Both the position numbers and the translations under genes were made by a program. A stretch of DNA of 64,000 bases from Candidatus Bathyarchaeota archaeon (GTDB taxonomy: Archaea > Thermoproteota > Bathyarchaeia > TCS64), in NCBI GenBank assembly GCA_016783455.1, contig JADHWN010000009.1:1-64000 (forward strand). The letters are read 5' to 3'. Positions 1 through 64,000 of this stretch are shown piece after piece (the first letter of the stretch is position 1; every line of letters starts with the position of its first letter). The notes below the pieces were generated by a model. The model was not told the origin of the DNA, searched no databases, and saw only the letters and a program-made list of their open reading frames with translations.

Positions 1-110
1 AAATCCTCTCCTCCATAGTTGTACCAACCCCACAATCAGCTTAAGTAACTTCCCAACACCATCGATCTTGCGCTGAATTAAATAGACCCAAGCAGCCCTC
101 CTAAAACAGG

Positions 111-545
111 ATGTCAAAGGATCACCCCACCTGGATAGAGGACCCACTCTACAACGAGATCACGTCTGTCATCCCCATCGCCTGCCTGGACCTCCTCGTA
201 GTCCACGACGGACGCCTCCTCCTTATGCTGAGGAACAACGCACCCGGGAAAGGAGTCTGGTTCGCACCCGGGGGAAGGATCCTCAGGGGAGAGACGCTGG
301 AGGAGGCGGTTACCCGCGTGCTCGGGAAGGAGACAGGGCTAGAGGCGACCCGGATAGAGCAGAAGGGCACCATGGCCCACATCTGGCCTCAGATCCACAC
401 AGTGACGACCTTCTACAGGGTGGACGTGGCCAGCGGCGACGTCGAGATGAACGACGAGCACAGCGACTACAGATGGATCACCGAGAACGCCGAGGACCTG
501 CACCCCTACGTCGCGGAGATGATAGAGCGGGCGGATATATTCTGA
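111..545 (+). CDS. Nudix hydrolase, GDP-mannose mannosyl hydrolase-like
   Basis: A 144-aa Nudix protein. The box at residues 54-78 starts GGRILRGETLEEA but lacks the usual REUxEE core, reading RVLGKETG instead. That degenerate form is typical of GDP-mannose mannosyl hydrolases, as is the later NDEHSDYRW segment. Such enzymes hydrolyse GDP-mannose or GDP-glucose in the cytosol; the substrate here is inferred. The gene stands alone just upstream of a VapBC pair. Its 3' end (from about codon 105) recurs as broken copies at 1629-1778 and 5079-5193, so it appears to be the parent of those tails. Length is normal for the family. Confidence 0.8.
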   Translation: MSKDHPTWIEDPLYNEITSVIPIACLDLLVVHDGRLLLMLRNNAPGKGVWFAPGGRILRGETLEEAVTRVLGKETGLEATRIEQKGTMAHIWPQIHTVTTFYRVDVASGDVEMNDEHSDYRWITENAEDLHPYVAEMIERADIF

Positions 546-853
546 GGACTGTGATCCCCCCCAATTAATGGTACCATTAAATGTGGAGGAAGACGCCCGC
601 GTTGCACCAACTCAACCAGCATACACTACGACAGGTTCAAAACACTCACCCCAGCAACCCACGTAACAGAGCAGCCCGCAGATATCAGGCTCACCGCGAA
701 GACTGTGAGACCATCGTCACACACGAACACCCGGTCCACCACCCCAGACAACCACACCAGCACCGAGGCAACGATATGCTCACCGTATGCAGGCATGAGA
801 GCCAGACAAACCACTAAATGGGAACCCATATAAACATGGGATTCAGATACAAA

Positions 854-1111
854 ATGGGGACAAACATGGAGATGGAGACCAAAAAGGTGGACACCCAGGG
901 ACGCGTCAGCCTGCCCCCCGAGTGGAGACGCGAAGCCCTAGACGAAAACAGAGAAGTAATAATACAGCGAGAAGGAGACACCCTGATAATAAAACCCAAA
1001 CCCAGACCAAACCTCACGGCACACTTCGACTCCATCACGGTAGACATACCCCCAGAAACCTTCCAGGACCCCCACATCCTACGAAAAACACTGTACGAGA
1101 CCAGAGGATGA
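854..1111 (+). CDS. vapB: AbrB/SpoVT-type antitoxin VapB1
   Basis: A small swapped-hairpin AbrB-family antitoxin. The hallmark KVDTQGRVSLPPEWR lies near the N-terminus, followed by REVIIQREGDTLIIKPK. The open frame begins at 818, but a TATA-like catataaac centred near 830 makes the ATG at 854 (or 866) the better start, giving a nearly leaderless transcript. The stop overlaps the VapC1 start in an ATGA junction, showing translational coupling. It should bind and neutralise the PIN toxin and repress its own promoter, as is usual for VapB proteins. Confidence 0.75.
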   Translation: MGTNMEMETKKVDTQGRVSLPPEWRREALDENREVIIQREGDTLIIKPKPRPNLTAHFDSITVDIPPETFQDPHILRKTLYETRG

Positions 1112-1527
1112 GATTCCTCGACGCGTCCACGTTCCTCTACGCCATCCTCAAACCAGCGCGGCAGCTGCCACCACAGATAGCCAAAAACAAGCTACGGGCA
1201 CAGGCAATAATCACACGAATACAGGAAGGCGAACCAGTGACCACGACCATCGTCCACCTCTCAGAGACAGCCAACATACTAGAGTCGAGAACCACACAGG
1301 GAGACGCCAGAAACATCATCCAAGACATCCTGGACACGAGCAACATAACCATCACCCCCGTCGATCAAATCCAGTACGAGGCAGCCGTCAAAGAAGCCGA
1401 AAACCACGACATCGGCATTAACGACGCGCTGGCATACATCACCATGATGGAGAAAGGGATACACGAGATATACAGCTACGACAAACACTTCGACAACCTC
1501 CCAGAGGTAACCCGAGTCTGGCGGTAA
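1108..1527 (+). CDS. vapC: PIN-domain toxin VapC1
   Basis: A PIN-domain ribonuclease of 139 aa read from the ATG at 1108, inside the track ORF that begins at 922. The PIN acidic residues are visible as RFLDAST at the N-terminus, a central SETANI, INDALAY and YSYDKHF near the end. It overlaps the VapB1 stop by four bases. VapC toxins cut tRNA or rRNA; the target here is unknown. The pair sits between the intact Nudix gene and a copy of the Nudix 3' end. Confidence 0.8.
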   Translation: MRFLDASTFLYAILKPARQLPPQIAKNKLRAQAIITRIQEGEPVTTTIVHLSETANILESRTTQGDARNIIQDILDTSNITITPVDQIQYEAAVKEAENHDIGINDALAYITMMEKGIHEIYSYDKHFDNLPEVTRVWR

Positions 1528-1628
1528 AAAAGCCAGGAACAACAGCAACGGCTTACACGTTTACCCGGTGATCAATAATCCACAACACCCAGATCACCCC
1601 GCACACAGCCCACACAAGACCGGACACC

Positions 1629-1778
1629 CACACAACGACCACCCCTCACAGAGTAGACATCGCCAGAAGCAACTTAGAGATGAACGGCGAGCACCGCCAG
1701 TACAGGTGGGTCACCAGCCCCAGCGACCTCCACCCCTACGTCGCGGAGATGATAGAACGAGCCGGGATCTTCAGATAA
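1629..1778 (+). pseudogene. Broken copy of the Nudix gene 3' end (tail copy 1)
   Basis: The in-frame stretch from 1653 reads VDIARSNLEMNGEHRQYRW and ends HPYVAEMIERAGIFR-stop. It aligns with the last 40 or so codons of the Nudix gene at 111-545 (VDVASGDVEMNDEHSDYRW, HPYVAEMIERADIF-stop). Similarity fades upstream of about 1629, and there is no start codon or Nudix box. The copy follows directly on VapC1, so it is a duplicated gene end and not an independent gene. Confidence 0.8.
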
Positions 1779-2211
1779 ACATGGAAGGATTCGCCCCTGG
1801 CTCAAGGTCATCCCCGTCTCGCCTTCGGAGCGCCCCCTATGCAGCCCTCAACGGAGATTAATTATTATTTTACATTACCCGAAGGTAACTATCAGGACAG
1901 CTAAGAACGCGTTATTAACCGCTCCATGAACGCATGGATTCACTAACCCTCATCCCAATCGAGGTATTACTGCAGCACATCCCAGCTGAACTCCGGGTAC
2001 CTGGGCCTCCCCGTCCTCCCGGGCCTTGCAGAGATCCCGTGCGCGCGAATCCAGAGGAAAAGAAGGAGATCATGGAGAGGTAGAAAACCAGGGTATATCC
2101 AATAGACATCGCTACCCCCGCCCGTCAAAAGATGATCGCTTTCACAGGTCATCCTCAAAATGCGCGACAAGTTTATGTATTCAAAATGTATACGTATTCA
2201 CGGTGTCCCGC
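1779..2211. other. Gene-poor stretch with a minus-strand gene fragment
   Basis: There is no intact gene here. On the minus strand the segment 1967-2025 reads GRTGRPRYPEFSWDVLQ-stop, which resembles the broken minus-strand fragment at 6364-6450 (PGRPRYSEFTWQLAE). Both look like 3' ends of one lost gene family. A CG tract (gtgcgcgcg) lies at 2039-2047. AT-rich TATA-like sequence at about 2171-2190 probably belongs to the VapB2 promoter. Confidence 0.45.
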
Positions 2212-2484
2212 ATGGAAGAGGTCATCACATCCAGATTCTCGGAGGAACTGGTCAAGAAGGTGGACGAGGCCGTCTCAAGAGGCCACTTCCGAAGCAGAAG
2301 CGACGCCCTCAGGGCGATGGTCGAAGAGTACCTAACAGAACACCCGGAGCTTTTCCTGGGAGAAGGGACCAGAGAACTGCTCACAAACGCACCAACCATG
2401 TCAGACGACGAGTTAGAGAGCCTCGGATTCAAGCTGTTTAAGGGCCTGAACGTGGCCAGACTCGTCGCCGAGGGCCGACGATGA
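2212..2484 (+). CDS. vapB: Ribbon-helix-helix antitoxin VapB2
   Basis: A 90-aa protein starting at the ATG of MEEVITSRFSEELVKKVDE, well inside the 152-aa track ORF, whose upstream part is non-coding. The N-terminal TSRFSEELVKKVDEAV followed by SRSDALRAMVEEYL is the beta-strand plus two helices of a CopG/ParD-like ribbon-helix-helix DNA-binding domain. The C-terminal half should wrap the toxin. AT-rich sequence with TATA-like elements (tttatgtat, aatgtatac) lies 20-45 bases upstream. Its stop overlaps the VapC2 ATG (ATGA). Confidence 0.8.
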   Translation: MEEVITSRFSEELVKKVDEAVSRGHFRSRSDALRAMVEEYLTEHPELFLGEGTRELLTNAPTMSDDELESLGFKLFKGLNVARLVAEGRR

Positions 2485-3032
2485 AAATGCTCCTCTATCT
2501 CGACACCAACATCATCCTCGCAAGGTACGCCCCAGACGAACCCCAGCACGAAGAAGCGAAAAACCTTCTAGTAAAAATAGAGGAAGGGAAGCTGGCCTCC
2601 GTGACATCCATCCTGACCCTGATCGAGGTGGTGAGCACGACAAGCAGGGCCTACAACAGGTTCAAGGGCGAACCTGAATCCATGAAACGGGAAGAGGTCG
2701 CCGGAGCCTTCCTCCGAAGAGTCTCAAACACCCAAAACCTGGGCTTCATCCCCACCGGCGGAGAGGTCTCCATAGACATCGAGGAACAAAAGGTCAAGCT
2801 CCCTGCACTATTTGCGGTCGCCCTTGAGATAGGCTCAAAGACCGGGGTAAAAACCCTAGACAACATCCACCTCGCATCAGCCCATATAGCATCACGAATC
2901 TACGGGCAGAAAATCGACTACTTCATAACGTTAGATGAGGATATCCTGAAGCACAAAGAAGAGATAAAGAACCTAATAGAGGTCAAGATCGCCACCCCAT
3001 CCGAAATATCCGAGATGACCTTTGACTCGTGA
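2481..3032 (+). CDS. vapC: PIN-domain toxin VapC2
   Basis: A 183-aa PIN-domain protein, longer than the usual 130-140 aa VapC. It begins MKMLLYLDTNIILARY with the first catalytic Asp in LDTN. A central IEVVS gives the conserved Glu, KTLDNIHLASA the third acid, and FITLDEDIL the fourth. It is coupled to VapB2 by a four-base overlap. The downstream hairpin and repeat R1a begin two bases after the stop. Confidence 0.8.
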   Translation: MKMLLYLDTNIILARYAPDEPQHEEAKNLLVKIEEGKLASVTSILTLIEVVSTTSRAYNRFKGEPESMKREEVAGAFLRRVSNTQNLGFIPTGGEVSIDIEEQKVKLPALFAVALEIGSKTGVKTLDNIHLASAHIASRIYGQKIDYFITLDEDILKHKEEIKNLIEVKIATPSEISEMTFDS

Positions 3033-3033
3033 A

Positions 3034-3134
3034 CTACCTCCCTACAAGTTGGGGGGCTTCCTGTTTCACAGGATAAGCTTGAACCGCCGCGCGCAGTCAG
3101 GTTTCTCATACGCGAAACGTTATCGTCCTACGGG
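3034..3134 (+). repeat. Dispersed repeat R1, copy a
   Basis: The copy starts with an imperfect hairpin (ctccctacaagttgggggg) and gcttcctgtttc, includes a CG tract at 3088-3094, and ends with aacgttatcgtcctacgg. The same blocks in the same order occur at 4960-5078 and, more weakly at the left, at 8646-8770. The hairpin with gcttcctgtttc could be an end of an IS200/IS605-type element, but no transposase is present, so this is only a suggestion. Confidence 0.55.
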
Positions 3135-3151
3135 GAAACCCTAATCTTCTA

Positions 3152-3194
3152 TTTATGTACAAAATAGTAATTTATTTATAATTTGTTACATAAA
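3152..3194 (+). promoter_or_regulatory. AbiE1 promoter with inverted-repeat operator
   Basis: Perfect inverted half-sites TTTATGTA (3152-3159) and TACATAAA (3187-3194) flank an AT-rich TATA region (atttatttataattt) just upstream of the AbiEi start. AbiEi antitoxins are known to repress their own promoters through inverted repeats. The second AbiE operon has a related ATGTAAC/GTTACAT pair at 10785-10823. Confidence 0.6.
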
Positions 3195-3202
3195 ATACAT
3201 CC

Positions 3203-3832
3203 ATGAAGCGCTTAACCAGATACATCCTAACCACGTTCGGCGACGAAACGGTGCGAAAAGCCAGCCTGGAAGACGCCTGCAAGAAGTTCGAGGCTGACCC
3301 GAAATACACGATCAACTACATGTCAGCCTACGGATACCTGGTTCGCATCCTAAACGACATCTACTATGTTAAAACTCTAGAGGAATTCTCGTTGAAGAAA
3401 GCCCTAGACCCGCATAGGATAATATCGATGGGACTAGAGGAGCTGGCCGCTAACTGGTACTTCGGCCTCAACACGGCGCTGCGAATGAACGGGGCAACTC
3501 ACGAGTACTCTGACACAATATTTGTGCTGAACGATAAGGTATACAGAAACAAGGAAGTCAGAATAGCAGAGACAAAAGTTAAGTTCATTAAAATAAGCCC
3601 AAAACTACTGGGTTTTGGAGTGGTAAAAGAAAATAGCATACGCTACTCTGATCTAGAAAAGACGATTCTCGACATCATCTACCTCTCCCGGTATAGGTCT
3701 GTACCGGAAGGCAGGATCGTCACAACAGTGGAGGAATACAAAGAAAAAGTGGACAGTGGGAAGATGCGCGAACACCTGTCAGCCTATCCATCGAAAGTAG
3801 AGGAGATCGCGAAGAATGCCGGACTTGTCTGA
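3203..3832 (+). CDS. abiEi: AbiEi-type antitoxin (type IV TA), system 1
   Basis: A 209-aa AbiEi-family protein. An N-terminal winged-helix region (residues 1-60) ends in LVRILNDIYYVKTLEEF, and the AbiEi domain follows with AANWYFGLNTALRMNG and later LEKTILDIIYLSRY. It should block the AbiEii nucleotidyltransferase indirectly and repress the operon. It overlaps the toxin gene by 17 bases. Base composition is less AC-skewed than in the second AbiE system, which suggests a separate origin. An inverted-repeat operator lies just upstream. Confidence 0.75.
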   Translation: MKRLTRYILTTFGDETVRKASLEDACKKFEADPKYTINYMSAYGYLVRILNDIYYVKTLEEFSLKKALDPHRIISMGLEELAANWYFGLNTALRMNGATHEYSDTIFVLNDKVYRNKEVRIAETKVKFIKISPKLLGFGVVKENSIRYSDLEKTILDIIYLSRYRSVPEGRIVTTVEEYKEKVDSGKMREHLSAYPSKVEEIAKNAGLV

Positions 3833-4724
3833 GTTCATCGGATTCGTTTCCAGCAAAGCCCGCGTCTACAAACCGTTGCTGATCGAACAGGACATTCTCA
3901 TCCACAGACTACTAGATACAATAAACACATCACCTCCGTTTACAGGCAACTACCTATTCAAAGGCGGAAGTTGCTTGGTAAAGTGCTATTTCGGGTACTA
4001 CCGCTTCAGCGTGGATCTGGACTTCACTTGGAAACACCAGACTCACTTCAACGTTGCCAAGAGCACGCTCCAGAGGCGTCTTAAAGATGAGACCACGTCC
4101 TTCGGTAAATCCCTTATGGAGGCAGCTAAGAAGCTTGACCTTGACTTCAAGAACGACCCAACGGATAGGCGCTACATCGAATTCGGTGGCAGCAAACGTA
4201 TGACCACATATAAGCTGTGGAAAGGAAAAGACATGATTAAAGTGCAGATCAACTTCGTTGAAGACCTGCTGTTCCCCGGCAAAAAAATCCAAGTTAGGAC
4301 ACTACTAGACAGCATTGAGCTGGAAAGGGACGAGCAAGCATACTTTAGCGAGTACCTTGAAGCTTACAAGACATTCATCGTTGAAGCATACGATGAACGA
4401 GAAATACTCTGCGAAAAGGTAAGGGCTATCCTCACAAGGAAGACCCAGAAGCTACGCGACTTTTACGACCTGTTTATGCTGGATGGGCATGGATTCAAAG
4501 CTGAGCAGTTCACCGAAGAGATTGTGCGCAAAACACGGGCATCGCTCCATTACAGAAAATACAGAAATAACCTAGAAGCCAATAAGGCGATCATTGAATT
4601 AGGTCATGATATACTTGAAAACCCGTACGAGAGAGGACTATTCATAACAAATCCGCCTACAGCTTTCGACAGGTTCATGGACAAAATGTCCGACCAGCTG
4701 AAAGAGCTAGCCGCAAGATTCTGA
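3816..4724 (+). CDS. abiEii: AbiEii-type nucleotidyltransferase toxin, system 1
   Basis: A 302-aa AbiEii/AbiGii-family protein. The signature KGGSCLVKCYFGYYRFSVDLD at about 49-69 contains the GS motif and the DxD acids of the nucleotidyltransferase fold. A later segment, CEKVRAILTRKTQKLRDFYDL, is the conserved lysine/arginine helix with FYDL. Related toxins modify tRNA acceptor ends or other substrates; the exact target here is unknown. It overlaps AbiEi and is followed by about 235 bases without a gene, then repeat R1b. Confidence 0.8.
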   Translation: MPDLSEFIGFVSSKARVYKPLLIEQDILIHRLLDTINTSPPFTGNYLFKGGSCLVKCYFGYYRFSVDLDFTWKHQTHFNVAKSTLQRRLKDETTSFGKSLMEAAKKLDLDFKNDPTDRRYIEFGGSKRMTTYKLWKGKDMIKVQINFVEDLLFPGKKIQVRTLLDSIELERDEQAYFSEYLEAYKTFIVEAYDEREILCEKVRAILTRKTQKLRDFYDLFMLDGHGFKAEQFTEEIVRKTRASLHYRKYRNNLEANKAIIELGHDILENPYERGLFITNPPTAFDRFMDKMSDQLKELAARF

Positions 4725-4959
4725 ATCAGCGGCTTTGCAGTTTCTGTAAAATGATATACATGCAGGTTTCTAAGTAAAAAGAAGACGTCTTTAAACCTTC
4801 AAACCCTACGTCTATACCCTCAAAGTCTCATCACCACGGTTCCTAACTGTCGCCATCACTCTCCCACACTAAAAAATCAAACCTTCTATACGAATTGGGG
4901 AGAACATTTTCTCCAAATCGGATAGACTAGAATATAACGTCATTCAACAGCGTGATCAA

Positions 4960-5078
4960 ACTCCCAACAAGTTGGGAGGCTTCCTGTTTCGCGCGCAACG
5001 TAATCGTCCTACTGGAAAACGATAATTAATCATAATTGTTTTCCTTCAGGACAATAAAGGTTATAAATCGTGCGCGCG
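4960..5078 (+). repeat. Dispersed repeat R1, copy b
   Basis: A perfect hairpin, ctcccaacaagttgggag, is followed by gcttcctgtttc, a CG tract, then aacgtaatcgtcctactgg and an AT-rich segment with the inverted ends ggaaaac and gttttcc. The last 80 bases match 8688-8770 almost base for base. It directly abuts a Nudix tail copy, so repeat and tail may have moved together. The 235 bases before it (4725-4959) hold no gene I can recognise. Confidence 0.65.
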
Positions 5079-5193
5079 CGGCCAGCGGCGACGTCGAGAT
5101 GAACGACGAGCACAGCGACTACAGGTGGATCACCGAGAACCTGCAACCCTTCGTCAGGGAGATGATAGCCCGATCTGGTATCTTCTTATTATC
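5079..5193 (+). pseudogene. Broken copy of the Nudix gene 3' end (tail copy 2)
   Basis: From 5081 the DNA matches 429-488 of the Nudix gene almost exactly (gccagcggcgacgtcgagat onward). It then diverges but still reads PFVREMIARSGIF. The frame runs on without the original stop towards the 3' end of fic. Near-identity over about 60 bp suggests a recent duplication or gene conversion. VapBC2 and AbiE1 lie between tail copy 1 and this copy. Confidence 0.8.
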
Positions 5194-5211
5194 TCTCGCG
5201 TGGCGCACGAG

Positions 5212-6132
5212 CTACCTCCCCTTCTTCACAGATTGTATGTACCTCTCGAGGTCCTCCCTTGAGATAACCCAGTTCCTCCCCTTCTTGAAGGCCCCGAGAG
5301 CCCCCCTCCTAGCCAGGAGGCTAAGGTACTCCTGAGAATACGGTACCAGCCGACTCGCCTCAGTTAGAGTCAGCAACCTAGGCTCCTCCAGAACCTGAAG
5401 GTAGACATCCAACGCCCTCTCCACACTCAACGCCACAAAGTCCACGAAGGCGGCAGGGTCGCCCATGTCCGCCTCTGAGAGGGCCCTCAGATACTTCCCC
5501 CTATCCCTGGAGGTGACGTTCACGATGAAAGGATATCCATATCTCATCAGGACGAGGTTCATGAGGAGCCGCGCCGCCCTCCCGTTGCCCTCCGAAAAGG
5601 GATGAATCTGAACGAACCTGTGGTGGAACACCGCTGCCAACTCGATCGGATTATACTCCTCGGGGTTCCCCTCAAGCCAGGAAAGGAGCTCCCTCACCCT
5701 CGTCCTCACCTCTCCGCTGGGCGGCGGAGAGAACGTCGCCCCCGCAACACGCACACCCGAGCTCCTATACCTACCTGCGTCCTCCTCAATGCCCTGCAGG
5801 ACCAGCTGATGTAACCGGAGGACATCCCCCTCACCCAACTCACCTCCATCCTCCACCAGCCCCTCCACGTACCGGATGGCGTCAGGATGGTTCCTGGCGG
5901 CCAGATGCTCCCCCAGAGACCTCCCACCGACCGTGACCCCCTCCTCGATGACCAGCCTCGTCTCCCGCAGGGTCAGGGTGCTGCCCTCGATGGCGTTGGA
6001 ATCGTAGGTGTACTCTATCATCAACTCGCCCCTGAGCCTCCTCACCAGCCCGGGGGGGAAGGGCCGATGGGCGTCCAACCTTGCCTTCTTCTCGAGTAAA
6101 CGTCGATGAATGCGTTGGTTGATCAGGGGCAT
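5212..6132 (-). CDS. fic: Fic-domain AMP-transferase with C-terminal DNA-binding helix
   Basis: A 306-aa Fic protein. The catalytic motif HPFSEGNGRAAR is at residues 177-188, with the family His and GNGR anion loop intact. An autoinhibitory helix motif SNAIEG at 45-50 places it in the class with N-terminal inhibition. The C-terminus (from about 253) reads LTLTEASRLVPYSQEYLSLL with a basic wing, like an excisionase/MerR helix-turn-helix. It likely adenylylates a cellular protein; the target is unknown. It has its own promoter with a long palindrome upstream (6157-6203), so it is probably self-regulated. Confidence 0.85.
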   Translation of the reverse strand: MPLINQRIHRRLLEKKARLDAHRPFPPGLVRRLRGELMIEYTYDSNAIEGSTLTLRETRLVIEEGVTVGGRSLGEHLAARNHPDAIRYVEGLVEDGGELGEGDVLRLHQLVLQGIEEDAGRYRSSGVRVAGATFSPPPSGEVRTRVRELLSWLEGNPEEYNPIELAAVFHHRFVQIHPFSEGNGRAARLLMNLVLMRYGYPFIVNVTSRDRGKYLRALSEADMGDPAAFVDFVALSVERALDVYLQVLEEPRLLTLTEASRLVPYSQEYLSLLARRGALGAFKKGRNWVISREDLERYIQSVKKGR

Positions 6133-6156
6133 CGCAGCCCAATTTAAGTCAGAACC

Positions 6157-6203
6157 GACATATAATAATATCGGATAAACATACTATAACATCTATCCGA
6201 TAT
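6157..6203 (-). promoter_or_regulatory. fic promoter with 10-bp inverted repeat
   Basis: ATATCGGATA (6168-6177) and its exact reverse complement TATCCGATAT (6194-6203) are separated by 16 bases. A TATA-like atataataat lies between the left arm and the fic start. The layout suggests an operator overlapping or upstream of the basal promoter, possibly bound by the Fic C-terminal helix-turn-helix. Confidence 0.55.
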
Positions 6204-6363
6204 GGAAACATCCAAACACGTTAACAACAAACAGATCGAGACAGAAACATCACTGAACACACGCCATCATCTGCGACAACCGCCCCTCCACACCATTGTC
6301 GTGCGCGCGAATAATCCCTAAGCCCACGAAACTTCCCCCATTCAAAAAGAAGAGATTTCGAAT

Positions 6364-6450
6364 CACTCAAGTTCATACAAGTCTGCCCAGCACTCCGCCA
6401 GCTGCCAGGTGAACTCCGAGTACCTTGGCCTCCCCGGCTCGTCCTCAGAA
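6364..6450 (-). pseudogene. Gene 3'-end fragment, minus strand
   Basis: The minus strand reads EDEPGRPRYSEFTWQLAECW and ends YELE-stop, with no start. It shares GRPRY(S/P)EF(T/S)W with the fragment at 1967-2025. No intact parent is in the window and I do not recognise the family. The rest of 6204-6712 shows only this, a CG tract at 6301-6309 and the fragment at 6582-6652. Confidence 0.45.
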
Positions 6451-6581
6451 ACGCTCAACGTCTCGGATACTTCCCTAACCTCCAAAGCGGCCTCAAACCC
6501 CTCGATTAAGAGGACTCGGTATAAACATTTTCGAAGCCAACAGCCTCACCGACGCTTCCTCAACCCATATACCCCTTCAAC

Positions 6582-6652
6582 CTTGACATCGCTAAGAGAG
6601 TAAATCTCCGGCTCCCCTTCAAAGAACGCCCCCAAGGATGCCCTCAGCCGTG
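6582..6652 (-). pseudogene. Broken copy of the 3' end of the 53-aa ORF
   Basis: The minus strand here gives LGAFFEGEPEIYSLSDVKV, matching the end of the ORF at 7405-7566 (LEAFFEGEPVLYSLDDVKV). DNA identity looks to be about 80 percent over 65 bases, with a one-base shift near ctgagggc. The TumE pair lies between this tail copy and the intact parent, the same layout as for the Nudix and terminase tails. Confidence 0.65.
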
Positions 6653-6712
6653 CGCGCGGCCGGTATACAGGCGACGACTGGAATCTTCTCCACGTCCTCT
6701 GCTCCGCCTGAG

Positions 6713-7078
6713 TCACACATACTTCGACGCTTCCACTAGCAGGTCTCTGATGGCAGGTCTCCTAGAGTGCTGAGGCTCTGATTTATCAGCCACATGCTTG
6801 TGATGCGGGAAGGTCTCAACGTCGGGGTAATGCGGCCGGTTATCGTATCTCAGAATCATCCTACCCCCGGCGTCTTGAAGGTGGTAGGCGTACTTATCAA
6901 CTTCACCGCGTAGCCGATACTCGAAAAGGCGGAGTTCGCCGCCGTTTATGAACCTCGCGACCAGCCTGATGTACCCCTCATCGCCGAGCCTCAGCCCGCT
7001 GACGACGCTAACATCAACAATCAGCGGGTGACGCTTTATCTCGTTGACGAGCTCGGTAAATCGTTCCTCTAGGCTCAA
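6713..7078 (-). CDS. TumE-family (DUF6516) toxin
   Basis: A 121-aa protein with the DUF6516/TumE signature: a strand ELRLFEYRL, then DKYAYHLQDAGGRMILRYDN, RPHYPDVETFPHHKHV and a helical end. The RYDN.PH.....FPHHKH run is the family hallmark. Known members are toxins of two-gene TA systems; the biochemical activity is not stated by the sequence. It overlaps the upstream partner gene by four bases and is translated after it. Confidence 0.75.
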   Translation of the reverse strand: MSLEERFTELVNEIKRHPLIVDVSVVSGLRLGDEGYIRLVARFINGGELRLFEYRLRGEVDKYAYHLQDAGGRMILRYDNRPHYPDVETFPHHKHVADKSEPQHSRRPAIRDLLVEASKYV

Positions 7079-7380
7079 GGTAAGATCTCTTTAAGGGCCT
7101 CTCTCTCCTTCGAGAGCCTCTTCAACAGGTCAATACATGTCTCCCACTCAAGGAAATCAACATCGTCCTCAAGAACGCCCTGACCGCTCCTCTCCTGAAA
7201 CTCCCTCGATGCGAAGCCATACCTCTCCTCAAAATCCTTCAACCTCAACTGAAGCTTACCTATCGTCTTATCCACATCGCTCAACCTCAGACTGAGGCTG
7301 CTGAGGACCACCCTCTTAACCTCCTCCTCCGGAATCTTCGTTCCAACGACCTCAATCTTAGCCGATACGCCCACCCCCAT
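7075..7380 (-). CDS. Probable antitoxin partner of TumE
   Basis: A 101-aa mostly helical protein. It has a short beta-like start (SAKIEVVGTKIPEEEVKRVV) and then a charged coiled-coil-like helix (DKTIGKLQLRLKDFEERYGF). I do not recognise a named domain. Its role is inferred from the four-base overlap with the TumE toxin and from the usual antitoxin-first gene order. No basal promoter element was clear upstream. Confidence 0.6.
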   Translation of the reverse strand: MGVGVSAKIEVVGTKIPEEEVKRVVLSSLSLRLSDVDKTIGKLQLRLKDFEERYGFASREFQERSGQGVLEDDVDFLEWETCIDLLKRLSKEREALKEILP

Positions 7381-7404
7381 TCAATTTAACTTTGCACAAC
7401 ACTT

Positions 7405-7566
7405 CTACACGACCTTGACATCGTCCAAAGAGTAGAGTACAGGCTCCCCCTCAAAGAACGCCTCCAAAGAGCCCTCAGCCAGTTTCATCACCGAAAGAGC
7501 CTCCCGATCACCTATCAGCAGATCTATCTTCTCATTCAACATGGACAGGAACTCCCTGATCTCCAT
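7405..7566 (-). CDS. Small ORF of 53 aa, parent of a duplicated tail
   Basis: Too short for the ORF track. From the ATG at 7566 it reads MEIREFLSMLNEKIDLLIGD and ends EPVLYSLDDVKVV. It may itself be the truncated end of a longer gene. I cannot name the family. Its last third is duplicated at 6582-6652, and it lies just upstream of the TumE operon on the same strand. Confidence 0.45.
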   Translation of the reverse strand: MEIREFLSMLNEKIDLLIGDREALSVMKLAEGSLEAFFEGEPVLYSLDDVKVV

Positions 7567-7754
7567 GAAGCCCACACTGAACTCTTCAGATCGATCTTCT
7601 TAAACATTCTTCTTAAGGCTCGAACCATGACGCCGACTATGCTCCGCTCCTCGTTCAACGCGGGAATGCAGGCAACGACGAACAGATCAGACTCAGTCAT
7701 GGAGACAACATGCCCGATACAGCGACATATGCTCCATCATGGGCCGCGTTCCAG

Positions 7755-7976
7755 TCACACCCATCCTGAGAACTCTCCCAAGAACTGCCCTGAGGAGCAT
7801 ACCTTCGTCCCAGAGACCTCTCCGCATCTCCGCAGATCCTCTCTCAGAGCCCTGTCCCCGGTGACAGCGAAATCCGGTTCACCCGCGATAACAGCAGCGA
7901 GAACGGGAACATCCTTCCTATCCCTGACCTGCCCCGCGCGCGCGCGAGACTGGACGGTGACCTCCCCAAAGTCCAC
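7755..7976 (-). pseudogene. Truncated PIN-domain (VapC-like) toxin
   Basis: The minus strand carries the C-terminal half of a PIN_3-type protein: VRDRKDVPVLAAVIAGEPDF, AVTGDRALREDL and a short tail. RDxxDxPVLAAA and VTGD are typical of this branch. The N-terminal half with the first catalytic acids is missing, and the frame enters through a 12-base CG tract (7935-7946). No antitoxin is seen. The plus-strand ORF at 7627-7983 is its shadow. Confidence 0.65.
7935..7946. repeat. Alternating CG tract (12 bp)
   Basis: cgcgcgcgcgcg is the longest example in the window of the alternating CG tracts that mark gene boundaries. Here it lies at the broken 5' edge of the truncated PIN gene. Confidence 0.7.
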
Positions 7977-8168
7977 AAGCTAATACTAAGCGACAAAGCA
8001 ACAGCCACCATATAGATCTAGGTCCAAAAAGCACTGAAGAAAGGACGACCCAAGAGCAGGAAACCCTGAAACTGACCAGCGGTACCCCATATATAACAGT
8101 AAGAGGAACCCGCAGAGATACCAAAGTTTATTTAGCCTCTCTTTCTACAGCTTTTCAGGTGGCAGAGA

Positions 8169-8375
8169 ATGGACGTAACGGTTACTGAAAGCCAACTAAA
8201 CCAGGTGCTGAATAGATTGGACATGGTAAGGCTCGAAATATTAAAACTTAGAGCAATGCTTCTGCCAGAGGACGAGTTGAAGGAAGACGAGGCGAAGGAG
8301 CTTGAGGAGGCTCGAAAGGAGATATCCAAAGGCTCCGGCACAACCCTTGAAGACCTGATGAAGGAACTAGGCTGA
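8169..8375 (+). CDS. Small antitoxin, RelB-like role
   Basis: A 68-aa protein with an N-terminal VTVTESQLNQVLNRLDMVRL helix and a very acidic second half (LPEDELKEDEAKELEEA). The size, charge and position directly before a RelE-type toxin make an antitoxin role likely, though no DNA-binding fold is obvious. A TATA-like tttattta lies about 40 bases upstream, and ggtgg near 8159 could serve as ribosome binding site. Confidence 0.65.
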   Translation: MDVTVTESQLNQVLNRLDMVRLEILKLRAMLLPEDELKEDEAKELEEARKEISKGSGTTLEDLMKELG

Positions 8376-8381
8376 CGCAAC

Positions 8382-8645
8382 TTGTTCCAAGTCGTCATCT
8401 CACCCAGGGCAAGAAAATCCCTGAAGAAACTGCCTGCTCATTACAGACAGAGGATCGTTGAGCTACTCCTAATCTTCCGAGAAAACCCTGTCCCAGCCGA
8501 ATACTACGACATTAAAAAGCTCAAAGGACTCACAAACACCTATAGAACAAGAATCGGCGACACCCGTGTGATCTCTGAAATCCTCTGGGACAGCAAGATG
8601 GTTCACGTGCTTCTGATTAACCGTAGAGAAAGAGCCTATACATAG
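8382..8645 (+). CDS. relE: RelE/ParE-type toxin
   Basis: An 87-aa RelE-superfamily protein. The start FQVVISPRARKSLKKLPAHY is typical, and the later LKGLTNTYRTRIGDTRVISE and VHVLLINRRERAY are the YR(i/v)R-G-yRvi and rReraY elements of the fold. The start codon is TTG at 8382, six bases after the antitoxin stop. RelE toxins cut ribosome-bound mRNA. Repeat R1c follows at once. Confidence 0.85.
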   Translation: MFQVVISPRARKSLKKLPAHYRQRIVELLLIFRENPVPAEYYDIKKLKGLTNTYRTRIGDTRVISEILWDSKMVHVLLINRRERAYT

Positions 8646-8770
8646 AACTACCACGTACAGCCTCATAGGCAGAAACGTCGCGCGCGCAACGTAATCGTCC
8701 TACTGGAAGACGATAATTAACCATAATTGAATTCCTTCAGGACAATAAAGGTCGTAGATCATAGCGCGCG
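8646..8770 (+). repeat. Dispersed repeat R1, copy c
   Basis: From 8679 the sequence repeats the CG tract, aacgtaatcgtcctactgg, an AT-rich segment and ccttcaggacaataaagg, as in copy b at 4990-5078, ending again in a CG tract (8764-8770). The left hairpin part is degraded. It separates the RelE pair from the terminase genes. Confidence 0.65.
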
Positions 8771-8839
8771 AGAGGACGTGTGTTGGGGGTGATAAAGGGA
8801 TAACCTCTTCACCTAATTTACCCTATATTTACCCTATAA

Positions 8840-9391
8840 ATGCTAAATTTGAATACATTTATTACTCAGGAAAATGTGATGAATACATGGATGACATCAA
8901 CAGGCAGGTGGACCCAGGACGAGGAGCGCCTCATGGAGGAACTCTACCCGATAACCGACACCCCCTTCCTCTCGAAGATCCTCGACAGGCGCGTATCCGC
9001 CATCGAGGACAAGGCCTCCAGGATGGGCCTCAAGAAGACGGACAGCCGTGAACCCCCCGCTGAGAACAGGATAAGGATAATTGAGAGGGGCTTCAAGCTC
9101 AGGACGCGGAAGGTCAGGATAGACTACGTCCTCGACACACGGAAGATCATCGAGAACGCCATCACCAACCTTGAGGAGCTGGCCGGAGAGGCCCACACAC
9201 GCGCCACCGCCAAGTACCTCTCCACCGACACACGGCAGAAGTGGGCCCGCATCGAGACCTACATCTACCAGACAATAAACACCCTCACCAAGAACTACGA
9301 CAGCCAGCAGATAGCCCAACGGCTCGAGGAGCTGAACACCCGTGTCGAGAAACTTATGGAAGAAGCTCAGGAGCCTGGAGACCCAGATTAA
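8840..9391 (+). CDS. Terminase small-subunit-like DNA-binding protein
   Basis: A 183-aa protein. An N-terminal helix-turn-helix of the Myb/SANT kind, WTQDEERLMEELYPITDTPF then SKILDRRVSAIEDKASRMGL, resembles phage small terminase or GcrA-like domains. A helical middle and a C-terminal coiled-coil-like segment (AQRLEELNTRVEKLMEEA) could oligomerise. The start may be the ATG at 8840 or at 8879. The gene overlaps the terminase large subunit by 50 bases, which supports a small-subunit role. No other capsid, portal or packaging gene is near. Confidence 0.6.
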   Translation: MLNLNTFITQENVMNTWMTSTGRWTQDEERLMEELYPITDTPFLSKILDRRVSAIEDKASRMGLKKTDSREPPAENRIRIIERGFKLRTRKVRIDYVLDTRKIIENAITNLEELAGEAHTRATAKYLSTDTRQKWARIETYIYQTINTLTKNYDSQQIAQRLEELNTRVEKLMEEAQEPGDPD

Positions 9392-10703
9392 CGACCTCAC
9401 GTACAGGCCCCCGCCCCTCCCCCGGGACCCAGCGGAGTTCTGCAGGCGGATACTCCGCATCGAGCCCACAGACTACCAGAGGAGGCTCCTCGAATCCCAG
9501 GCGAAGCGCATAGTCCTCCGATGGGCCCGGCAGACGGGGAAGACCACCGCCCTCGCCTGCAGATGCATAACCCACTCCGCCCTCAACCCCGACAACACGA
9601 CCCTCATCGTCGCCCCCGGCCTCCGCCAGTCCATGATCCTAGGCGACAGGATCAGGGAGCTACTGGACCGCATACCCCGCAGACATCAACCCATCGTAGG
9701 CCAGAGGCTCCGCACCATCTTCCGCTTCAGGAACGGGAGCACCATCACCGTCCTCCCCAACTCCGAGAACCAGCTCAGAGGATTCACAGCCCACCTCATC
9801 GTCATCGACGAGGCCGCCTTCTTCCACAACGACGAATCCATATTCCACAACATCCTCCCCCCCATGCTCGCCACCACCGCCGGCACACTCATCGTCTCCA
9901 GCACCCCCTGGGGCAAGAACACAGTCTTCTACGCCCTCAACCAGGACCCCGACTACGAGAAACACACCGCCACCTGGAGAGACGCCGTCCGGGAACACCG
10001 CTACAGCCCAGAATTCACCACCCAGCTCCAGAAAGTGAAGGAGTCCCGCCCCCAGGTCTTCACAATGGAGTACGAAGCCCAGTTCACCGAGGAGGTCGAC
10101 ACATGGCTCACCCAGGACCTCCTCGCCAAATGCTGCAGCCACGACGCCGAATACCACGGCTTCAACACCGAGCAGAACGGCCGCTTCTACATGGGCATAG
10201 ACCTAGCGGAACGCGTCGACTACACCGCCATAGCCGTCATCCAGCGAATCGGAGCCCACCTACACCTCGTCCACATGCACCGCCCCAGGAAGGGCACAAC
10301 CATCGCATCCGCCATCGGCTACGCCAAGATCCTCAACCAACGATGGACCACCATAGAGGCCATCTACGTCGACAACACAAAACACGGCGACTACATAATC
10401 CAGGACATGGACCACGCAGGCCTACCCCAAACCACAGGCATACACTTCACCCAGAACACCAAACAGGAGATGGCCCAGATCCTCAAACAACGCATGACCG
10501 AGGGCACCCTCAGCATCCCCTACGACCGCGACACCCTCGACGAGCTCAACACAGAGAAATACGAGCTAACCAAGACAGGCCGCATAACCTTCAGCCACCC
10601 CCACGGCACCCACGACGACAGATTCTGGGCCCTCGCCCTCGCAGCCTACGCCGCCGAGAAAGCACATCCACCGCCAAGCAGACCCACCGCGAAGACCATA
10701 TGA
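9342..10703 (+). CDS. terL: Phage terminase large subunit (TerL)
   Basis: A 453-aa packaging-type ATPase/nuclease, GTG start. Walker A is RWARQTGKTTALA (60-72), Walker B is LIVIDEAAF (152-160), and motif III is SSTPWG (186-191). The RNase H-like nuclease begins at YMGIDLAERVDYTA (Asp287), has YVDNTKHGDY near 355 and ends with HDDRFWALALAAYAA. All expected motifs are intact. It stands alone apart from its small subunit. Its 3' end (from LSIPYDR) recurs in degenerate form after each downstream TA module, and the final codons AKTI-stop form the core of the direct repeats. Confidence 0.9.
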   Translation: MSRNLWKKLRSLETQINDLTYRPPPLPRDPAEFCRRILRIEPTDYQRRLLESQAKRIVLRWARQTGKTTALACRCITHSALNPDNTTLIVAPGLRQSMILGDRIRELLDRIPRRHQPIVGQRLRTIFRFRNGSTITVLPNSENQLRGFTAHLIVIDEAAFFHNDESIFHNILPPMLATTAGTLIVSSTPWGKNTVFYALNQDPDYEKHTATWRDAVREHRYSPEFTTQLQKVKESRPQVFTMEYEAQFTEEVDTWLTQDLLAKCCSHDAEYHGFNTEQNGRFYMGIDLAERVDYTAIAVIQRIGAHLHLVHMHRPRKGTTIASAIGYAKILNQRWTTIEAIYVDNTKHGDYIIQDMDHAGLPQTTGIHFTQNTKQEMAQILKQRMTEGTLSIPYDRDTLDELNTEKYELTKTGRITFSHPHGTHDDRFWALALAAYAAEKAHPPPSRPTAKTI

Positions 10704-10862
10704 GGACGTCGTCACGACCATCAATCGACAATGACGAGTCTTCAGGCATGGAGTCAACCCGCTCCAAAGCATTTATAACATTCTATGTAACAATAATTTA
10801 CTAGAAGGGAAGTTTCGTTACATGGAATATAGTTTAGGTCCCCTCGAGGCCGAACTAGTGTT
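10692..10862 (+). repeat. Direct repeat DR, copy A
   Basis: Starts with the core AAGACCATATGA, the last codons of terL, and runs through aggacgtcgtcacgaccatc, a TATA-like catttataac, the AbiEi operator and the first 13 codons of the second abiEi gene. Copies B (13460-13658) and C (15783-15912) share most bases. Copy A is the only one followed by a complete abiEi. Confidence 0.8.
10785..10823 (+). promoter_or_regulatory. AbiE2 operator
   Basis: ATGTAAC (10785-10791) and GTTACAT (10817-10823) form a perfect 7-bp inverted repeat spaced by 25 bases; the right arm covers the abiEi ATG. A TATA-like catttataac lies immediately upstream. Copy B of the repeat keeps the left arm but has GTTACAC on the right, and copy C keeps only the left arm. 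Confidence 0.6.
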
Positions 10863-11625
10863 CACCCTAGAGAAGGACAGCAGAACCGTATTCACCGTAG
10901 ACGACGCCAGAGGTCTACTGGACGCCTCAGATGAAGTCCTGTGGAAGCTACTCCACAGGTTGACCCTCAAGGGGAGGATACAGAGAATTAAAAGGGGTTT
11001 CTACGTCCTCGTCCCTGCTAAGGCCGGCTACCTGCCCAAGTGGCGGGAGCAGGTCTACGCGATGATCGACGACCTCCTCGACGACTACTATCTCGGGTAC
11101 TGGACCGCGATGAACCACTGGCACATGACGGAGCAGCTCCCCCTCACAGCGTTCATCGCCACGACGTCCAGGAGAAGGGACTTCGTCTACGACGACGCCG
11201 TCCCCATAAACTTCATCACGCTGAAGCCCCGCAAGTTCTTCGGGTGGACCACCGAGGAGGCTGGAAGCCACAGGTTCCGTGTATCCGACCCCGAGAAGAC
11301 CGTCGTGGACTCGATGGACCTCCCCCAGTACTCCGGCGGCATGGCGGAGGCGGCCAAGACCCTCTCCCACGATCTGGACTGGAGTAAGGTGATAGAGTAC
11401 GCAGACAGGCAGGGAAACAGGACCGTGCACAAGAGACTGGGATACCTCATCGAGCTCCAAGGGACGGACGTCCCCTCGGACGCCCTGAAGCAGCTGAGAT
11501 CCAGGATAAGCTCAGGCTACAGCTGGCTAGACCCCACGGCCCCCCACAAACCCCTGAGACACGACTCACGGTGGAACCTAAAGATCAACCTCCCCCACGA
11601 GGCCCTGGAGGAGCATCAGACGTGA
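10822..11625 (+). CDS. abiEi: AbiEi-type antitoxin, system 2
   Basis: A 267-aa canonical AbiEi (COG5340-like) protein. The N-terminal winged helix covers about 1-65 and ends in RIQRIKRGFYVLVPA. The body has YYLGYWTAMNHWHMTEQLP, AFIATT, FFGWTTEEAGSHRFRVSDPE and KTVVDSMDLPQYSGGM, all usual for the family. It should repress the operon through the inverted repeat at its start and counteract AbiEii. Its stop overlaps the toxin GTG start. Only distant similarity to system 1 is apparent. Confidence 0.85.
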   Translation: MEYSLGPLEAELVFTLEKDSRTVFTVDDARGLLDASDEVLWKLLHRLTLKGRIQRIKRGFYVLVPAKAGYLPKWREQVYAMIDDLLDDYYLGYWTAMNHWHMTEQLPLTAFIATTSRRRDFVYDDAVPINFITLKPRKFFGWTTEEAGSHRFRVSDPEKTVVDSMDLPQYSGGMAEAAKTLSHDLDWSKVIEYADRQGNRTVHKRLGYLIELQGTDVPSDALKQLRSRISSGYSWLDPTAPHKPLRHDSRWNLKINLPHEALEEHQT

Positions 11626-12398
11626 TAACCGACATAGAGCTCCGCCGGCTCTCCGTGGAAACAGGCGTACCCGTGGGCACCGTCGAGAAGGACCTCGCCA
11701 TAACATGCGCACTCTACGCCATCTCAAGAAGGAGGCTGAGGGACCACCTGGCGTTCAAAGGAGGAACGGCCATCAAGAAGATATACCACCCCGGAGCCAG
11801 ATTCTCCGAGGACCTGGACTTCACCACCATAGACCTGGAGGAGGAAGAAGCCGCAACCCAGCTGGAGTCCCTCAACGACGCCGAGATCAACTCCATCACA
11901 TTCATGGAGATACACCAGGACGGACACACCCACAGAGGCACAAGGTACAGGCTCCCCTACATCGGCCCACTCAACCACGTAAACAGCATACGCCTCGACC
12001 TCTCATTCAGAGACGACCTCATCCTCCCCCAGGAGGAGAGAACCGTCCAATCGGGCTTCAGCGAGGACATAACCTCAAGAGTCAAAGCCCTATCCTTCAC
12101 CGAGCTCATGGCCGAAAAACTGAGAGCCATGATGACACGTGAGAACCCCAGAGACTACTACGACGCATGGGCACACCTACACAAGATAGACGAAAAAGAG
12201 CACCTCAAAGAACTCACCCAGAGAAAATGCGCCCTGGCCGAGTACCCCTACAACCCGTCAAAAATCCTCGACCAAGACGTACTATCAAGAATAGAATCCG
12301 CCTGGAAAACACAGCTGCAGCACCTGACCCCCGACTACGTCGAGTTCCAGACGATAATCCCCAAGCTGAAAGAACAGACAAGATTCCTCTTCACCTGA
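11622..12398 (+). CDS. abiEii: AbiEii-type nucleotidyltransferase toxin, system 2
   Basis: A 258-aa protein read from the GTG at 11622, which overlaps the abiEi stop (GTGA); the track ORF starts earlier only because the frame is open. The nucleotidyltransferase signature FKGGTAIKKIYHPGARFSED is at about 45-64 and is followed by LDF. Later AEKLRAMMTRENPRDYYDAW holds the conserved basic helix. A terminase tail copy begins 12 bases after the stop. Confidence 0.85.
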   Translation: MITDIELRRLSVETGVPVGTVEKDLAITCALYAISRRRLRDHLAFKGGTAIKKIYHPGARFSEDLDFTTIDLEEEEAATQLESLNDAEINSITFMEIHQDGHTHRGTRYRLPYIGPLNHVNSIRLDLSFRDDLILPQEERTVQSGFSEDITSRVKALSFTELMAEKLRAMMTRENPRDYYDAWAHLHKIDEKEHLKELTQRKCALAEYPYNPSKILDQDVLSRIESAWKTQLQHLTPDYVEFQTIIPKLKEQTRFLFT

Positions 12399-12410
12399 AA
12401 CCAAACCAGA

Positions 12411-12608
12411 AACCTCAGCATCCCCTACGATCGCACCCTCCTCGACGAGCTCAACACCCAACGACACGCCCTCACCAAGACAGGCCGCATAGCCCTCGAC
12501 CACCCACCCGGAACCCACGACGACAGGTTCTGGGCCCTCGCCCTCGCAGCCTACGCCGCCGAAAAAGCACAGCCCCCGCCCAGCACCCCCATAGCGAAGC
12601 ACATCTAA
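12411..12608 (+). pseudogene. Terminase 3'-end copy (tail 2)
   Basis: Reads NLSIPYDRTLLDELNTQRHA then LTKTGRIALDHPPGTHDDRF, WALALAAYAAEKAQ and PIAKHI-stop. This aligns without gaps with the last 65 residues of TerL, apart from the proline-rich end. There is no start and no ATPase part. It lies between AbiE2 and VapBC3. Confidence 0.85.
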
Positions 12609-12715
12609 CACCCAAATTCCGTCAGAATATTACATAGACATCCATAAAACCCACCATAGATAATAATAAACACGTTTAAATAGTATTTAACAGACAAAAA
12701 TAGTAGTGTAAACCT

Positions 12716-12973
12716 TTGTCATATGAGACCAGGGTAACGAGGCAGGGACAGACGACGATCCCGAAGCCTCTCCGAGACAGATACGGGATCCAGGAGGGAG
12801 ATGAGGTCACCTACATAGACCTGGGAGACCACATCGCCATGATACCTGTACCAAAACACCCTCTGGAGACACTGAAGCAGCTTGAAATAGACATAGAAGA
12901 ATCCGTGCACGAGATGAGGGATGAGGCGAGGGAAGCCGCCAGAAGGCTGGTGGAAGAGAAGCACGGGAGGTGA
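12716..12973 (+). CDS. vapB: AbrB-type antitoxin VapB3
   Basis: An 85-aa AbrB/SpoVT protein with the hallmark RVTRQGQTTIPKPLRDRYGI, then EGDEVTYIDLGDHIAMIPVP and a charged helical tail. The start is TTG at 12716. AT-rich sequence with tttaaatagtatttaa lies about 30 bases upstream. Its stop sits where the VapC3 start should be. Confidence 0.8.
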   Translation: MSYETRVTRQGQTTIPKPLRDRYGIQEGDEVTYIDLGDHIAMIPVPKHPLETLKQLEIDIEESVHEMRDEAREAARRLVEEKHGR

Positions 12974-13396
12974 CCCCGCATCCTCATCGAGTCAGACCTC
13001 CTCCTCGCCTACATCAAGAAGAGCGACTGGCTGAAACCCACATCCGAGAAGATACTCGAACACATAGCCTCAGGTGAAGCCCCCGACGTCTACGCCTCCA
13101 CCGCCACACTCCAGGAGATCATCTTCTGGTTCTTCAACAGAGACCTGAAGAGGGAGCTGATCCAGGCCACGAACGCGATATCCCACATAGACAACATCAG
13201 ATGGATCCCCCTCACCCCAGACACCTGCCTCACCGCCTCCATGCTCATCAAGGAATACGGGGTAAACCCCTTCGACGCATACCACGCCGCCATAGCACTA
13301 TCCGAGGACAAAACGATACTCAGCACGGAACACGTATACGACAGAATCAAGGGAATAACGAGAATCGACCCCGAGACATACGCCAGACTACTATAG
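12970..13396 (+). pseudogene. vapC: PIN toxin VapC3 with a start-codon frameshift
   Basis: From 12977 an open frame reads RILIESDLLLAYIKKSDWL and continues as a complete PIN domain (PFDAYHAAIALS, TILSTEHVYD) to the stop at 13394. The frame has no ATG, GTG or TTG before the first Asp. The expected start is the GTG at 12970 overlapping the VapB3 stop, but one extra C in gtgaccccgcatc puts it out of frame. With three Cs the start would read MTRILIESD. It is either an inactivated toxin or a homopolymer error. Confidence 0.75.
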
Positions 13397-13402
13397 ACAC
13401 CA

Positions 13403-13471
13403 CCCCCGCCCAGCCCCCACCCAAGCCACCAACAGCCAACGCCAAACAGGCCAGTAGCCAAGATCATATGA
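13403..13471 (+). pseudogene. Terminase 3'-end copy (tail 3)
   Basis: Only the proline-rich end of the terminase is left, closing NRPVAKII-stop, parallel to SRPTAKTI-stop in terL. The final AAGATCATATGA is the DR core with one change. It starts seven bases after the VapC3 stop. Similarity upstream of the last ten codons is weak. Confidence 0.55.
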
Positions 13472-13658
13472 GAACGTCGTCACGACCATCAATCGACAAT
13501 GACGAGTCTCCAGGCATGGAGTCAACCCACCCCAAAGCATCTAGGATATTCCATGTAACAATAATTTACTAGAAGGGAGGTATCGTTACACGGAATATAG
13601 TCTGGGTCCTCTCGAAGCACATCTAGCGTTCACACTTGAGAGGGATATCAGGCACGTG
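13460..13658 (+). repeat. Direct repeat DR, copy B
   Basis: Matches copy A from the core through gtcgtcacgaccatcaatcg, catgtaacaataatttac and into the abiEi coding start. The TATA box is altered (catctaggat), and ATG has become ACG. It continues about 65 bases into abiEi before ending. Confidence 0.8.
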
Positions 13659-13673
13659 GCCAAGACCATATGA
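13590..13673 (+). pseudogene. AbiEi N-terminal remnant joined to the terminase end
   Basis: Beginning with ACG instead of ATG, the frame reads TEYSLGPLEAHLAFTLERD, matching MEYSLGPLEAELVFTLEKD of AbiEi system 2. It then passes into HVAKTI-stop, the last codons of terL (core AAGACCATATGA at 13662-13673). The junction is a direct record of recombination between an abiEi gene and a terminase end. Confidence 0.75.
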
Positions 13674-13786
13674 CATATCCAGCCTTAAAATCCCAATATC
13701 ACCAAAAAAACATAAATATGGGAAAAGAAAGAAAACACGACAAAAAACTAATAAATAACCAAGACACTGACTTCCTGGTGAAACCC

Positions 13787-14038
13787 ATGGCCGTCGAAGT
13801 CGGAAAATACGGTCGCATCCTCCTCCCAAAGGACGTAAGGAAAAGATACGACCTGGACGAGGACTCCAGACTCATAGTCCGAGAACGCCGAGGCGAGATC
13901 ATACTCATCCCAGTGAAAAGATACAAGAACCCCACCGAAGCCCTCTACGGGAGCCTGAAGACCGAGACCCAGATAGACGACCCCAAGGAATACGCCCGGA
14001 GCCACATCGCGAAGAAGCTGAGAGAGGAACTACAGTGA
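13787..14038 (+). CDS. vapB: AbrB-type antitoxin VapB4
   Basis: An AbrB-family antitoxin with MAVEVGKYGRILLPKDVRKR and DSRLIVRERRGEIILIPV. The track ORF opens at 13670, inside the DR core, but its first 39 codons translate A-rich DNA containing TATA-like ctaataaataacc, so the ATG at 13787 fits better. This gives 83 aa. Its stop overlaps the GTG start of VapC4 (GTGA). Confidence 0.75.
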   Translation: MAVEVGKYGRILLPKDVRKRYDLDEDSRLIVRERRGEIILIPVKRYKNPTEALYGSLKTETQIDDPKEYARSHIAKKLREELQ

Positions 14039-14436
14039 CACGCTTCGTCGACACCAACATCTTCATATACGCCATGACAGGCCACCCCGAGTTCGGAGAC
14101 ACCGCCAGAGACATCCTCAAACGCATCGAGGAAGGAGAAAAGGCATGCACCTCAACCCTAGTCCTCTGCGAGATAGCATGGGTGTTGGAAGCCATGGGCA
14201 GACAACCCGAAATAAAACCCACCCTAGAGAAGATCCTCTCCTACGACACCCTGGAGATAGCGGGATACGACGAGGACGACCTCTTAGTAGGAGCACAGAC
14301 CGCGGTCAAGCATCGCATCGACTTCAACGACGGCGTAAACCTCGCGATAATGATGAAAGCCTCCATCACCGACGCCTACACCAACGACATGAAACACCTC
14401 GGCACAGTAGACTTCATCACCACCCACTTCGAATAG
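14035..14436 (+). CDS. vapC: PIN-domain toxin VapC4
   Basis: A 133-aa PIN protein with GTG start overlapping VapB4. Catalytic acids appear as RFVDTNIFIYA, LCEIAWVLE, IDFNDGVNLAIM and YTNDMKHL. Length and motifs are complete, so it is probably active. A terminase tail copy follows within about 75 bases. Confidence 0.85.
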   Translation: MTRFVDTNIFIYAMTGHPEFGDTARDILKRIEEGEKACTSTLVLCEIAWVLEAMGRQPEIKPTLEKILSYDTLEIAGYDEDDLLVGAQTAVKHRIDFNDGVNLAIMMKASITDAYTNDMKHLGTVDFITTHFE

Positions 14437-14510
14437 AACCCACATTCACAAGAACAAAGACGCCACACCAATCTCAAACATACACAAGAACAGGTCATAT
14501 CCACCCACAC

Positions 14511-14708
14511 CCCATGAAACGTCCAAGCCCCTCTCGTCAACACACCCTCCTCGACGAACTCAACACCCAACGCCACACACTCACCAAGACAGGCCGCATA
14601 GCCCTCGACCACCCACCAGGAACCCACGACGACAGATTCTGGGCCCTCGCCCTCGCAGCCCACGCCGCCGAACAGCCAACACCAAGCCCGCCTATAGCAA
14701 AGAACTGA
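14511..14708 (+). pseudogene. Terminase 3'-end copy (tail 4)
   Basis: Reads TLLDELNTQRHTLTKTGRIA then LDHPPGTHDDRFWALALAAH and PIAKN-stop, matching the TerL C-terminus and closest to tail 2 at 12411-12608. DNA upstream (14511-14540) is a degenerate match to the terL codons before LSIPYD. The rest of the gap to 14864 holds only the VapB5 promoter region (acttataac at about 14826). Confidence 0.8.
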
Positions 14709-14864
14709 AGACCACGTCAAACACTCGATCATAAACTACTAAGACAGTCCGGAGAAGCGATGACTGAGCTCCTGAATCAGCGCAGAACGAAGAGGTGATG
14801 GGTAAACTGAATGAAAAAAGGGCATACTTATAACATAATGGGTAAAAGGATCACCTGTGGAAAC

Positions 14865-15083
14865 ATGAGCGCAGTCTCAATGGACGACCGTGGTCGAGTT
14901 ACCCTCCCAGCCGAGATGAGGTCAAAGATCAACGCAAAAAAATTCATCGCCTATCTAGAGGGAGACACAATCATGCTAATACCCATCCCAGACCCCTCAG
15001 AGGCCAAAGGATCCGTGAATATACCATGGAGCATCGAGGAGCTGGAGGAGGCAGGTGAGGAGCTTGCTCCCAAGAGAGGCTGA
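14865..15083 (+). CDS. vapB: AbrB-type antitoxin VapB5
   Basis: An AbrB-family antitoxin: MSAVSMDDRGRVTLPAEMRS, then FIAYLEGDTIMLIPIPDP and an acidic end. The track ORF starts at 14811, but a TATA-like acttataac at 14826-14834 lies inside that extension, so the ATG at 14865 is preferred. This gives 72 aa. It overlaps VapC5 by 29 bases. Confidence 0.75.
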   Translation: MSAVSMDDRGRVTLPAEMRSKINAKKFIAYLEGDTIMLIPIPDPSEAKGSVNIPWSIEELEEAGEELAPKRG

Positions 15084-15510
15084 AAAGAAGGCCCTCATAG
15101 ACTCGGATGTCTTCATATCCTACGTCAAAGGCGACGAGATGATCGAACACTCCGAGAGCGTCGTAGATTCGATAATAGGCGGAAGAATGGAGGCCCTGAT
15201 CTCAAGCATCCTCTTCGACGACGTCATAACAGGGCTCCGCTCGAAGGGCATGGAGATCAGCGAGGTGATAAAGGTCATCCTGGCCATCGCCTCCATCGAC
15301 CACACAGCCCTACCCCTTAACTCAGCCATCGCCGTCAACGCTTTAATGCTATACGAGAAACACGGAGGACCCAGAAGACTACACTACTTCGACGCATTCC
15401 ACGTAGCGACCGGGAAACTTCACGACCTACCCCTGATAACGAGCGATAAATACATCATAGAATATCAACGAGAACTAGGGATCAAAGCAATAGACCTGAG
15501 AACCATTTGA
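15055..15510 (+). CDS. vapC: PIN-domain toxin VapC5
   Basis: A PIN protein of 151 aa from the GTG at 15055. The PIN core begins KKALIDSDVFISYVKGDEM; later acids appear in HYFDAFHVATG and ITSDKYIIEY. The true start could be nearer the Lys-Lys since the first eight residues are not typical. It is complete and probably active. Confidence 0.8.
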   Translation: MRSLLPREAEKKALIDSDVFISYVKGDEMIEHSESVVDSIIGGRMEALISSILFDDVITGLRSKGMEISEVIKVILAIASIDHTALPLNSAIAVNALMLYEKHGGPRRLHYFDAFHVATGKLHDLPLITSDKYIIEYQRELGIKAIDLRTI

Positions 15511-15732
15511 CCCACCAAACCCCCAAAACAACTATGTCCACCAATGATAAAAGAGACCACAGAACCCCTCTCCCAAAACAGGACGACCCGAAAAACTACA
15601 CCAAAAACCACTTGAAGAGCCCCATAGGACACCACCATTACCTGGAATCGATACAACGCTTAAAACAACAAACAGAGACCACAGTCACCACATCAAGCCC
15701 CTCAAGAACCCCCTAGACCAGCAGACCCCCGG
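15511..15732. other. No recognisable gene
   Basis: An A/C-rich stretch. The 69-codon open frame at 15507-15716 has no family features and lies downstream of VapC5 in a strongly AC-skewed segment, so I do not call it a gene. Confidence 0.4.
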
Positions 15733-15794
15733 CAGCCCACGCCGCCGAGAAAGCACAGCCACCGCCAAGCAGACCCACCGCGAAGACCATATGA
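15733..15794 (+). pseudogene. Terminase 3'-end copy (tail 5)
   Basis: Reads AAHAAEKAQPPPSRPTAKTI-stop, nearly identical to the last 20 residues of TerL including the core AAGACCATATGA. Only this last piece of the gene is present. Confidence 0.8.
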
Positions 15795-15912
15795 GAACGT
15801 CATCACGACCATCAATCAACAACGACGAGTTTCCAGGCATGGAGCCAACCCACCCCAAAGCATCTGGGATATCCCATGTAACAATAATTAACCAGAAGGC
15901 AAGTCTCGTTCG
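15783..15912 (+). repeat. Direct repeat DR, copy C
   Basis: Follows copies A and B from the core through catcacgaccatcaatcaac and catgtaacaataatt. It shares the catct(a/g)ggatat change with copy B and so is closer to B. It ends at a CG tract (cgtacgcgcg) before reaching the abiEi start. Confidence 0.8.
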
Positions 15913-15953
15913 TACGCGCGAGAGGTGCCCGGCTGTCGCAATTTAGCAAATCC

Positions 15954-16379
15954 CTACCCATCCGCGAAGGAAGCCAAGCCCGTTATCCTCCCCGTCTCCG
16001 CGGCCTTCTCCGCGAGCCTCACGTCCGCTGTGACCAGGGTGATGTCCCGTTGAACTGCCAGGGACAAGTAAGCTGCGTCATACATCGTGGTATCGTACCT
16101 GTCGGCGAGTTCAACAGCCTTCACCATCCCTCCCTGGGTCGGAGGCTCAAGCACGATCCCCATCAGGAAGAGAGCCGCGGCCGCCCTCTCCTGATCCTCA
16201 ACGGTCAGGGACGGATTGCAGCGGAGGGCGTTGGCGACCTCGTACGCCAACAGGGTCGGCGCCGTCAACGTCAGCCCCCCGTCCATGTGAGACCGCCTGA
16301 GAATCAACGCCTCCCCCCTCTGGTCCTCCTGAGTGAACCACTTGACGACGACGCTGGCGTCGACGACGAGCCTACTCAT
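15954..16379 (-). CDS. vapC: PIN-domain toxin VapC6
   Basis: A 141-aa PIN protein: RLVVDASVVVKWFTQEDQR at the start, LAYEVANALR, TTMYDAAYLSLA and TLVTADVRLAEKA with the four conserved acids. It overlaps its antitoxin by eight bases. Unlike the preceding modules it is on the minus strand, and its codon use is less AC-rich when read in its own direction. Confidence 0.85.
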   Translation of the reverse strand: MSRLVVDASVVVKWFTQEDQRGEALILRRSHMDGGLTLTAPTLLAYEVANALRCNPSLTVEDQERAAAALFLMGIVLEPPTQGGMVKAVELADRYDTTMYDAAYLSLAVQRDITLVTADVRLAEKAAETGRITGLASFADG

Positions 16380-16587
16380 CTCTACTCCGCCATCTACGGA
16401 TCTCTCGGGCCCCGCTCCAATGGGGATCCGTCTTACGCGAGAGCCCGTCCATGACCTCGGAGGCCTCCCTCATCTCCTCCTCCCTGACCCGCCTCTCAAC
16501 GTTCTCCCTTATGTACTCAGACCAGTTGATCTGGGGGTACCTCCCCATCTTCTCCTTGAGGCCCTCGTCAACCCTAACGGATATCAT
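16372..16587 (-). CDS. vapB: Ribbon-helix-helix-type antitoxin VapB6
   Basis: A 71-aa protein from the ATG of MISVRVDEGLKEKMGRYPQI; the 22 residues upstream in the track ORF translate a TA-repeat promoter and are not credible. SVRVDEGLKEKM and NWSEYIRENVERRVREEE fit a short ribbon-helix-helix with a coiled tail. It overlaps VapC6 and is preceded by a dense set of TATA elements. Confidence 0.75.
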   Translation of the reverse strand: MISVRVDEGLKEKMGRYPQINWSEYIRENVERRVREEEMREASEVMDGLSRKTDPHWSGAREIRRWRSRDE

Positions 16588-16625
16588 ATACACACATGTA
16601 TATACATGGATGTATATATACGTAT
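16588..16625 (-). promoter_or_regulatory. VapBC6 promoter with palindromes
   Basis: ATGTATATACAT (16596-16607) is a perfect 12-bp palindrome. It is followed by a related tgtatatatacgtatg. The stacked TATA-like palindromes just before the VapB6 start suggest overlapping promoter and antitoxin operator. Confidence 0.5.
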
Positions 16626-16712
16626 GTGTGGAGCGAGGAACAGAAAAACGCAAACCCGAAGCAAAACCGCCCCCCTAAACATCAAACAAGCATCTCGAAC
16701 ACACGCAGGAAA

Positions 16713-16812
16713 GCCTCAAACCACCCACCCGAAACCCACGACCACAGGCCCCAAGTACACGTTACGGCAGCCCACGCCGCAGAAGAGCCGACACCCAGCA
16801 CCCCCATCACCC
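16713..16812 (+). pseudogene. Decayed terminase 3'-end copy (tail 6)
   Basis: In frame it reads NHPPETHDHRPQVHVTAAHA then AEEPTPSTPIT, matching DHPPGTHDDRFWALALAAYA and PPPSTPIA of tail 2. The stop is lost and the frame runs on into low-complexity DNA. It is the most degraded copy. Confidence 0.65.
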
Positions 16813-16975
16813 ACACCACCCAAACCACACACCCACACCACCCAAGCAAAACCACAGCAGAACAGCAGCAAAACAGCACCCAAACCAACAAAACAAAACC
16901 CAAAAACCAAACAAAAACAAAAAACAAACAAGAAAAAACCACCACCCCCCCCCCAAACACCCCAACAGAAGGGGA
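16795..16975 (+). repeat. A/C-only low-complexity tract
   Basis: About 180 bases made almost entirely of A and C (runs such as aaacaaaacccaaaaacc and a run of nine or more Cs near 16950). Long ORFs on both strands here (16333-17010 and 16682-17047) are composition artefacts. It separates the TA island from hyuA. Confidence 0.7.
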
Positions 16976-17098
16976 CCCAGCCACACACCGCACGGAGCAC
17001 GAGGCATTGAACATAGGAACGGGGCCGCCCCAACCTCGCACACGCACAAGTCCCTAATCGTGCAATACTTTGATAAAAGCTGGGTGAGAGTCCTTCCC

Positions 17099-19195
17099 AT
17101 GGCCGCGGCAGGGCTGCTTCTAGGCGTCGACATCGGCGGCACGTTCACCGACCTCATGCTCTTCGACCCTGAGACAGGGTCGATGGACTTCACAAAGATT
17201 CTGACGACCCCAGACGACCTCTCCAGGGGCGTCCTCAAGGGGATCAGGACGATCACCGAGGCCAGAGAAACATCTGCAGAAGAAATCTCCTCGGCGATCC
17301 ACGGCAGCACCATCGGCATCAACACCATCATCGAGCGGAAAGGAGCGAGGACCGGCCTCATAACCACCATGGGCTTCGAGGACGTGCTCCTCATCGGGAG
17401 ACAGACGAGGCCCAGGATCTACGACTGGACCGTAGGGAGGCCCAGGCCCCTCGCCCCCGGATCCCTAAGAAAGGGAGTCCGGGAGAGGATCTCCTACACG
17501 GGCGAAATCCTAGAGCCCCTGGACCTCGAAGGCCTCGGAGAATCGTTAAGACACCTCAAGGAAGACGGGGCTGAGTCGGTAGCCATCTGCCTCCTCCACT
17601 CATATGCGAACCCCAGCCACGAGAAGGAGATCGAGAAAGCCATCAAGTCGATGTGGCCGGAAGCCTATGTCTCAGTCTCATCGGAACTCCTACCCGAGTT
17701 CCGGGAATACGAGAGAATGAGCACCACAGTGGCAAACGCGTACATCGGCCCCATCGTCTCCAAGTACATCGAGGACCTAGAGAAATCTGTAGAGGACGTC
17801 GGTGTACGACAGCTCTTGGTAATGCAGGCCAACGGGGGGCTCATGACCACCAAGGACGCGATGACTAAGGCGGTGAACACCGTCGAGTCGGGGCCAGCCG
17901 GCGGGGTCATCGCAGCCGCCTATATCGGCGGCCTCGTGGGCAGGGGGAAGATCATCTCCTTTGACATGGGAGGAACCACGGCGAAGAGCAGCATCGTTAT
18001 CGACGGAAAGCCCCTAGTCACCACCGAGTACGAGATCTCACCCCTCGAGCACGGCGAGAGGATCGTGAAGGGCTCGGGCTACCCCATTAAGACCCCCGTC
18101 GTCGACCTCGTTGAGGTGGGAGCCGGGGGAGGGAGCATCGCCTGGATCGACTCGGGAGGAGCCCTCAGGGTGGGCCCAATGAGCGCTGGAGCGGACCCAG
18201 GCCCGGCCTGCTACAGGATGGGAGGAATGGAGCCCACAATCACTGACGCCAACGTCATCCTGGGGAGGATCAACCCAGACTATTTCCTGGGGGGCGAGAT
18301 GAGCCTCGACGCCCAGGCCTCGAGGAGGGCCCTAGCGGGAATCGCCGGGGAGCTGGGGGTCGGTATTGTGGAGGCCGCGGAGGGGATCGTCATGGTGGCC
18401 AACTCGACGATGGCCAGGAGTATCAGGTATGTCACCACCGAGAGGGGGTACGACGCCCGGGAGTTCTCCATCGTGGCATTTGGCGGAGCCGCCCCTGTCC
18501 AAGTGGTCGACCTCGCGGAGGCGGTGGGGATAGGCGAGGTGATTATACCGCCTTCCCCGGGTGTATTCTCGGCGTTTGGCTTCCTGGTTGCCGACGTCGT
18601 GCACAACTACGTCAAGACGGTCTACATTAAGACCCCGGAGGCCAATGCTGAGCGGGTCGAGGCTATATTCATGGAGATGGAGGAGACGGGGTCAATCCAG
18701 CTCGACGTGGACGAGACTCCCCGCGAGGACAGGAGGCTGGACAGATCCGTCGACATGCGTTATATCGGTCAGAGCCACGAGCTGAATGTCCCGGTGCCCT
18801 CAGAGATAAGGGAGGACGGCCTCGAGGAGATCGTGAGACGCTTCCACACTATCCACATGAAACATTACGGCTACAGCATGCCCGATGAGGAGGTGGCCCT
18901 CGTCAGCTTCAGGCTCGTGGCGAGGGGCATAAGGTCGAAACCCGCGATTGAGGTGAAATCGACGCGTGTCGGTGACATCTCTGAGGCTTTGAAAGGGAGC
19001 AGGCCCGTCCACTTCGCGGACGGGAGCTGGATCGAATGTGACGTGTACGACAGGGAGCTGTTGAATCCCAGGAGCCTCTTTCAAGGGCCCTGCGTCGTGG
19101 AGGAGTGGGACACAACAACAATAGTGAACGGCGGCTACAGGGCAGAGGTCGACGCCTGGGGTAATCTATTATTGACTCGGGGAGGTGGAGCCTAG
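17099..19195 (+). CDS. hyuA: Hydantoinase/oxoprolinase subunit A (HyuA-like)
   Basis: An ATP-dependent hydantoinase/5-oxoprolinase alpha-type subunit, 698 aa from the ATG at 17099; the 13 earlier codons cover a TATA-like ttgataaaag. The ASKHA phosphate loop LGVDIGGTFTDLMLFD is at residues 8-23. Later motifs are HGSTIGINTIIERKGA, ANGGLMTTKDA, ESGPAGGV and SFDMGGTTAKSSI. The family opens cyclic amides (5-oxoproline, N-methylhydantoin) at the cost of ATP together with subunit B. hyuB follows after two bases. N-methylhydantoin as substrate would fit a methyl-compound lifestyle but is speculative. Confidence 0.9.
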   Translation: MAAAGLLLGVDIGGTFTDLMLFDPETGSMDFTKILTTPDDLSRGVLKGIRTITEARETSAEEISSAIHGSTIGINTIIERKGARTGLITTMGFEDVLLIGRQTRPRIYDWTVGRPRPLAPGSLRKGVRERISYTGEILEPLDLEGLGESLRHLKEDGAESVAICLLHSYANPSHEKEIEKAIKSMWPEAYVSVSSELLPEFREYERMSTTVANAYIGPIVSKYIEDLEKSVEDVGVRQLLVMQANGGLMTTKDAMTKAVNTVESGPAGGVIAAAYIGGLVGRGKIISFDMGGTTAKSSIVIDGKPLVTTEYEISPLEHGERIVKGSGYPIKTPVVDLVEVGAGGGSIAWIDSGGALRVGPMSAGADPGPACYRMGGMEPTITDANVILGRINPDYFLGGEMSLDAQASRRALAGIAGELGVGIVEAAEGIVMVANSTMARSIRYVTTERGYDAREFSIVAFGGAAPVQVVDLAEAVGIGEVIIPPSPGVFSAFGFLVADVVHNYVKTVYIKTPEANAERVEAIFMEMEETGSIQLDVDETPREDRRLDRSVDMRYIGQSHELNVPVPSEIREDGLEEIVRRFHTIHMKHYGYSMPDEEVALVSFRLVARGIRSKPAIEVKSTRVGDISEALKGSRPVHFADGSWIECDVYDRELLNPRSLFQGPCVVEEWDTTTIVNGGYRAEVDAWGNLLLTRGGGA

Positions 19196-19197
19196 CG

Positions 19198-20919
19198 ATG
19201 GCTGGCCTCGACGCCGCGACCCTCGAGGTGATGAGGAACTCCCTATTCTCCATCGCCGAGGAGATGGGAGCGGTCCTCGTGAGGGCTGCCTACTCGACGA
19301 ACATCAAGGACCGGAGGGACTGCAGCTGTGCAATCTACACTCCCCGGGGGGAGCTTGCGGCCCAGGCGGAGCACATACCCCTCCATCTTGGCATCATGCC
19401 CTCGGCGGTAAGGGGGCTCCTCTCCTACTGCAAGGATCACTCGATCGAGATGGAGCCGGGGGACGCCTTCCTCTTCAACGACCCGTTCATAACGGGATCC
19501 CACACCTGGGACCTGATGGTGGCCACACCAGTGTTCCACGGCGGAGAGATACAGGCTATAGTCGGCAATCTCGCCCACCACGCCGACATCGGGGAGCACA
19601 AGAGCCACATCCCCACCGAAGCCCTCGACGAAGGAATCCGCATCCCGCCGGTAAAGATCCAAAAAAAGGGAGATCTAGACGAAGAGATTCTGAGCCTCAT
19701 TAGATCTAACGTCAGGATCGAGGAGGTAGGGAGAGACTTGCTGGCCCAGCTCGGGGCCAACGCGAAGGGAGTCGAGAGGATGGGGGATCTCATCGAGCGC
19801 CACGGCAGAACAGGTTCTCGAATGTACATGGATGAGTTGATAAGTTACTCGGAGCGGAGGATCAGGGCAGGGATATCACGGCTACCGAAGAGAAGAGTCT
19901 CCTTCGAAGACTATGTCGAGGGCGACGGGATCACCGACGAACCTGTCAAGATCAAGGCGACCGTCTCGATCGAGGACTTCGACATCATCATCGACTTCAC
20001 CGGAACCGATCCCATGGTCAGGGGCCCCATTAATTCTCCGTTCCCGGTCACGATGGCGTGCGCAGGGTACTGCGTCAAGAGCCTCGTCGACCCCGACGCC
20101 CCCAGCAACGAGGGGATATACAGGCCCATACGCGTCGAGGCTCCGGAGGGATCACTGGTGAACGCCAGGTATCCTGCCGCGGTAGCCTACGCCAACTCGG
20201 TCATCTGCATGCGCTTGGTCGATGTCATTCTAGGCGCCTTCGCGAAGATCGTGCCGGATCGGGTATGCGCCGCCTCAACGGGGACGATGAACGCCCTCAA
20301 CATCAAAGGAGTCGATCCAAGGACCGGGAGGTTCTACGGCTACATCGAGACCTACGGAGGGGGCTGGGGGGCGATGCGGGGTATGGACGGTCTCGACGCC
20401 ACCCACACCCACATGACCAACACGAGGAACGCTCCCATCGAGGCCATCGAGATCGCCTACCCCCTCAGGGTCCACAGGTATGGGATCTTAAGAGACAGCG
20501 AAGGGGCTGGCGAGCGGAGGGGGGGCGTCGGCATCATCCGGGAGATCGAAGCCATCAACCACGCCGCCACCCTCGGGGGACGGGGAGATCGGGTGAAGAT
20601 CAAGCCCTGGGGGCTCGAGGGAGGAAAGGAGGCCTCGGGTTCCAGGTATTACAAGAAGCTGGGAGACGGAGAAAGCGTCCCCCTCCCGTCGAAGTTCCAG
20701 GGGATCATCCTCAAACCCGGGGAGAGGATCGTGATCGAGACGGCGGGAGGCGGAGGCTGGGGAGACCCACACGCAAGGGACCCCGAACTCGTGAGGAGGG
20801 ACGTCGTCGAGGGGTTGATAACCCTTGAGAGGGCTCGAGAGGTCTACGGCGTAGCGATCGACCCGGAGACCCTCGAGGTTCTCCATGTAGAGACACGCGC
20901 GCGACGCGAATATACTTGA
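19198..20919 (+). CDS. hyuB: Hydantoinase/oxoprolinase subunit B (HyuB-like)
   Basis: A 573-aa HyuB-family subunit. It begins LDAATLEVMRNSLFSIAEEM and contains FNDPFITGSHTWDLMV, GNLAHHADIGEHKSH, DFTGTDPMVRGPIN and the C-terminal TAGGGGWGDPHARDPE, all standard. ggaggtgg precedes the start by about ten bases. Its last codons run through a CG tract (20896-20903, giving TRARREYT), and a second tract lies ten bases past the stop. It is co-transcribed with hyuA. Confidence 0.9.
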   Translation: MAGLDAATLEVMRNSLFSIAEEMGAVLVRAAYSTNIKDRRDCSCAIYTPRGELAAQAEHIPLHLGIMPSAVRGLLSYCKDHSIEMEPGDAFLFNDPFITGSHTWDLMVATPVFHGGEIQAIVGNLAHHADIGEHKSHIPTEALDEGIRIPPVKIQKKGDLDEEILSLIRSNVRIEEVGRDLLAQLGANAKGVERMGDLIERHGRTGSRMYMDELISYSERRIRAGISRLPKRRVSFEDYVEGDGITDEPVKIKATVSIEDFDIIIDFTGTDPMVRGPINSPFPVTMACAGYCVKSLVDPDAPSNEGIYRPIRVEAPEGSLVNARYPAAVAYANSVICMRLVDVILGAFAKIVPDRVCAASTGTMNALNIKGVDPRTGRFYGYIETYGGGWGAMRGMDGLDATHTHMTNTRNAPIEAIEIAYPLRVHRYGILRDSEGAGERRGGVGIIREIEAINHAATLGGRGDRVKIKPWGLEGGKEASGSRYYKKLGDGESVPLPSKFQGIILKPGERIVIETAGGGGWGDPHARDPELVRRDVVEGLITLERAREVYGVAIDPETLEVLHVETRARREYT

Positions 20920-21016
20920 GGGCCTTTTGCGCGCGCGAATAATCCATGGAGGGGCCTTTACTTTCAACCTCTCACACACACAAAACACAAAAAATATCCA
21001 CCCCCCATAATACATC

Positions 21017-22357
21017 ATGGAAGACCACGGCATCAAACTACCAAAAGAATTCTACCTGGGCACCGCAAGCGCGGCCTACCAGATCGAGGGTGCAACGACC
21101 CAAGACGAAAGAGGCCCCAGCATCTGGGACCAATACGTCAAAGTACCCGGCGCCATAGAAAACGGAGACACCGGAGACATAGCCTGCGACCACTACAACA
21201 GGTGGCGCGAAGACCTAGAAATAATGAAACACCTTGGACTCAACGCATACAGGTTCAGCATTAGCTGGAGCCGAGTAATACCCAAAGGCAGAGGCAAATT
21301 AAACAAGAAAGGACTCGACTTCTACAGCCAGCTCGTCGACGTCCTGCTGGAATACAAGATCACTCCCTTCGTCACCCTGAACCACTTCGACCTGCCCCAA
21401 AAGCTGCAGGAAGAGGGAGGCGGCTGGCTTAGAAGGGGTGTGCACAACGACTTCAATGAATACACGGACATAGTCACCCAAGAACTCGGAGACCGAGTCA
21501 AACACTGGACCACATTCAACGAGCCATGGGAACTTGCGTGGCAAGGATACCACACGGGAGAAGACGCGCCTGGGCTCAAACTGGGCGTTGACGCAGCCCT
21601 AGAGGCGAGTCATAACGTCTACCTCAGTCACGGACACGTCGTACAGACCATCCGAGACAACGTGCCAGACGCTGAGGTAGGCATAGTCATCCATCTAAAC
21701 CACGTGGAACCCGCGACCAAGAACCCGAAAGACATCGCAGCCGCGAAACGCTGGGAAGGCTGCCAAAACCGCTGGTATCTCGACCCAATATATCAGGGAC
21801 AATATCCCGAGGACATGATGAAACTCTACGGACCGCTACTACCAGAGATCCAACCCGGTGACATGGAGACGATAAATCAACCCCTAGACTACCTGGGGCT
21901 CAACATGTACAGGAGAAGCGTCATATCCGGGGGCACAGACCTCGCCCCGGTGAACATCAAAAGAGTGAACCCCCCAGGAGAGTACAGCGACATGGGGTGG
22001 GAGATCTACCCCAAAGGACTGTACGACATACTCAAATGGACTGACAGTAACTACCCCACGAAGAAGATATACGTGACAGAGAACGGCGTCGCATGCAACG
22101 ACCCCATCACACCAGACGGTAGATGTCACGACACACGACGTGTCACCTACCTCCGAGAACACATCAAGCAAGCCCTTAAAGCCAGAGAAGAAGGCGTACC
22201 CGTCCACGGCTACTTCGCGTGGAGCACCATGGACAACTTCGAGTGGGCATATGGATACAACATGCGGTTCGGCGTCATACACATAGACTTCAAGACCCAG
22301 AAGAGAACTATCAAAAACAGTGCATACCTACTCCAGAACATAGCGAAAACCCAATAA
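21017..22357 (+). CDS. GH1 beta-glycosidase
   Basis: A 446-aa family 1 glycoside hydrolase. It begins FYLGTASAAYQIEGA. The acid/base Glu169 is in TFNEPW and the nucleophile Glu355 in YVTENG. The aglycone-site region ends WSTMDNFEWAYGYNMRFGV. No signal peptide is present, so it acts in the cytosol on imported beta-glucosides or galactosides; the sugar is not decidable here. Codons are A/C-rich, more like the TA island than hyuAB, hinting at transfer. It is convergent with the nitroreductase gene. Confidence 0.9.
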   Translation: MEDHGIKLPKEFYLGTASAAYQIEGATTQDERGPSIWDQYVKVPGAIENGDTGDIACDHYNRWREDLEIMKHLGLNAYRFSISWSRVIPKGRGKLNKKGLDFYSQLVDVLLEYKITPFVTLNHFDLPQKLQEEGGGWLRRGVHNDFNEYTDIVTQELGDRVKHWTTFNEPWELAWQGYHTGEDAPGLKLGVDAALEASHNVYLSHGHVVQTIRDNVPDAEVGIVIHLNHVEPATKNPKDIAAAKRWEGCQNRWYLDPIYQGQYPEDMMKLYGPLLPEIQPGDMETINQPLDYLGLNMYRRSVISGGTDLAPVNIKRVNPPGEYSDMGWEIYPKGLYDILKWTDSNYPTKKIYVTENGVACNDPITPDGRCHDTRRVTYLREHIKQALKAREEGVPVHGYFAWSTMDNFEWAYGYNMRFGVIHIDFKTQKRTIKNSAYLLQNIAKTQ

Positions 22358-22394
22358 CATCTTCATTAACCTTTTGGGGGGGGTTAAACTATAT

Positions 22395-22404
22395 CGCGCG
22401 CGCG
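22395..22404. repeat. Alternating CG tract between convergent genes
   Basis: cgcgcgcgcg lies 38 bases past the GH1 stop and 16 bases past the convergent nitroreductase stop. A G-run (gggggggg) precedes it. It is representative of the tracts found at most transcription-unit boundaries. Confidence 0.65.
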
Positions 22405-22419
22405 TGTAACCCCTTTTAC

Positions 22420-22962
22420 TTAATGTGTTTCCGGAGCCTGGAATGTGTTGAAGCTCACGATTTTTTCAATAGACTTCTTCGTGGTCAATCTTTCACGCAT
22501 ATCCTGAAAGTTTGCAGGGAACCGGTTTTCTCCTTCAGCTGGATAGCCGAATGTGACGAGTGCGACCACCTTCCAGTTGTCGGGAATATTGAGGAGTTGT
22601 TTCACGTCTCCTTCCTTGAAGGCTCCTAGCCAACAGGATCCCACATCCATAGCCCATGCAGCGATGACCATGTTCTGTAAAGCGATGGTGGTGTCCATGA
22701 TTGACCAATTACCTGTATCTGTGGTAGCACATCCCACAATTGTGAGGGGGGCATCTTTGATGAACCAGTTGACCCGTCCCCACGATAATTTATGCTTAAT
22801 CTCCTCGTCTGTTATAGCTATGAAGTGCCATGGCTGCCTGTTTCCTGCTGAGGGGGCTTGTCGACCGGCTTCGAGAATGTTGTTCAACACGGGGGTTGGA
22901 ATTCTCTTTTTAGTATATGCTCTGATACTTCGTCGACCTAGCACCTTATCTATGAGAGACAT
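22420..22962 (-). CDS. Nitroreductase-family FMN oxidoreductase
   Basis: A 180-aa nitroreductase. The FMN-binding RRSIRAYTKKRIP (10-22), the long helix ILEAGRQAPSAGNRQPWHFI and the later ALQNMVIAAWAMDVGSCW with LVTFGYPAE are typical. It transfers hydride from NAD(P)H to an unknown acceptor. It is monocistronic with its own promoter; the 250 bases upstream (22963-23210) hold CG tracts and no gene. Confidence 0.85.
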   Translation of the reverse strand: MSLIDKVLGRRSIRAYTKKRIPTPVLNNILEAGRQAPSAGNRQPWHFIAITDEEIKHKLSWGRVNWFIKDAPLTIVGCATTDTGNWSIMDTTIALQNMVIAAWAMDVGSCWLGAFKEGDVKQLLNIPDNWKVVALVTFGYPAEGENRFPANFQDMRERLTTKKSIEKIVSFNTFQAPETH

Positions 22963-23210
22963 CTGGCTTTTTCACTCCTAGCATACGCAGTTATACCTTG
23001 TCTCTTTTTGAATTTATCTAACCTGTGAAACTCGCGCTCGCGACACTCAAAATCCTACAAAACGGTAATAAGCTATCAAGGCGGAACAAGGATGAAAACT
23101 GCTGGGACTGAGCGCGCGAATATTGATGGATAGCAGACTTACTAATAACAAATACAGCAGATCCTAACGAAAGGCATAGAGCGCGTGCCCAACAGTCAAA
23201 TGCTGTAAAG

Positions 23211-24596
23211 CTAGATTGAGGGGACTCCCATGTCCCCAAGTTCCTTCTTGATTCCTTCGTAGAGGTCCAAGTACTCCTTCGAGGGTGTGATGGTCTTCAG
23301 GTCGTAACATTCCTGGAACATCTTCCCCAGGGGAGCGTTACCCAGCTTGCCCTCGTATTTGGCGATTATCCCTTTCACCAACTCGTTCGCATCCTCCCGC
23401 TTCAGCCTCTCTTCGACGGATCCGTATCCCACCTCGCATGCCAGCCTCGCCTCGAGGGGTGTCGCCCTGTTCTTGTGCTTGTTCTCGGCCGTGGCGATCT
23501 CCCAAAGGTTGGCGCCGGAGACAGTGCTCGCCAGTCCGTGGGCGGCGGCCTCGTAGAGGACCATGGGGGTGCAGGGGCCGGCGTCGGTGAAGCCCCCCGA
23601 GAGGGAGATGAACGGGGTGTTCCTGGAGAGGGCCTGGTAGGTGACGCTGAGGACCCAGAGGAGCTCCCGGGAGGTGTTGTAGGAGTACCTGAAGTGGATG
23701 GGGAAGTAGAGGGACCAGTAGGTCTGGTTCACCATGAGGGCCATGATGTGGAACGCGATGCCAACCAGGGCCGTCCCCTCTGCCCCGCCGCTGTACCCCC
23801 CGTAAAGGGGACCGAACAGGGCGCCGGGTATCCCGCCGTACTGGTGGAAGTGGACCATCTTGTTGAGGAGGCTATAGTCGATCTTGAGCTCGGCGATGCT
23901 GGGGACGAACCTGGTGTCGGAGGGCCTCGCCCCCCACTCCGGGTTGCTCACCGCGATCTGGGCGGCGTCCGACTCGGCTGTCCCCACGCTCTGGAGGTTG
24001 AGGCCGGGCTTCCCCACTCGCCGGGCTGCCTCCCTGAACATCATCGCGTGGGCGATGGAGGCCTTCACCTCCATTGGGGAGCCCGACTTGATGGGTATCC
24101 CCTCGATGGTGTCCAGGATCGGGGCGCAGACCCCGTCCGCCAACGGTTCCTGGAGGTAGGCGATGGTGTAGGGGGTGAAGATCTCCTCGTCGCAGGTGAT
24201 GTCGGGGCTCAGGATGCAGTGGGGGGTCCTCGTGTCCTCGATCTCGCGCTTCCCCATCCTCCGGGCGTCTCTGCCGGTACCCACGGTGATCTCGCTGGAG
24301 GAGAACCTCATGGCCTCCTTGATCTCGCTCTCCTCGAACAGGATCCTCCGGTGGTTGCTGAGACACAGGGTCCCCACGTCCAAGTAAAGGTCCCACGCAG
24401 CGTTCCAAAGGTCGTCGGCGAGGGAGTCGTCGCTGGGAACTATCTCCTCGGGGTCGAACTTGAGGTCGTACTCCTTGATGAGGGAGCGGAGCTTTGGGTA
24501 GAGTATCCGGAGGTCGAAGTCTCTCTCGGTGCATATGGGGCCGGTCTCGACGCGCTCCAGTAGCTGGTTCAGCCTCCAAGGGGGCACCATCTTCAT
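23211..24596 (-). CDS. mtmB: MtmB-family methyltransferase, Gln at the pyrrolysine position
   Basis: 461 aa from MKMVPPWRLNQLLERVETGP; the track ORF adds 22 spurious residues. The whole chain follows methanogen monomethylamine methyltransferase MtmB: VGTGRDARRMGKREI, GPLYGGYSGGAEGTALVGIA, DAGPCTPMVLYEAAAHGLAS and the end APLGKMFQECYDLKTITPSK. Counting from the start, residue 202 is Gln (LNLQSVG, codon CAG), exactly where M. barkeri MtmB has Pyl202. No in-frame TAG is needed. It overlaps its corrinoid-protein gene by four bases. The substrate is therefore uncertain: a methylamine-like or other quaternary/N-methyl compound. Confidence 0.85.
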   Translation of the reverse strand: MKMVPPWRLNQLLERVETGPICTERDFDLRILYPKLRSLIKEYDLKFDPEEIVPSDDSLADDLWNAAWDLYLDVGTLCLSNHRRILFEESEIKEAMRFSSSEITVGTGRDARRMGKREIEDTRTPHCILSPDITCDEEIFTPYTIAYLQEPLADGVCAPILDTIEGIPIKSGSPMEVKASIAHAMMFREAARRVGKPGLNLQSVGTAESDAAQIAVSNPEWGARPSDTRFVPSIAELKIDYSLLNKMVHFHQYGGIPGALFGPLYGGYSGGAEGTALVGIAFHIMALMVNQTYWSLYFPIHFRYSYNTSRELLWVLSVTYQALSRNTPFISLSGGFTDAGPCTPMVLYEAAAHGLASTVSGANLWEIATAENKHKNRATPLEARLACEVGYGSVEERLKREDANELVKGIIAKYEGKLGNAPLGKMFQECYDLKTITPSKEYLDLYEGIKKELGDMGVPSI

Positions 24597-25264
24597 CCCC
24601 TCCTCCTCTTCTCGACGAGCTCCTTGGCGAGCTCCACGGCTTTCGGAGCGATCTCGGCCCACCCGTCGGCGCCTATCTCGTCTGCCCAGAGAAGGCTCGT
24701 GGAGCCTCCACCCACCATCACTATGAACTCGTCCCGCGTCTCCATCGCCTCCAGGATGTCGATGACCTCCTTCTGACTCGGCATCGTGGTGGTCATGAGT
24801 GCTGAGAGAGCGATGATGTCAGCCTTGTACTCCCGGGCCCGCTGCACGATCTCCATGGAGTCGACCCCCCTGCCGAGGTCGATGACCTTGAACCCGTTCA
24901 CAGTGAGGAGCATGCTTAAGATGTTCTTGCCGATGTCATGGATGTCCCCGAAGACCGTGGCCGTGATCGCGGTCCCCACCGTCCTCGCCTCCATCTCGTC
25001 CCTCTTCTCATTGCTTAAGCCCCCCATGAGGACCTCGGAGGCGGCCTGCATCGCCTCCCCCGCCAGCATCAGCTCGGGGAGATAGTACTCCTCGGACTCG
25101 AACTTGTCGCTGACGACGTTTGCCCCCGAAGATATCCCCTCCTCGATGACCTTCAGGGGATCGATGTCAGCCGTCACGATCTCCTCGGCAACCTTCCTCG
25201 CCTCATCCTCGTCGTACGCGATGATGCTCTCCTTCAGCCGTTCAATGAGCGCGTTCTCCGTCAA
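24593..25264 (-). CDS. Methyltransferase corrinoid protein 1 (MtmC-like)
   Basis: A 223-aa two-domain corrinoid protein. The N-terminal helical cap covers about 1-90. The B12-binding Rossmann domain carries GDIHDIGKNI (DxHxxG, with His as lower cobalt ligand), LSALMTTT and GGGSTS. It accepts a methyl group from the overlapping MtmB-family partner. The start is TTG with no ATG in frame; a TATA-like aattatatt lies about 42 bases upstream, so this module may have its own promoter inside the cluster. Confidence 0.9.
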   Translation of the reverse strand: MTENALIERLKESIIAYDEDEARKVAEEIVTADIDPLKVIEEGISSGANVVSDKFESEEYYLPELMLAGEAMQAASEVLMGGLSNEKRDEMEARTVGTAITATVFGDIHDIGKNILSMLLTVNGFKVIDLGRGVDSMEIVQRAREYKADIIALSALMTTTMPSQKEVIDILEAMETRDEFIVMVGGGSTSLLWADEIGADGWAEIAPKAVELAKELVEKRRRG

Positions 25265-25370
25265 AACCGTCGACCCAAACTCTATCTCGACTCAATCGTA
25301 ATATAATTTTGGAGAAGTTCACCAGCCTATGTATGGCAGTGGTAGGCCCGTGAGGGTCAGCCATCCCCTA

Positions 25371-26759
25371 TCAGTAGATGTAGTCGATGCCGAGGTCCCT
25401 GAACTCCGCCTTGACTCTGCCGTAGATCTCCTGGTACTCCTTGGAGGGCTCCAAGGTCTCCAGGTCGTAGCACTCCTCGAAGGTCTTCCCCAGGGGAGCG
25501 TTGCCCAGCTTTTCCTCGTACTTGGGCAGTATCTTCTTGACGATCTCGTTGACGTCGGATCTCTTGAGCCTAGATTTCACCGCGCTGAGGCCGGTCTCGC
25601 AGCCCATCCTCGCCTCCATAGGGGTGGTGCGCTCGAAATGCTTGTTCATGGCTGAGGCGATCTCCCAGAGCACCGCTGCCCCTGAGACGGCGCTCACCAT
25701 CCCGTGGAGCCCCGCCTCGTACATCACCATCTCAGTGCAAGGGCCCGCTACGGCGAAGCCGTTGGAGCCCGAGATGAGCCTCGAGTTGCTTGCGAGGGCC
25801 TGGTAGCTGAGGCTTACGAGCCAGAGCATCTCCCTGCTCGTGTTGTTGAGGTGTCTGATGTGGATGGGGAAGTAGCATGTGTAGTTTCCCTGGTTCACCA
25901 TGAGGCCTTGGAGGTGGGATGCGATGCCCAGGACCGTGGTCCCCTCGATGCCTGCGTAGGCCCCGAAGAGGGGGCTGGTGAGGGTGCCGATGTTGGCGCC
26001 ATTCTGCCTGAAGTGGAGGGCCTTGTTCATGAGGTCGTGGTCGATCTTGAGCTCGCTGATCACGGATACCAACCTGATGTCGGAGGGCCTCGCGCCCCAG
26101 ATAGGGTTGCTGGACGCTATCTGGGAGGCCGCGGAGAGGGCGGTCCCCGTAAGGCAGATGGCCATCCCAGGCCTCCCGACGCGGATGGCGGCCTGGCGGG
26201 AGTTAAGGGCGTGCACTGAGCCTCCCTGCTGCTCGAAGGGGCTGTGGGTCTTGGTGTATCCCCCGTCCACCTTCTCCAATATGGGAGTGGATACAGCGTC
26301 TGCGAGGGGCTCCTGCATGTAGGCCATAACGAGTTTGACGAAGTTCTTCTCGGAACATCGGACTCCTACAGGGGAGAACAGGCATCCGGGACGTCTTGGG
26401 TCCTCGATGCTCCGGGGGGACCAGGTTTTCCGGTCCTGACCTATTCCCAGTTCGATGCTGTCGTGGTAGTTCCAGAGGGCCTCCTTGAGCTCGTCGTCGG
26501 TGAATATCATCCTCCTGCTGGTGGAGGTGCAGAACACCCCCACGGAGAGGAATAGGTCCACCCCCGCGTTCCAGATGTCCTTCGCCAGGGAGTCGTCTGA
26601 GGGGACCGGGGTCTCGGGGTCATACTTGATGTCGTACTCCTTCACGACCCTCTTGATCTCGGGGACCAGCACCCGTCTGTCGAAGTCCCTCTCGGTTACC
26701 AGGGGGCCCGTCTCGGATCGGCGGAGAACCGATGTTATTCGCCAGGGCGGCACGGGCAT
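25371..26759 (-). CDS. mtmB: MtmB-family methyltransferase, Cys at the pyrrolysine position
   Basis: 462 aa, a paralogue of the gene at 23211. It begins MPVPPWRITSVLRRSETGPL and has LGIGQDRKTWSPRSI, SPLFGAYAGIEGTTVLGIAS, VAGPCTEMVMYEAGLHGMVS and the end APLGKTFEECYDLETLEPSK. Residue 202 is Cys (MAICLTG, codon TGC) where MtmB has pyrrolysine. The two paralogues differ in the pocket segment and likely use different substrates. It starts two bases after its corrinoid protein ends. Confidence 0.85.
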   Translation of the reverse strand: MPVPPWRITSVLRRSETGPLVTERDFDRRVLVPEIKRVVKEYDIKYDPETPVPSDDSLAKDIWNAGVDLFLSVGVFCTSTSRRMIFTDDELKEALWNYHDSIELGIGQDRKTWSPRSIEDPRRPGCLFSPVGVRCSEKNFVKLVMAYMQEPLADAVSTPILEKVDGGYTKTHSPFEQQGGSVHALNSRQAAIRVGRPGMAICLTGTALSAASQIASSNPIWGARPSDIRLVSVISELKIDHDLMNKALHFRQNGANIGTLTSPLFGAYAGIEGTTVLGIASHLQGLMVNQGNYTCYFPIHIRHLNNTSREMLWLVSLSYQALASNSRLISGSNGFAVAGPCTEMVMYEAGLHGMVSAVSGAAVLWEIASAMNKHFERTTPMEARMGCETGLSAVKSRLKRSDVNEIVKKILPKYEEKLGNAPLGKTFEECYDLETLEPSKEYQEIYGRVKAEFRDLGIDYIY

Positions 26760-26761
26760 CC

Positions 26762-27412
26762 CTACTCAACCCCCATTATCGCCTTTGCCATGGCGACCCC
26801 ATCCCAAACTGTCTCGCCCCAGCCGTCAGCCTCGATGCTCTCGTTCCACTCGGGGCTTGTGGAGCCTCCCCCGATAATGATCTTGATCTTCTCCCTGTTC
26901 CCGAACTCGGTGAGCATCTCGATGACCTCTTTCTGGGAGGGCATCGTGGTGGACATCAGGGAGGAGAGGGCGATGATGTCGGCACCGGTCTCCATAGCCT
27001 TGTTAACGACCTGTATGCTAGGGACATCTCTTCCGAGGTCGTGGACCTCGAAGCCGTGGATCTTCAGCATCTGGGAGAGGAGGTTCTTCCCGATGTCGTG
27101 GATGTCTCCGTAGACCGTTGCGATGACTACGGTCCCCTTCTTCTCTATCCTGTCGCCCGCGGGGAGGACGAATATGAATCTGTTCAATGACTTCGTGATT
27201 ATCTCCTCAGCGATCAGGAGTTCCCCCAAGAAATACTCCATGGACTCGAATTTTTCACCGATGATCCTCGCTGCCTCGGTGATCCCTTTCTCGATGATCT
27301 CGTTTATGTCGAAATTTGTGGCTATGATTTCCTCGGTGGTCTTCTCCGCAAGGTCTTCGTCGAGGCCCACGATGGCATCCTTTAACGTGATAATTAATTC
27401 ATCGATCGACAT
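26762..27412 (-). CDS. Methyltransferase corrinoid protein 2 (MtmC-like)
   Basis: A 216-aa corrinoid protein with a helical cap (about 1-88) and a B12 domain bearing YGDIHDIGKNLLSQM, LSSLMSTT and GGGSTS. It pairs with the Cys202 MtmB paralogue two bases downstream. A TATA-like ttttattatg centred about 27 bases upstream of the ATG suggests a separate, nearly leaderless promoter. Confidence 0.9.
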   Translation of the reverse strand: MSIDELIITLKDAIVGLDEDLAEKTTEEIIATNFDINEIIEKGITEAARIIGEKFESMEYFLGELLIAEEIITKSLNRFIFVLPAGDRIEKKGTVVIATVYGDIHDIGKNLLSQMLKIHGFEVHDLGRDVPSIQVVNKAMETGADIIALSSLMSTTMPSQKEVIEMLTEFGNREKIKIIIGGGSTSPEWNESIEADGWGETVWDGVAMAKAIMGVE

Positions 27413-27433
27413 GGATTAACGAATCTTCTAGAA

Positions 27434-27444
27434 CATAATAAAAC
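27434..27444 (-). promoter_or_regulatory. TATA box of the corrinoid 2/MtmB module
   Basis: On the minus strand ttttattatg is centred about 27 bases before the ATG at 27412, the archaeal TATA distance for a leaderless start. The 105-base gap to the RACo gene supports an internal promoter. Confidence 0.5.
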
Positions 27445-27517
27445 CTCTCACGATGTGAACCCCAGCGCTGACGGGGTCCAAATACCCGAAAGTTATCCTC
27501 GGGGCACTGCTACAGGA

Positions 27518-29441
27518 TTAGATCTTCTGACCGAATCTCCTGAGGAGCTCCACGGTCTCGGGGTATTTTGTTAGGTCAGCGTGGGGGAAGTAGAGGGAGT
27601 TGATGTACTCCTTCTGGAAGTCCTTGTCCGCCGCGAGCTCGTAGTACTTGACCTTGGAGCTGATCTCCTCGGCGTACTCCCTCATCTCAGCGGACATCAG
27701 GGTCATCCTGGCCCCCGTCCCCGCGAGGTTCCCGGCGAACTCGATGCGCTCCAGGGGTATCTCAGGGTACATCCCTATGATGCGGGCGTTCTCGGGATCG
27801 ATGTAGTTACCGAAGGCACCGGCGACTACGAGCTTGCTGATGCTTTCATCGGTGACCCCCATCCTCTGCATCAGGAGGTCTGCGCCGGTGTGGATGGCGC
27901 CCTTCGCCTTCTGGAGCTCCCTGATGTCTCCGAGGGTGATCACGATGTCCGTGTCGATCTCTGTCTCCTTCTTCCAGGCGATCACGAACTCCCAGCCGTT
28001 GAGGCCCTTCCGGAGCCTGTCCGTCCTTTCGGTCATCTCAGTGACGAAGTTCCCACGGGGCATGATAAGGCCCGTCTTCAGGAACTCCGCGGGGGCGTCC
28101 ACGAGCCCGGAGCCGCAGATTCCGATGGGTGACGCATCCCCGATGGTCCTGTAGTAGACGTCGAAGGTGTCGGGGTCGATGCTGATCTTCTCAATGGAGC
28201 CGGTGGTGGCCCGCATCCCGAACTTGATCTCCATCCCTTCGAAGGCGGGGCCCGAGGCGCAGGAGTCCGCCATGACCAAGTCTTTGTTCCCGAGGTCGAT
28301 CTCCGTGTTGGTGCCCACGTCGATGGCCATTACCATCTCGTCGGACTCCAGCATCTTGGACGCTAGAACCACGGCGACGTTGTCGGCCCCCACGAATCCC
28401 CCTATAACTGGGAGGTGGTGGGCGTTGGCTCCCGGGTTGGCTCGGAGGCCTAGGGTGGAGGCCTTGACGTCGACCCCTCTCCTGCCGGCGGGGGTGTAGG
28501 GGGCAAATGCGACGTGTCGGGGCCAGACTCCGAGGAAGAGGAGCTGCATCACGGTGTTCCCCACGAAGTTGAGCTCGTAGATCTCCTCTGGCTTCACGTC
28601 GGCCTTCTCGCAGCACTCCTCGATGATCTCGTTGACCCCCGATATCACGGCTCCCTGGAGCTCGTTGACGGCGTCCCATCCCCCCATCATGACTCGGGTG
28701 ACCCGGGACATGATGTCCTCCCCGAAGGGGATCTGAGGGTTCATCCGGGCGGCGACGCCGACGACTGCTCCAGATCTTAGGTCTAGTAGGAATCCGGCGA
28801 TCTTGGTGGTCCCCACGTCCACTGCGAGCCCGTAGCATCTGTCCGACGTGTCCCCAGGTTCAAGGGCGATGATCCGGTTCCCCCAGACCACGGCGGTGGC
28901 CTCCCAGTCGGCCTCGCGAAGTGTGACTGGGAGGTTCCGATACACGTCGAAGTCGACCCCTAGCTCCGGCAGGCCGTATTGCTCGGTCAATGCAGCCAGG
29001 AGCCTATCCTCGTCGGCTCTGGAGTCCTGGAGCTGGGGCTTGGGCATGGTCACCCTGTACTTCCGTACGAGGGGGCTCGGCTCCACGGGTACATCAAGGC
29101 CCTCCGTCTGGAGCCTCTGACTGCCCACTCTGCTCCTCAGAGGCACGTAGATAACCGTGGACTCCCCCAGGCGGGTCAGGCATGCGAGTCTTATCCCTGC
29201 TTGGACCTCGTCTTCGGAGAGGTGCTTCATCTCGCTCTCAGTTCGTTCAAGACGTGTTGTGGCTTCTCCCATGACTCGGATCTTGCACTTCCCGCAGGTG
29301 CCTTTCCCCGCGCAGAGAGTCGAGATGTCCACCCCGAGGGCCTGGGCTGCCTCCATCACCGTGATGCCTGGGGGGAAATTTGCCCGCTTGCCATGGGGTT
29401 GGAATGTGACCTCGATCTCAGGGGGGGCCAGGTCTGTTCAC
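27518..29441 (-). CDS. RACo-type reductive activator of corrinoid proteins (apparent frameshift near start)
   Basis: The track ORF (27518-29359) starts too late, already inside a ferredoxin domain. Upstream, the same frame reads PEIEVTFQPHGKRANFPPGI with no start codon. A GTG at 29441, four bases after the corrinoid 3 stop, comes into frame only if the C7 run (29421-29427) has six Cs. The N-terminal 2Fe-2S site is CAGKGTCGKC. A central linker is followed by an ASKHA ATPase domain with GLAVDVGTTKIAGFLLDL. N-terminal 2Fe-2S marks RACo and not the 4Fe-4S RamA of methanogens. It returns Co(II) corrinoid to Co(I) using ATP and a low-potential donor. Confidence 0.85.
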
Positions 29442-29445
29442 TCTC

Positions 29446-30144
29446 CTAACTGGATCCGTCCTCTTCCTTCATAGACTCCGCGGTGGCGATTATAGTGTCG
29501 ATCAGTGTCTTGATCTTGCTGACGGCCTCCGTGGCGTCTTTGCCGTAGGCGTCTGAGCCTATCCGCTCCCTCCACTCCTCGCTCACGGAGCCGCCCCCGA
29601 TGATGGTCCTTACCTTTCCCTTCATGCCCTCCTTGTCCAGGCTCTGCTCGACGTCCTGCATCGACATGAGGGTGGGGGTCATCAGTGTGGACATCGCGAT
29701 CACCTGAGCCCCCTCGCTCTTCGCCTTCTCTATGAACTCAGGAGTGGGAACGTCCCTCCCCAAGTCTATGACCTCGTACCCCGAGGCGGTTAGCATCACC
29801 TTGACGATGTTCTTACCGATGTCGTGGACGTCCCCCTCCACGACCCCGAGGATGATCTTCCCCTTGGATCTCGATGCATCCTTGGGGATATGAGGCGTCA
29901 GTATGTTCAGCCCGGCGTACATGGCGTCAGCCGATAGGAGCATGTCGGGGAGGAAGTACTCCTTCCTCTCGTACTTGTCCCCCACGAGCTTCATGCCCTC
30001 GGCGAGACCGTGGATTATGGCGTCGTAGGGGGGCACCTCTTCGGCCAGCGCCTCGTTGGCTCCCTCCGCCGCGAGCTCCTCGTCGCCGAGATCGACTGCA
30101 TGTGTCAGCTTCTTGAAGACTCTCTCCCTGGTGCTCTCGCTCAT
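29446..30144 (-). CDS. Methyltransferase corrinoid protein 3
   Basis: 232 aa from MSESTRERVFKKLTHAVDLG; the first 48 residues of the track ORF are non-coding. The B12 domain has VEGDVHDIGKNIVKVM, MSTLMTPTLMSM and GGGSVS. It is the most distinct of the three corrinoid proteins and lies beside RACo and the UroD-fold methyltransferases. It probably carries methyl groups between those enzymes and MtrH. Confidence 0.9.
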   Translation of the reverse strand: MSESTRERVFKKLTHAVDLGDEELAAEGANEALAEEVPPYDAIIHGLAEGMKLVGDKYERKEYFLPDMLLSADAMYAGLNILTPHIPKDASRSKGKIILGVVEGDVHDIGKNIVKVMLTASGYEVIDLGRDVPTPEFIEKAKSEGAQVIAMSTLMTPTLMSMQDVEQSLDKEGMKGKVRTIIGGGSVSEEWRERIGSDAYGKDATEAVSKIKTLIDTIIATAESMKEEDGSS

Positions 30145-30209
30145 GTATATCAGACCGTTTTTCGGTGGAGATGGTACTATTATCTGTATACCGGATAAAA
30201 TGATTTGCT

Positions 30210-31241
30210 TCACGTCTTCGCGTGTTTGACCACAGCATCGACGAAGGCCTTGATGTTGTCGGTCGGGGTCTCGAGCCAGAAGTCGCATCCGGGAGCCACC
30301 ATGTCCACTCCATCCTTAACGGCGTTATCGACGGCTTCTCCGATCCTCTCGACTGGCCCAGCGTGAATCACGTCATAAGCAGGGATGTTGCCGATAATGG
30401 GATACCCGGGCTGCTTGCCTTCGACTATTCTCCTAGCGCCGTGGATAGGAGTTCTCTCGTCCACCGCGATCGCCGTTGCGCCGCAGTCCATCATGGACTC
30501 GAGGATCGTCATGGTTGATCCGCAGATGTTCAGCACCGTGGGTGTCTTCACCCGTCTGGTTATCTCGCGGAGGTAGGGCTTCACGAACTCGTCGAAGTGG
30601 GTGGGGGAGATGATGTCCGTGGAGGCCCCCATCTCGTGGAGGGTGATCACATTGGCCCCGGCCTCCTCGTAGAGGTTCGCGATCTCCACGTAGGTGTCGA
30701 GGGTGGCTCTGCAGAACTCGTGGACGGTCTCAGGGGACCGCCTCAGCCACTTCAGGAATGAGATGCTGTCCACGAGGTAGCTGCTGATACTCGTGAACGG
30801 CGGGGCCAGGTACGCGTTAACCGGGACGACTCCTCCGAACTCCTCCTTGAGAAGACGGATCGCCTCGACGACCACGGGGACCCTCCCGGCCTCCGAGACG
30901 TCCTCGGGAATACTTAATTCGGATGGCTCAGTGATCTTAAACTCCCTTATCGAAGGCCACCTGGCCGAGCCCTCGTGGAAATCGATCGCGGAACCGAACA
31001 CCTCGGCCTCCACGGTCATGCAGAAGGGGACCGAGACGTTGTCGAGGCCGCAGAGCCTGTGGGCTGCGGAGCCCAGCCTCGCCATCTTTCCGGGGTCGTG
31101 GTGGGCGGCGGGCCAGTGGGCGTCGTAGGCATCCATGAACCCGAGGGTGGCAACGCTGGTGGTATTGACACACGGGGTCCTGTCGGCCTCCTCAGGCCTC
31201 CCATCCAGGACCGCCATGAACCGATCATACGACGAGGGCAT
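30210..31241 (-). CDS. UroD-fold methyltransferase 1 (MtaA/CmuA-like), altered zinc site
   Basis: A 343-aa TIM-barrel protein of the uroporphyrinogen-decarboxylase/MtaA family. The methyltransferase zinc site is usually H-x-C plus a later Cys. Here it reads VLNICGST and APGCDFWLETP, so the first ligand His is Asn while both Cys remain. It is a close paralogue of the gene at 32245. It likely acts on methylcorrinoid, but the change in the metal site raises doubt about thiol activation. Confidence 0.8.
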   Translation of the reverse strand: MPSSYDRFMAVLDGRPEEADRTPCVNTTSVATLGFMDAYDAHWPAAHHDPGKMARLGSAAHRLCGLDNVSVPFCMTVEAEVFGSAIDFHEGSARWPSIREFKITEPSELSIPEDVSEAGRVPVVVEAIRLLKEEFGGVVPVNAYLAPPFTSISSYLVDSISFLKWLRRSPETVHEFCRATLDTYVEIANLYEEAGANVITLHEMGASTDIISPTHFDEFVKPYLREITRRVKTPTVLNICGSTMTILESMMDCGATAIAVDERTPIHGARRIVEGKQPGYPIIGNIPAYDVIHAGPVERIGEAVDNAVKDGVDMVAPGCDFWLETPTDNIKAFVDAVVKHAKT

Positions 31242-31281
31242 AATGGATCACATTACCCTGCATTGGTTGTATGCGTATCGG

Positions 31282-32238
31282 TCAAGCTCCCCGGGCTTTC
31301 TCGATCTTCTCGACGAACTCAGGGAACAGCTTGTAGAGGGGGTGCTCGTCGGTCAGGGTCTCTATATCATGCTCGATCTGGGCGGTGGATGCGATCATGG
31401 CATCGACGGCGGCGCACGCCGGGAAGACCCAGGGAGCAGCCTCGATGACTCCGTAGAGGAGAAAGTCGGCTCCCAGGGCAAGGGGGACCATCTGGGGAGC
31501 CACGTAGTTGACCTTAGCTACGTCCGGCCCCCATTCCTCTGGCTGTTTCCAGACCGCTGTGGCGTTCCCCGGAGCCCCCCCGGCAGGCAGCCCAAGCTCC
31601 TCCTTCACCCTGAAACACGCCCTGGCCCCCATGCCGATGCTGGGGATGTATGTGAAGATTGTGGTGTCCACCAGGGGCTTGGTGATGCCGGCCCTCTCGG
31701 AGACCTCGAGGAGCCCCAGCTTCTCATCGGTTCCCCTCAGGAGAGAGAGCACGCCCTCGGTGGTCCTGTCCTTGACGTTGTAGGCGAGGAGTATCGCGGC
31801 CTCTATCCCCGAGTCCCTGATGGCGTCGACCTCGGCCTCAGTGGGGGAGTAGATGCTGTTGTAGACTATCCTGTCGGTGAGCCCTATCTCCGTGACGTAT
31901 TCTAGGGCCTCCAGGCGGACCTTGGGGTAGGCATCTAGGAGGATGGGGGCCTCGGTGGCCTCGGAGACGAAGTCGATGTAGCTCCTGGCCGCCTCGATGG
32001 ATGTGCAGACTACGTCCAGCATGCAGGGGTTCCCGGTGAGATCGGAGAGCTCGTCCTGCTTCACTATGAGCTCCATTGCCCGGGTCCTGTCGAAGATCCC
32101 CTTCTTGGGGTCCTCCACGATCTTGTGGCCCTGGTAGAAGATGGATCCGATGAGGGTTGCCGGGAGCTCCCCCGGCTGTCCTCCGATCCTTTTTCCCCCG
32201 ATCTCGTAGATCTTCTGGGGGGTCTCAAACTTGAACAC
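31282..32238 (-). CDS. mtrH: Tetrahydromethanopterin S-methyltransferase subunit H (MtrH)
   Basis: A 318-aa protein collinear with methanogen MtrH: MFKFETPQKIYEIGGKRIGG, FDRTRAMELIVKQDELSDLT, GNPCMLDV, IVYNSIYSPTEAEV and ADFLLYGVIEAAPWVFPA. MtrH moves a methyl group between corrinoid and tetrahydro(methano)pterin. No other mtr subunit (MtrA-G) is present, so it should act as a soluble methyl-pterin transferase with the local corrinoid proteins and feed the methyl branch of the Wood-Ljungdahl pathway. It lies six bases after the UroD-fold gene 2. Confidence 0.92.
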   Translation of the reverse strand: MFKFETPQKIYEIGGKRIGGQPGELPATLIGSIFYQGHKIVEDPKKGIFDRTRAMELIVKQDELSDLTGNPCMLDVVCTSIEAARSYIDFVSEATEAPILLDAYPKVRLEALEYVTEIGLTDRIVYNSIYSPTEAEVDAIRDSGIEAAILLAYNVKDRTTEGVLSLLRGTDEKLGLLEVSERAGITKPLVDTTIFTYIPSIGMGARACFRVKEELGLPAGGAPGNATAVWKQPEEWGPDVAKVNYVAPQMVPLALGADFLLYGVIEAAPWVFPACAAVDAMIASTAQIEHDIETLTDEHPLYKLFPEFVEKIEKARGA

Positions 32239-32244
32239 TGCCCA

Positions 32245-33297
32245 TCATCTCCCATACGGCGATTTCCCGAACTCCTTCACCGCCTCGACGAACGCCTTCA
32301 CGTGCGCCGTGGGGGTCTCGAGCCAGAAGTCGCATCCCAGGGCCACCATGTCCGCCCCCTCCTCGATGGCGACCCTGACGTGGTCCCTGATTCGTTCAAC
32401 GGGGCCATTGTGTATGACGTTGTAGGCGCTGACGTTTCCTCCTATGGGGTAGCCAGATTTTACCCGGTCGGCGATCTCCTTCGCGGCCCGCATCGAGGTG
32501 GTCTCCCCGATGGTGATAGCCTCGGCTCCGCACTCCATCATCCCGGTGATGAGTTCCAGATCGCCGCTGACACACTGGCCGCAGATGTGGATTATCCTGG
32601 GAGCCCTGGTTAGGGCCACCATCTTCTTCAGGTAGGGCTTGATGAGATCATCGAAGTGGCGGGGGGAGATGCTGTCGAGGGAGGCCCCCTCCTCCCTGAA
32701 TGTGATGATGTCGGCTCCGGCCTCGACGAAAGCGTTCGCGACCTCTGCATAGCGGGGGTACATCTCGTTGCAGAGCTGGGTGATCTTCTCTGGGGCTCTT
32801 TTAATCCACTTGAGAAACTCGCTGGGCTCCACAAGGTAGCTCCCGATGCTCGTGAAGGGAGCGTTGACGTACGCGATCACGGGGATCTCCCCGCCGTACT
32901 CCTCCCTCAGGATGCCCAGGGCCTTCAGTACCGTGGGGATTCTCCCGGCTGAGAGTAGGTCTCCGGGGATCCGGAGATCGGAGGCATCATCGGCGATGAA
33001 CTCCTTCACCGTGGGCCACTTCACCTGGCCCTCGAAAAAGTCGACCGGTGCGCCGAAGGCCTCGGCCTCGAGAGTCAGGTCGAAGGGAACCGTGATGTTG
33101 TCGAGGCCCGCGAGCATGGATAGGCCAGCGGCGAGCCTCGCCATCTTCTCGGGGTTCCTGTGGGCGTCGGGCCAGTGCGCGTCGAGGGCCTCCATGGAGT
33201 CCAGGGTGTAGGTCCCCACGGAGCTCATAGCGGGGAGCCGATCAATGTCTCGCCTATTCCCCTTCAGGATGGCGGTCAAACGGTCGAAGGCGTTCAT
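32245..33297 (-). CDS. UroD-fold methyltransferase 2 (MtaA/CmuA-like)
   Basis: About 350 aa from MNAFDRLTAILKGNRRDIDR. The zinc-site motif is complete (IIHICGQC) with the later ALGCDFWLETP. It shares long segments with paralogue 1, such as MEALDAHWPDAHRNPEKMAR and the GCDFWLETPT end. It is a likely methylcorrinoid methyltransferase. The start could be three residues earlier. Confidence 0.85.
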   Translation of the reverse strand: MNAFDRLTAILKGNRRDIDRLPAMSSVGTYTLDSMEALDAHWPDAHRNPEKMARLAAGLSMLAGLDNITVPFDLTLEAEAFGAPVDFFEGQVKWPTVKEFIADDASDLRIPGDLLSAGRIPTVLKALGILREEYGGEIPVIAYVNAPFTSIGSYLVEPSEFLKWIKRAPEKITQLCNEMYPRYAEVANAFVEAGADIITFREEGASLDSISPRHFDDLIKPYLKKMVALTRAPRIIHICGQCVSGDLELITGMMECGAEAITIGETTSMRAAKEIADRVKSGYPIGGNVSAYNVIHNGPVERIRDHVRVAIEEGADMVALGCDFWLETPTAHVKAFVEAVKEFGKSPYGR

Positions 33298-33327
33298 GGG
33301 CCTCACTCTAACATGGTCCTTGATGAT

Positions 33328-34380
33328 TTAAGGCACGCCTGCCGAGGGTAACGAGTGGATCCTCGCGGAATCGACCAGAGCAATGATGTTCCTGTTGGGG
33401 GTCACCGGGGAGATGCCGCAACTAGGCGCCAGGATGTCCACCCCTGCCTCGATGGCCGCCCTGCACTCCTCCCGCACGTCTTCAGGCCCTTTGAGTAGCA
33501 GGGTCACCGTGGTGGAGATGTTGCCCGTTATCTTGGCCTTACCAGAAACCAGCCCCTTAGCCTGCCGGGCGTCCACCTTGTCGGAGATGCTGATGGAGTT
33601 GACCCCGGTCTCCGCCATGTCCCCGAGTATCGGGGTGCAGTTGCCGCAGATGTGAAGGAAAGAAGTCCCGCCGATTGCCTCAACTATCCTGGCGATGGCG
33701 GGCTTGACGATCCCTCGGAACATCCGGGGGCTGATGATGTCCGAGGAGGCGCTGGGGTCGGCGATGGAGATCACGTCGGCGCCAGCCTCCATGAGCGCCT
33801 TGCCGTAGATGGATCCGATCTCGGTGGCGAGCTGGATGAAACCCATGTATTTGTCAGGTTTCCGGATGAGGCCTTTGAGCATGGGCTCGATGCCGCTGAG
33901 GTGGCCTGCGAGGGTGAAGGGGCCCGTCATCCCGGCGACCACGGGGAGGGTGTCCCCCACCCGCTCCTTGAGGATGCTGATCGCCTCCAGTATAACGGGG
34001 ACCCGCTTCGCCATGAGGAGGTCCTCCGGGACCACGACCTCGTCAAAGTCCGTGTAGGGAGTACCTGTTATCTGGGGGATGCTGTCCCTCTTGCTCCCGA
34101 AGTCGGTGTAGCACCCCAGAGCCTCGGCCTCGATGCTGAGGCAGTAGGGGACTCCGGCGACCTCCAGGCCAGTGAGGTCATACGTGGATCTAGAGAGCTC
34201 CGCCATCTTCCCCGGGTCGCGGTGAGCCTCGGGCCAGTAGACCCTGATGGCCTCCATGCTCTCCACGGTGACTGTCTGGGAGCACCCCGAGCAGAAAGTG
34301 GGTATCCTATCGATTGGCCGGTCATTCAGCGCGTTGAAGAGCCGCTCCTTGGGGGTCATATCTGTCATAAGAGTACCCAA
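33328..34380 (-). CDS. UroD-fold methyltransferase 3 (MtaA/MtbA-like), first gene of the cluster
   Basis: A 350-aa protein closest of the three to classical MtaA/MtbA: FLHICGNCTPILGDMAETGV holds the His and first Cys, and LAPSCGISPVTPNRNI the last Cys. SISDKVDARQAK and GNISTTVTLLLKG are also family-like. The translation start may be MTDMTPKERL (34368). A TATA-like ctttaaaatg about 35 bases upstream probably drives the operon. This copy could work with a thiol acceptor such as CoM. Confidence 0.85.
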   Translation of the reverse strand: MGTLMTDMTPKERLFNALNDRPIDRIPTFCSGCSQTVTVESMEAIRVYWPEAHRDPGKMAELSRSTYDLTGLEVAGVPYCLSIEAEALGCYTDFGSKRDSIPQITGTPYTDFDEVVVPEDLLMAKRVPVILEAISILKERVGDTLPVVAGMTGPFTLAGHLSGIEPMLKGLIRKPDKYMGFIQLATEIGSIYGKALMEAGADVISIADPSASSDIISPRMFRGIVKPAIARIVEAIGGTSFLHICGNCTPILGDMAETGVNSISISDKVDARQAKGLVSGKAKITGNISTTVTLLLKGPEDVREECRAAIEAGVDILAPSCGISPVTPNRNIIALVDSARIHSLPSAGVP

Positions 34381-34480
34381 TCCGTCCTCGTAAATCGTAC
34401 ATGTGTTTCATTTTAAAGACCGATCATAGAGTGAAACCCCGCTAGGTCCTCGCGCGCGCAGTATGATCGAGCGAAACGAA

Positions 34481-35626
34481 TCATATGTACTGTAGTATGG
34501 ATCTTGGATGCTCGTTCTTCAGATCCAAGTAGTAACTGCAGAACCATCGGAGGATCACCAAGCCGATGATCCAGAAGGCTCCCGTCTCCCAGAGGTTGAG
34601 ATCGTAGAATCTGGGCTGGTCCATCCAGAAGGGGCGGATGCGATAGAGAATCAGGTGGGCGACGTAGAAGAACAACGGGGTCCTACCGAAGAGGAGAACG
34701 GTCTGGACTAGCCTGTTCTCAATGAACCTCGATTCTTGGAGGTGCAGCCCCAATGCCAGGAATATGAACATCTCCCCCAGGGTGAACAGGAGGAACGCAA
34801 GGCTCGGAGGGTACTTCGACACTGACAGCCAGGCCACGAGGGTGTCCCCGCTTCTTGGTACGAGGACTCCGAAGCCGTTCATCCACCTTACCGCAACGAA
34901 AAGGACCCAACTCAGTATCCCCGCAATCCCCAGGGAGACCTTGAGCCCGCGCATCCGCTCCTCTCCGAGGGAAGAGATTAACACCCCGAACACCCAGCCC
35001 AGCCCCATAACCCCGATCCAGGGGATAATTGGATAGAGGCCGCCGAATGGCCATTGCACGCGCATCGACGCCGGTTCGTGGAGGATGACCCTCAAGTAGA
35101 ATCCAATGCCTTGGTTTCGAATGAAATCAAGGTTGAGATAAGGATGGAAAAGAACGACAGCAAGTGAACCGACAAGGATCGCTGGTGTGGGCAGCCGCCT
35201 CAGCACACTCCAAAGTATGAAGCAGGCCCCGAAGCAAGCCATAACCCCGAAGTAGAGGGGACCCGTCCCGAAGGCAGGGCCCACGATGTAGATGGCCAGC
35301 AACCACATGATCATGCCCCTCGTCGCCAATCTCTTGCTGATGCTCCACTGATCCTCGCCTCTGTTGAGGCGCTTTAGAGTGGAGAGGGCCATTGAGGCAC
35401 CCGCTAGAAACATGAAGGCGGGGGCGCAGACGTGGGTGAGGAGCCTGAGGTAGAACTGGTTGACATCGACAACGTAGGGGAAGTAGCCCCTCAAGCCCTC
35501 GCCACCCATTTTGCCTGGGTTCCAGAAACCCGAGACGTGGTCCCAAGCCATGAAGACCATCACGATCCCCCTAGCGAAGTCTATGAAAGGGAGCCTTGAG
35601 GAATGGCTAGTTGTAGAGGAGGTCAT
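34481..35626 (-). CDS. DUF1624/HGSNAT-like membrane acyltransferase
   Basis: A 381-aa multi-pass membrane protein with about ten predicted segments. The start LPFIDFARGIVMVFMAWDHV is the DUF1624/heparan-glucosaminide acetyltransferase-like signature with a conserved Asp-His; HVCAPAFMFLAGASMALS is also typical. The family may transfer acyl groups across the membrane to sugars or glycans; the substrate is unknown. It is monocistronic, with CG tracts on both flanks. Confidence 0.75.
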   Translation of the reverse strand: MTSSTTSHSSRLPFIDFARGIVMVFMAWDHVSGFWNPGKMGGEGLRGYFPYVVDVNQFYLRLLTHVCAPAFMFLAGASMALSTLKRLNRGEDQWSISKRLATRGMIMWLLAIYIVGPAFGTGPLYFGVMACFGACFILWSVLRRLPTPAILVGSLAVVLFHPYLNLDFIRNQGIGFYLRVILHEPASMRVQWPFGGLYPIIPWIGVMGLGWVFGVLISSLGEERMRGLKVSLGIAGILSWVLFVAVRWMNGFGVLVPRSGDTLVAWLSVSKYPPSLAFLLFTLGEMFIFLALGLHLQESRFIENRLVQTVLLFGRTPLFFYVAHLILYRIRPFWMDQPRFYDLNLWETGAFWIIGLVILRWFCSYYLDLKNEHPRSILQYI

Positions 35627-35792
35627 TACTCTCCGCGAGGCTCAATAGTTTAGATAAGATTTGTCATAATCTTAACAGTCTAAAATTTATTACGCGCGCA
35701 TAAAAATGAAACAGTTCAACGTTTTAAAAGAATGTGTGTAGGCTGCTTCCTCCATTTTAAACGAAGGGAAGCCCTATCATATCCTGATCGCG

Positions 35793-36590
35793 TTGAGGCT
35801 AAGCATCACCACTGACATGTTCAACTACTCCTTCAGACCAGGATTCGAGAGGAAGTTTAGACTCTTCAAGGAAACGGGGTTTGACTACATTCACTGGTGC
35901 GACAACTGGAACGATGACAAGCTCTACTCCCGGGATGAGATGCACGGGATATACGGATTCATCGAGAATGCTGGGCTCAAGTGCCTCGATGTACACGGGA
36001 CAGCGACCAAGAGGATCGCCATCGATACCTTCGACGACGAGGCGCACAGGAAGTACATCAGCCTCCTAGAGAACCGGATAGAGTTCTGCCACCTCATAGG
36101 CGGAGACGCAGTGGTAGTTCATCCCCCAAGATACCACGCAAGCGACATCGAACGGCGCTTCTCACGATCATTGGACGTCATCGAAGCCGTCAAGGGCCTC
36201 TGCCAGGACCTAGGCGTCAACCTCGCAGTGGAAAACTGCCACAGGGATGATCACCTCCTCCTGGAGCGTTACTTCACCCTCTATGAACCCGAACTCGTGG
36301 GCTTCTGCTACGACTCGGGACACGCCAACATCCATGACAACCTCGACGACCTCCTCCAGTACAGGGATATAGTCACAGTCACGCACCTTCACGACAACAA
36401 GGGGAAAAAGGATGACCATCAGCCCCCCGGGTTCGGAACTGTAGACTGGGAAAGGGTCATCGAGTGGCTGGATGGCCTCGGGAAACCGCTTAACTTCGAG
36501 GTTACCCACAACCCATTGCTCTTCTTGGGCTCCATGAAGGGATTCCTGAAGCGAACATGGGAGTCGATAGAGTCCCTGAAAGTAGTATAG
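35793..36590 (+). CDS. Sugar phosphate isomerase/epimerase (AP-endonuclease-2 TIM barrel)
   Basis: A 265-aa TIM barrel starting at TTG (MRLSITTDMFNYSF). Metal-site residues are visible in AVENCHRDD, FCYDSGHANIHDN, THLHDNKGKKDDH and the closing NFEV. DGxGH-type ends and the GFGTVDW loop are usual for xylose-isomerase-like proteins. The substrate is unknown. CG tract and TATA-like sequence lie upstream. Confidence 0.8.
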   Translation: MRLSITTDMFNYSFRPGFERKFRLFKETGFDYIHWCDNWNDDKLYSRDEMHGIYGFIENAGLKCLDVHGTATKRIAIDTFDDEAHRKYISLLENRIEFCHLIGGDAVVVHPPRYHASDIERRFSRSLDVIEAVKGLCQDLGVNLAVENCHRDDHLLLERYFTLYEPELVGFCYDSGHANIHDNLDDLLQYRDIVTVTHLHDNKGKKDDHQPPGFGTVDWERVIEWLDGLGKPLNFEVTHNPLLFLGSMKGFLKRTWESIESLKVV

Positions 36591-36841
36591 GTTCGCCATC
36601 CCAGTAGGTTTTAATGGGTTTTGGATAGAAACAAGAAGTGGGACAGGTACACGAGCTGGAGTTACCTAGAGTTGGGCACCGATTACCTTGACTCTCACGC
36701 GTGATCTGAGGGTGGCTCTCCTTCCAGAACTTCCCAGTGAACTCGTTGTACTCCTCGAACCCGCGTTGATTCTAGTTAACTTAAAGGATAAGTAAACCTG
36801 CCCAGAACGTTTATTATTTCGTCCCGTTGTAATGCGCTGTA

Positions 36842-37067
36842 ATGTCCTTCGACGTAGACAAACAGAACTTCGAGAACATGGTTCACTACAACTCCAAAGC
36901 TTAGGTTTATTCAGAGAGGATGGGACCCCTATCAAGTCCTAACCCTACCAGAGAGGCAACGCCTAATCAAAGAAGGGATCCTGAAAAACGGAAGCAGGAA
37001 CGACGACATAATACTGTCAGAAAAAGCAATGGAGCTCCTAAACGATATCTACAAGAATCCGCTCTAG
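36842..37067 (+). pseudogene. Frameshifted small helix-turn-helix-like protein
   Basis: Frame one reads MSFDVDKQNFENMVHYNSKA-stop; a second frame continues LRFIQRGWDPYQVLTLPERQ and ends LLNDIYKNPL. Joined, it aligns gap-free with the 75-aa protein at 43496 (HEKELRRIQKGTSASKVFNL). Two bases appear to be missing around aaagcttagg. The 36591-36841 stretch and the DNA after 37067 show only CG-like tracts. Confidence 0.5.
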
Positions 37068-37186
37068 ACGCGCACGCAGACCGCCAAACATGATAAAGTT
37101 AGGACGTTGAAACTAAAGACTCGCGTGCGTGAATGGTCCCATTATCACTATTAGGTGCACCACTTATTTCGTGCATTGATTAGGAT

Positions 37187-39238
37187 TTAGCGGTAGTCTA
37201 TCAACCCCATCTCACGCAGATCCTCAGCGAAGTGGAGGACGTACTCGACGCTGGTCTCCTTGAACTCGAAGGACACGATGTCCCGGATATCCAGAAGGCT
37301 ACGTTCCCCGTCTACCAGATTCAGTATCTCAAAAGCATCCCCGCCGAGTCGCGTCATGGGAGAACCGAAATACTCGCTGTACCAGTCTGCCCTCTCATCC
37401 CCGAGCTCCTCCCTTATGTTCTCCAGCGCGCTGCTCAGGGGCCCGTCAGACAGGCATCTCGGCACCAGGGACTCGGCCTTCACGTAGGGCTCGCTGGGCT
37501 CGTATGGCTTCTCCTCAAGTCCATACTGCTCCAGCAGCAGACGATAGAACGAGTCAATCCTCTCCATCTCCCTCCCCGCCTGCCCAAGAAGGGTCCCAGC
37601 CATTCCCTCAATGAGCCTGCCCGCCTCATCCCCACCGAGCTCTTTGACCTCGCGGACGTTCGCCGCCTCGACCTCAGCGTGGAGACTCGGGTACCGCCTC
37701 ACGTTCCAGTAGGCCTCCGCAAGGCCCTCAGTGGACGCCTTCTCCTGCAGAAGCTTCAGGGACCTCCCCGTGACCTCAGCCATCCTGACGTGGGCCTGGC
37801 TCACCACCTTCCTCGCTATCCTCAGTCCCTCCTCGTCCCCCGCGTTAGCTAGGAACAGCGTCCCCGCCTCCGCCAAACTTGTGATCCTCTTCAGCTCCGT
37901 GGGGTCACACGTATCGGTGGTATCCTCGCTGGTGTGGTGGAAGACGTTGCTGTGCCCCAGCATCACCGACGGCACCGAGAACGCTGAGTAGTCGAAGAGG
38001 ACGTGGTCGGAGCCCCCCGAGAAGTGGGTAACCCTGTAGTTGAACCTGTACCTGCTCCCCCGGGGACTATAGAACACATCCCCCTCCAGCCAGGGCAGCA
38101 GGTCCGCCAAGACCTCGTTGATATACCCCGGCACCGAGTACGGCGAACAAGTAAGGTTGAAGTTGGCCTTGCAGAGCCCATAGTCCTCGCCGATCATGTC
38201 GAGGTTGATCCCCGCGATGCCCCGCTCCCCGATATCCGGATACCGCGACAGGTACGCCGCCGCCCCATGCAACTCAGGCAGGAACAGGAACCGTATGGTC
38301 CTCCTCGGAGGCTCCATGACGCCCATCTCCACCATGGAGGCGATGTTCCTGATGATCTCCACCATCCCCGCGCAGCCAGACGCGTTATCGTTCGCCCCGG
38401 GCTTGTAGTGGTCCAGGTGGCCCATCAGTATCACCTCCTGCTTCGGGTGCTCCGAACCTGGGAACCAGGCGTCGATGGTTGGCATCTCCCCCTCGATAAG
38501 CTCAGCGTCCACCCACGCCCTCATCCGCACCGTCTTCCCATCCCGGAAGTAGGACTCCAATTCCCGCGTCTGCTTCAGGGAGAGAGCGAAGCCGAACCCC
38601 GCATCCTTCACCTCCTCCTTCTTAGGCAGCAGCCTGCTCACCTCCACGAGGTCAGGGTAATCCAGCCTATCCGCCCTACCCGTAGGCCCCACGATGATCC
38701 CAGTCGCGCCCCGTTTGATCACCGCCTCCCTGTGCACCTTAGTCCCGTTCCCACCCACGGCGAAGACGAGCTTCCCATTGACGTCAACACCCTCGTAGTC
38801 CTCGTCCTTCTTGCCCCCGCCGACGAAGACCACCTCGGACTCCGCCTCACCCCCCTTGGAGTAGGGCATCAGACTCACCGCCATATCCGAGAACCGGGCC
38901 AGAAGCCTCTCCTCGGGCTCCAGGAGCCAGAGCTCCGCCTCTTTTACCCTCCATCCAATGGGGGCAAGCCATCCCAGGTACTTCTTCTCGCCGTCAGTCG
39001 CGAACTTCTCGATCTTCACTTCGAGGCCCTTCACCTTCCCGAGCTCCTCCGCCAGCCACTCGACACAGCGGTTGTAGCCCGAGCCCACTCCTCCCCCTCG
39101 GATACGGTGGAACCTGGAGATCTTGGAGACAGTGTCCCAAGTCCGCTCACCCGAGACTTCGCTCTCGATCCTCCTCAGCAGCTTCCCACCCACGAGGAAC
39201 CTCCCATAGTCCTTGGAAGGAGACCACATAACAGACAT
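37187..39238 (-). CDS. M28-family metallopeptidase with PA-type insert
   Basis: About 683 aa if started at MSVMWSPSKDYGRFLVGGKL; the track ORF adds 17 residues. An N-terminal part has a PA-like domain (GVDVNGKLVFAVGGN, KRGATGIIVGP). The peptidase core has GHLDHYKPGANDNASG (Zn His and Asp), FLPELHGAA (catalytic Glu), NLDMIGED and FSGGSDHVLFDYSAF with FHHTSEDTTDTCDP. A C-terminal extension ends in a winged-helix-like segment. It is a cytosolic aminopeptidase by prediction; no signal peptide is seen. Confidence 0.85.
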   Translation of the reverse strand: MSVMWSPSKDYGRFLVGGKLLRRIESEVSGERTWDTVSKISRFHRIRGGGVGSGYNRCVEWLAEELGKVKGLEVKIEKFATDGEKKYLGWLAPIGWRVKEAELWLLEPEERLLARFSDMAVSLMPYSKGGEAESEVVFVGGGKKDEDYEGVDVNGKLVFAVGGNGTKVHREAVIKRGATGIIVGPTGRADRLDYPDLVEVSRLLPKKEEVKDAGFGFALSLKQTRELESYFRDGKTVRMRAWVDAELIEGEMPTIDAWFPGSEHPKQEVILMGHLDHYKPGANDNASGCAGMVEIIRNIASMVEMGVMEPPRRTIRFLFLPELHGAAAYLSRYPDIGERGIAGINLDMIGEDYGLCKANFNLTCSPYSVPGYINEVLADLLPWLEGDVFYSPRGSRYRFNYRVTHFSGGSDHVLFDYSAFSVPSVMLGHSNVFHHTSEDTTDTCDPTELKRITSLAEAGTLFLANAGDEEGLRIARKVVSQAHVRMAEVTGRSLKLLQEKASTEGLAEAYWNVRRYPSLHAEVEAANVREVKELGGDEAGRLIEGMAGTLLGQAGREMERIDSFYRLLLEQYGLEEKPYEPSEPYVKAESLVPRCLSDGPLSSALENIREELGDERADWYSEYFGSPMTRLGGDAFEILNLVDGERSLLDIRDIVSFEFKETSVEYVLHFAEDLREMGLIDYR

Positions 39239-39345
39239 ATTTGGACTAGCGACCCTTCTTGACTTAACCCTTCCCCCGCGCGCACGCACGCACAGTTATA
39301 GAGCACTTCTTACCGTTCGCGCGCGAGGGGTTGATATTATAGATG

Positions 39346-40335
39346 TTAATCAGAGGATGTAAATTTTCGAATGAGATCGACCTCATCCTGTCTGTATGGC
39401 GTCCCATCTTTATGGAATATCTCATGGAACCATGTCTCAGGTTCAGGTGATCTCTTCTCTGAACGCCACGGATACTTGGTCTGGGTCTTCCCGTCGACAA
39501 GCCCCCAGTTTATGCACCCCACGTTCTCCCGTTTGAACACAGGGAGGCATGTCTCGAACAGACTCCCTCTGGTCCTCGCCATGTATTCAGTGCATATCAT
39601 GGGTCGTCCGTGCATTCTGAGTCGATATATCTGCTCCTCGAGGTTCTCTGCATCGTTGTAGTTGTGGAACGTGACGATATCAGAGTTAGAGAGCTGGAAA
39701 TCGTTGAGCACATCGTTGTCAAACCAGACTCCCACTGATATCGGTTGGGAAGGCTCAGCTTCCCTTGTCCACCTGAAAATTTCTTTGAGTAGTCCGAGTG
39801 ATTTCCGTCCCAGATCTCCTCCACCGGGCTCGTTATACAGGTCCCACATGAGGACCCGGTCGTCATCCCCAAAGGAGTTCAAAATATCTTTCACGTACTC
39901 CTCGAGCTGCCCCCAGGTAGATGGATCAAGCACCTTATTTGCCCCAGGACTCTGGACCCAACCAGAGTTGTGCACACCGGGCTTGGGCTCGGGTTGCTTC
40001 CCGGGTAGGAAATCCGGGTTCCAGACGTCATCGAAGAAGACGAACATCGGCTTGATACCCTTACTGGATGCGATCTCCAGGAAACGGTCAACTCGTTCAA
40101 AGAACCCTGTTGAATCGTTCTCCCACACAAGGTCATGCAAGTAGACCCTGGCCGTGTTAAAACCCAGACCACTGGCCCAGCCAAGCTCGCGTTCAATAGT
40201 CAAAGGATCGAAAGTATCAGCCTGCCACATCTCTAGCTGGTTGATGGCAGTGCTAGGGATGAAGTTACACCCTACAAGCCACCTATGCCCTTTATACCAC
40301 TCCCAAGCCCTCTCCTCGCTCCATCGATCTGTCAT
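39346..40335 (-). CDS. GH5-like glycoside hydrolase (cellulase superfamily)
   Basis: A 329-aa TIM barrel of clan GH-A. NTARVYLHDLVWE begins the barrel; the acid/base is in WDLYNEPGGGD and the nucleophile in ICTEYMARTRG, followed by INWGLVDGKTQT. No secretion signal. It could trim beta-glucosidic or mannosidic oligosaccharides; the substrate is not readable. CG tracts lie at both ends. Confidence 0.8.
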   Translation of the reverse strand: MTDRWSEERAWEWYKGHRWLVGCNFIPSTAINQLEMWQADTFDPLTIERELGWASGLGFNTARVYLHDLVWENDSTGFFERVDRFLEIASSKGIKPMFVFFDDVWNPDFLPGKQPEPKPGVHNSGWVQSPGANKVLDPSTWGQLEEYVKDILNSFGDDDRVLMWDLYNEPGGGDLGRKSLGLLKEIFRWTREAEPSQPISVGVWFDNDVLNDFQLSNSDIVTFHNYNDAENLEEQIYRLRMHGRPMICTEYMARTRGSLFETCLPVFKRENVGCINWGLVDGKTQTKYPWRSEKRSPEPETWFHEIFHKDGTPYRQDEVDLIRKFTSSD

Positions 40336-40507
40336 GGTTAGTGGATAACCGGAGCGACGATAAAGGATTTCAGGTATCGCGCGCGCTTAAGAAACTCCAT
40401 TTTCATATTGTAGTCGTTCCTGAGTTTCAGATGCCCGAAATATGTCCACGGGGCGTCAACATGCACCCATGCCTTATATTTCAATAAAATATGATTATGC
40501 GATAATC

Positions 40508-41545
40508 ATGTCTCTAGTAGGTGGAACCCCATTCTGGTTAAAGATTGAAGCCGCCAAGTACGCCCACAAGATCATCAACGAGCGATGCGCGGTCAAACCC
40601 GGCGAGGAGGTACTCATCCTCACGGACACCAAAACAGAGCTTGAGATGTCCATGAGCCTCGCGCAGGCAGCCGCAGCAGCGGGCGCTCGATGGAACCTGC
40701 TTGTTCAAGACTCCTGGATGGATGAATCCAGCCCCAGGATCCTGACGGACATAGCCAAGAAAGCACTTCTGGCAACCGACCTGTTCATCGACGTAGGATA
40801 CTCCCTATACCCGGATGTCCCACCTGAGTACACTCAGATGATGGAGGACAAGAAGACACGTCGGATGACCCTGGAGTGCAGGACCCTGAGAAGCATGATC
40901 GGAGGAGGCACCGATTGCGACCCAAAGGTCTTCCACGACATCGGGGAGAGGATCAGACCCTACGTGGAGGAGGGAGAAGGAGAAGTCCACTGCACCAGCA
41001 AGCTGGGCACCGACCTGAGATGTAACGTCAAAGGCGCCAGGAACATCAACTACACAGGGATGGCGGACAAGCCCGGCACATCGGGCTGCACGCCCGACGG
41101 GGAGTTCGAGATCTACCCCGTCCTGGGCTCCGCCAACGGCGTCATAGTCGCGGATGGACCCATGAACCATGTCAGGGAGAGCACAGGAGTCTACGGCAAC
41201 TACCCGTGGGACTCCGTCAACAAGCCGTTGAAGCTGATCGTAGAGGAAGGCAAGTACGTGGAGGCCATCGGAGAGGGCGGTGACGCGGACAAGTTCCGCT
41301 GGCTCATCGAGAACATCCCCAACGCAGATAACTTCGGGGAGTTCGCCCTCGGCACTAATCCTCTTTGCCGTGAGACAGGAGAATTCTCGGAGGAGAAGAA
41401 GCGTCTCGGAAACGTTCATGTGGCCTATGGCAGGGGCTGCACTCCCGCTGTTCCCTGTAACATTCACCTAGACATCGTTCTGAGAAAGCCAAGGGTGGAG
41501 ATCGATGGAGTGCCGATCATCGACAAGGGGAAACTCCTCATCTAA
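40508..41545 (+). CDS. M29-type aminopeptidase / NicX-like metalloenzyme
   Basis: 345 aa from MSLVGGTPFWLKIEAAKYAH; the first 22 residues of the track ORF cover the promoter (aaaatatgatt about 25 bases upstream). The protein matches the thermophilic metallopeptidase M29/2,5-dihydroxypyridine dioxygenase fold: CAVKPGEEVLILTDT, TSKLGTDLRCNVKGA, DGEFEIYPVLGSANG, EFALGTNPLCR and the terminal HVAYGRGC with HLDIVL. Peptidase and ring-cleavage members cannot be separated by eye. Confidence 0.75.
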   Translation: MSLVGGTPFWLKIEAAKYAHKIINERCAVKPGEEVLILTDTKTELEMSMSLAQAAAAAGARWNLLVQDSWMDESSPRILTDIAKKALLATDLFIDVGYSLYPDVPPEYTQMMEDKKTRRMTLECRTLRSMIGGGTDCDPKVFHDIGERIRPYVEEGEGEVHCTSKLGTDLRCNVKGARNINYTGMADKPGTSGCTPDGEFEIYPVLGSANGVIVADGPMNHVRESTGVYGNYPWDSVNKPLKLIVEEGKYVEAIGEGGDADKFRWLIENIPNADNFGEFALGTNPLCRETGEFSEEKKRLGNVHVAYGRGCTPAVPCNIHLDIVLRKPRVEIDGVPIIDKGKLLI

Positions 41546-41590
41546 ATTGCGCGCACACGGTGGGGGGTTTACGATTTTACCCCAAACATA

Positions 41591-42430
41591 CTAGTAGTGG
41601 GGCCGAGTCTCCCCCACTACCTTCAGGAACCGGGACCTGTACTCTTCGGAGCCGCCAATCGCCTCAGAGATATCATCGTACTCTTGCTTCAGGTCATCGG
41701 TCGTTGGGACTGGCCTGGGTGGATTATTGACGCCCAGCTCGTTTTTCATATAATCAAATATCGCGGGATTTCCCATTGCGGGACGCCCCATCATCACTCC
41801 ACCGACACCCATCTCCACTAGCGATTGAACCATCTCCGGAGTCTCAATCCCCCCGTTGGCGATAACAGGGATCCCCCTCGCAGCCTCAACGCACTCCGGG
41901 TAGACAGAGTTATCCTCCTTCTCATCCGAGCTCTGAGCCGCATGCTTGGCGTGGACCACGAAGAAGTCCGGGTCAACCCCTCCCAGGTTATTGAGGTAGA
42001 GCCTATTGTCCTTCTCGTACTGGTTCAACCCAAGCCTGATCTTGACGGAGACGGGGTGCCCGTGGTCCCTTATCGTCGACACAAGCCTCGCGGTCTTCTC
42101 GGCCCTCTTGACCATGGCGGCACCCTTACCCTGCCTGATGACGTCCTTGCTGGGGCAGCTCAGGTTCAGGTTGAACCCCATGAAGCCATCAAATGGCTTG
42201 AAACTCGACAGAAAACGGTCAAGCCTACCCTCGTTGCCGGACAAGACCTGAATCTGAACAGGGGTGGCGTCCCTTGGCTCTATCTTCTCAAGCGACACCC
42301 TGTTCCTCCTCAGGAAGCTCTCCACGTGGGCCATCTCGGTGAAAGTCAGGTCTGCGCCGTGGCTATAGCACAGGGTACGGAACACGCTATCCGAGTAACG
42401 TTCCAGCGATGCGAGCATGAACCTGAACAA
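41591..42430 (-). CDS. dus: tRNA-dihydrouridine synthase family protein
   Basis: A 279-aa Dus-family FMN TIM barrel. The N-terminus LASLERYSDSVFRTLCYSHG replaces the usual AGVTDLPFR; FNLNLSCPSKDVIRQGKGAA contains the catalytic Cys; PVSVKIRLG, FVVHAKHA, PVIANGGIETPE and GVMMGRPAMGNP are standard. It reduces uridine in tRNA. It is convergent with the M29-like gene; an imperfect hairpin (ggggtttacgattttacccc) lies between the two stops. Confidence 0.85.
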   Translation of the reverse strand: MFRFMLASLERYSDSVFRTLCYSHGADLTFTEMAHVESFLRRNRVSLEKIEPRDATPVQIQVLSGNEGRLDRFLSSFKPFDGFMGFNLNLSCPSKDVIRQGKGAAMVKRAEKTARLVSTIRDHGHPVSVKIRLGLNQYEKDNRLYLNNLGGVDPDFFVVHAKHAAQSSDEKEDNSVYPECVEAARGIPVIANGGIETPEMVQSLVEMGVGGVMMGRPAMGNPAIFDYMKNELGVNNPPRPVPTTDDLKQEYDDISEAIGGSEEYRSRFLKVVGETRPHY

Positions 42431-42789
42431 GGCGTGAGATAGAACGATTTGATGAATAAAAGGATGGGTAAAAGAACCTCGTCCCAGCTACCCGAGATCC
42501 GCTCGAAGCGCGCGCGCCTTTAAAACATAATGCACACGCTACATTTAGCCGCGCTTGCGTGTGAATGATTCGAAGGATCGGCAACGAAACTCTACATCAA
42601 TTACATCCAAATTAGTCCCGTAGAAATAAACAAGAATACGTGGTGAATCTACCTTTTCTCACATGTAGATCCTTACAATTAATACATCGCACCAAAATAT
42701 TCCGTACCACACTCAAGGTTCAGTAGTGTAAGGAACACCCATCTTCATACAATACACTCGCGAAGTATGGTTGCCAGGTGACGAACACT
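42431..42789. other. No recognisable gene
   Basis: AT-richer spacer upstream of dus with a CG tract at 42508-42517. I see no RNA gene, repeat or credible ORF in it. Confidence 0.5.
42508..42517. repeat. Alternating CG tract upstream of dus
   Basis: gcgcgcgcgc, 78 bases before the dus start, an example of the boundary tracts. Confidence 0.65.
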
Positions 42790-42993
42790 CTAGGGAGAGC
42801 GCGCACGTTGAGATCTTTCATCCTCATCCAGCTGAGTACATCTTGGGCACGGCGGAATGTGAAGAGGCCTGTCGGGGAATATCATCAGGATCTCCTTACC
42901 TCTTCGAGGATAGTCAGGGCAATCTGTTTTCCAGTGATAGTACTCCTCTTGATCAGGTTGTCTCCTATGAAGTCTTTTCACATATTCAGCCAT
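42790..42993 (-). CDS. Small protein with Cys pairs
   Basis: A 67-aa protein: MAEYVKRLHRRQPDQEEYYH, then a Cys in KTDCPDYP and a pair in CPRC. The spacing could bind a metal, but no family is recognised. The start follows a purine-rich gtgagcgag. The last codons (SQRARSP) pass through a CG tract exactly as the ends of HyuB and of the acyl-CoA synthetase do, which supports it as a true gene. The plus-strand ORF at 42771 is its shadow. Confidence 0.5.
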   Translation of the reverse strand: MAEYVKRLHRRQPDQEEYYHWKTDCPDYPRRGKEILMIFPDRPLHIPPCPRCTQLDEDERSQRARSP

Positions 42994-43059
42994 TACTCGC
43001 TCACGTCTACTTCATCTAACCCAAGCTTAATAGCTCTTATCCGATTGACGCGGTGAAAA

Positions 43060-43331
43060 ATGCCAGTCGAAAACGTCGTTTACAGAGGAAGCAAACCGGT
43101 TATGAGCTACTGCTTGGCTGGTCTTACCTCACTGAATGACGAGGGGGCAGTGTTGCGTAGAAAGCAAGAGGCAGTGCCTTAAACACAGCCGTAGATGCGG
43201 CGGAGGTGACGAGGATCAGGTTCATGGAAAATCTCACAGTTGAGAATATAGAGATCGGAACTGGAGAGCTTGAATCTGAGGGACGGATAAGGAACGTCAG
43301 CACGATAAAAATTGTTCAAAAAAAACATTGA
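43060..43331 (+). CDS. alba: Alba chromatin protein, interrupted by an apparent frameshift
   Basis: Not in the ORF track because the frame breaks. The first frame gives MPVENVVYRGSKPVMSYCLA then GLTSLNDEGAVLRR; the second continues KARGSALNTAVDAAEVTRIR and ends VSTIKIVQKKH-stop. Together this is a full Alba (Sso10b-type) protein of about 90 aa with the DNA-contacting SKPVMSY, KARG.A...AVD..E and the final STI.I. One base seems missing in gtagaaagc near 43160. A ggtg lies seven bases before the ATG. Alba coats DNA or RNA as dimers. Confidence 0.85.
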
Positions 43332-43495
43332 AGTAAAAATACATCTACTCCCTTTATCACGCGCGCGGTTTATTAGCGTTCTACCTTCTGCATACGCCGG
43401 CTCATTTTTTCCAAAGCGAAGGCGAAACGCCATGATTTTACTCCAGAACGCCTATTATACCATCAAGTGCTATATCTTACAAGGTCGTTGACGAG

Positions 43496-43723
43496 TTGAA
43501 TCCAGAAAAGTCCAGCAACTTTGAGGAGCTAAGCTTCACAAATCAAGTCAACTACCACGAAAAAGAGCTGAGAAGGATCCAAAAGGGCACATCTGCATCG
43601 AAAGTTTTCAACCTCTCAGAACGTCATAGGCTCTTGCGATACGGTGTGCTCATCCGAAAAGGGCGGGGAAAGTATGTTCGGTGGATGGTCTCTGAACGGG
43701 CAAGAGGCATCCTTGAGGTATAA
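43496..43723 (+). CDS. Small helix-turn-helix-like protein
   Basis: 75 aa from a TTG start (no in-frame ATG). A helical first half is followed by FNLSERHRLLRYGVLIRKGR and RWMVSERARGILEV, which looks like the recognition part of a winged helix. A frameshifted paralogue lies at 36842-37067. I know no named family for it. A CG tract follows at 43751. Confidence 0.5.
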   Translation: MNPEKSSNFEELSFTNQVNYHEKELRRIQKGTSASKVFNLSERHRLLRYGVLIRKGRGKYVRWMVSERARGILEV

Positions 43724-43811
43724 ATGCTGATTATTTTACCCGCACACGAAGCGCGCGCAAAACCACAAGGTATTTTATTGTAGTTACCTTTACTCAGGAG
43801 AGTGTTTATCA

Positions 43812-44261
43812 ATGAAAGGTAAGATCATAAAGTATTTCTCGTTCAGAGGATTCGGATTTATAGCGCCTGAGGATAGTCAGGACGAAGTATTTTTCCATGT
43901 ATCAAGCTACCCGGAAGTAGCCCAACCCGAAATAGGCAAGGATGTAGAATTCGAACTAATTGAAACCCCTAAGGGAAAAGAAGCGACTAAAATCGAAATT
44001 CTACCTGAAACGCCAGAAGACGAACCCGTAGAAACACCAGCAGACGAACCCGTTGAAGCTGAGAGTCCTGAAGCTTCAATTATGGAGGTCGGAGAAATCA
44101 AAGGCGTGGGCAAGGCGACTGAGGAGAAACTTAGGAAGGCCGGGTTCGACACTGTGGAATCGATAGCCACTGTTGACGCGGATACTGTATCAGAGAAGAC
44201 AGGTATGTCCTCAAAGGTGGCGGCCAAGCTCGTTGCGTCAGCCAAAGAGCTCCTCGAATAG
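43812..44261 (+). CDS. Cold-shock domain fused to a helix-hairpin-helix domain
   Basis: 149 aa in three parts. Residues 1-65 are a cold-shock domain with RNP1-like FRGFGFIA and RNP2-like VFFHVSSY. Residues 66-95 are an acidic Pro/Glu linker with repeats of EPVE. Residues 96-149 are a helix-hairpin-helix module (GVGKATEEKLRKAGFDTVES and GMSSKVAAKLVASA). Both ends bind nucleic acid, so the protein is probably an RNA/DNA chaperone. It lies just upstream of tfb, separated by three CG tracts. Confidence 0.8.
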   Translation: MKGKIIKYFSFRGFGFIAPEDSQDEVFFHVSSYPEVAQPEIGKDVEFELIETPKGKEATKIEILPETPEDEPVETPADEPVEAESPEASIMEVGEIKGVGKATEEKLRKAGFDTVESIATVDADTVSEKTGMSSKVAAKLVASAKELLE

Positions 44262-44350
44262 TTCGCGCGCACGACTAATACACGCTCGGGTGCGCGCGCA
44301 GCCTCTCACGCGCGCATGGGTAAAACCAATCTGAACAGGTCTTTGATGAA

Positions 44351-45271
44351 ATGATAAAGGCGGATACGATTACACGGTGCCCCGATTGCGGGGACGTCCA
44401 TCTCATCCGTGACCTCAAAGCGGGAGAGCTCATCTGCGAACGCTGTGGCCTGGTCATATCCACATCTCTTCTAAATTACGGACCGGAATGGAGGGCCTTC
44501 GACAACGTGCAACTTGAGAAACGAACTCGCGTCGGAGCTCCCATCACTTGGACAATCCACGACGTAGGCCTCTCAACCACCATCGACACGAGCGGCCGAG
44601 ATAGCCGAGGCCAGAGGCTTTCCGACCATCAGAAGGCCCAGCTCTACAGGCTCCGTAAGTGGCATCGCCGGTCCAAGGTTTCAAGCTCATCGGACAGGAA
44701 CCTTGCATATGCACTCTCGGAGCTCACAAAGGCAGCATTCAAACTGAATCTCCCTAGGAACGTCATCGAGACTGCAGCGTTCATCTATCGTCAGGCAGTG
44801 AAGAAACGCCTAGTAAGGGGTCGTTCCATCAAGGGAGTCACTGCGGCCTCCCTCTACATTGCCTGCCGTCAGTGCAACATCACGAGGAGCATCGAGGAGG
44901 TCGCCACGGCAACTCAGCTATCCAAGAAGGAGACAGGGCGTATATACAGGTACTTGATGAGGAGACTGAACGCCAAGGTGCCCCGCTCAAACCCTCGCGA
45001 CTACGTCTCCAAGTACGTGAGCCAGCTCTCCCTATCCGGTGACACGGAAAGCATAGCATTGGGTATATTGGACCATGCTATGGAACTCGGGTTGACGAAT
45101 GGTCGGAGTCCGGCTGGTATGGCGGCTGCATCCACCTACATCGCGAGTGTGCTGATGGGCGAGAAACGTACTCAACACGAGTACGCTGAGACGGGGAACA
45201 TAACTGAGGTTACTATACGGAACCGCTACAAGGAGCTCACGCAGAAACTTCATATCAAAGTAGATATGTAG
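44351..45271 (+). CDS. tfb: Transcription initiation factor B (TFB/TFIIB)
   Basis: A 306-aa archaeal TFIIB. The zinc ribbon CPDCGDVHLIRDLKAGELIC with ERCG is at 10-33; the B-reader/linker has GPEWRAFD and GAPITWTIHDVGLSTTI. Two cyclin folds follow (LTKAAFKLNLPRNVIETAAF and AMELGLTNGRSPAGMAAAST). The end EVTIRNRYKEL is the BRE-reading helix. It recruits RNA polymerase to TATA promoters. Confidence 0.95.
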   Translation: MIKADTITRCPDCGDVHLIRDLKAGELICERCGLVISTSLLNYGPEWRAFDNVQLEKRTRVGAPITWTIHDVGLSTTIDTSGRDSRGQRLSDHQKAQLYRLRKWHRRSKVSSSSDRNLAYALSELTKAAFKLNLPRNVIETAAFIYRQAVKKRLVRGRSIKGVTAASLYIACRQCNITRSIEEVATATQLSKKETGRIYRYLMRRLNAKVPRSNPRDYVSKYVSQLSLSGDTESIALGILDHAMELGLTNGRSPAGMAAASTYIASVLMGEKRTQHEYAETGNITEVTIRNRYKELTQKLHIKVDM

Positions 45272-45355
45272 CAAGCCGCAAGTTGCGCGCGCAGCGTGAG
45301 TAAGGTATAGGTTTCATGCGCACATTATAAAAGAGAGGTTCTGTTACACTCAAAT

Positions 45356-46207
45356 ATGGAAAAAAGGGTTCTGGGCAGGACCAACCACAGGAGCAGCATC
45401 GCAACCCTAGGGGGAGCCGTCTTCATCTACCCCATCGAGACCCATGTGGGAGACCAGTTCATCAAGCACGCCCTTGACCGGGGCGTGAACCACATCGACG
45501 TCGCCCCCACCTACGGCAACGCCGAGGCGAGACTCGGGAAATGGGTGAGGGAGTACCGGGACGACCTCTTCCTCGCCTGCAAGACGGGAAAACGGACGAA
45601 GCAGGAGACCGCCGAGGAGCTCAGGAGCAGCCTGGAACGCCTCCAGACGGACCACCTCGACCTCTACCAGTTCCACGGGCTGGACACCCAGGAGGACCTC
45701 AACACGGTGGTCGGCGAGGGCGGTGCCCTCCAGGCCTTCCAAGAGGCAAAGGAGGAGGGGCTCATCAACCACATCGGGATCACGAGCCATAACCCAGAGA
45801 ATATCCTCCGGGCCCTGGAGCTCATGGACCTCGACACCATCCTCCTCCCCGTCAACTACGTCCTGGGCGCCCACCCGGAACCCGGAAACGACTTCCGCCC
45901 CGTCTTATCCGCGGCGGAGGAGCGGGACATCGGGGTGATCGCCATGAAGGCGGTGGCCAAGGGCCCCTACCCAGGCGAGAGGACCCGGGACTGCTGGTAC
46001 CAGCCCTTCACAGCGAAAAATGAGATCAAGGAGGCCCTACGGTTCACCCTTTCGCAGCCCCTCACGACCGCCGCGACCTCCTCTGACATGGAGATAGCCA
46101 AGATGACCATAGACGCAGCCGAGAACTACAAACCTATGGACAGGGATGAACAGGAGGCCCTCATCGCGAGAGCCGCAGACTGGAGACCACTCTTCCCCAG
46201 AAACTAG
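45356..46207 (+). CDS. Aldo/keto reductase
   Basis: A 283-aa AKR-fold protein. KRVLGRTNHRSSIATLGGAV starts the barrel; the catalytic Asp and Tyr are in HIDVAPTYGNAE, Lys in LACKTGKR and His in LYQFHGLD. IGVIAMKAVAKGPYPG and the C-terminal cap are normal. NAD(P)H-dependent carbonyl reduction; substrate unknown. A CG tract begins directly at the stop codon (tagcgcgcg). Confidence 0.85.
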   Translation: MEKRVLGRTNHRSSIATLGGAVFIYPIETHVGDQFIKHALDRGVNHIDVAPTYGNAEARLGKWVREYRDDLFLACKTGKRTKQETAEELRSSLERLQTDHLDLYQFHGLDTQEDLNTVVGEGGALQAFQEAKEEGLINHIGITSHNPENILRALELMDLDTILLPVNYVLGAHPEPGNDFRPVLSAAEERDIGVIAMKAVAKGPYPGERTRDCWYQPFTAKNEIKEALRFTLSQPLTTAATSSDMEIAKMTIDAAENYKPMDRDEQEALIARAADWRPLFPRN

Positions 46208-46278
46208 CGCGCGAAAACGCCCTCTGTTCGTGTGCGTAAATTATTTAGCGTGATTAGACATATGCCTAACTGAGTTCT

Positions 46279-46971
46279 ATGAAAGTACTCGCGCTCAACG
46301 CAAGCCCCAGGAAGGCAAACGGAGTATCGGAGGTACTAATGAACAAGTTCCTCGAGGGCGCCTCTAAGGCGGGGGCGGAGATCGAGAGACACTACGTCAC
46401 CGACCTCGACATCAAAGGCTGTGTGGGCTGCTTCAGTTGCTGGTGGGTGACCCCCGGGAGATGCGCTCAGAGGGACGACATGGACTGGCTGCTGCCCAAG
46501 ATAGCCGAGGCGGACGTTCTGTACCTCGGCACACCGATCTACCACTACAACATAATCCACTACCTCCAGAGACTGCGGGAGCGGACGCTGCCCCTCGCCA
46601 TGCCGGAGATGTACGTCGAGGAAGGGGATACCCACCATCCAGCGAGATCCAGAAACGAGAATCAGGTGATCGTGCTGGCCGCCGTCTGCGGGTTTCCCGA
46701 CCTGGTGAACTTCAGGCAGGCGAAGGGGCTGTATCCAGAAGCGGTCCACATCTTCCTGCCCGCGGCACAGATCATCGCCAATGAAGAGGGCAGAAAGTAC
46801 CTAGAGGGCTTTTTGGACGCAGTGGAGACTGCGGGGAGGACGTTGGCTGAGACCGGCGAGGTCACTGATACGGTAAGAGATATGCTCGTCGTCGATTATC
46901 CCGACGAGGTGAAACAGATGATCCTGAGGCAGCATAACGAGTACTCGGCGTCACTCTCCACCGAGAAATAA
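46279..46971 (+). CDS. NADPH-dependent FMN reductase / iron-sulfur flavoprotein family
   Basis: A 230-aa flavodoxin-fold protein. The FMN phosphate loop is LNASPRKANGVSEVL; a Cys-rich segment CVGCFSCWWVTPGRC (48-62) resembles the 4Fe-4S site of archaeal iron-sulfur flavoproteins; GTPIYHYNIIHYLQRL follows. It probably moves electrons between ferredoxin-like donors and small acceptors. Confidence 0.8.
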   Translation: MKVLALNASPRKANGVSEVLMNKFLEGASKAGAEIERHYVTDLDIKGCVGCFSCWWVTPGRCAQRDDMDWLLPKIAEADVLYLGTPIYHYNIIHYLQRLRERTLPLAMPEMYVEEGDTHHPARSRNENQVIVLAAVCGFPDLVNFRQAKGLYPEAVHIFLPAAQIIANEEGRKYLEGFLDAVETAGRTLAETGEVTDTVRDMLVVDYPDEVKQMILRQHNEYSASLSTEK

Positions 46972-47047
46972 GGATTTCTCGCGCGCGGTCATTAATCGGA
47001 TCAGCCTATTGCGCGCACAGATGTCTAGCTTGCTACGCATATGGATC

Positions 47048-48385
47048 CTATTTAATCTCCTTCTCAACTTCTCCGATAGACCTGTCCAGCAGGTCGACTA
47101 TCTCGTCTATCTCTGAGCGCTCCACTACCAAAGGTGGAGCGACCTGAATGTGGTTGCCCTTGACGCCGTCCACGGTGCCGTAGCCGGGGTAGACGAGCAG
47201 CCCGTTCCGGTAGCACTGCTCCACGATCAACTGTGTGAGGCAAACCTCGGGCGGGAATGGCTCCTTGGTCTCCTTGTCCTTGACGAACTCGACGCCAGCA
47301 AATACCCCCATGCCCCTGACGTCCCCGACGGTAGGATGCTCATAGAGCTCACGCAGCCTCTCGTGGAGGTACACTCCCAGCTCCGCTGAGCGCTCAGTGA
47401 GCTTATGCTTCACTAGATAATCAAGCGCTGCAGCCCCGGCTGCACAGACGACGGGGTGACTCCCATAGGTGTGACCATGGGCGAAGCCTCCTGAGAAAGC
47501 CTCGAAGACCTTCTCGGAGGCTATGACAGCGCCGAGAGGTAGGTAGCCGCTGGCGAGGCCCTTGGCGGAGGCGATGATATCTGGCACGGTCTCCCAGTGA
47601 TCGAGGCCCCACATCTTGCCGGTCCTCCCCAGCCCCGTCATCACCTCGTCAGCGATGAAGAGGACGCCATGCTCGTCGCAGATCTCCCTGATCAGCTGAA
47701 AGTAGCCCTCCGCCGCCGGGACGGTGCCCAAGGTCGCTCCCACCACCGGTTCGGCTATGAACGCCGACACATACTTCGGACCTGTCGCCCTGATCGTCGC
47801 GTCAAGGGCCCGGGCGCACTCCAAGTCGCACTCACCGCGGCTCCTCCCGTACCAACACCTGTAGCAGTACGCCGGGGGAATGTGCGGGAAGTCCAGGAGG
47901 AGGGGGACGAACCTGCTGCGACGGGCGATGTTCCCCGACATGGAGAGAGCCCCCAGCGTGTTCCCGTGGTAGCTCTGCCACCGGGCGATCACCTTGTACC
48001 TGGTCGCCTCACCGTTCTCCAGGTGGTACTGCCGGGCCATCTTTGCCGTCGCCTCTGTGGCCTCGGACCCGCCGGAGCAGAAGAAGACACGTCTCAACCC
48101 AGGGGGCGCGAGGCTGGCCAGCTTCTCGGCGCAGTCCGTCACCGACTTTGTGTAGAAGTGGCCGCTGTGGACATAGGAGATCTCAGAGACCTGTTTCGCG
48201 ATGGCCTCGGCTACCTCCTTCACGCCGTGGCCGATGTTGACGCAGATGGGGCCTGCGCTCCCGTCGATATATCTGCGCCCCTCGGAGTCATAGACGTAGA
48301 TACCCTCCGCCTTCACGATCTTGTGGAGGTCTTCTGAGCTTCTGCCGAAGATGTTGGAGAAACCTGGTTCGGACACACTAACCAC
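47048..48385 (-). CDS. Class III PLP-dependent aminotransferase
   Basis: 445 aa starting at a GTG (VVSVSEPGFSNIFG); the longer track ORF overlaps the upstream gene. GRRYIDGSAGPICVNIGHGV, FFCSGGSEATEATAKMARQY, LFIADEVMTGLGRTG and the PLP Lys in IIASAKGLASGYLPLGAV are the class III motifs. It resembles omega-amino acid transaminases. It follows the acyl-CoA synthetase by 16 bases, and with BKACE may handle a beta- or gamma-amino acid. Confidence 0.85.
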   Translation of the reverse strand: MVSVSEPGFSNIFGRSSEDLHKIVKAEGIYVYDSEGRRYIDGSAGPICVNIGHGVKEVAEAIAKQVSEISYVHSGHFYTKSVTDCAEKLASLAPPGLRRVFFCSGGSEATEATAKMARQYHLENGEATRYKVIARWQSYHGNTLGALSMSGNIARRSRFVPLLLDFPHIPPAYCYRCWYGRSRGECDLECARALDATIRATGPKYVSAFIAEPVVGATLGTVPAAEGYFQLIREICDEHGVLFIADEVMTGLGRTGKMWGLDHWETVPDIIASAKGLASGYLPLGAVIASEKVFEAFSGGFAHGHTYGSHPVVCAAGAAALDYLVKHKLTERSAELGVYLHERLRELYEHPTVGDVRGMGVFAGVEFVKDKETKEPFPPEVCLTQLIVEQCYRNGLLVYPGYGTVDGVKGNHIQVAPPLVVERSEIDEIVDLLDRSIGEVEKEIK

Positions 48386-48401
48386 AGTTTTAGACTGCTT
48401 T

Positions 48402-50354
48402 CTAGACGTGATAACGCTTGTGCTCGCGCGTGCTCCTGATCTCGTCCAGCGACTCCCGGTTCTCAACCACGGATATGTCCGCAGGCTCGCTTCCCGTCAT
48501 GACGGCCTTGACGATCCGCCTCATGATCTTCCCAGCTCGGTTCCTCGGCAGATCCCTTACGAGGAACACGTCCTCCGGGGCGAAGGGCTTCCCCATCGAG
48601 GCCACGATGAGCCCCCTGATCTCCTCCACCAGCCCCAAGCTAGGCTCATGACCTGGATTCAGGGCGACGAAGCAGGCCAGCACCTCCCCCTTCAGCTCGT
48701 GGGGGAGACCTATGCACGCGGATTCCCGCACAGCCTTATGCTCATTGATGATGGACTCCACCTCAGCGGGGCCCAGCCTCTTCCCTGCGACCTTGATCAC
48801 GTCATCCGTCCTCCCGTGAAGGAACCAGTATCCGTCCTTGTCTACGGAGGCCCAGTCCCCGTGGAACCAGACACCGGGCCACCTGGACCAGTAGGTCTCG
48901 ATGTACCTCTCCGGCTCGTTCCAGAAGCCCCGGGTCATGGAGGGCGCTGGCTTCTTGCAGACCAAGTAGCCCACCTCGTCTCTGACCGGCTCGCCGTCGT
49001 CGTCGAAGACGTCGATTGCCATCCCGAGGCCGGGACCCCCGAGGGTGGAGGGCTTCAAGGGCATGATCGGGAGGGGAAGGAGGAAGCAGCCGAAGATCTC
49101 CGTGCCCCCGGAGAGGTTGATGAGGGGGCACCTGCCCTCCCCGACGGTTTCCATCAGCCAGGTCCAGGTGTCGGGGTCGATGGGCTCCCCTGTGTTCCCA
49201 GTCACCCTGAGGCTGCCCAGGTCGTGGGCCTCCACCCACTCGTCCCCGAGGCTCTTCAGCATCCTATAGGCGGTGGCGGAGCCCCCGAGGTGGGTGACCT
49301 CGAACTCCTCCACCATGGACCAGACTCTGTCCGGCGCAGGGTAGTTGATGGTGCCCTCGAAGATGACGTGGGTGCCCCCTAGGTTCTGGGCTCCTATTAT
49401 CTGCCAGGGCCCCATCATCCAGCCGATGTCCGTGATCCACATGAGGACGTCCCCCGGCTTCAGGTCCATGTTGAAGTGGATCTCCTTGGAGCTCTGGAGA
49501 AGGGCTCCAGCGTGGGAGATGATCGCCCCCTTCGGTCTCCCCGTCGTCCCCGAGGTATACAGGAAGAGGGCGGGGTGCTCCGGGTCCACCGGCTTGGTGT
49601 CATAACTCGCTGACTGACAGGAGCAGGCATTATCCCACCAGATATCCCGTCCCTCGTTCCAGGGCACCTCGATGCCAGCCCTCTTCACCACGATGACCTT
49701 CTCAAGCATGGGAGCGCTCTCGGTGGCCTCGTCAAGGTCTTCCTTTATTCTGATCACCCTCCCCCGCCTGTGGGTCCCGTCGACGGTAACGAGAACCTTG
49801 GCCCCTGAGCTCGCGAGCCTTGTGGCGATGGCAGGGGAGCCGAGCCCCGTGAAAATAGGCATCACGATAGCACCAACCTTCAGAACTGAGTAGAGGCTGA
49901 CGATGGTCTCCGGGATCATGGGCAGTAGTAGGGCGACCGGGTCCCCCTCCCCTACTCCGAGGCCCTCGAGGACGTTAGCGAGCCTGTTCGCCTCCTGGTG
50001 GAGTTCCCCATAGGTGTACCTCTCCACGGTGCCGTCCTCCCCGGCCCAGATGAAGGCGACCCTATCCTTCGCGTCGGAGGCGGCGTGTCTGTCTAAGGCG
50101 TTGTGGGCCACGTTCATCCTGCCGTCGATGAACCACCTCGCCCACTCGACACCCCTTGAAGTATCCAGCACCTTTGAGTAGGGCTGGAACCATTCGACCC
50201 CGAGCTCCTTCTCCGCCTCGGACCAGAACCACTCTATGTCCTTGACAGATCTCTGGATGAGATCTCTGTAATCGTTGAGACCGTGTCTCTCCATGAATCT
50301 CTTCACGTTGCTGTTCTCGACGAGGGATTCGGGGGGATACCAGAGATCTGTCAT
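48402..50354 (-). CDS. Acyl-CoA synthetase (AMP-forming, acetyl-CoA synthetase-like)
   Basis: A 650-aa ANL-superfamily ligase. The P-loop-like FLYTSGTTGRPKGAIISH, NLSGGTEIFG, the VWFHGDWASVDKDGYWFLHG hinge region and the terminal PRNRAGKIMRRIVK Lys are all present. It forms an acyl-CoA from an acid, ATP and CoA; the chain length is unclear. The final codons cross a CG tract (STREHKRYHV). Operon: BKACE, this gene, aminotransferase. Confidence 0.88.
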   Translation of the reverse strand: MTDLWYPPESLVENSNVKRFMERHGLNDYRDLIQRSVKDIEWFWSEAEKELGVEWFQPYSKVLDTSRGVEWARWFIDGRMNVAHNALDRHAASDAKDRVAFIWAGEDGTVERYTYGELHQEANRLANVLEGLGVGEGDPVALLLPMIPETIVSLYSVLKVGAIVMPIFTGLGSPAIATRLASSGAKVLVTVDGTHRRGRVIRIKEDLDEATESAPMLEKVIVVKRAGIEVPWNEGRDIWWDNACSCQSASYDTKPVDPEHPALFLYTSGTTGRPKGAIISHAGALLQSSKEIHFNMDLKPGDVLMWITDIGWMMGPWQIIGAQNLGGTHVIFEGTINYPAPDRVWSMVEEFEVTHLGGSATAYRMLKSLGDEWVEAHDLGSLRVTGNTGEPIDPDTWTWLMETVGEGRCPLINLSGGTEIFGCFLLPLPIMPLKPSTLGGPGLGMAIDVFDDDGEPVRDEVGYLVCKKPAPSMTRGFWNEPERYIETYWSRWPGVWFHGDWASVDKDGYWFLHGRTDDVIKVAGKRLGPAEVESIINEHKAVRESACIGLPHELKGEVLACFVALNPGHEPSLGLVEEIRGLIVASMGKPFAPEDVFLVRDLPRNRAGKIMRRIVKAVMTGSEPADISVVENRESLDEIRSTREHKRYHV

Positions 50355-50384
50355 CTAAATTCATGCCCCGTTGCGTACGCGCGG

Positions 50385-51236
50385 TTAGCCTTTCCCCAGT
50401 TTTAGGATGCTCCTCGCCTCATCGGGGGACGCCACCTCGATGTTGAGCGCCTCGGCTATCGTGACGATCCGCTCCACCAGCTGGGCGTTGCTCTTCGCGA
50501 GCTCTCCTCGCTTGATGTAGATGTTGTCCTCGAAGCCGACCCGGACGTGGCCTCCCAGGGTCATCGCCAACGCCCCCATCGGCAGCTCATGCCTCCCGAG
50601 GGCGCAGACCGACCACGTCCAGTCGTCAGGCGTCTCATCGAGACAGTACAGCAGAGCCCTCGGTGTCGGCGAGAATCCGGTCCTGCCGATCATCACGAAC
50701 TGGATGTGAAGGGGTTCCTCGAAGACCCCCTCACCCGCGAGCATCTTCGCCGTGTTGATCATCCCGGTGTCGTAGATCTCCAGCTCGGGTTTCACCCCTG
50801 CATCCCTCATATAGCCAGCCCAGCGCTTGATGGTCGGCACCTGATTCATGAACGTCCCCCTGTAGGGCGGGGTCCAGGAGTTAACGGAGCCCATGTTCAT
50901 CGAGGATATCTCCTGCCCCAGCTGGCACCTCTCCCGGATCATCTCGTCCAGCTTCTCAGCCGTCGCGCGTCGTCCTCCCCCCGTCGTCACGTTGAGGATG
51001 ATGTCGCAGCGATCCCTGATCATCTCTATGTACTGCTTCAGGAGGGGGTTCGGGTCGGGTGCCGGCTTCCCCGTCCCGGGCTCCTTGGCGTGGAGATGGA
51101 CGATGGAGGCCCCTGCCTCCCAGCACTTCACGGTCTCCTCGACGATCTCCTCAGGACTACATGGGACGTAGGGCGTCATCTCCCTTGAGACTGGCTCCCC
51201 TCCGGTCACCGCGGCGGTGATTATCAATTTGGCCAT
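50385..51236 (-). CDS. BKACE-family beta-keto acid cleavage enzyme (DUF849)
   Basis: A 283-aa zinc TIM barrel. KLIITAAVTGGEPVSREMTP, the zinc His pair in ASIVHLHAKE, NVTTGGGRRATAEKLDEMIR, ELEIYDTGM and GGHVRVGFEDNIYIKRGELA fit 3-keto-5-aminohexanoate cleavage enzyme and relatives. These combine a beta-keto acid with acetyl-CoA to give acetoacetate and a new acyl-CoA. The neighbouring synthetase and aminotransferase suggest amino acid breakdown. Confidence 0.85.
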   Translation of the reverse strand: MAKLIITAAVTGGEPVSREMTPYVPCSPEEIVEETVKCWEAGASIVHLHAKEPGTGKPAPDPNPLLKQYIEMIRDRCDIILNVTTGGGRRATAEKLDEMIRERCQLGQEISSMNMGSVNSWTPPYRGTFMNQVPTIKRWAGYMRDAGVKPELEIYDTGMINTAKMLAGEGVFEEPLHIQFVMIGRTGFSPTPRALLYCLDETPDDWTWSVCALGRHELPMGALAMTLGGHVRVGFEDNIYIKRGELAKSNAQLVERIVTIAEALNIEVASPDEARSILKLGKG

Positions 51237-51473
51237 AAAGTTCAGGTGATGAATACGCAGATGGGGGATTAACGTTTTCCATTCACTTACTGAGTAACAA
51301 GCGCAAGGGTTGGCAGAGATTTATTCTGCTCGCGCGCGAAATGGTGGATATTTTTATAGCCCTGAAAACATGTCTCAAGTGGTGAAGCACCCACAACCCT
51401 TCGAAGACGAATGGAAGGGCATGGTGTCTGAGCTTCTTGATTAGTATGTATAACGCGTGTAGAGGTATAGAAA

Positions 51474-52172
51474 ATGAGTTGGATAGACGAGGCAAAGAAA
51501 AGGGCAGCAGCCCAGGCTGTAGACCAAGTTGAGAGCGGCATGGTCCTGGGTATCGGAAGCGGCACCACAACTGCTGAAGCAATCAAGATCATCGGAAAGA
51601 AACTGGAAGACGGACAACTACGGGACATCAAGGGAGTACCCACAAGCTACCATTCCATCCAGGAAGCCGTGAAAGCGAGAATACCCCTGACAACCCTCGA
51701 CGAATATCCCCGGTTGGACCTAGGTATCGACGGCGCGGACCAGATCGACCCCCATCTAAATGCCATAAAGGGACACGGAGGGGCTATGCTCCGAGAGAAG
51801 ATCGTTGCAGCATCCTGCAGGAGATACATCCTCATCGTTGACGAAACTAAGCTAACAGACACGTTAGGTACAAGCCAAGAAGTATTCTTGGAGGTACACC
51901 CATTCGCCATCACACCAGCACTGAAAAAGATCATCGAGATGGGAGCCAAAGCAACAGTGAGGCAGGCTGCCTACAAACTAGGACCCGTCATAACCGATAA
52001 CGGAAATAATTTAGTCGATGCATTATTTGGGCCCATCGAGGATCCACGTGAACTAAACGGCAGACTCCACTCGGTGCAGGGCTTGATAGAGACCGGACTT
52101 TTCATCGGTTACGCTGACACCGCATATGTAGGTACTGAGTTCGAAGTCAAGCAATTAAAGCCCGAGTCTTAG
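51474..52172 (+). CDS. rpiA: Ribose-5-phosphate isomerase A
   Basis: A 232-aa RpiA. IGSGTTTAEAI, VPTSYHS, LDLGIDGADQIDPHLNAIKG, HGGAMLREKIVA and the C-terminal NLVDALFGPI carry the phosphate-binding and catalytic residues (Asp in DGAD, Glu and Lys in REK). It interconverts ribose 5-phosphate and ribulose 5-phosphate. It is convergent with a PhnN-like kinase gene. Confidence 0.93.
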   Translation: MSWIDEAKKRAAAQAVDQVESGMVLGIGSGTTTAEAIKIIGKKLEDGQLRDIKGVPTSYHSIQEAVKARIPLTTLDEYPRLDLGIDGADQIDPHLNAIKGHGGAMLREKIVAASCRRYILIVDETKLTDTLGTSQEVFLEVHPFAITPALKKIIEMGAKATVRQAAYKLGPVITDNGNNLVDALFGPIEDPRELNGRLHSVQGLIETGLFIGYADTAYVGTEFEVKQLKPES

Positions 52173-52242
52173 ACTGAATATGAAATCTGCATTACACTAA
52201 TGCATGTCATTTAAACGACTATTATGGCGCGAGTGTGCACTC

Positions 52243-52791
52243 TTAACTAAGGGACGCCACAAGGTAATCCAGGACTTTTTGGCTTGTCTCCTCGATGTTG
52301 CCGACATTATCTACGATGAAATCTGCTCCTTCGTAGTCTTGATGCTCTTGAGCACGGACAACCCTATTCAGTACTTCCTTGTAGGATTCACGCCCCCGTT
52401 CAATAATCCTATCCGCTGTCACGTCCAGGGGTACACGGATGAAGATCACCCTCACGTCAGGGAACTTTTCTCTCGCTGTTTGAACTACATTCCTCGAGAT
52501 GTTCAATAGCACTGGATGACCAGCATCAAGCCAATCCAATACCTCACGCCGTATCCCGTAGAAATTCTCGTATGACTCCCACTCTAATATGAACTCACCA
52601 GACTCTCTTAACTTGTAGAATGTCTCTGTATCCACCGATTCGAATTTCTCAGTGTCAGAGCTTTGCCTCGTGATAACTCTCTTGGGGACCTGTAATTTCT
52701 TGATATGAGAAGGGAACCTTCTAAGAACCTCGTCTATTATTGAGTCCTTCCCTGCACCGGAATTTCCTATGATTAAGAAAACTTTACTCAT
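52243..52791 (-). CDS. PhnN-like ribose 1,5-bisphosphate phosphokinase / guanylate-kinase-fold kinase
   Basis: A 182-aa P-loop kinase: IGNSGAGKDSIIDEVLRRFP (Walker A), VPKRVITRQSSDTEKFESVD, EFILEWESYENFYGIR, LLNISRNVVQTAREKFPDVR and IIERGRESYKEVLNR. The pattern follows PhnN better than guanylate kinase. PhnN makes PRPP from ribose 1,5-bisphosphate, consistent with rpiA next door. The exact substrate is inferred. Confidence 0.7.
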   Translation of the reverse strand: MSKVFLIIGNSGAGKDSIIDEVLRRFPSHIKKLQVPKRVITRQSSDTEKFESVDTETFYKLRESGEFILEWESYENFYGIRREVLDWLDAGHPVLLNISRNVVQTAREKFPDVRVIFIRVPLDVTADRIIERGRESYKEVLNRVVRAQEHQDYEGADFIVDNVGNIEETSQKVLDYLVASLS

Positions 52792-52897
52792 TGTTGGTAC
52801 TCTTGGTGTCTAACAAAATTTTAAGGACAATATATAAATCGCGCGTAACTCAGCGCGCGCATAAACGTTTTAGTCATGGTTGTAGAGAGATGCATTC

Positions 52898-53854
52898 ATG
52901 TCCGACTACGACTGGTCCATCTACGACAGGGAGTGGTACGAATGGCCCCCCAAGAGACAGGGAGAGTTCCTGACTGACACGCTGGAGCTATATGGAGACC
53001 CCGTCGCAATGGCATGGTTCCCGCAGAGCACCCTCCCGCCGAAGCTCGAAAGATACATCTACAAAGGCGAGCTGAAGATGGTCCACTGTCAGTTCATGCA
53101 GAGAGCCCGCTTCAGAGGCGAGACATACATCCTCGAGAGGGACCTGAGCAGGCCAGCCCCCCCTGTCTGCAACGGAGACGCCTACGTGGGCCTATGTGAG
53201 CTGGATGAACGACTGGAACCGGGCCTGACCCACTCCAGGACGGACCCGGCCTCCGGACAATCCGCCCGCCTCGGCATCTTCGGAAGCCCCGTCGCCAGCA
53301 GGAGGAGCCTAATTCACGCCTATCACATCGTCCCCAACGACACCAGGTACTTCGCCATCGCACCCCTGAACGACTGTCCCTTCGACCCAGATGTCGTCAC
53401 AATCACATGCACACCGCGGCAGGCCACCATGGCAAGCAGGGCCCTCCAGTACTACACGGGGAAGGCCACCATCGGAGAGACAGGTCCCGGGACATGCTCA
53501 TCCAGCTGGGTCGCCTCATACCTCACCGGGGAGCCCCGCTACACCCTCGGCTGCCACGGGGTCTTCGGCACCATGGGCATCGACCCCACGGAGGTCTGCC
53601 TCTCCATTCCCGGGGAGCAGATGACCACCCTCTGCCAGGTACTGGAGCTCTGGAAGGAGAGGGGCAAACCCCTATACCAGGAGGCGCCCCCCAACGAGGA
53701 GCGGGGATACATCAAAGCCCCGTACGAGGGCCCATACCGCGCTCACGCCCGTGTCCAGTTCGAGAGAGGGGTCAGATCCCCCGAAAAGGATGACAATGAG
53801 AACAGATATGTCCCATGGAGCGATAGAAAGAGTAAAACACATTCGAAATCTTGA
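52898..53854 (+). CDS. DUF169-family protein
   Basis: A 318-aa DUF169 protein. PVAMAWF near the N-terminus, HCQFMQRARFRGETYILERD, VCNGDAYVGLCE and the Cys-containing GETGPGTCSSSWVASYLTG are family features. Function is unknown; many members occur near metal or cofactor enzymes in archaea. Conserved cysteines might bind a cluster. It is followed by a small TIGR04076-like gene. Confidence 0.7.
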   Translation: MSDYDWSIYDREWYEWPPKRQGEFLTDTLELYGDPVAMAWFPQSTLPPKLERYIYKGELKMVHCQFMQRARFRGETYILERDLSRPAPPVCNGDAYVGLCELDERLEPGLTHSRTDPASGQSARLGIFGSPVASRRSLIHAYHIVPNDTRYFAIAPLNDCPFDPDVVTITCTPRQATMASRALQYYTGKATIGETGPGTCSSSWVASYLTGEPRYTLGCHGVFGTMGIDPTEVCLSIPGEQMTTLCQVLELWKERGKPLYQEAPPNEERGYIKAPYEGPYRAHARVQFERGVRSPEKDDNENRYVPWSDRKSKTHSKS

Positions 53855-53921
53855 CAGCGGAGAACTCGCGTGCTCGCGCGCGAGATTATTTAGGACCCTA
53901 TAACGTCTCTATCTGATTGAC

Positions 53922-54200
53922 ATGACTGAGAATTGGTGGGCGCAAAAAGTCCGAATAACCTGTGAGTCTAAACACGGGGTCTGTGAGCACAACGTCGGCG
54001 ACACATACGTCTTCGAACACGTTCAAGACTATGTGAAGGGACTATGCAGTGGCATACAAGACCCTGCGAGGCCCTATGCTGCTTACTGTGCCCTAGGGCA
54101 GCCTTCATGGGAGAGCGATGACAAGAGCATATACCGGATCCACTGCATCTCTAAAAAAGGGACGGTATGGAAGCTTGAGAGGATTCCGGACGAAAAATGA
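53922..54200 (+). CDS. TIGR04076-like small protein
   Basis: A 92-aa protein: VRITCESKHGVCEHNVGDTY, GLCSGIQDPARPYAAYCALG and a final VWKLERIPDEK. The pattern of C..H.VGD.....GLC......PY follows the TIGR04076 family, whose function is unknown. It has its own CG-tract boundary on each side. Confidence 0.65.
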   Translation: MTENWWAQKVRITCESKHGVCEHNVGDTYVFEHVQDYVKGLCSGIQDPARPYAAYCALGQPSWESDDKSIYRIHCISKKGTVWKLERIPDEK

Positions 54201-54239
54201 TTGTTCACTCGAATACGGCGGACAGAGCGCGCGCTCGAA

Positions 54240-55400
54240 TTATTCCTTCCAATATTCTTTCGGATCTTTCATTTTCCCGTAGCCTAACACTTCGTCGCTC
54301 CAGACGAAGAACCTGTTAAGCTGTGGCACGTTTCTAATGAACCACTTAATAATATTGTGACTGACACCTCTCTCCTTCGTGAAGCTGCAGACCCTGAAAC
54401 AAACGCTGCAGCCCGTACCAATCTCCCGCCAGTATTCATAGCAGGTGTCAGCGTTACAGAACCACCTCAATACACCGGGGTTATTGGCTTCCGTAAAGCC
54501 CTCATAGGTTCTGGGACCCAGGGGTATTGACTGGCTGGGACAGTACTTGGCACATTTCTCACAGGCTTCACAGTACTCAATGATGCCTTCAGGGGCTATG
54601 GGACTGGGGGCGAGAGGCATATCAGTGAAGATCTTTGCTATCCGAACCATGGGGCCCTCATTCCACGTTATGAGTCGTCCATGTCGACCAACGTGACCGA
54701 GTCCGGCCTGAATGGCGATGGGTACGCTGATGGCTGTGTCGTTTCCACTTGGAATCGCGTGATAGCCTAATCCTCGGATGAACTCAGCCAGGCTTCCTGC
54801 GACGATGGGCATCCTGCTGTAACCCATACGCGCGACCGGGGTCAGGGCGGTGGGAGCGTACATGACCTCCTCCACCTCCATGGGCACTGTGATGGCTATC
54901 ACCCATTTGTGACTGTTCGGTATGACGACTTTCTTATCGGTGATGTAGCCCTCTTCGACATCCTCGAAGACGATTGGTCTGTCATCTGTGGTGTGGCTGT
55001 AGACCCATCTCTTGTCCAGCTCACAGAATCCTATGTCAGCAGCACCGTAATAGAGACCTGCCTTCCGGATAACAGAGGCTGCTTCTTTCAGAGTGCCTTC
55101 CCATCTAGGTATTTCCTCAGGCTTGACTGTAGCTCCCAGGGGCTTCCACGAGTAGAAGCCCTGATTCATGTTTCCTCTTCCTGAGTGGGAGGCCAATGCC
55201 ACAGTGAGAGCCGCGTCACTGAAGGAGTAATCGATGAGGGAGAATCCTGGTATACCCTGCCTCATCTTCTCAACTTTCTTGTCAATATTCGAATAGCTTC
55301 TTTCACCAGTACTCAGCACTCTCTGAAAGGCAGTATTAGCCAAATGGAACCTATCATACTCCCCTCGAGACGGGTAAATGTCATCAAAACTCCGGGGCAT
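54240..55400 (-). CDS. Reductive dehalogenase-like corrinoid iron-sulfur protein (cytosolic)
   Basis: 386 aa with the RdhA B12-domain run SLAEFIRGLGYHAIPSGNDT, IAIQAGLGHVGRHGRLIT and AKIFTDMPLAPSPI. It also has two 4Fe-4S motifs, CEACEKCAKYCPS and FCNADTCYEYWREIGTGCSV with CFRVC. No Tat signal is present at the N-terminus and no RdhB anchor gene is adjacent, so it is soluble. It is shorter than respiratory RdhA (about 450-500 aa) and may be a B12-dependent reductase of another kind; QueG is a more distant relative. Confidence 0.8.
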   Translation of the reverse strand: MPRSFDDIYPSRGEYDRFHLANTAFQRVLSTGERSYSNIDKKVEKMRQGIPGFSLIDYSFSDAALTVALASHSGRGNMNQGFYSWKPLGATVKPEEIPRWEGTLKEAASVIRKAGLYYGAADIGFCELDKRWVYSHTTDDRPIVFEDVEEGYITDKKVVIPNSHKWVIAITVPMEVEEVMYAPTALTPVARMGYSRMPIVAGSLAEFIRGLGYHAIPSGNDTAISVPIAIQAGLGHVGRHGRLITWNEGPMVRIAKIFTDMPLAPSPIAPEGIIEYCEACEKCAKYCPSQSIPLGPRTYEGFTEANNPGVLRWFCNADTCYEYWREIGTGCSVCFRVCSFTKERGVSHNIIKWFIRNVPQLNRFFVWSDEVLGYGKMKDPKEYWKE

Positions 55401-55500
55401 AGAATCAACACCAATGAATTAAGGCATGAAATAATTATGTTTTTTTCACGTGTGCACGCTCACGCATAATCATAACTTCAGCCGTGTGCGCGAAAAGTCT

Positions 55501-57174
55501 CTAGAACCCCTTTGCGCACCCACTTGGGGTCCGCGGATCTGAAGCGCCAAAGAACCTTCCTTCTTCGAACGTAATGCTCTGTGAGCTCCCCATGGCTCCC
55601 TTGATGACGACATTGTGACCTCTCTCCTTCAGCAGCTTGATGGTGTCCTCGCTGAACCCCCTCTCCAGCCTCAGCTCGTCTGGCATCCACTGATGGTGGA
55701 ACCGGGGGACGCTCACCGCCTCGGCTATGTTCATACCGTGATCCATGACGTTCATCATCACCTGCAGCGTGCCGGATATAATCCTCCCACCTCCCACGTT
55801 GCCCGTAACCATGAAGGGCTCTCCCCCCTTCGTCACGATCGTTGGCGTCATGGAGCTGAGGGGCCTCTTCAGGGGAGCGATCGTGTTGTGGACCCCACCG
55901 CTCATACCCGAGCCGTCCACGTAGCCCACCTGCGCCGTGAAGTCCCCCATCTCGTTGTTCAGCAGGATTCCCGTTCCCGGCGCCATGAACTTGGAGCCGA
56001 AGCCCAGTGCCAACGTATAGGTGTTGGCAACCATGTTGCCCTCCCCGTCCATCACGCTGAAATGGGTCGTCTCTCCGCTTTCATAGCTGAAAGGATCAGC
56101 GGGGGTAGCCTCCGTGCGGGGCGACGACCTCTCAAGATCGACGTAGGCCCTCAGCTCCTCGGCATACTCCCTAGAGGTCAACCCCTCCACCGGGACATCG
56201 ACGAAATCCGTGTCCCCGAGGTACATGAACCGGTCATGGTAGGCCAGCTTCATGACCTCTGACATGAGATGGATGTACTCAGCCGTGTTGTGCCCCATGT
56301 CCCCGACGGGGTACGCCTCCAGGATGTTCAGCATCTGCACGAGGTGTACGCCCCCCGAGCTCGGAGGGGGCATGGTGTAGACCTCGTGGCCCCTGTATGT
56401 TCCAGAGACAGGTTCCCGCATCGTCGGCTCATATCCCTCAAGATCATCCATCGTGAAGATGCCACCGTTTCCCCGAACGTACTCCATGATCGCCCTCCCG
56501 ATCTCACCTGAGTAGAAATGGTCAAGACCCTCAGCGGACAACTCCCTCAGGCTCCTTGCCAGGTCTCTCTGGACAAGCGTCTCACCGACCATGCGGGGAG
56601 CCCCACCCTCCTTGAAGAAGACCTTCATGCTCGCCGGTGACCACTGCATCAACTCTCTCGCCCCCACGAGCGACGCAGCCAGACGGGGATAGAGGGGGAA
56701 ACCGTTCTCCGCATGTCTAATGGCGGGCTCCATAGCCCTCTTCAGCGAAATGGTGCCATACTTCTCAAGCGCCAAAGAGAGCCCGGCGGGCGTCCCCGGA
56801 ACACCGATGGACAGGAAGCTACGGCTCGGCTTCATCTCGTCCACCCTCCCGTCCTCACCAAGGAACAGGCCCTCATCCGCTGCGAGGGGGGCCCTCTCCC
56901 GATAGTCAACGATGACTACCTCTTCGTTAAGTCGCATGACCATGAAGCCCCCGCCACCGAGATTCCCAGCGTTGGGAAGAGTGACCGCCAGGGTTAGAGC
57001 CACCGTGACAGCCGCGTCAACTGCGTTCCCACCCTCCATGAGGACCTCCACGCCTGCCTCTGTTGCGAGACGTTCCTGTGTAGAAACCAAGCCATTCACG
57101 GAGACCACTGGATGAAAGATAGTATCACGGTGGTAGATCTTTTCTAGCTTCCCAAAATCGTCCATGAGGCTCAT
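55501..57174 (-). CDS. ggt: Gamma-glutamyltranspeptidase
   Basis: About 557 aa from MSLMDDFGKLEKIYHRDTIF; 19 upstream residues of the track ORF are dropped. EGGNAVDAAVTVALTLAVTL, NAGNLGGGGFMVMRL and the autoprocessing Thr in SGETTHFSVMDGEGNMVANT are standard, as are APGTGILLNNEMGDF and MTPTIV. No signal peptide is seen, unlike bacterial enzymes. It is divergent from an M20 peptidase gene, suggesting joint use of gamma-glutamyl or other peptides. Confidence 0.9.
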   Translation of the reverse strand: MSLMDDFGKLEKIYHRDTIFHPVVSVNGLVSTQERLATEAGVEVLMEGGNAVDAAVTVALTLAVTLPNAGNLGGGGFMVMRLNEEVVIVDYRERAPLAADEGLFLGEDGRVDEMKPSRSFLSIGVPGTPAGLSLALEKYGTISLKRAMEPAIRHAENGFPLYPRLAASLVGARELMQWSPASMKVFFKEGGAPRMVGETLVQRDLARSLRELSAEGLDHFYSGEIGRAIMEYVRGNGGIFTMDDLEGYEPTMREPVSGTYRGHEVYTMPPPSSGGVHLVQMLNILEAYPVGDMGHNTAEYIHLMSEVMKLAYHDRFMYLGDTDFVDVPVEGLTSREYAEELRAYVDLERSSPRTEATPADPFSYESGETTHFSVMDGEGNMVANTYTLALGFGSKFMAPGTGILLNNEMGDFTAQVGYVDGSGMSGGVHNTIAPLKRPLSSMTPTIVTKGGEPFMVTGNVGGGRIISGTLQVMMNVMDHGMNIAEAVSVPRFHHQWMPDELRLERGFSEDTIKLLKERGHNVVIKGAMGSSQSITFEEGRFFGASDPRTPSGCAKGF

Positions 57175-57315
57175 TAAAACACCATCTTGATTCCTTAAAG
57201 CACGTGTGGCATGCTCTGGAGTAGCACGCACTCGTGCGCGAGGAGCCTCTCGCTCGTAGAAACTACGTGAAACCCAATTCTTATCCCCTGTTCAGCCTTT
57301 ACGTCTTTGACGAAT

Positions 57316-58587
57316 ATGTCACCTTCTCGAAAAGCACGGTTGTTGGATTCATTATCACGGAGGAGATCCGAACTCGTAGAGCTCTGCTCAAACATGGTTA
57401 AGATCCCCAGTGACAACCCACCCGGAGACACCACTCAACTGGCCACATTCATGGCGGACTGTCTCTCAGAGAGGGGGGTCAAGGTCGACACATACGAGAC
57501 CCAGCCAGGTATAGTGAACCTCGTAGCACATTCGGGCGAGGGCTCCCCCCACCTGATCCTTAACGGTCACCTGGACCAGTTCCCAGGGGACGTGGGAGAA
57601 CCATGGAGTGTCCCACCTTACTCCGGGAGGATAGCCGACGGCAAGATATTCGGGAGGGGGAGTGGCGACATGAAGGGGGGGCTCGCGTCCCTCCTCTTCA
57701 CGTTCGGTATTCTCGCCCAGGAGGAGGGTGTGCCCGGGAGGGTGACGTTCACGGGGACCTCCGACGAGGAGACCGGGGGGAGATGGGGGGCCCTCTGGCT
57801 GCTCCAGAATGTCGAGGGCGTCAGGGGAGACGCCGTTCTCAACGGTGAGCCCTCAGGACTGACGGTGAGGATCGGCGAGAAGGGGAGGGTCCCGTTCAAG
57901 CTGATGGCCCCGGGGAAGGCGGCCCACGGGAGTTTCGCGGGCTACGTCGGCGAGAACGCCATCATGAAGATGGTAAAGGCCCTACCAGTGGTCGAGGAGA
58001 TGCGGGAGATGAGGGCTGTATTCACTCCTGAGACCAAGAGGCTCACCGAGGAGGTGATGAAGGGCTACGAGCAGCAGTACGGCCACGAGTCGAGGGAGAT
58101 GGCAGAGGTCCTCAGACATGTGACCGTGAACATCGGGGTCATCAGGGGGGGCACGAAGGACAACATCGTGCCCGCCCGCTGCGAGGCGGAGGTCGACATG
58201 AGGATCCCCCTGGGGATCGACCCCTTGGACCTGAAGGTAGAGCTGGAGTCAAGGATTAGCGGTGTAGACCCATCGATCACGGTGGAATGGGGGAGGCATC
58301 AATCAACCATCATCGAGTCCACGTACACTTCGAGCCAGAGCGAGATAGCCTCCTCCCTCTGGAAAAATTCGAAGGAGATCACGGGCACTGACCCCCTCCT
58401 GAGCTTCACATCCGGGGGAACCGACTGCAGGTTCTGGAGGAAGATCGGCGTCCCAGCGGTGTCCTATGGTCCCAGGGTCTACGGAATGGGGGGAGTGGAC
58501 GAGCACATCACGACAGACGACCTTGTAAAGATGGCCAAGGTCCACATGGGAACAGCCCTTGACTTCGTACACTCTAGATCACGGTAG
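57316..58587 (+). CDS. M20-family metallopeptidase (ArgE/DapE/CPG2-like)
   Basis: About 423 aa from MSPSRKARLLDSLSRRRSEL (TTG at 57307 is possible). Zinc residues are in LILNGHLDQFP, GRGSGDMKGGLA and the EE of GTSDEETGG; the dimerisation domain has GKAAHGSFAGYVGENAI; the last ligand is in VDEHITTDDL. It hydrolyses an N-acyl amino acid or dipeptide of unknown type. Confidence 0.88.
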   Translation: MSPSRKARLLDSLSRRRSELVELCSNMVKIPSDNPPGDTTQLATFMADCLSERGVKVDTYETQPGIVNLVAHSGEGSPHLILNGHLDQFPGDVGEPWSVPPYSGRIADGKIFGRGSGDMKGGLASLLFTFGILAQEEGVPGRVTFTGTSDEETGGRWGALWLLQNVEGVRGDAVLNGEPSGLTVRIGEKGRVPFKLMAPGKAAHGSFAGYVGENAIMKMVKALPVVEEMREMRAVFTPETKRLTEEVMKGYEQQYGHESREMAEVLRHVTVNIGVIRGGTKDNIVPARCEAEVDMRIPLGIDPLDLKVELESRISGVDPSITVEWGRHQSTIIESTYTSSQSEIASSLWKNSKEITGTDPLLSFTSGGTDCRFWRKIGVPAVSYGPRVYGMGGVDEHITTDDLVKMAKVHMGTALDFVHSRSR

Positions 58588-58665
58588 TTATTCGTGAAAT
58601 CGCGCATGTGATGACTGTAAAGAACATACAAACAGAGTTATGACGACTAGAATAGAGCCTACGCA

Positions 58666-58758
58666 ATGTATGTGAGCTGGTTAAACTGGATTATACTGAT
58701 CTCCTTCGCGCTATCCGGGATATCAGGGCTCATAGCGGTGGGACGAAGTAAAAGGTAG
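58666..58758 (+). CDS. Possible 30-aa single-span membrane peptide
   Basis: Below the ORF-track cutoff. It reads MYVSWLNWIILISFALSGIS then GLIAVGRSKR: one hydrophobic span with a positive end. No clear ribosome site. The remaining 58588-58884 stretch holds a CG tract near 58820 and nothing else I recognise. Confidence 0.3.
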   Translation: MYVSWLNWIILISFALSGISGLIAVGRSKR

Positions 58759-58884
58759 CCCCCGCAAGGTTTCATCGTACACTTCTCTAGGATATACTGA
58801 TAACATCGAGTGTTAACGCCGCGCGCGCAGAGACAGTGACAGCATCCACCCTAGCAGTGTGTAAATGAAAAAAGAAAAAGGGAA

Positions 58885-59592
58885 TTAACCTGCTGAAAGT
58901 TTCTCTCCCAGGCCTGTTCTTTCGAAGAGTATTGCAGCTATTAGACAGATCAGCGCCGATCCAACGGTGTAAGGTGTCTTCCAAGTAGGCGTAGTGAGGC
59001 TCTCCATATACCCGATGAAGAGTCCCAACCTGCCCATGAAAGTCTGGGCGAAGATGGCTCCGAAGCCTATGTACATGAGGTACTCGCCTACTCTGGACGT
59101 CCAGAATAGCGGTCCGCTCAGCTCCATTGTGTAGAGGAAGAACGTCAGTATCGTTAACACGGAGACCGCGATGGTTACCCTGTAGAGGAAGTCCAGTGGC
59201 ACGTTTGTCCAGAGCTTGACGATCGTCGCGTTTATCTGTCTGATGAACGACGTGAAGATCTGAGTCCTCAGCGATAGCGCCAGCCCCGTCCCGACGGTGA
59301 AGGCCAGCGGCAGCCTCGAAATATAGCCGTATGTTGGATGTACCCTGAAAAGCATCATCAACCCAAGTATTATCGAGAAGATTAGGATCCAGTCACCCGC
59401 CTGTATGCCGAGGACGGCCGTGTTCCAGATGTAGGTTAGGCCGATGACGACGCTGACGCCTGTCCCGGCTCCCAGGTATGAGAACTCAGCCCATGACCTG
59501 AGGGGGTTAGGCCTCCCGTAGAGGGTAGTGTACATGGCGAAGGATATGAATATCCCCACCACCACTGCAGCAAAACTTAAAAACTCGTTCAT
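58885..59592 (-). CDS. Polytopic membrane protein of the DUF6754 cluster
   Basis: A 235-aa protein with six or seven hydrophobic spans (LSFAAVVVGIFISFAMYTTL, WILIFSIILGLMMLF, VTIAVSVLTILTFFLYTM and others). I do not recognise a family. It is the last gene of a four-gene membrane operon (61920 to 58885) with gaps of about 12 bases, so it is probably a subunit of one complex. Confidence 0.65.
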   Translation of the reverse strand: MNEFLSFAAVVVGIFISFAMYTTLYGRPNPLRSWAEFSYLGAGTGVSVVIGLTYIWNTAVLGIQAGDWILIFSIILGLMMLFRVHPTYGYISRLPLAFTVGTGLALSLRTQIFTSFIRQINATIVKLWTNVPLDFLYRVTIAVSVLTILTFFLYTMELSGPLFWTSRVGEYLMYIGFGAIFAQTFMGRLGLFIGYMESLTTPTWKTPYTVGSALICLIAAILFERTGLGEKLSAG

Positions 59593-59604
59593 TTCATCTT
59601 CCTC

Positions 59605-60468
59605 CTACCTTATCCCCGTCCTTTCCCTTGCACCTGAGCGCCTAGTCCATCCGTAGTGACCGATGTTTCCGATGATGATGAAGATTATCAGCGAGTAGTG
59701 CCCGAAGGTGAAGGCGTCCATCGACTTCAGCCCTGGGCCTGGAGAATTGATTAGGAACTCCAGCTCAGCCCCTCCCCTCGTGCTGGCCAACAACGCTGTT
59801 ATTAGGCCTGCGTCGAGGTTGGCTAGGTGCCCGGGAACCGAGACGCCGATAGAGTTCACCACCATGGGGACGCCGTACTGCAGCACCACGTGGTTTATGA
59901 GGTTTGTTGTGGCTAGTCCGGTAGTGTAGTCCGAGATCATGTCGAAGTCGCCTGCGTTCTGGATCTCGTCAAGGAAGGTGCCCTCGATGGACTGTCCCTT
60001 CCAGTCGACCCTTACGTTTGCGTGGAAGTCCTGTGCCAGGGCTGCGACTGCAGCTTCGTTGGGGAACACGTATCCGATGATGACGTAGTCCTCTCCCTCG
60101 GTGTAGTCGTAGTCGTCGGTCCATTTCTTCAACTGCTTGAAGATCTCCGGTGGGAGGGCTACGCCTTCGAAGTGCCCGAAGGCAATGCAAAGCTTGACGC
60201 CTTTCTCGATGAATATCTTGTGTGTGGCTAGTACCCCTGGTTTAAGCTCCATGTAGCCGCTGAACTCCATGTTCCATGTACTGAAGACGAGGTCACCCTC
60301 CTGGAGGGTATCGAGCTCCGTCTTATAGGCCTTAGTCTGGGCGCTGATCCCGATTGGCATCCCAATCGGACGGATCAGTGAGTATAGGACGATAGCGAAT
60401 AGGGCGAGGTATACCCATCTCTTGTCGTATGTTGCCATCTTCTTGTAGATTCCGCCTTCGTCAGACAT
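59605..60468 (-). CDS. Two-span membrane protein with a large soluble domain
   Basis: 287 aa from MSDEGGIYKKMATYDKRWVY (the track start overlaps the upstream gene). One span at about 17-36 (WVYLALFAIVLYSLIRPIG), a soluble alpha/beta part of some 200 residues, then a C-terminal span (YSLIIFIIIGNIGHYGW). The soluble part has alternating strands and helices (LCIAFGHFEG, YVIIGYVFPNEAAVAALA) and no motif I can name. It is co-transcribed with the DUF6754-like gene. Confidence 0.65.
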   Translation of the reverse strand: MSDEGGIYKKMATYDKRWVYLALFAIVLYSLIRPIGMPIGISAQTKAYKTELDTLQEGDLVFSTWNMEFSGYMELKPGVLATHKIFIEKGVKLCIAFGHFEGVALPPEIFKQLKKWTDDYDYTEGEDYVIIGYVFPNEAAVAALAQDFHANVRVDWKGQSIEGTFLDEIQNAGDFDMISDYTTGLATTNLINHVVLQYGVPMVVNSIGVSVPGHLANLDAGLITALLASTRGGAELEFLINSPGPGLKSMDAFTFGHYSLIIFIIIGNIGHYGWTRRSGARERTGIR

Positions 60469-60469
60469 C

Positions 60470-61114
60470 CTATTCATCACCCTCCCCGAAGCCCAAGAAC
60501 GCGACCTCCTTCCCCGTCAGCATGCGCACACCGAGAACGATGGCGCCGATGCTGACGCTGATGGAGAACATCCTTGAGACAGACATTCCGAAGGTGTCAG
60601 TTAGATAGGTCGCCGCTCCCTCGATCCCGGGGAAGAAGGCGCCCGTCAACGGGGCTTGGTACATTAGGACGACGAATCCGGCTATTAGTAGCAGTGCAGA
60701 CTGGGGGCTCCGAGCCCTGAAGGCCCTAGCCCCTGCCGAGGACATGTAGAACGCAAGGATCCCGTAGATGACTGAGCTCAGCGGAGTCACGACAGCCAAT
60801 AGGAGCCATTCGTACGCCCCCGCATGCTGACCGAAGATGAACCCGCTTAGGGTCATTATCGCCATCAATGCGAGGAGGTAGATATGGTAGACCCATCCCT
60901 TCCTCCTCTCGTTGATGAATCGGCCGCTTCTCCTGAACTGGGAGTAGACGGCGATCACGATGGTGAAGGCGTTCGTGACGGCTGCGATGGTCATCAGCTT
61001 ACCTGAGAGCCAGTCTAGGGGCCCCCATGGTATGAAGTACGGCACGAAGACAAGGAGGAACGAGACAATCAGAACGGTTATCTGCGCACTCCGACTCTTA
61101 AAGAATGAAGACAT
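60470..61114 (-). CDS. Polytopic membrane protein of the DUF6754 cluster
   Basis: 214 aa with about six hydrophobic spans (ITVLIVSFLLVFVPYFI, VYHIYLLALMAIMTLSGFIF, WLLLAVVTPLSSVIYGIL, ALLLIAGFVVLMY and more). Basic residues between spans two and three (RRSGRFINERRKG) suggest a cytosolic loop. Family unknown. It sits between the DUF6754-like gene and the two-span protein. Confidence 0.65.
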   Translation of the reverse strand: MSSFFKSRSAQITVLIVSFLLVFVPYFIPWGPLDWLSGKLMTIAAVTNAFTIVIAVYSQFRRSGRFINERRKGWVYHIYLLALMAIMTLSGFIFGQHAGAYEWLLLAVVTPLSSVIYGILAFYMSSAGARAFRARSPQSALLLIAGFVVLMYQAPLTGAFFPGIEGAATYLTDTFGMSVSRMFSISVSIGAIVLGVRMLTGKEVAFLGFGEGDE

Positions 61115-61125
61115 TTCATTTCACC

Positions 61126-61920
61126 TCAAGTCGCCAACAGCCTGTTGATGATGTCGCTGCCCAAGTTGACTGCGATGAGCCCAACTAGGATAGTGCCGAT
61201 GGCGATAAACTTGTAGATGTCCTGCACGCGTATGCTGGCCATCTGAGCGGGGTCCCTTGACAGATAGGCACCTGCAGCGGGCTGCTCCTCTCCCAGCATG
61301 ATGTAGTCAGAGGCACAGGCGAGGGCCGCCATGTTAGATGTATAGCATCCGGCTGTGATGGTGACGGCGCCGACGGCGTTGGCCATCTCAGCGAGGTTCA
61401 TGGCCTCGGACCAGTGCGAACCGGTCATGACCATAGTGCCGGGCCTCTCCCTAACGAGGATGCCTACGTAGCCCGGAGTGTAAGCGTACTGCTCACCACT
61501 CAGGAATGGCATGTCATCCTCATTGAAGGCCTCAGGCCTACCAGCGGCCGTGTACGCATTCCTGACCAAGTCGACGGCAGCCTCTCGCACGATGTACGAG
61601 CTGGCGCTCCCTCCAGTCGGTACAATGAGCCTTGTGTCCGTCTCTGCGCAGATTTTCGCGACGTATCCCAGTATGCTTAGCCCAGCTATGGTCCAGTAGT
61701 CGAACCCACCGCAGCCATAAGAGCAGACGACGGGCTTCCCCATCTCTGTTGATCGTCCTACGGCGTCTTCAATGGCATCGAGAGCTGGTACGCGGCGGAT
61801 GTAAGGAACTTTTGCACTTCCCATGAAGTTTATGGCTAAAACGAATATCAGTATCAGAAGCAAGAGACCGATGAGTCTCCCTTCAGCAAAACCTGGTAAT
61901 GTGAATAACGCATTTGTCAT
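61126..61920 (-). CDS. DUF6754-like membrane protein
   Basis: A 264-aa protein with an N-terminal span (GLLLLILIFVLAINF) and a C-terminal span (FIAIGTILVGLIAVNLG) around a soluble domain. RRVPALDAIEDAVGRSTEMG and SDYIMLGEEQPAAGAYLSRD resemble the DUF6754 family. Function is unknown. It is the first gene of the operon, behind a long AT-rich promoter region. Confidence 0.65.
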   Translation of the reverse strand: MTNALFTLPGFAEGRLIGLLLLILIFVLAINFMGSAKVPYIRRVPALDAIEDAVGRSTEMGKPVVCSYGCGGFDYWTIAGLSILGYVAKICAETDTRLIVPTGGSASSYIVREAAVDLVRNAYTAAGRPEAFNEDDMPFLSGEQYAYTPGYVGILVRERPGTMVMTGSHWSEAMNLAEMANAVGAVTITAGCYTSNMAALACASDYIMLGEEQPAAGAYLSRDPAQMASIRVQDIYKFIAIGTILVGLIAVNLGSDIINRLLAT

Positions 61921-61949
61921 TTTGATTCACTGTTTACCCGTCTCATTAG

Positions 61950-62100
61950 TCTTATGATCATTATAATAGATTAACGGTGACAGTTATCATAAAATAGTAA
62001 TAAAATATGATAATTATAATACAATTCGTGTAATAATAACAGAATTATATTAATATATATAGTAAATTATTAAAATTATATTAATAATCCCTAATGTCTG
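61950..62100. promoter_or_regulatory. AT-rich divergent promoter region
   Basis: About 150 bases of nearly pure A/T (such as aattatattaatatatatag) between the divergent membrane operon and pcm. It contrasts sharply with the high-GC surroundings and contains many possible TATA elements for both directions. No CG tract is present. Confidence 0.55.
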
Positions 62101-62168
62101 TTACCATAACTGTGAAGTCGTGAAGTTTACCCTAATACTATTACATTATAAACGTCGAGGAAGGGCTA

Positions 62169-62840
62169 ATGACGGTCCCAAATTACATGCAGTCAAGAGA
62201 GGAGATGGTCATGCGATACCTGAAACGTGGCTATCTCCGGACGCCTAGACTAGCGGAGTCGATGAGAAGAGCCCCCAGGGAGCTGTTCGTAGAATCCCAT
62301 TTTTCACACCTAGTCTACTCTGATAGACCCATACCGATCCCACATTCAAAAGGTGACTGGACCCCACAGGCATACCAACACTCCCTCTTCTACGAGCCTC
62401 TAGACCTCCAGAAAGGTGACTCGTTCCTAGAGGTGGGTACAGGATCCGGCTACGGGGCAGCCCTGGCTTGGGAGATGGTGGGATCTAGAGGGAGGGTGGT
62501 TACCCTGGAGATAGACGAGGAGGCTTACAGCTTCGCCAAGATGTGCCTCGCCAGAGCCGAGTATCCCGAAGTCATCGTAGTGAACACGAACGGGTACGCA
62601 GGCTACCCTGAGATGGCGCCCTACGACAAGATCTGCGTCACCGCTTCGTCCGAAGCAATTCCAAGTGAACTGTTACAGCAGCTGAAAAAGCCTGGAAGGC
62701 TTGTAGCTCCACTAGGGGCGAAGGCCGAGCTCCGAGGTCAGGACCTCATGCTCTTCAAGAAGGACAGGGAGGGCAAAGTTACCGAGGAGAAACTTGGCAC
62801 GGTCATCTGCAGCCCTATGGTTGTGGATGAAGACAGGTAA
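62169..62840 (+). CDS. pcm: Protein-L-isoaspartate O-methyltransferase
   Basis: A 223-aa SAM-dependent methyltransferase. RAPRELFVESHF, DWTPQAYQHSLFYEPLDLQK, the SAM loop FLEVGTGSGYGAALAWEM, VTLEIDEEAY and the post-motif DKICVTASSEAIPSELLQQL with GRLVAPLG match PIMT. It repairs isoaspartyl residues in aged proteins. The usual SQP motif before the SAM site is changed to DWTPQAY, so the substrate could differ. It is convergent with the PAC2 gene, 12 bases away. Confidence 0.8.
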   Translation: MTVPNYMQSREEMVMRYLKRGYLRTPRLAESMRRAPRELFVESHFSHLVYSDRPIPIPHSKGDWTPQAYQHSLFYEPLDLQKGDSFLEVGTGSGYGAALAWEMVGSRGRVVTLEIDEEAYSFAKMCLARAEYPEVIVVNTNGYAGYPEMAPYDKICVTASSEAIPSELLQQLKKPGRLVAPLGAKAELRGQDLMLFKKDREGKVTEEKLGTVICSPMVVDEDR

Positions 62841-62852
62841 GCCAGTGCTGTC

Positions 62853-63590
62853 TTATTTTTTACCCCTGAGTATGTCGAAGATGCTCTTCTTCCTACCGGC
62901 TGATTCGCTCGTCGGCTCTCTTCGCCCTATCCCTGCGAATGAGGAGGTGTCGACGTCAAATCCGACGCTGCTATTGAGGACTTCAATTAGGGATACTATC
63001 CCCAACCAGTTCGTGGCGTTGATGCTCATCGTCGGGGTCAAGAGCCCCGTGAATGTCACACCCTTATCCTGACATAGCTCTAGGAACGCCGCGTTCATCC
63101 CCGTTATAGCCCCGCTCGTTAAAGGGAGCACCCCCAACCTGCCGAGATCCGCAAGCTTCAGCTGGTCGGTGGAGTATCCGACGACGCTGCCCTCCAAGGT
63201 CTCGTCAGCCATGGGGAGGCCATTCAAGGCCACGATCTCGCCGACGTTTCTCTCCATGAGCCAGTCCATGAGCTCTCTCGCAATGGTCCTGTGGTGCTCC
63301 ATCGGGATCGGCTGGTTATCAACGATGATCAGGACATCCAGACCCTCATCGCCGTATATCCTGAATGGAAACTTCGTCCCAGCTCCTACCACGACGAGCA
63401 TGGGGGGTATGAGCTCGGACTCAATGTGGGCGATCTCCGTCATCTTCAGCGAGTCCTGTATTAGCATCGTCGTCGTCTCGCCTACGAAGCCCGGACCTGG
63501 AAAGCCCATTATCACGGTGGGCTCCTCGAGTTCAATCTCAGCGTCTTTAACCACTTTCACGATGCCGCTTATCTCCTGTCCCTCCGTCAA
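62853..63590 (-). CDS. PAC2-family (proteasome assembly chaperone-like) protein
   Basis: A 245-aa PAC2-fold protein: VIMGFPGPGFVGETTTMLIQ, VVVGAGTKFPFRIYGDEGLD, GEIVALNGLPMADETLEGSV and LLTPTMSINATNWLGIVSLI. Archaeal members are ATP-grasp-like or assembly chaperone homologues with unproven roles. A T-rich attttttacccc lies just past the stop. Confidence 0.8.
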   Translation of the reverse strand: MTEGQEISGIVKVVKDAEIELEEPTVIMGFPGPGFVGETTTMLIQDSLKMTEIAHIESELIPPMLVVVGAGTKFPFRIYGDEGLDVLIIVDNQPIPMEHHRTIARELMDWLMERNVGEIVALNGLPMADETLEGSVVGYSTDQLKLADLGRLGVLPLTSGAITGMNAAFLELCQDKGVTFTGLLTPTMSINATNWLGIVSLIEVLNSSVGFDVDTSSFAGIGRREPTSESAGRKKSIFDILRGKK

Positions 63591-63667
63591 CTATCTAGAT
63601 TAATTATGTCTAACAGCCGTTTAAGCGTTGACAAGGTCACTTATTGAGGGCTATAGTAGTCCTCAGG

Positions 63668-63994
63668 CTATCTGGCTTCTTCAGATTCATCTTCCGAACT
63701 GTCGTCCACCAGTATCTCTACACCTTCGGAGTCTGGATCCCCGTTTTCTCCGAGTACCTCTCTGGAGACCTGTTTCCCCAGCCTCCTCTTGGTGGTCAGG
63801 GAGGTGTACCCTATGGCTATGGTCACCAGATTGATCACGACGAGGGGCTGGACGAAGGCATCTCCGATGAAGCCCATCATGAAGACTAGGTCAAAAAGGA
63901 CTGTTACCACCATGATGATGTCGAATGCAGCGAGGGTGCGACGGAGGTTCGGGGTCATCCTGCTCTGCAGGGCCCTCTGGAACTCCTTTTTCAT
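63668..63994 (-). CDS. Membrane protein with acidic tail, possibly partial
   Basis: 108 aa with two hydrophobic spans (FDIIMVVTVLFDLVFMMGF and PLVVINLVTIAIGYTSL) and a strongly acidic C-terminus. The ATG at 63994 is six bases from the window edge and the frame stays open upstream, so the true start may lie outside. Family unknown. Confidence 0.55.
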   Translation of the reverse strand: MKKEFQRALQSRMTPNLRRTLAAFDIIMVVTVLFDLVFMMGFIGDAFVQPLVVINLVTIAIGYTSLTTKRRLGKQVSREVLGENGDPDSEGVEILVDDSSEDESEEAR

Positions 63995-64000
63995 CTCCTT

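Follow-up and report, generated by a model that had tools for sequence, protein, structure and literature searches.

Organization of the methyltransferase operon

The window analysed here, a stretch of 64,000 nucleotides, is contig 22 of the genome of a mud-dwelling Bathyarchaeia MAG (2.19 Mb, 75% complete). Its minus strand carries two genes related to the monomethylamine methyltransferase gene mtmB, lying at the end of an operon of corrinoid-dependent methyl transfer genes:

23211–24590, minus: P0001, MtmB homologue without pyrrolysine (Pyl); Gln (CAG) at the Pyl202 position, Phe and Leu at the Glu229 and Glu259 positions
24593–25264, minus: CP1, corrinoid protein of the MtmC/MtbC/MtgC type; DIHDIG motif
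25371–26759, minus: P0002, MtmB homologue without Pyl; Cys (TGC) at the Pyl202 position, Leu at both the Glu229 and Glu259 positions
26762–27412, minus: CP2, corrinoid protein, 46% identical to CP1; DIHDIG motif
27518–29359, minus: RACo/AcsV/RamA-type reductive activator of corrinoid proteins; NCBIfam AcsV 476 bits and RamA 137 bits, both below the curated cut-offs
29446–30144, minus: CP3, third corrinoid protein; DVHDIG motif, pyl_corrinoid 215.3 bits, at the cut-off
30210–31241, minus: MtaA/MtbA-family (UroD-fold) protein; first Zn-ligand His replaced by Asn (NICG...GC)
31282–32238, minus: MtrH/MtgA-type methyltransferase, probable MT2 (methyl-corrinoid to tetrahydropterin); score below the curated equivalog cut-off
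32245–33306, minus: MtaA/MtbA-family protein; HxC...C Zn motif kept
33328–34380, minus: MtbA/MtaA-like methyltransferase, of the three the closest to the solved structure 4AY7; HxC...C Zn motif kept

Read in the direction of transcription (34380 to 23211), the genes are MtbA-like, MtbA-like, MtrH, MtbA-like, CP3, RACo activator, CP2, P0002, CP1 and P0001. Intergenic gaps are 2–106 bp, with a spacing of just 2 bp between each mtmB-like gene and the corrinoid gene upstream of it (CP1 for P0001 and CP2 for P0002). The MT1, corrinoid protein, MT2 and activator of a three-component corrinoid methyltransferase system are all encoded together. The UroD-fold neighbours were considered as MtoB-type O-demethylases and rejected; we prefer to regard the trio as MtbA-like, because among solved structures they match 4AY7 (MtbA/MtaA type) best and HxC...C is retained in two of the three proteins.

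A HyuA/HyuB hydantoinase/oxoprolinase gene pair (17060–20919, plus strand) converges on the operon. N-methylhydantoinase was discarded as a pathway partner, since the pair is on the opposite strand and none occurs beside MtmB homologues in the fetched loci. Elsewhere, the window encodes two AbiEii-type nucleotidyltransferases and a Fic/DOC protein near each other (3816–12398), a class III aminotransferase, an acetyl-CoA-synthetase-like enzyme and a beta-keto acid cleavage enzyme (BKACE) in a row (47048–51236, minus strand), and a reductive-dehalogenase-subunit-like protein (PF13486; 54240–55400, minus strand). The genome has two copies of rpiA. The one in the window shares 80% identity with a copy in a member of the same family (G009) but only 56% with a member of the same genus (G002), so some doubt within the family remains about the binning of this contig.

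P0001 and P0002 are MtmB homologues without pyrrolysine

Both open reading frames lack internal stops, and their products are about 31% identical to Methanosarcina barkeri MtmB over their full length. M. barkeri MtmB1 aligns end to end with each (phmmer against the PDB, E of about 1e-70), in agreement with the collinearity proposed in a first-pass annotation, and the PF05369 (MtmB superfamily) profile matches them over the full length with 345 and 344 bits respectively (curated cut-off 25). The two proteins are 55% identical to each other. Their AlphaFold models (pLDDT 94.9 and 92.8) superimpose on MtmB crystal structures with TM-scores of 0.94–0.96 and an rmsd of 1.4–1.5 Å (against 1L2Q, 0.94 for P0001 and 0.95 for P0002). 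Comparison with the MttB-type fold gives a TM-score of only about 0.5, indicating similarity of fold only; the MttB/MtgB profile PF06253 matches neither protein, and its sole match in the host genome is on C54.

The same annotation had counted residues to Gln in one protein and Cys in the other at the pyrrolysine position, and both assignments hold in the phmmer alignments as well as in a MAFFT alignment of 68 sequences. In the models of both proteins the residue is on a barrel strand (E198–200 and E200–203), as is Pyl202 of MtmB (PMC9842639). P0001 starts at the ATG at 24590 and has a second ATG upstream at 24596; its Gln is residue 200 counted from the former and 202 from the latter.

Might these nevertheless be misread Pyl enzymes, or might the host recode TAG? 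Pyl-encoding relatives exist within the Bathyarchaeia, and pyl genes have been reported there earlier (PMC5424206, PMC9723677). One such genome, G054 (L102, G054:C1:346000–358000), has PylS, PylD and a TAG-containing mtmB 56% identical to MtmB1, together with 11 more MtmB homologues without TAG. In the host, searches for the PylS N-terminal domain, the PylS C-terminal domain and PylD gave no match above cut-off (an absence that is provisional at 75% completeness); the PylS C-terminal and PylD searches do match G054 and G061 of the same class. The site is encoded by CAG in P0001 and by TGC in P0002, and TAG serves as an ordinary stop, terminating both P0001 and CP2. We therefore discard Pyl recoding, which has a negligible probability given the codons and the missing PylS and PylD.

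Two distantly related MtmB homologues of different families, L007 (G053:C169:493–1866) and L011 (G001:C234:2059–3441), have an in-frame stop (TAA and TAG respectively) at the same column, that of MtmB Tyr267 in GG[Y/W]AGG, where their relatives have Tyr or Trp. This may reflect coincidence, assembly error or gene decay.

Residue 202 varies among close relatives

P0001 and P0002 fall in a clade (SH-aLRT 99) with sequences from an uncultured archaeon (L033), a Heimdallarchaeota genome (L034), the Bathyarchaeia genome G053 (L007) and the synergistote Fretibacterium (L036). The AU test rejects a tree in which this clade is joined to the Pyl MtmBs (p = 0.0008, for a group defined after inspection of the tree). 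Among 72 aligned non-Pyl homologues, column 202 is Asn in 33, Val in 7, Ile in 5, Leu in 4, Thr in 3, and Gly and Lys in 2 each, with Gln, Cys, Phe, His and Ala occurring once each and a gap in 11. On the tree the residue switches at least 20 times, counting Pyl and gap states. The six members of the clade itself have Gln, Cys, Ile, Lys, Lys and Val, and its sister sequences mainly Asn.

It had been suggested that Gln and Cys are functional replacements that set two different substrates. The paralogues are indeed 55% identical and each has its own corrinoid protein, but the column changes even between near neighbours, from Cys to Ile in the closest P0002 orthologue (L033, 76% identical) and from Gln to Lys in the closest P0001 orthologues (L007, 63%; L034, 61%), and in another family position 202 is deleted. 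Because of this variation among orthologues we reject residue 202 as a specificity code, which we regard as very improbable; Gln and Cys are neither conserved catalytic residues nor markers of substrate. P0001 and P0002 could still have two functions, given their 55% identity and the fact that each has its own corrinoid protein and its own separate orthologues.

Glu229 and Glu259, which we take to be active-site residues of MtmB, are both replaced by non-acidic residues. With Pyl202 replaced and both glutamates lost, pyrrolysine-adduct chemistry is absent, and position 202 is probably one exchangeable position in the pocket wall. Arg228 and Trp365 are specific to the P0001/P0002 clade; we do not interpret them as part of a binding site.

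Distribution and genomic context

Genes of the P0001 type have a patchy, accessory distribution: among 257 Bathyarchaeia genomes, matches to P0001 with E ≤ 1e-100 are confined to 7, and identity exceeds 60% only in the host and G053. At the Bathyarchaeia loci L037, L038 and L097, a corrinoid protein, an MtmB homologue and MtrH are again found with a RACo gene alongside. At L033, a corrinoid protein gene is followed by the P0002 orthologue and a branched-chain-type ABC ATPase gene, and two permease genes of that family are nearby, a hint, from this single locus, that the donor is amino-acid-like.

Tandem MtmB-like gene pairs preceded by a single corrinoid protein gene are present in Methanomethylicota, Dehalococcoidia and a Desulfurococcaceae MAG (L039–L042, L045–L048 and L051), and the tree suggests that such pairs arose more than once. 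A further locus, L067 (G000:C61, 12498–17460), encodes three more non-Pyl MtmB homologues with one corrinoid protein and is conserved across the family (71–97% identity); position 202 is removed from its tandem pair by a two-residue deletion, and an arginase-family gene adjoins the module in the host and in G001.

The host encodes CdhC of CODH/ACS. McrA is absent from all 81 genomes searched, including the host, for which 75% completeness makes the absence provisional. Two MtrH proteins are encoded in the host genome, one in the operon and the other adjoining an MttB homologue. ComA was found in none of seven genomes, although the same search also missed Methanosarcina acetivorans, so a coenzyme M (CoM) route remains compatible with this result.

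A proposed role in methyl transfer to acetyl-CoA

From the homology, fold, gene order and residue variability observed here we infer catalytic activity, the pairing of partners and the direction of methyl flow. In our preferred explanation, to which we assign a probability of about 0.75 (jointly with the interpretation of position 202 above), P0001 and P0002 are Pyl-independent MT1 enzymes of the MtmB superfamily. They would transfer a methyl group from a donor to the corrinoid protein without pyrrolysine, and the MtrH-type protein would pass it to a tetrahydropterin, from which it would enter acetyl-CoA synthesis through CODH/ACS; the RACo-type protein would re-reduce corrinoid that has fallen to Co(II). 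The three MtbA-like proteins suggest a thiol acceptor such as CoM, and the MtrH route leaves this trio unexplained.

The substrate is likely to be something other than that of plain monomethylamine chemistry, since both proteins are true members of the MtmB family that lack Pyl, and neither PylS nor PylD is detectable in the genome. The earlier expectation of new substrates is thus supported as a departure from monomethylamine, but not as something that the identity of residue 202 can reveal. We guess the donor to be an amino-acid-like compound with a quaternary or otherwise activated N-methyl group. More broadly, and at somewhat below even odds, the clade spanning Bathyarchaeia, Heimdallarchaeota, the uncultured archaeon and Synergistota may represent a Pyl-free MtmB class in which the Pyl position is evolutionarily free and the donor is not tetramethylammonium, choline or methylamine but perhaps an amino-acid-like N-methyl compound.

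The strongest competing explanation, which we consider possible but a good deal less probable, is that P0001 and P0002 successively demethylate one compound and share one MT2, as MttB, MtbB and MtmB do with trimethylamine. Two MT1/corrinoid protein pairs with a single MtrH in one operon fit this, as do the recurrent tandem pairs in other lineages, but no intermediate is known, and the P0002 orthologue at L033 and the P0001 orthologue at L007 each lack a partner, although this is weak evidence as both contigs are short. We think it unlikely that the two proteins are functional orthologues of MtqB, that is, tetramethylammonium/choline methyltransferases. Among the non-Pyl MtmB homologues, MtqB alone has been characterised (PMC13044021), and the non-acidic residues at the Glu229 and Glu259 positions would be consistent with a cationic donor for which Pyl is not needed; however, the published tree puts the MtqB clade close to the Pyl MtmBs, with which P0001 and P0002 do not group, and the transporter gene at L033 points to an amino-acid-like donor.

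There are hundreds of MtmB-like genes without pyrrolysine and without an assigned function, and the automatic label 'monomethylamine methyltransferase' is probably wrong for them. The alignment shows that substrate prediction in this family should not rely on residue 202 alone. The window provides a well-packaged test case, from a class of archaea that is abundant and uncultured, in which a single operon supplies MT1, corrinoid protein, MT2 and activator.

Comparison with known systems

The view of the first-pass annotation that non-Pyl relatives are much less established for MtmB than for MttB is outdated, as the group is established and partly characterised. Kashyap et al. (2026) note that MtmBs lacking Pyl were recognised many years ago, present a tree of 1,061 MtmB sequences of which many are non-Pyl and of unknown function, and assign tetramethylammonium and choline as substrates to MtqB, a non-Pyl homologue from a clade with a Met/Cys pocket signature (PMC13044021). 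To this we add the setting of such genes in an operon of a non-methanogenic archaeon and evidence for the lack of conservation at position 202.

P0001 and P0002 resemble the Pyl-dependent MtmBs (PF05369; 1L2Q, 1NTH, 1TV2) in whole-length homology, TIM-barrel fold and an adjacent corrinoid protein of the MtmC/MtbC family, but differ in having Gln or Cys in place of Pyl202, in the loss of Glu229 and Glu259, in a host without detectable pyl or mcr genes, and in the MtrH-type MT2 of the operon. Like MtqB of Methanococcoides methylutens Q3c (PMC13044021), each is homologous to MtmB, lacks Pyl and has a corrinoid protein of its own; MtqB, which we compare by description only, feeds CoM and methane formation in a methanogen, whereas the P0001/P0002 clade stands apart from the Pyl MtmBs. 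The combination of a non-Pyl MT1, a corrinoid protein and an MtrH-type MT2 is shared with the non-Pyl MtgB/MttB family (glycine betaine demethylase) and its MtrH-type MtgA, although P0001 and P0002 belong to another MT1 family. The mto methoxydotrophy operon of Methermicoccus (PMC8630106) likewise groups a corrinoid protein, the MtrH-like MtoA, an activator and UroD-fold proteins; its MT1s are the UroD-fold MtoB proteins, whereas the window adds MtmB-type MT1s and its UroD proteins are more like MtbA/MtaA than O-demethylases. The best-supported reading is that the pathway in the window works as the methoxy and glycine betaine systems do (PMC8630106), using an MT1 of the MtmB type.
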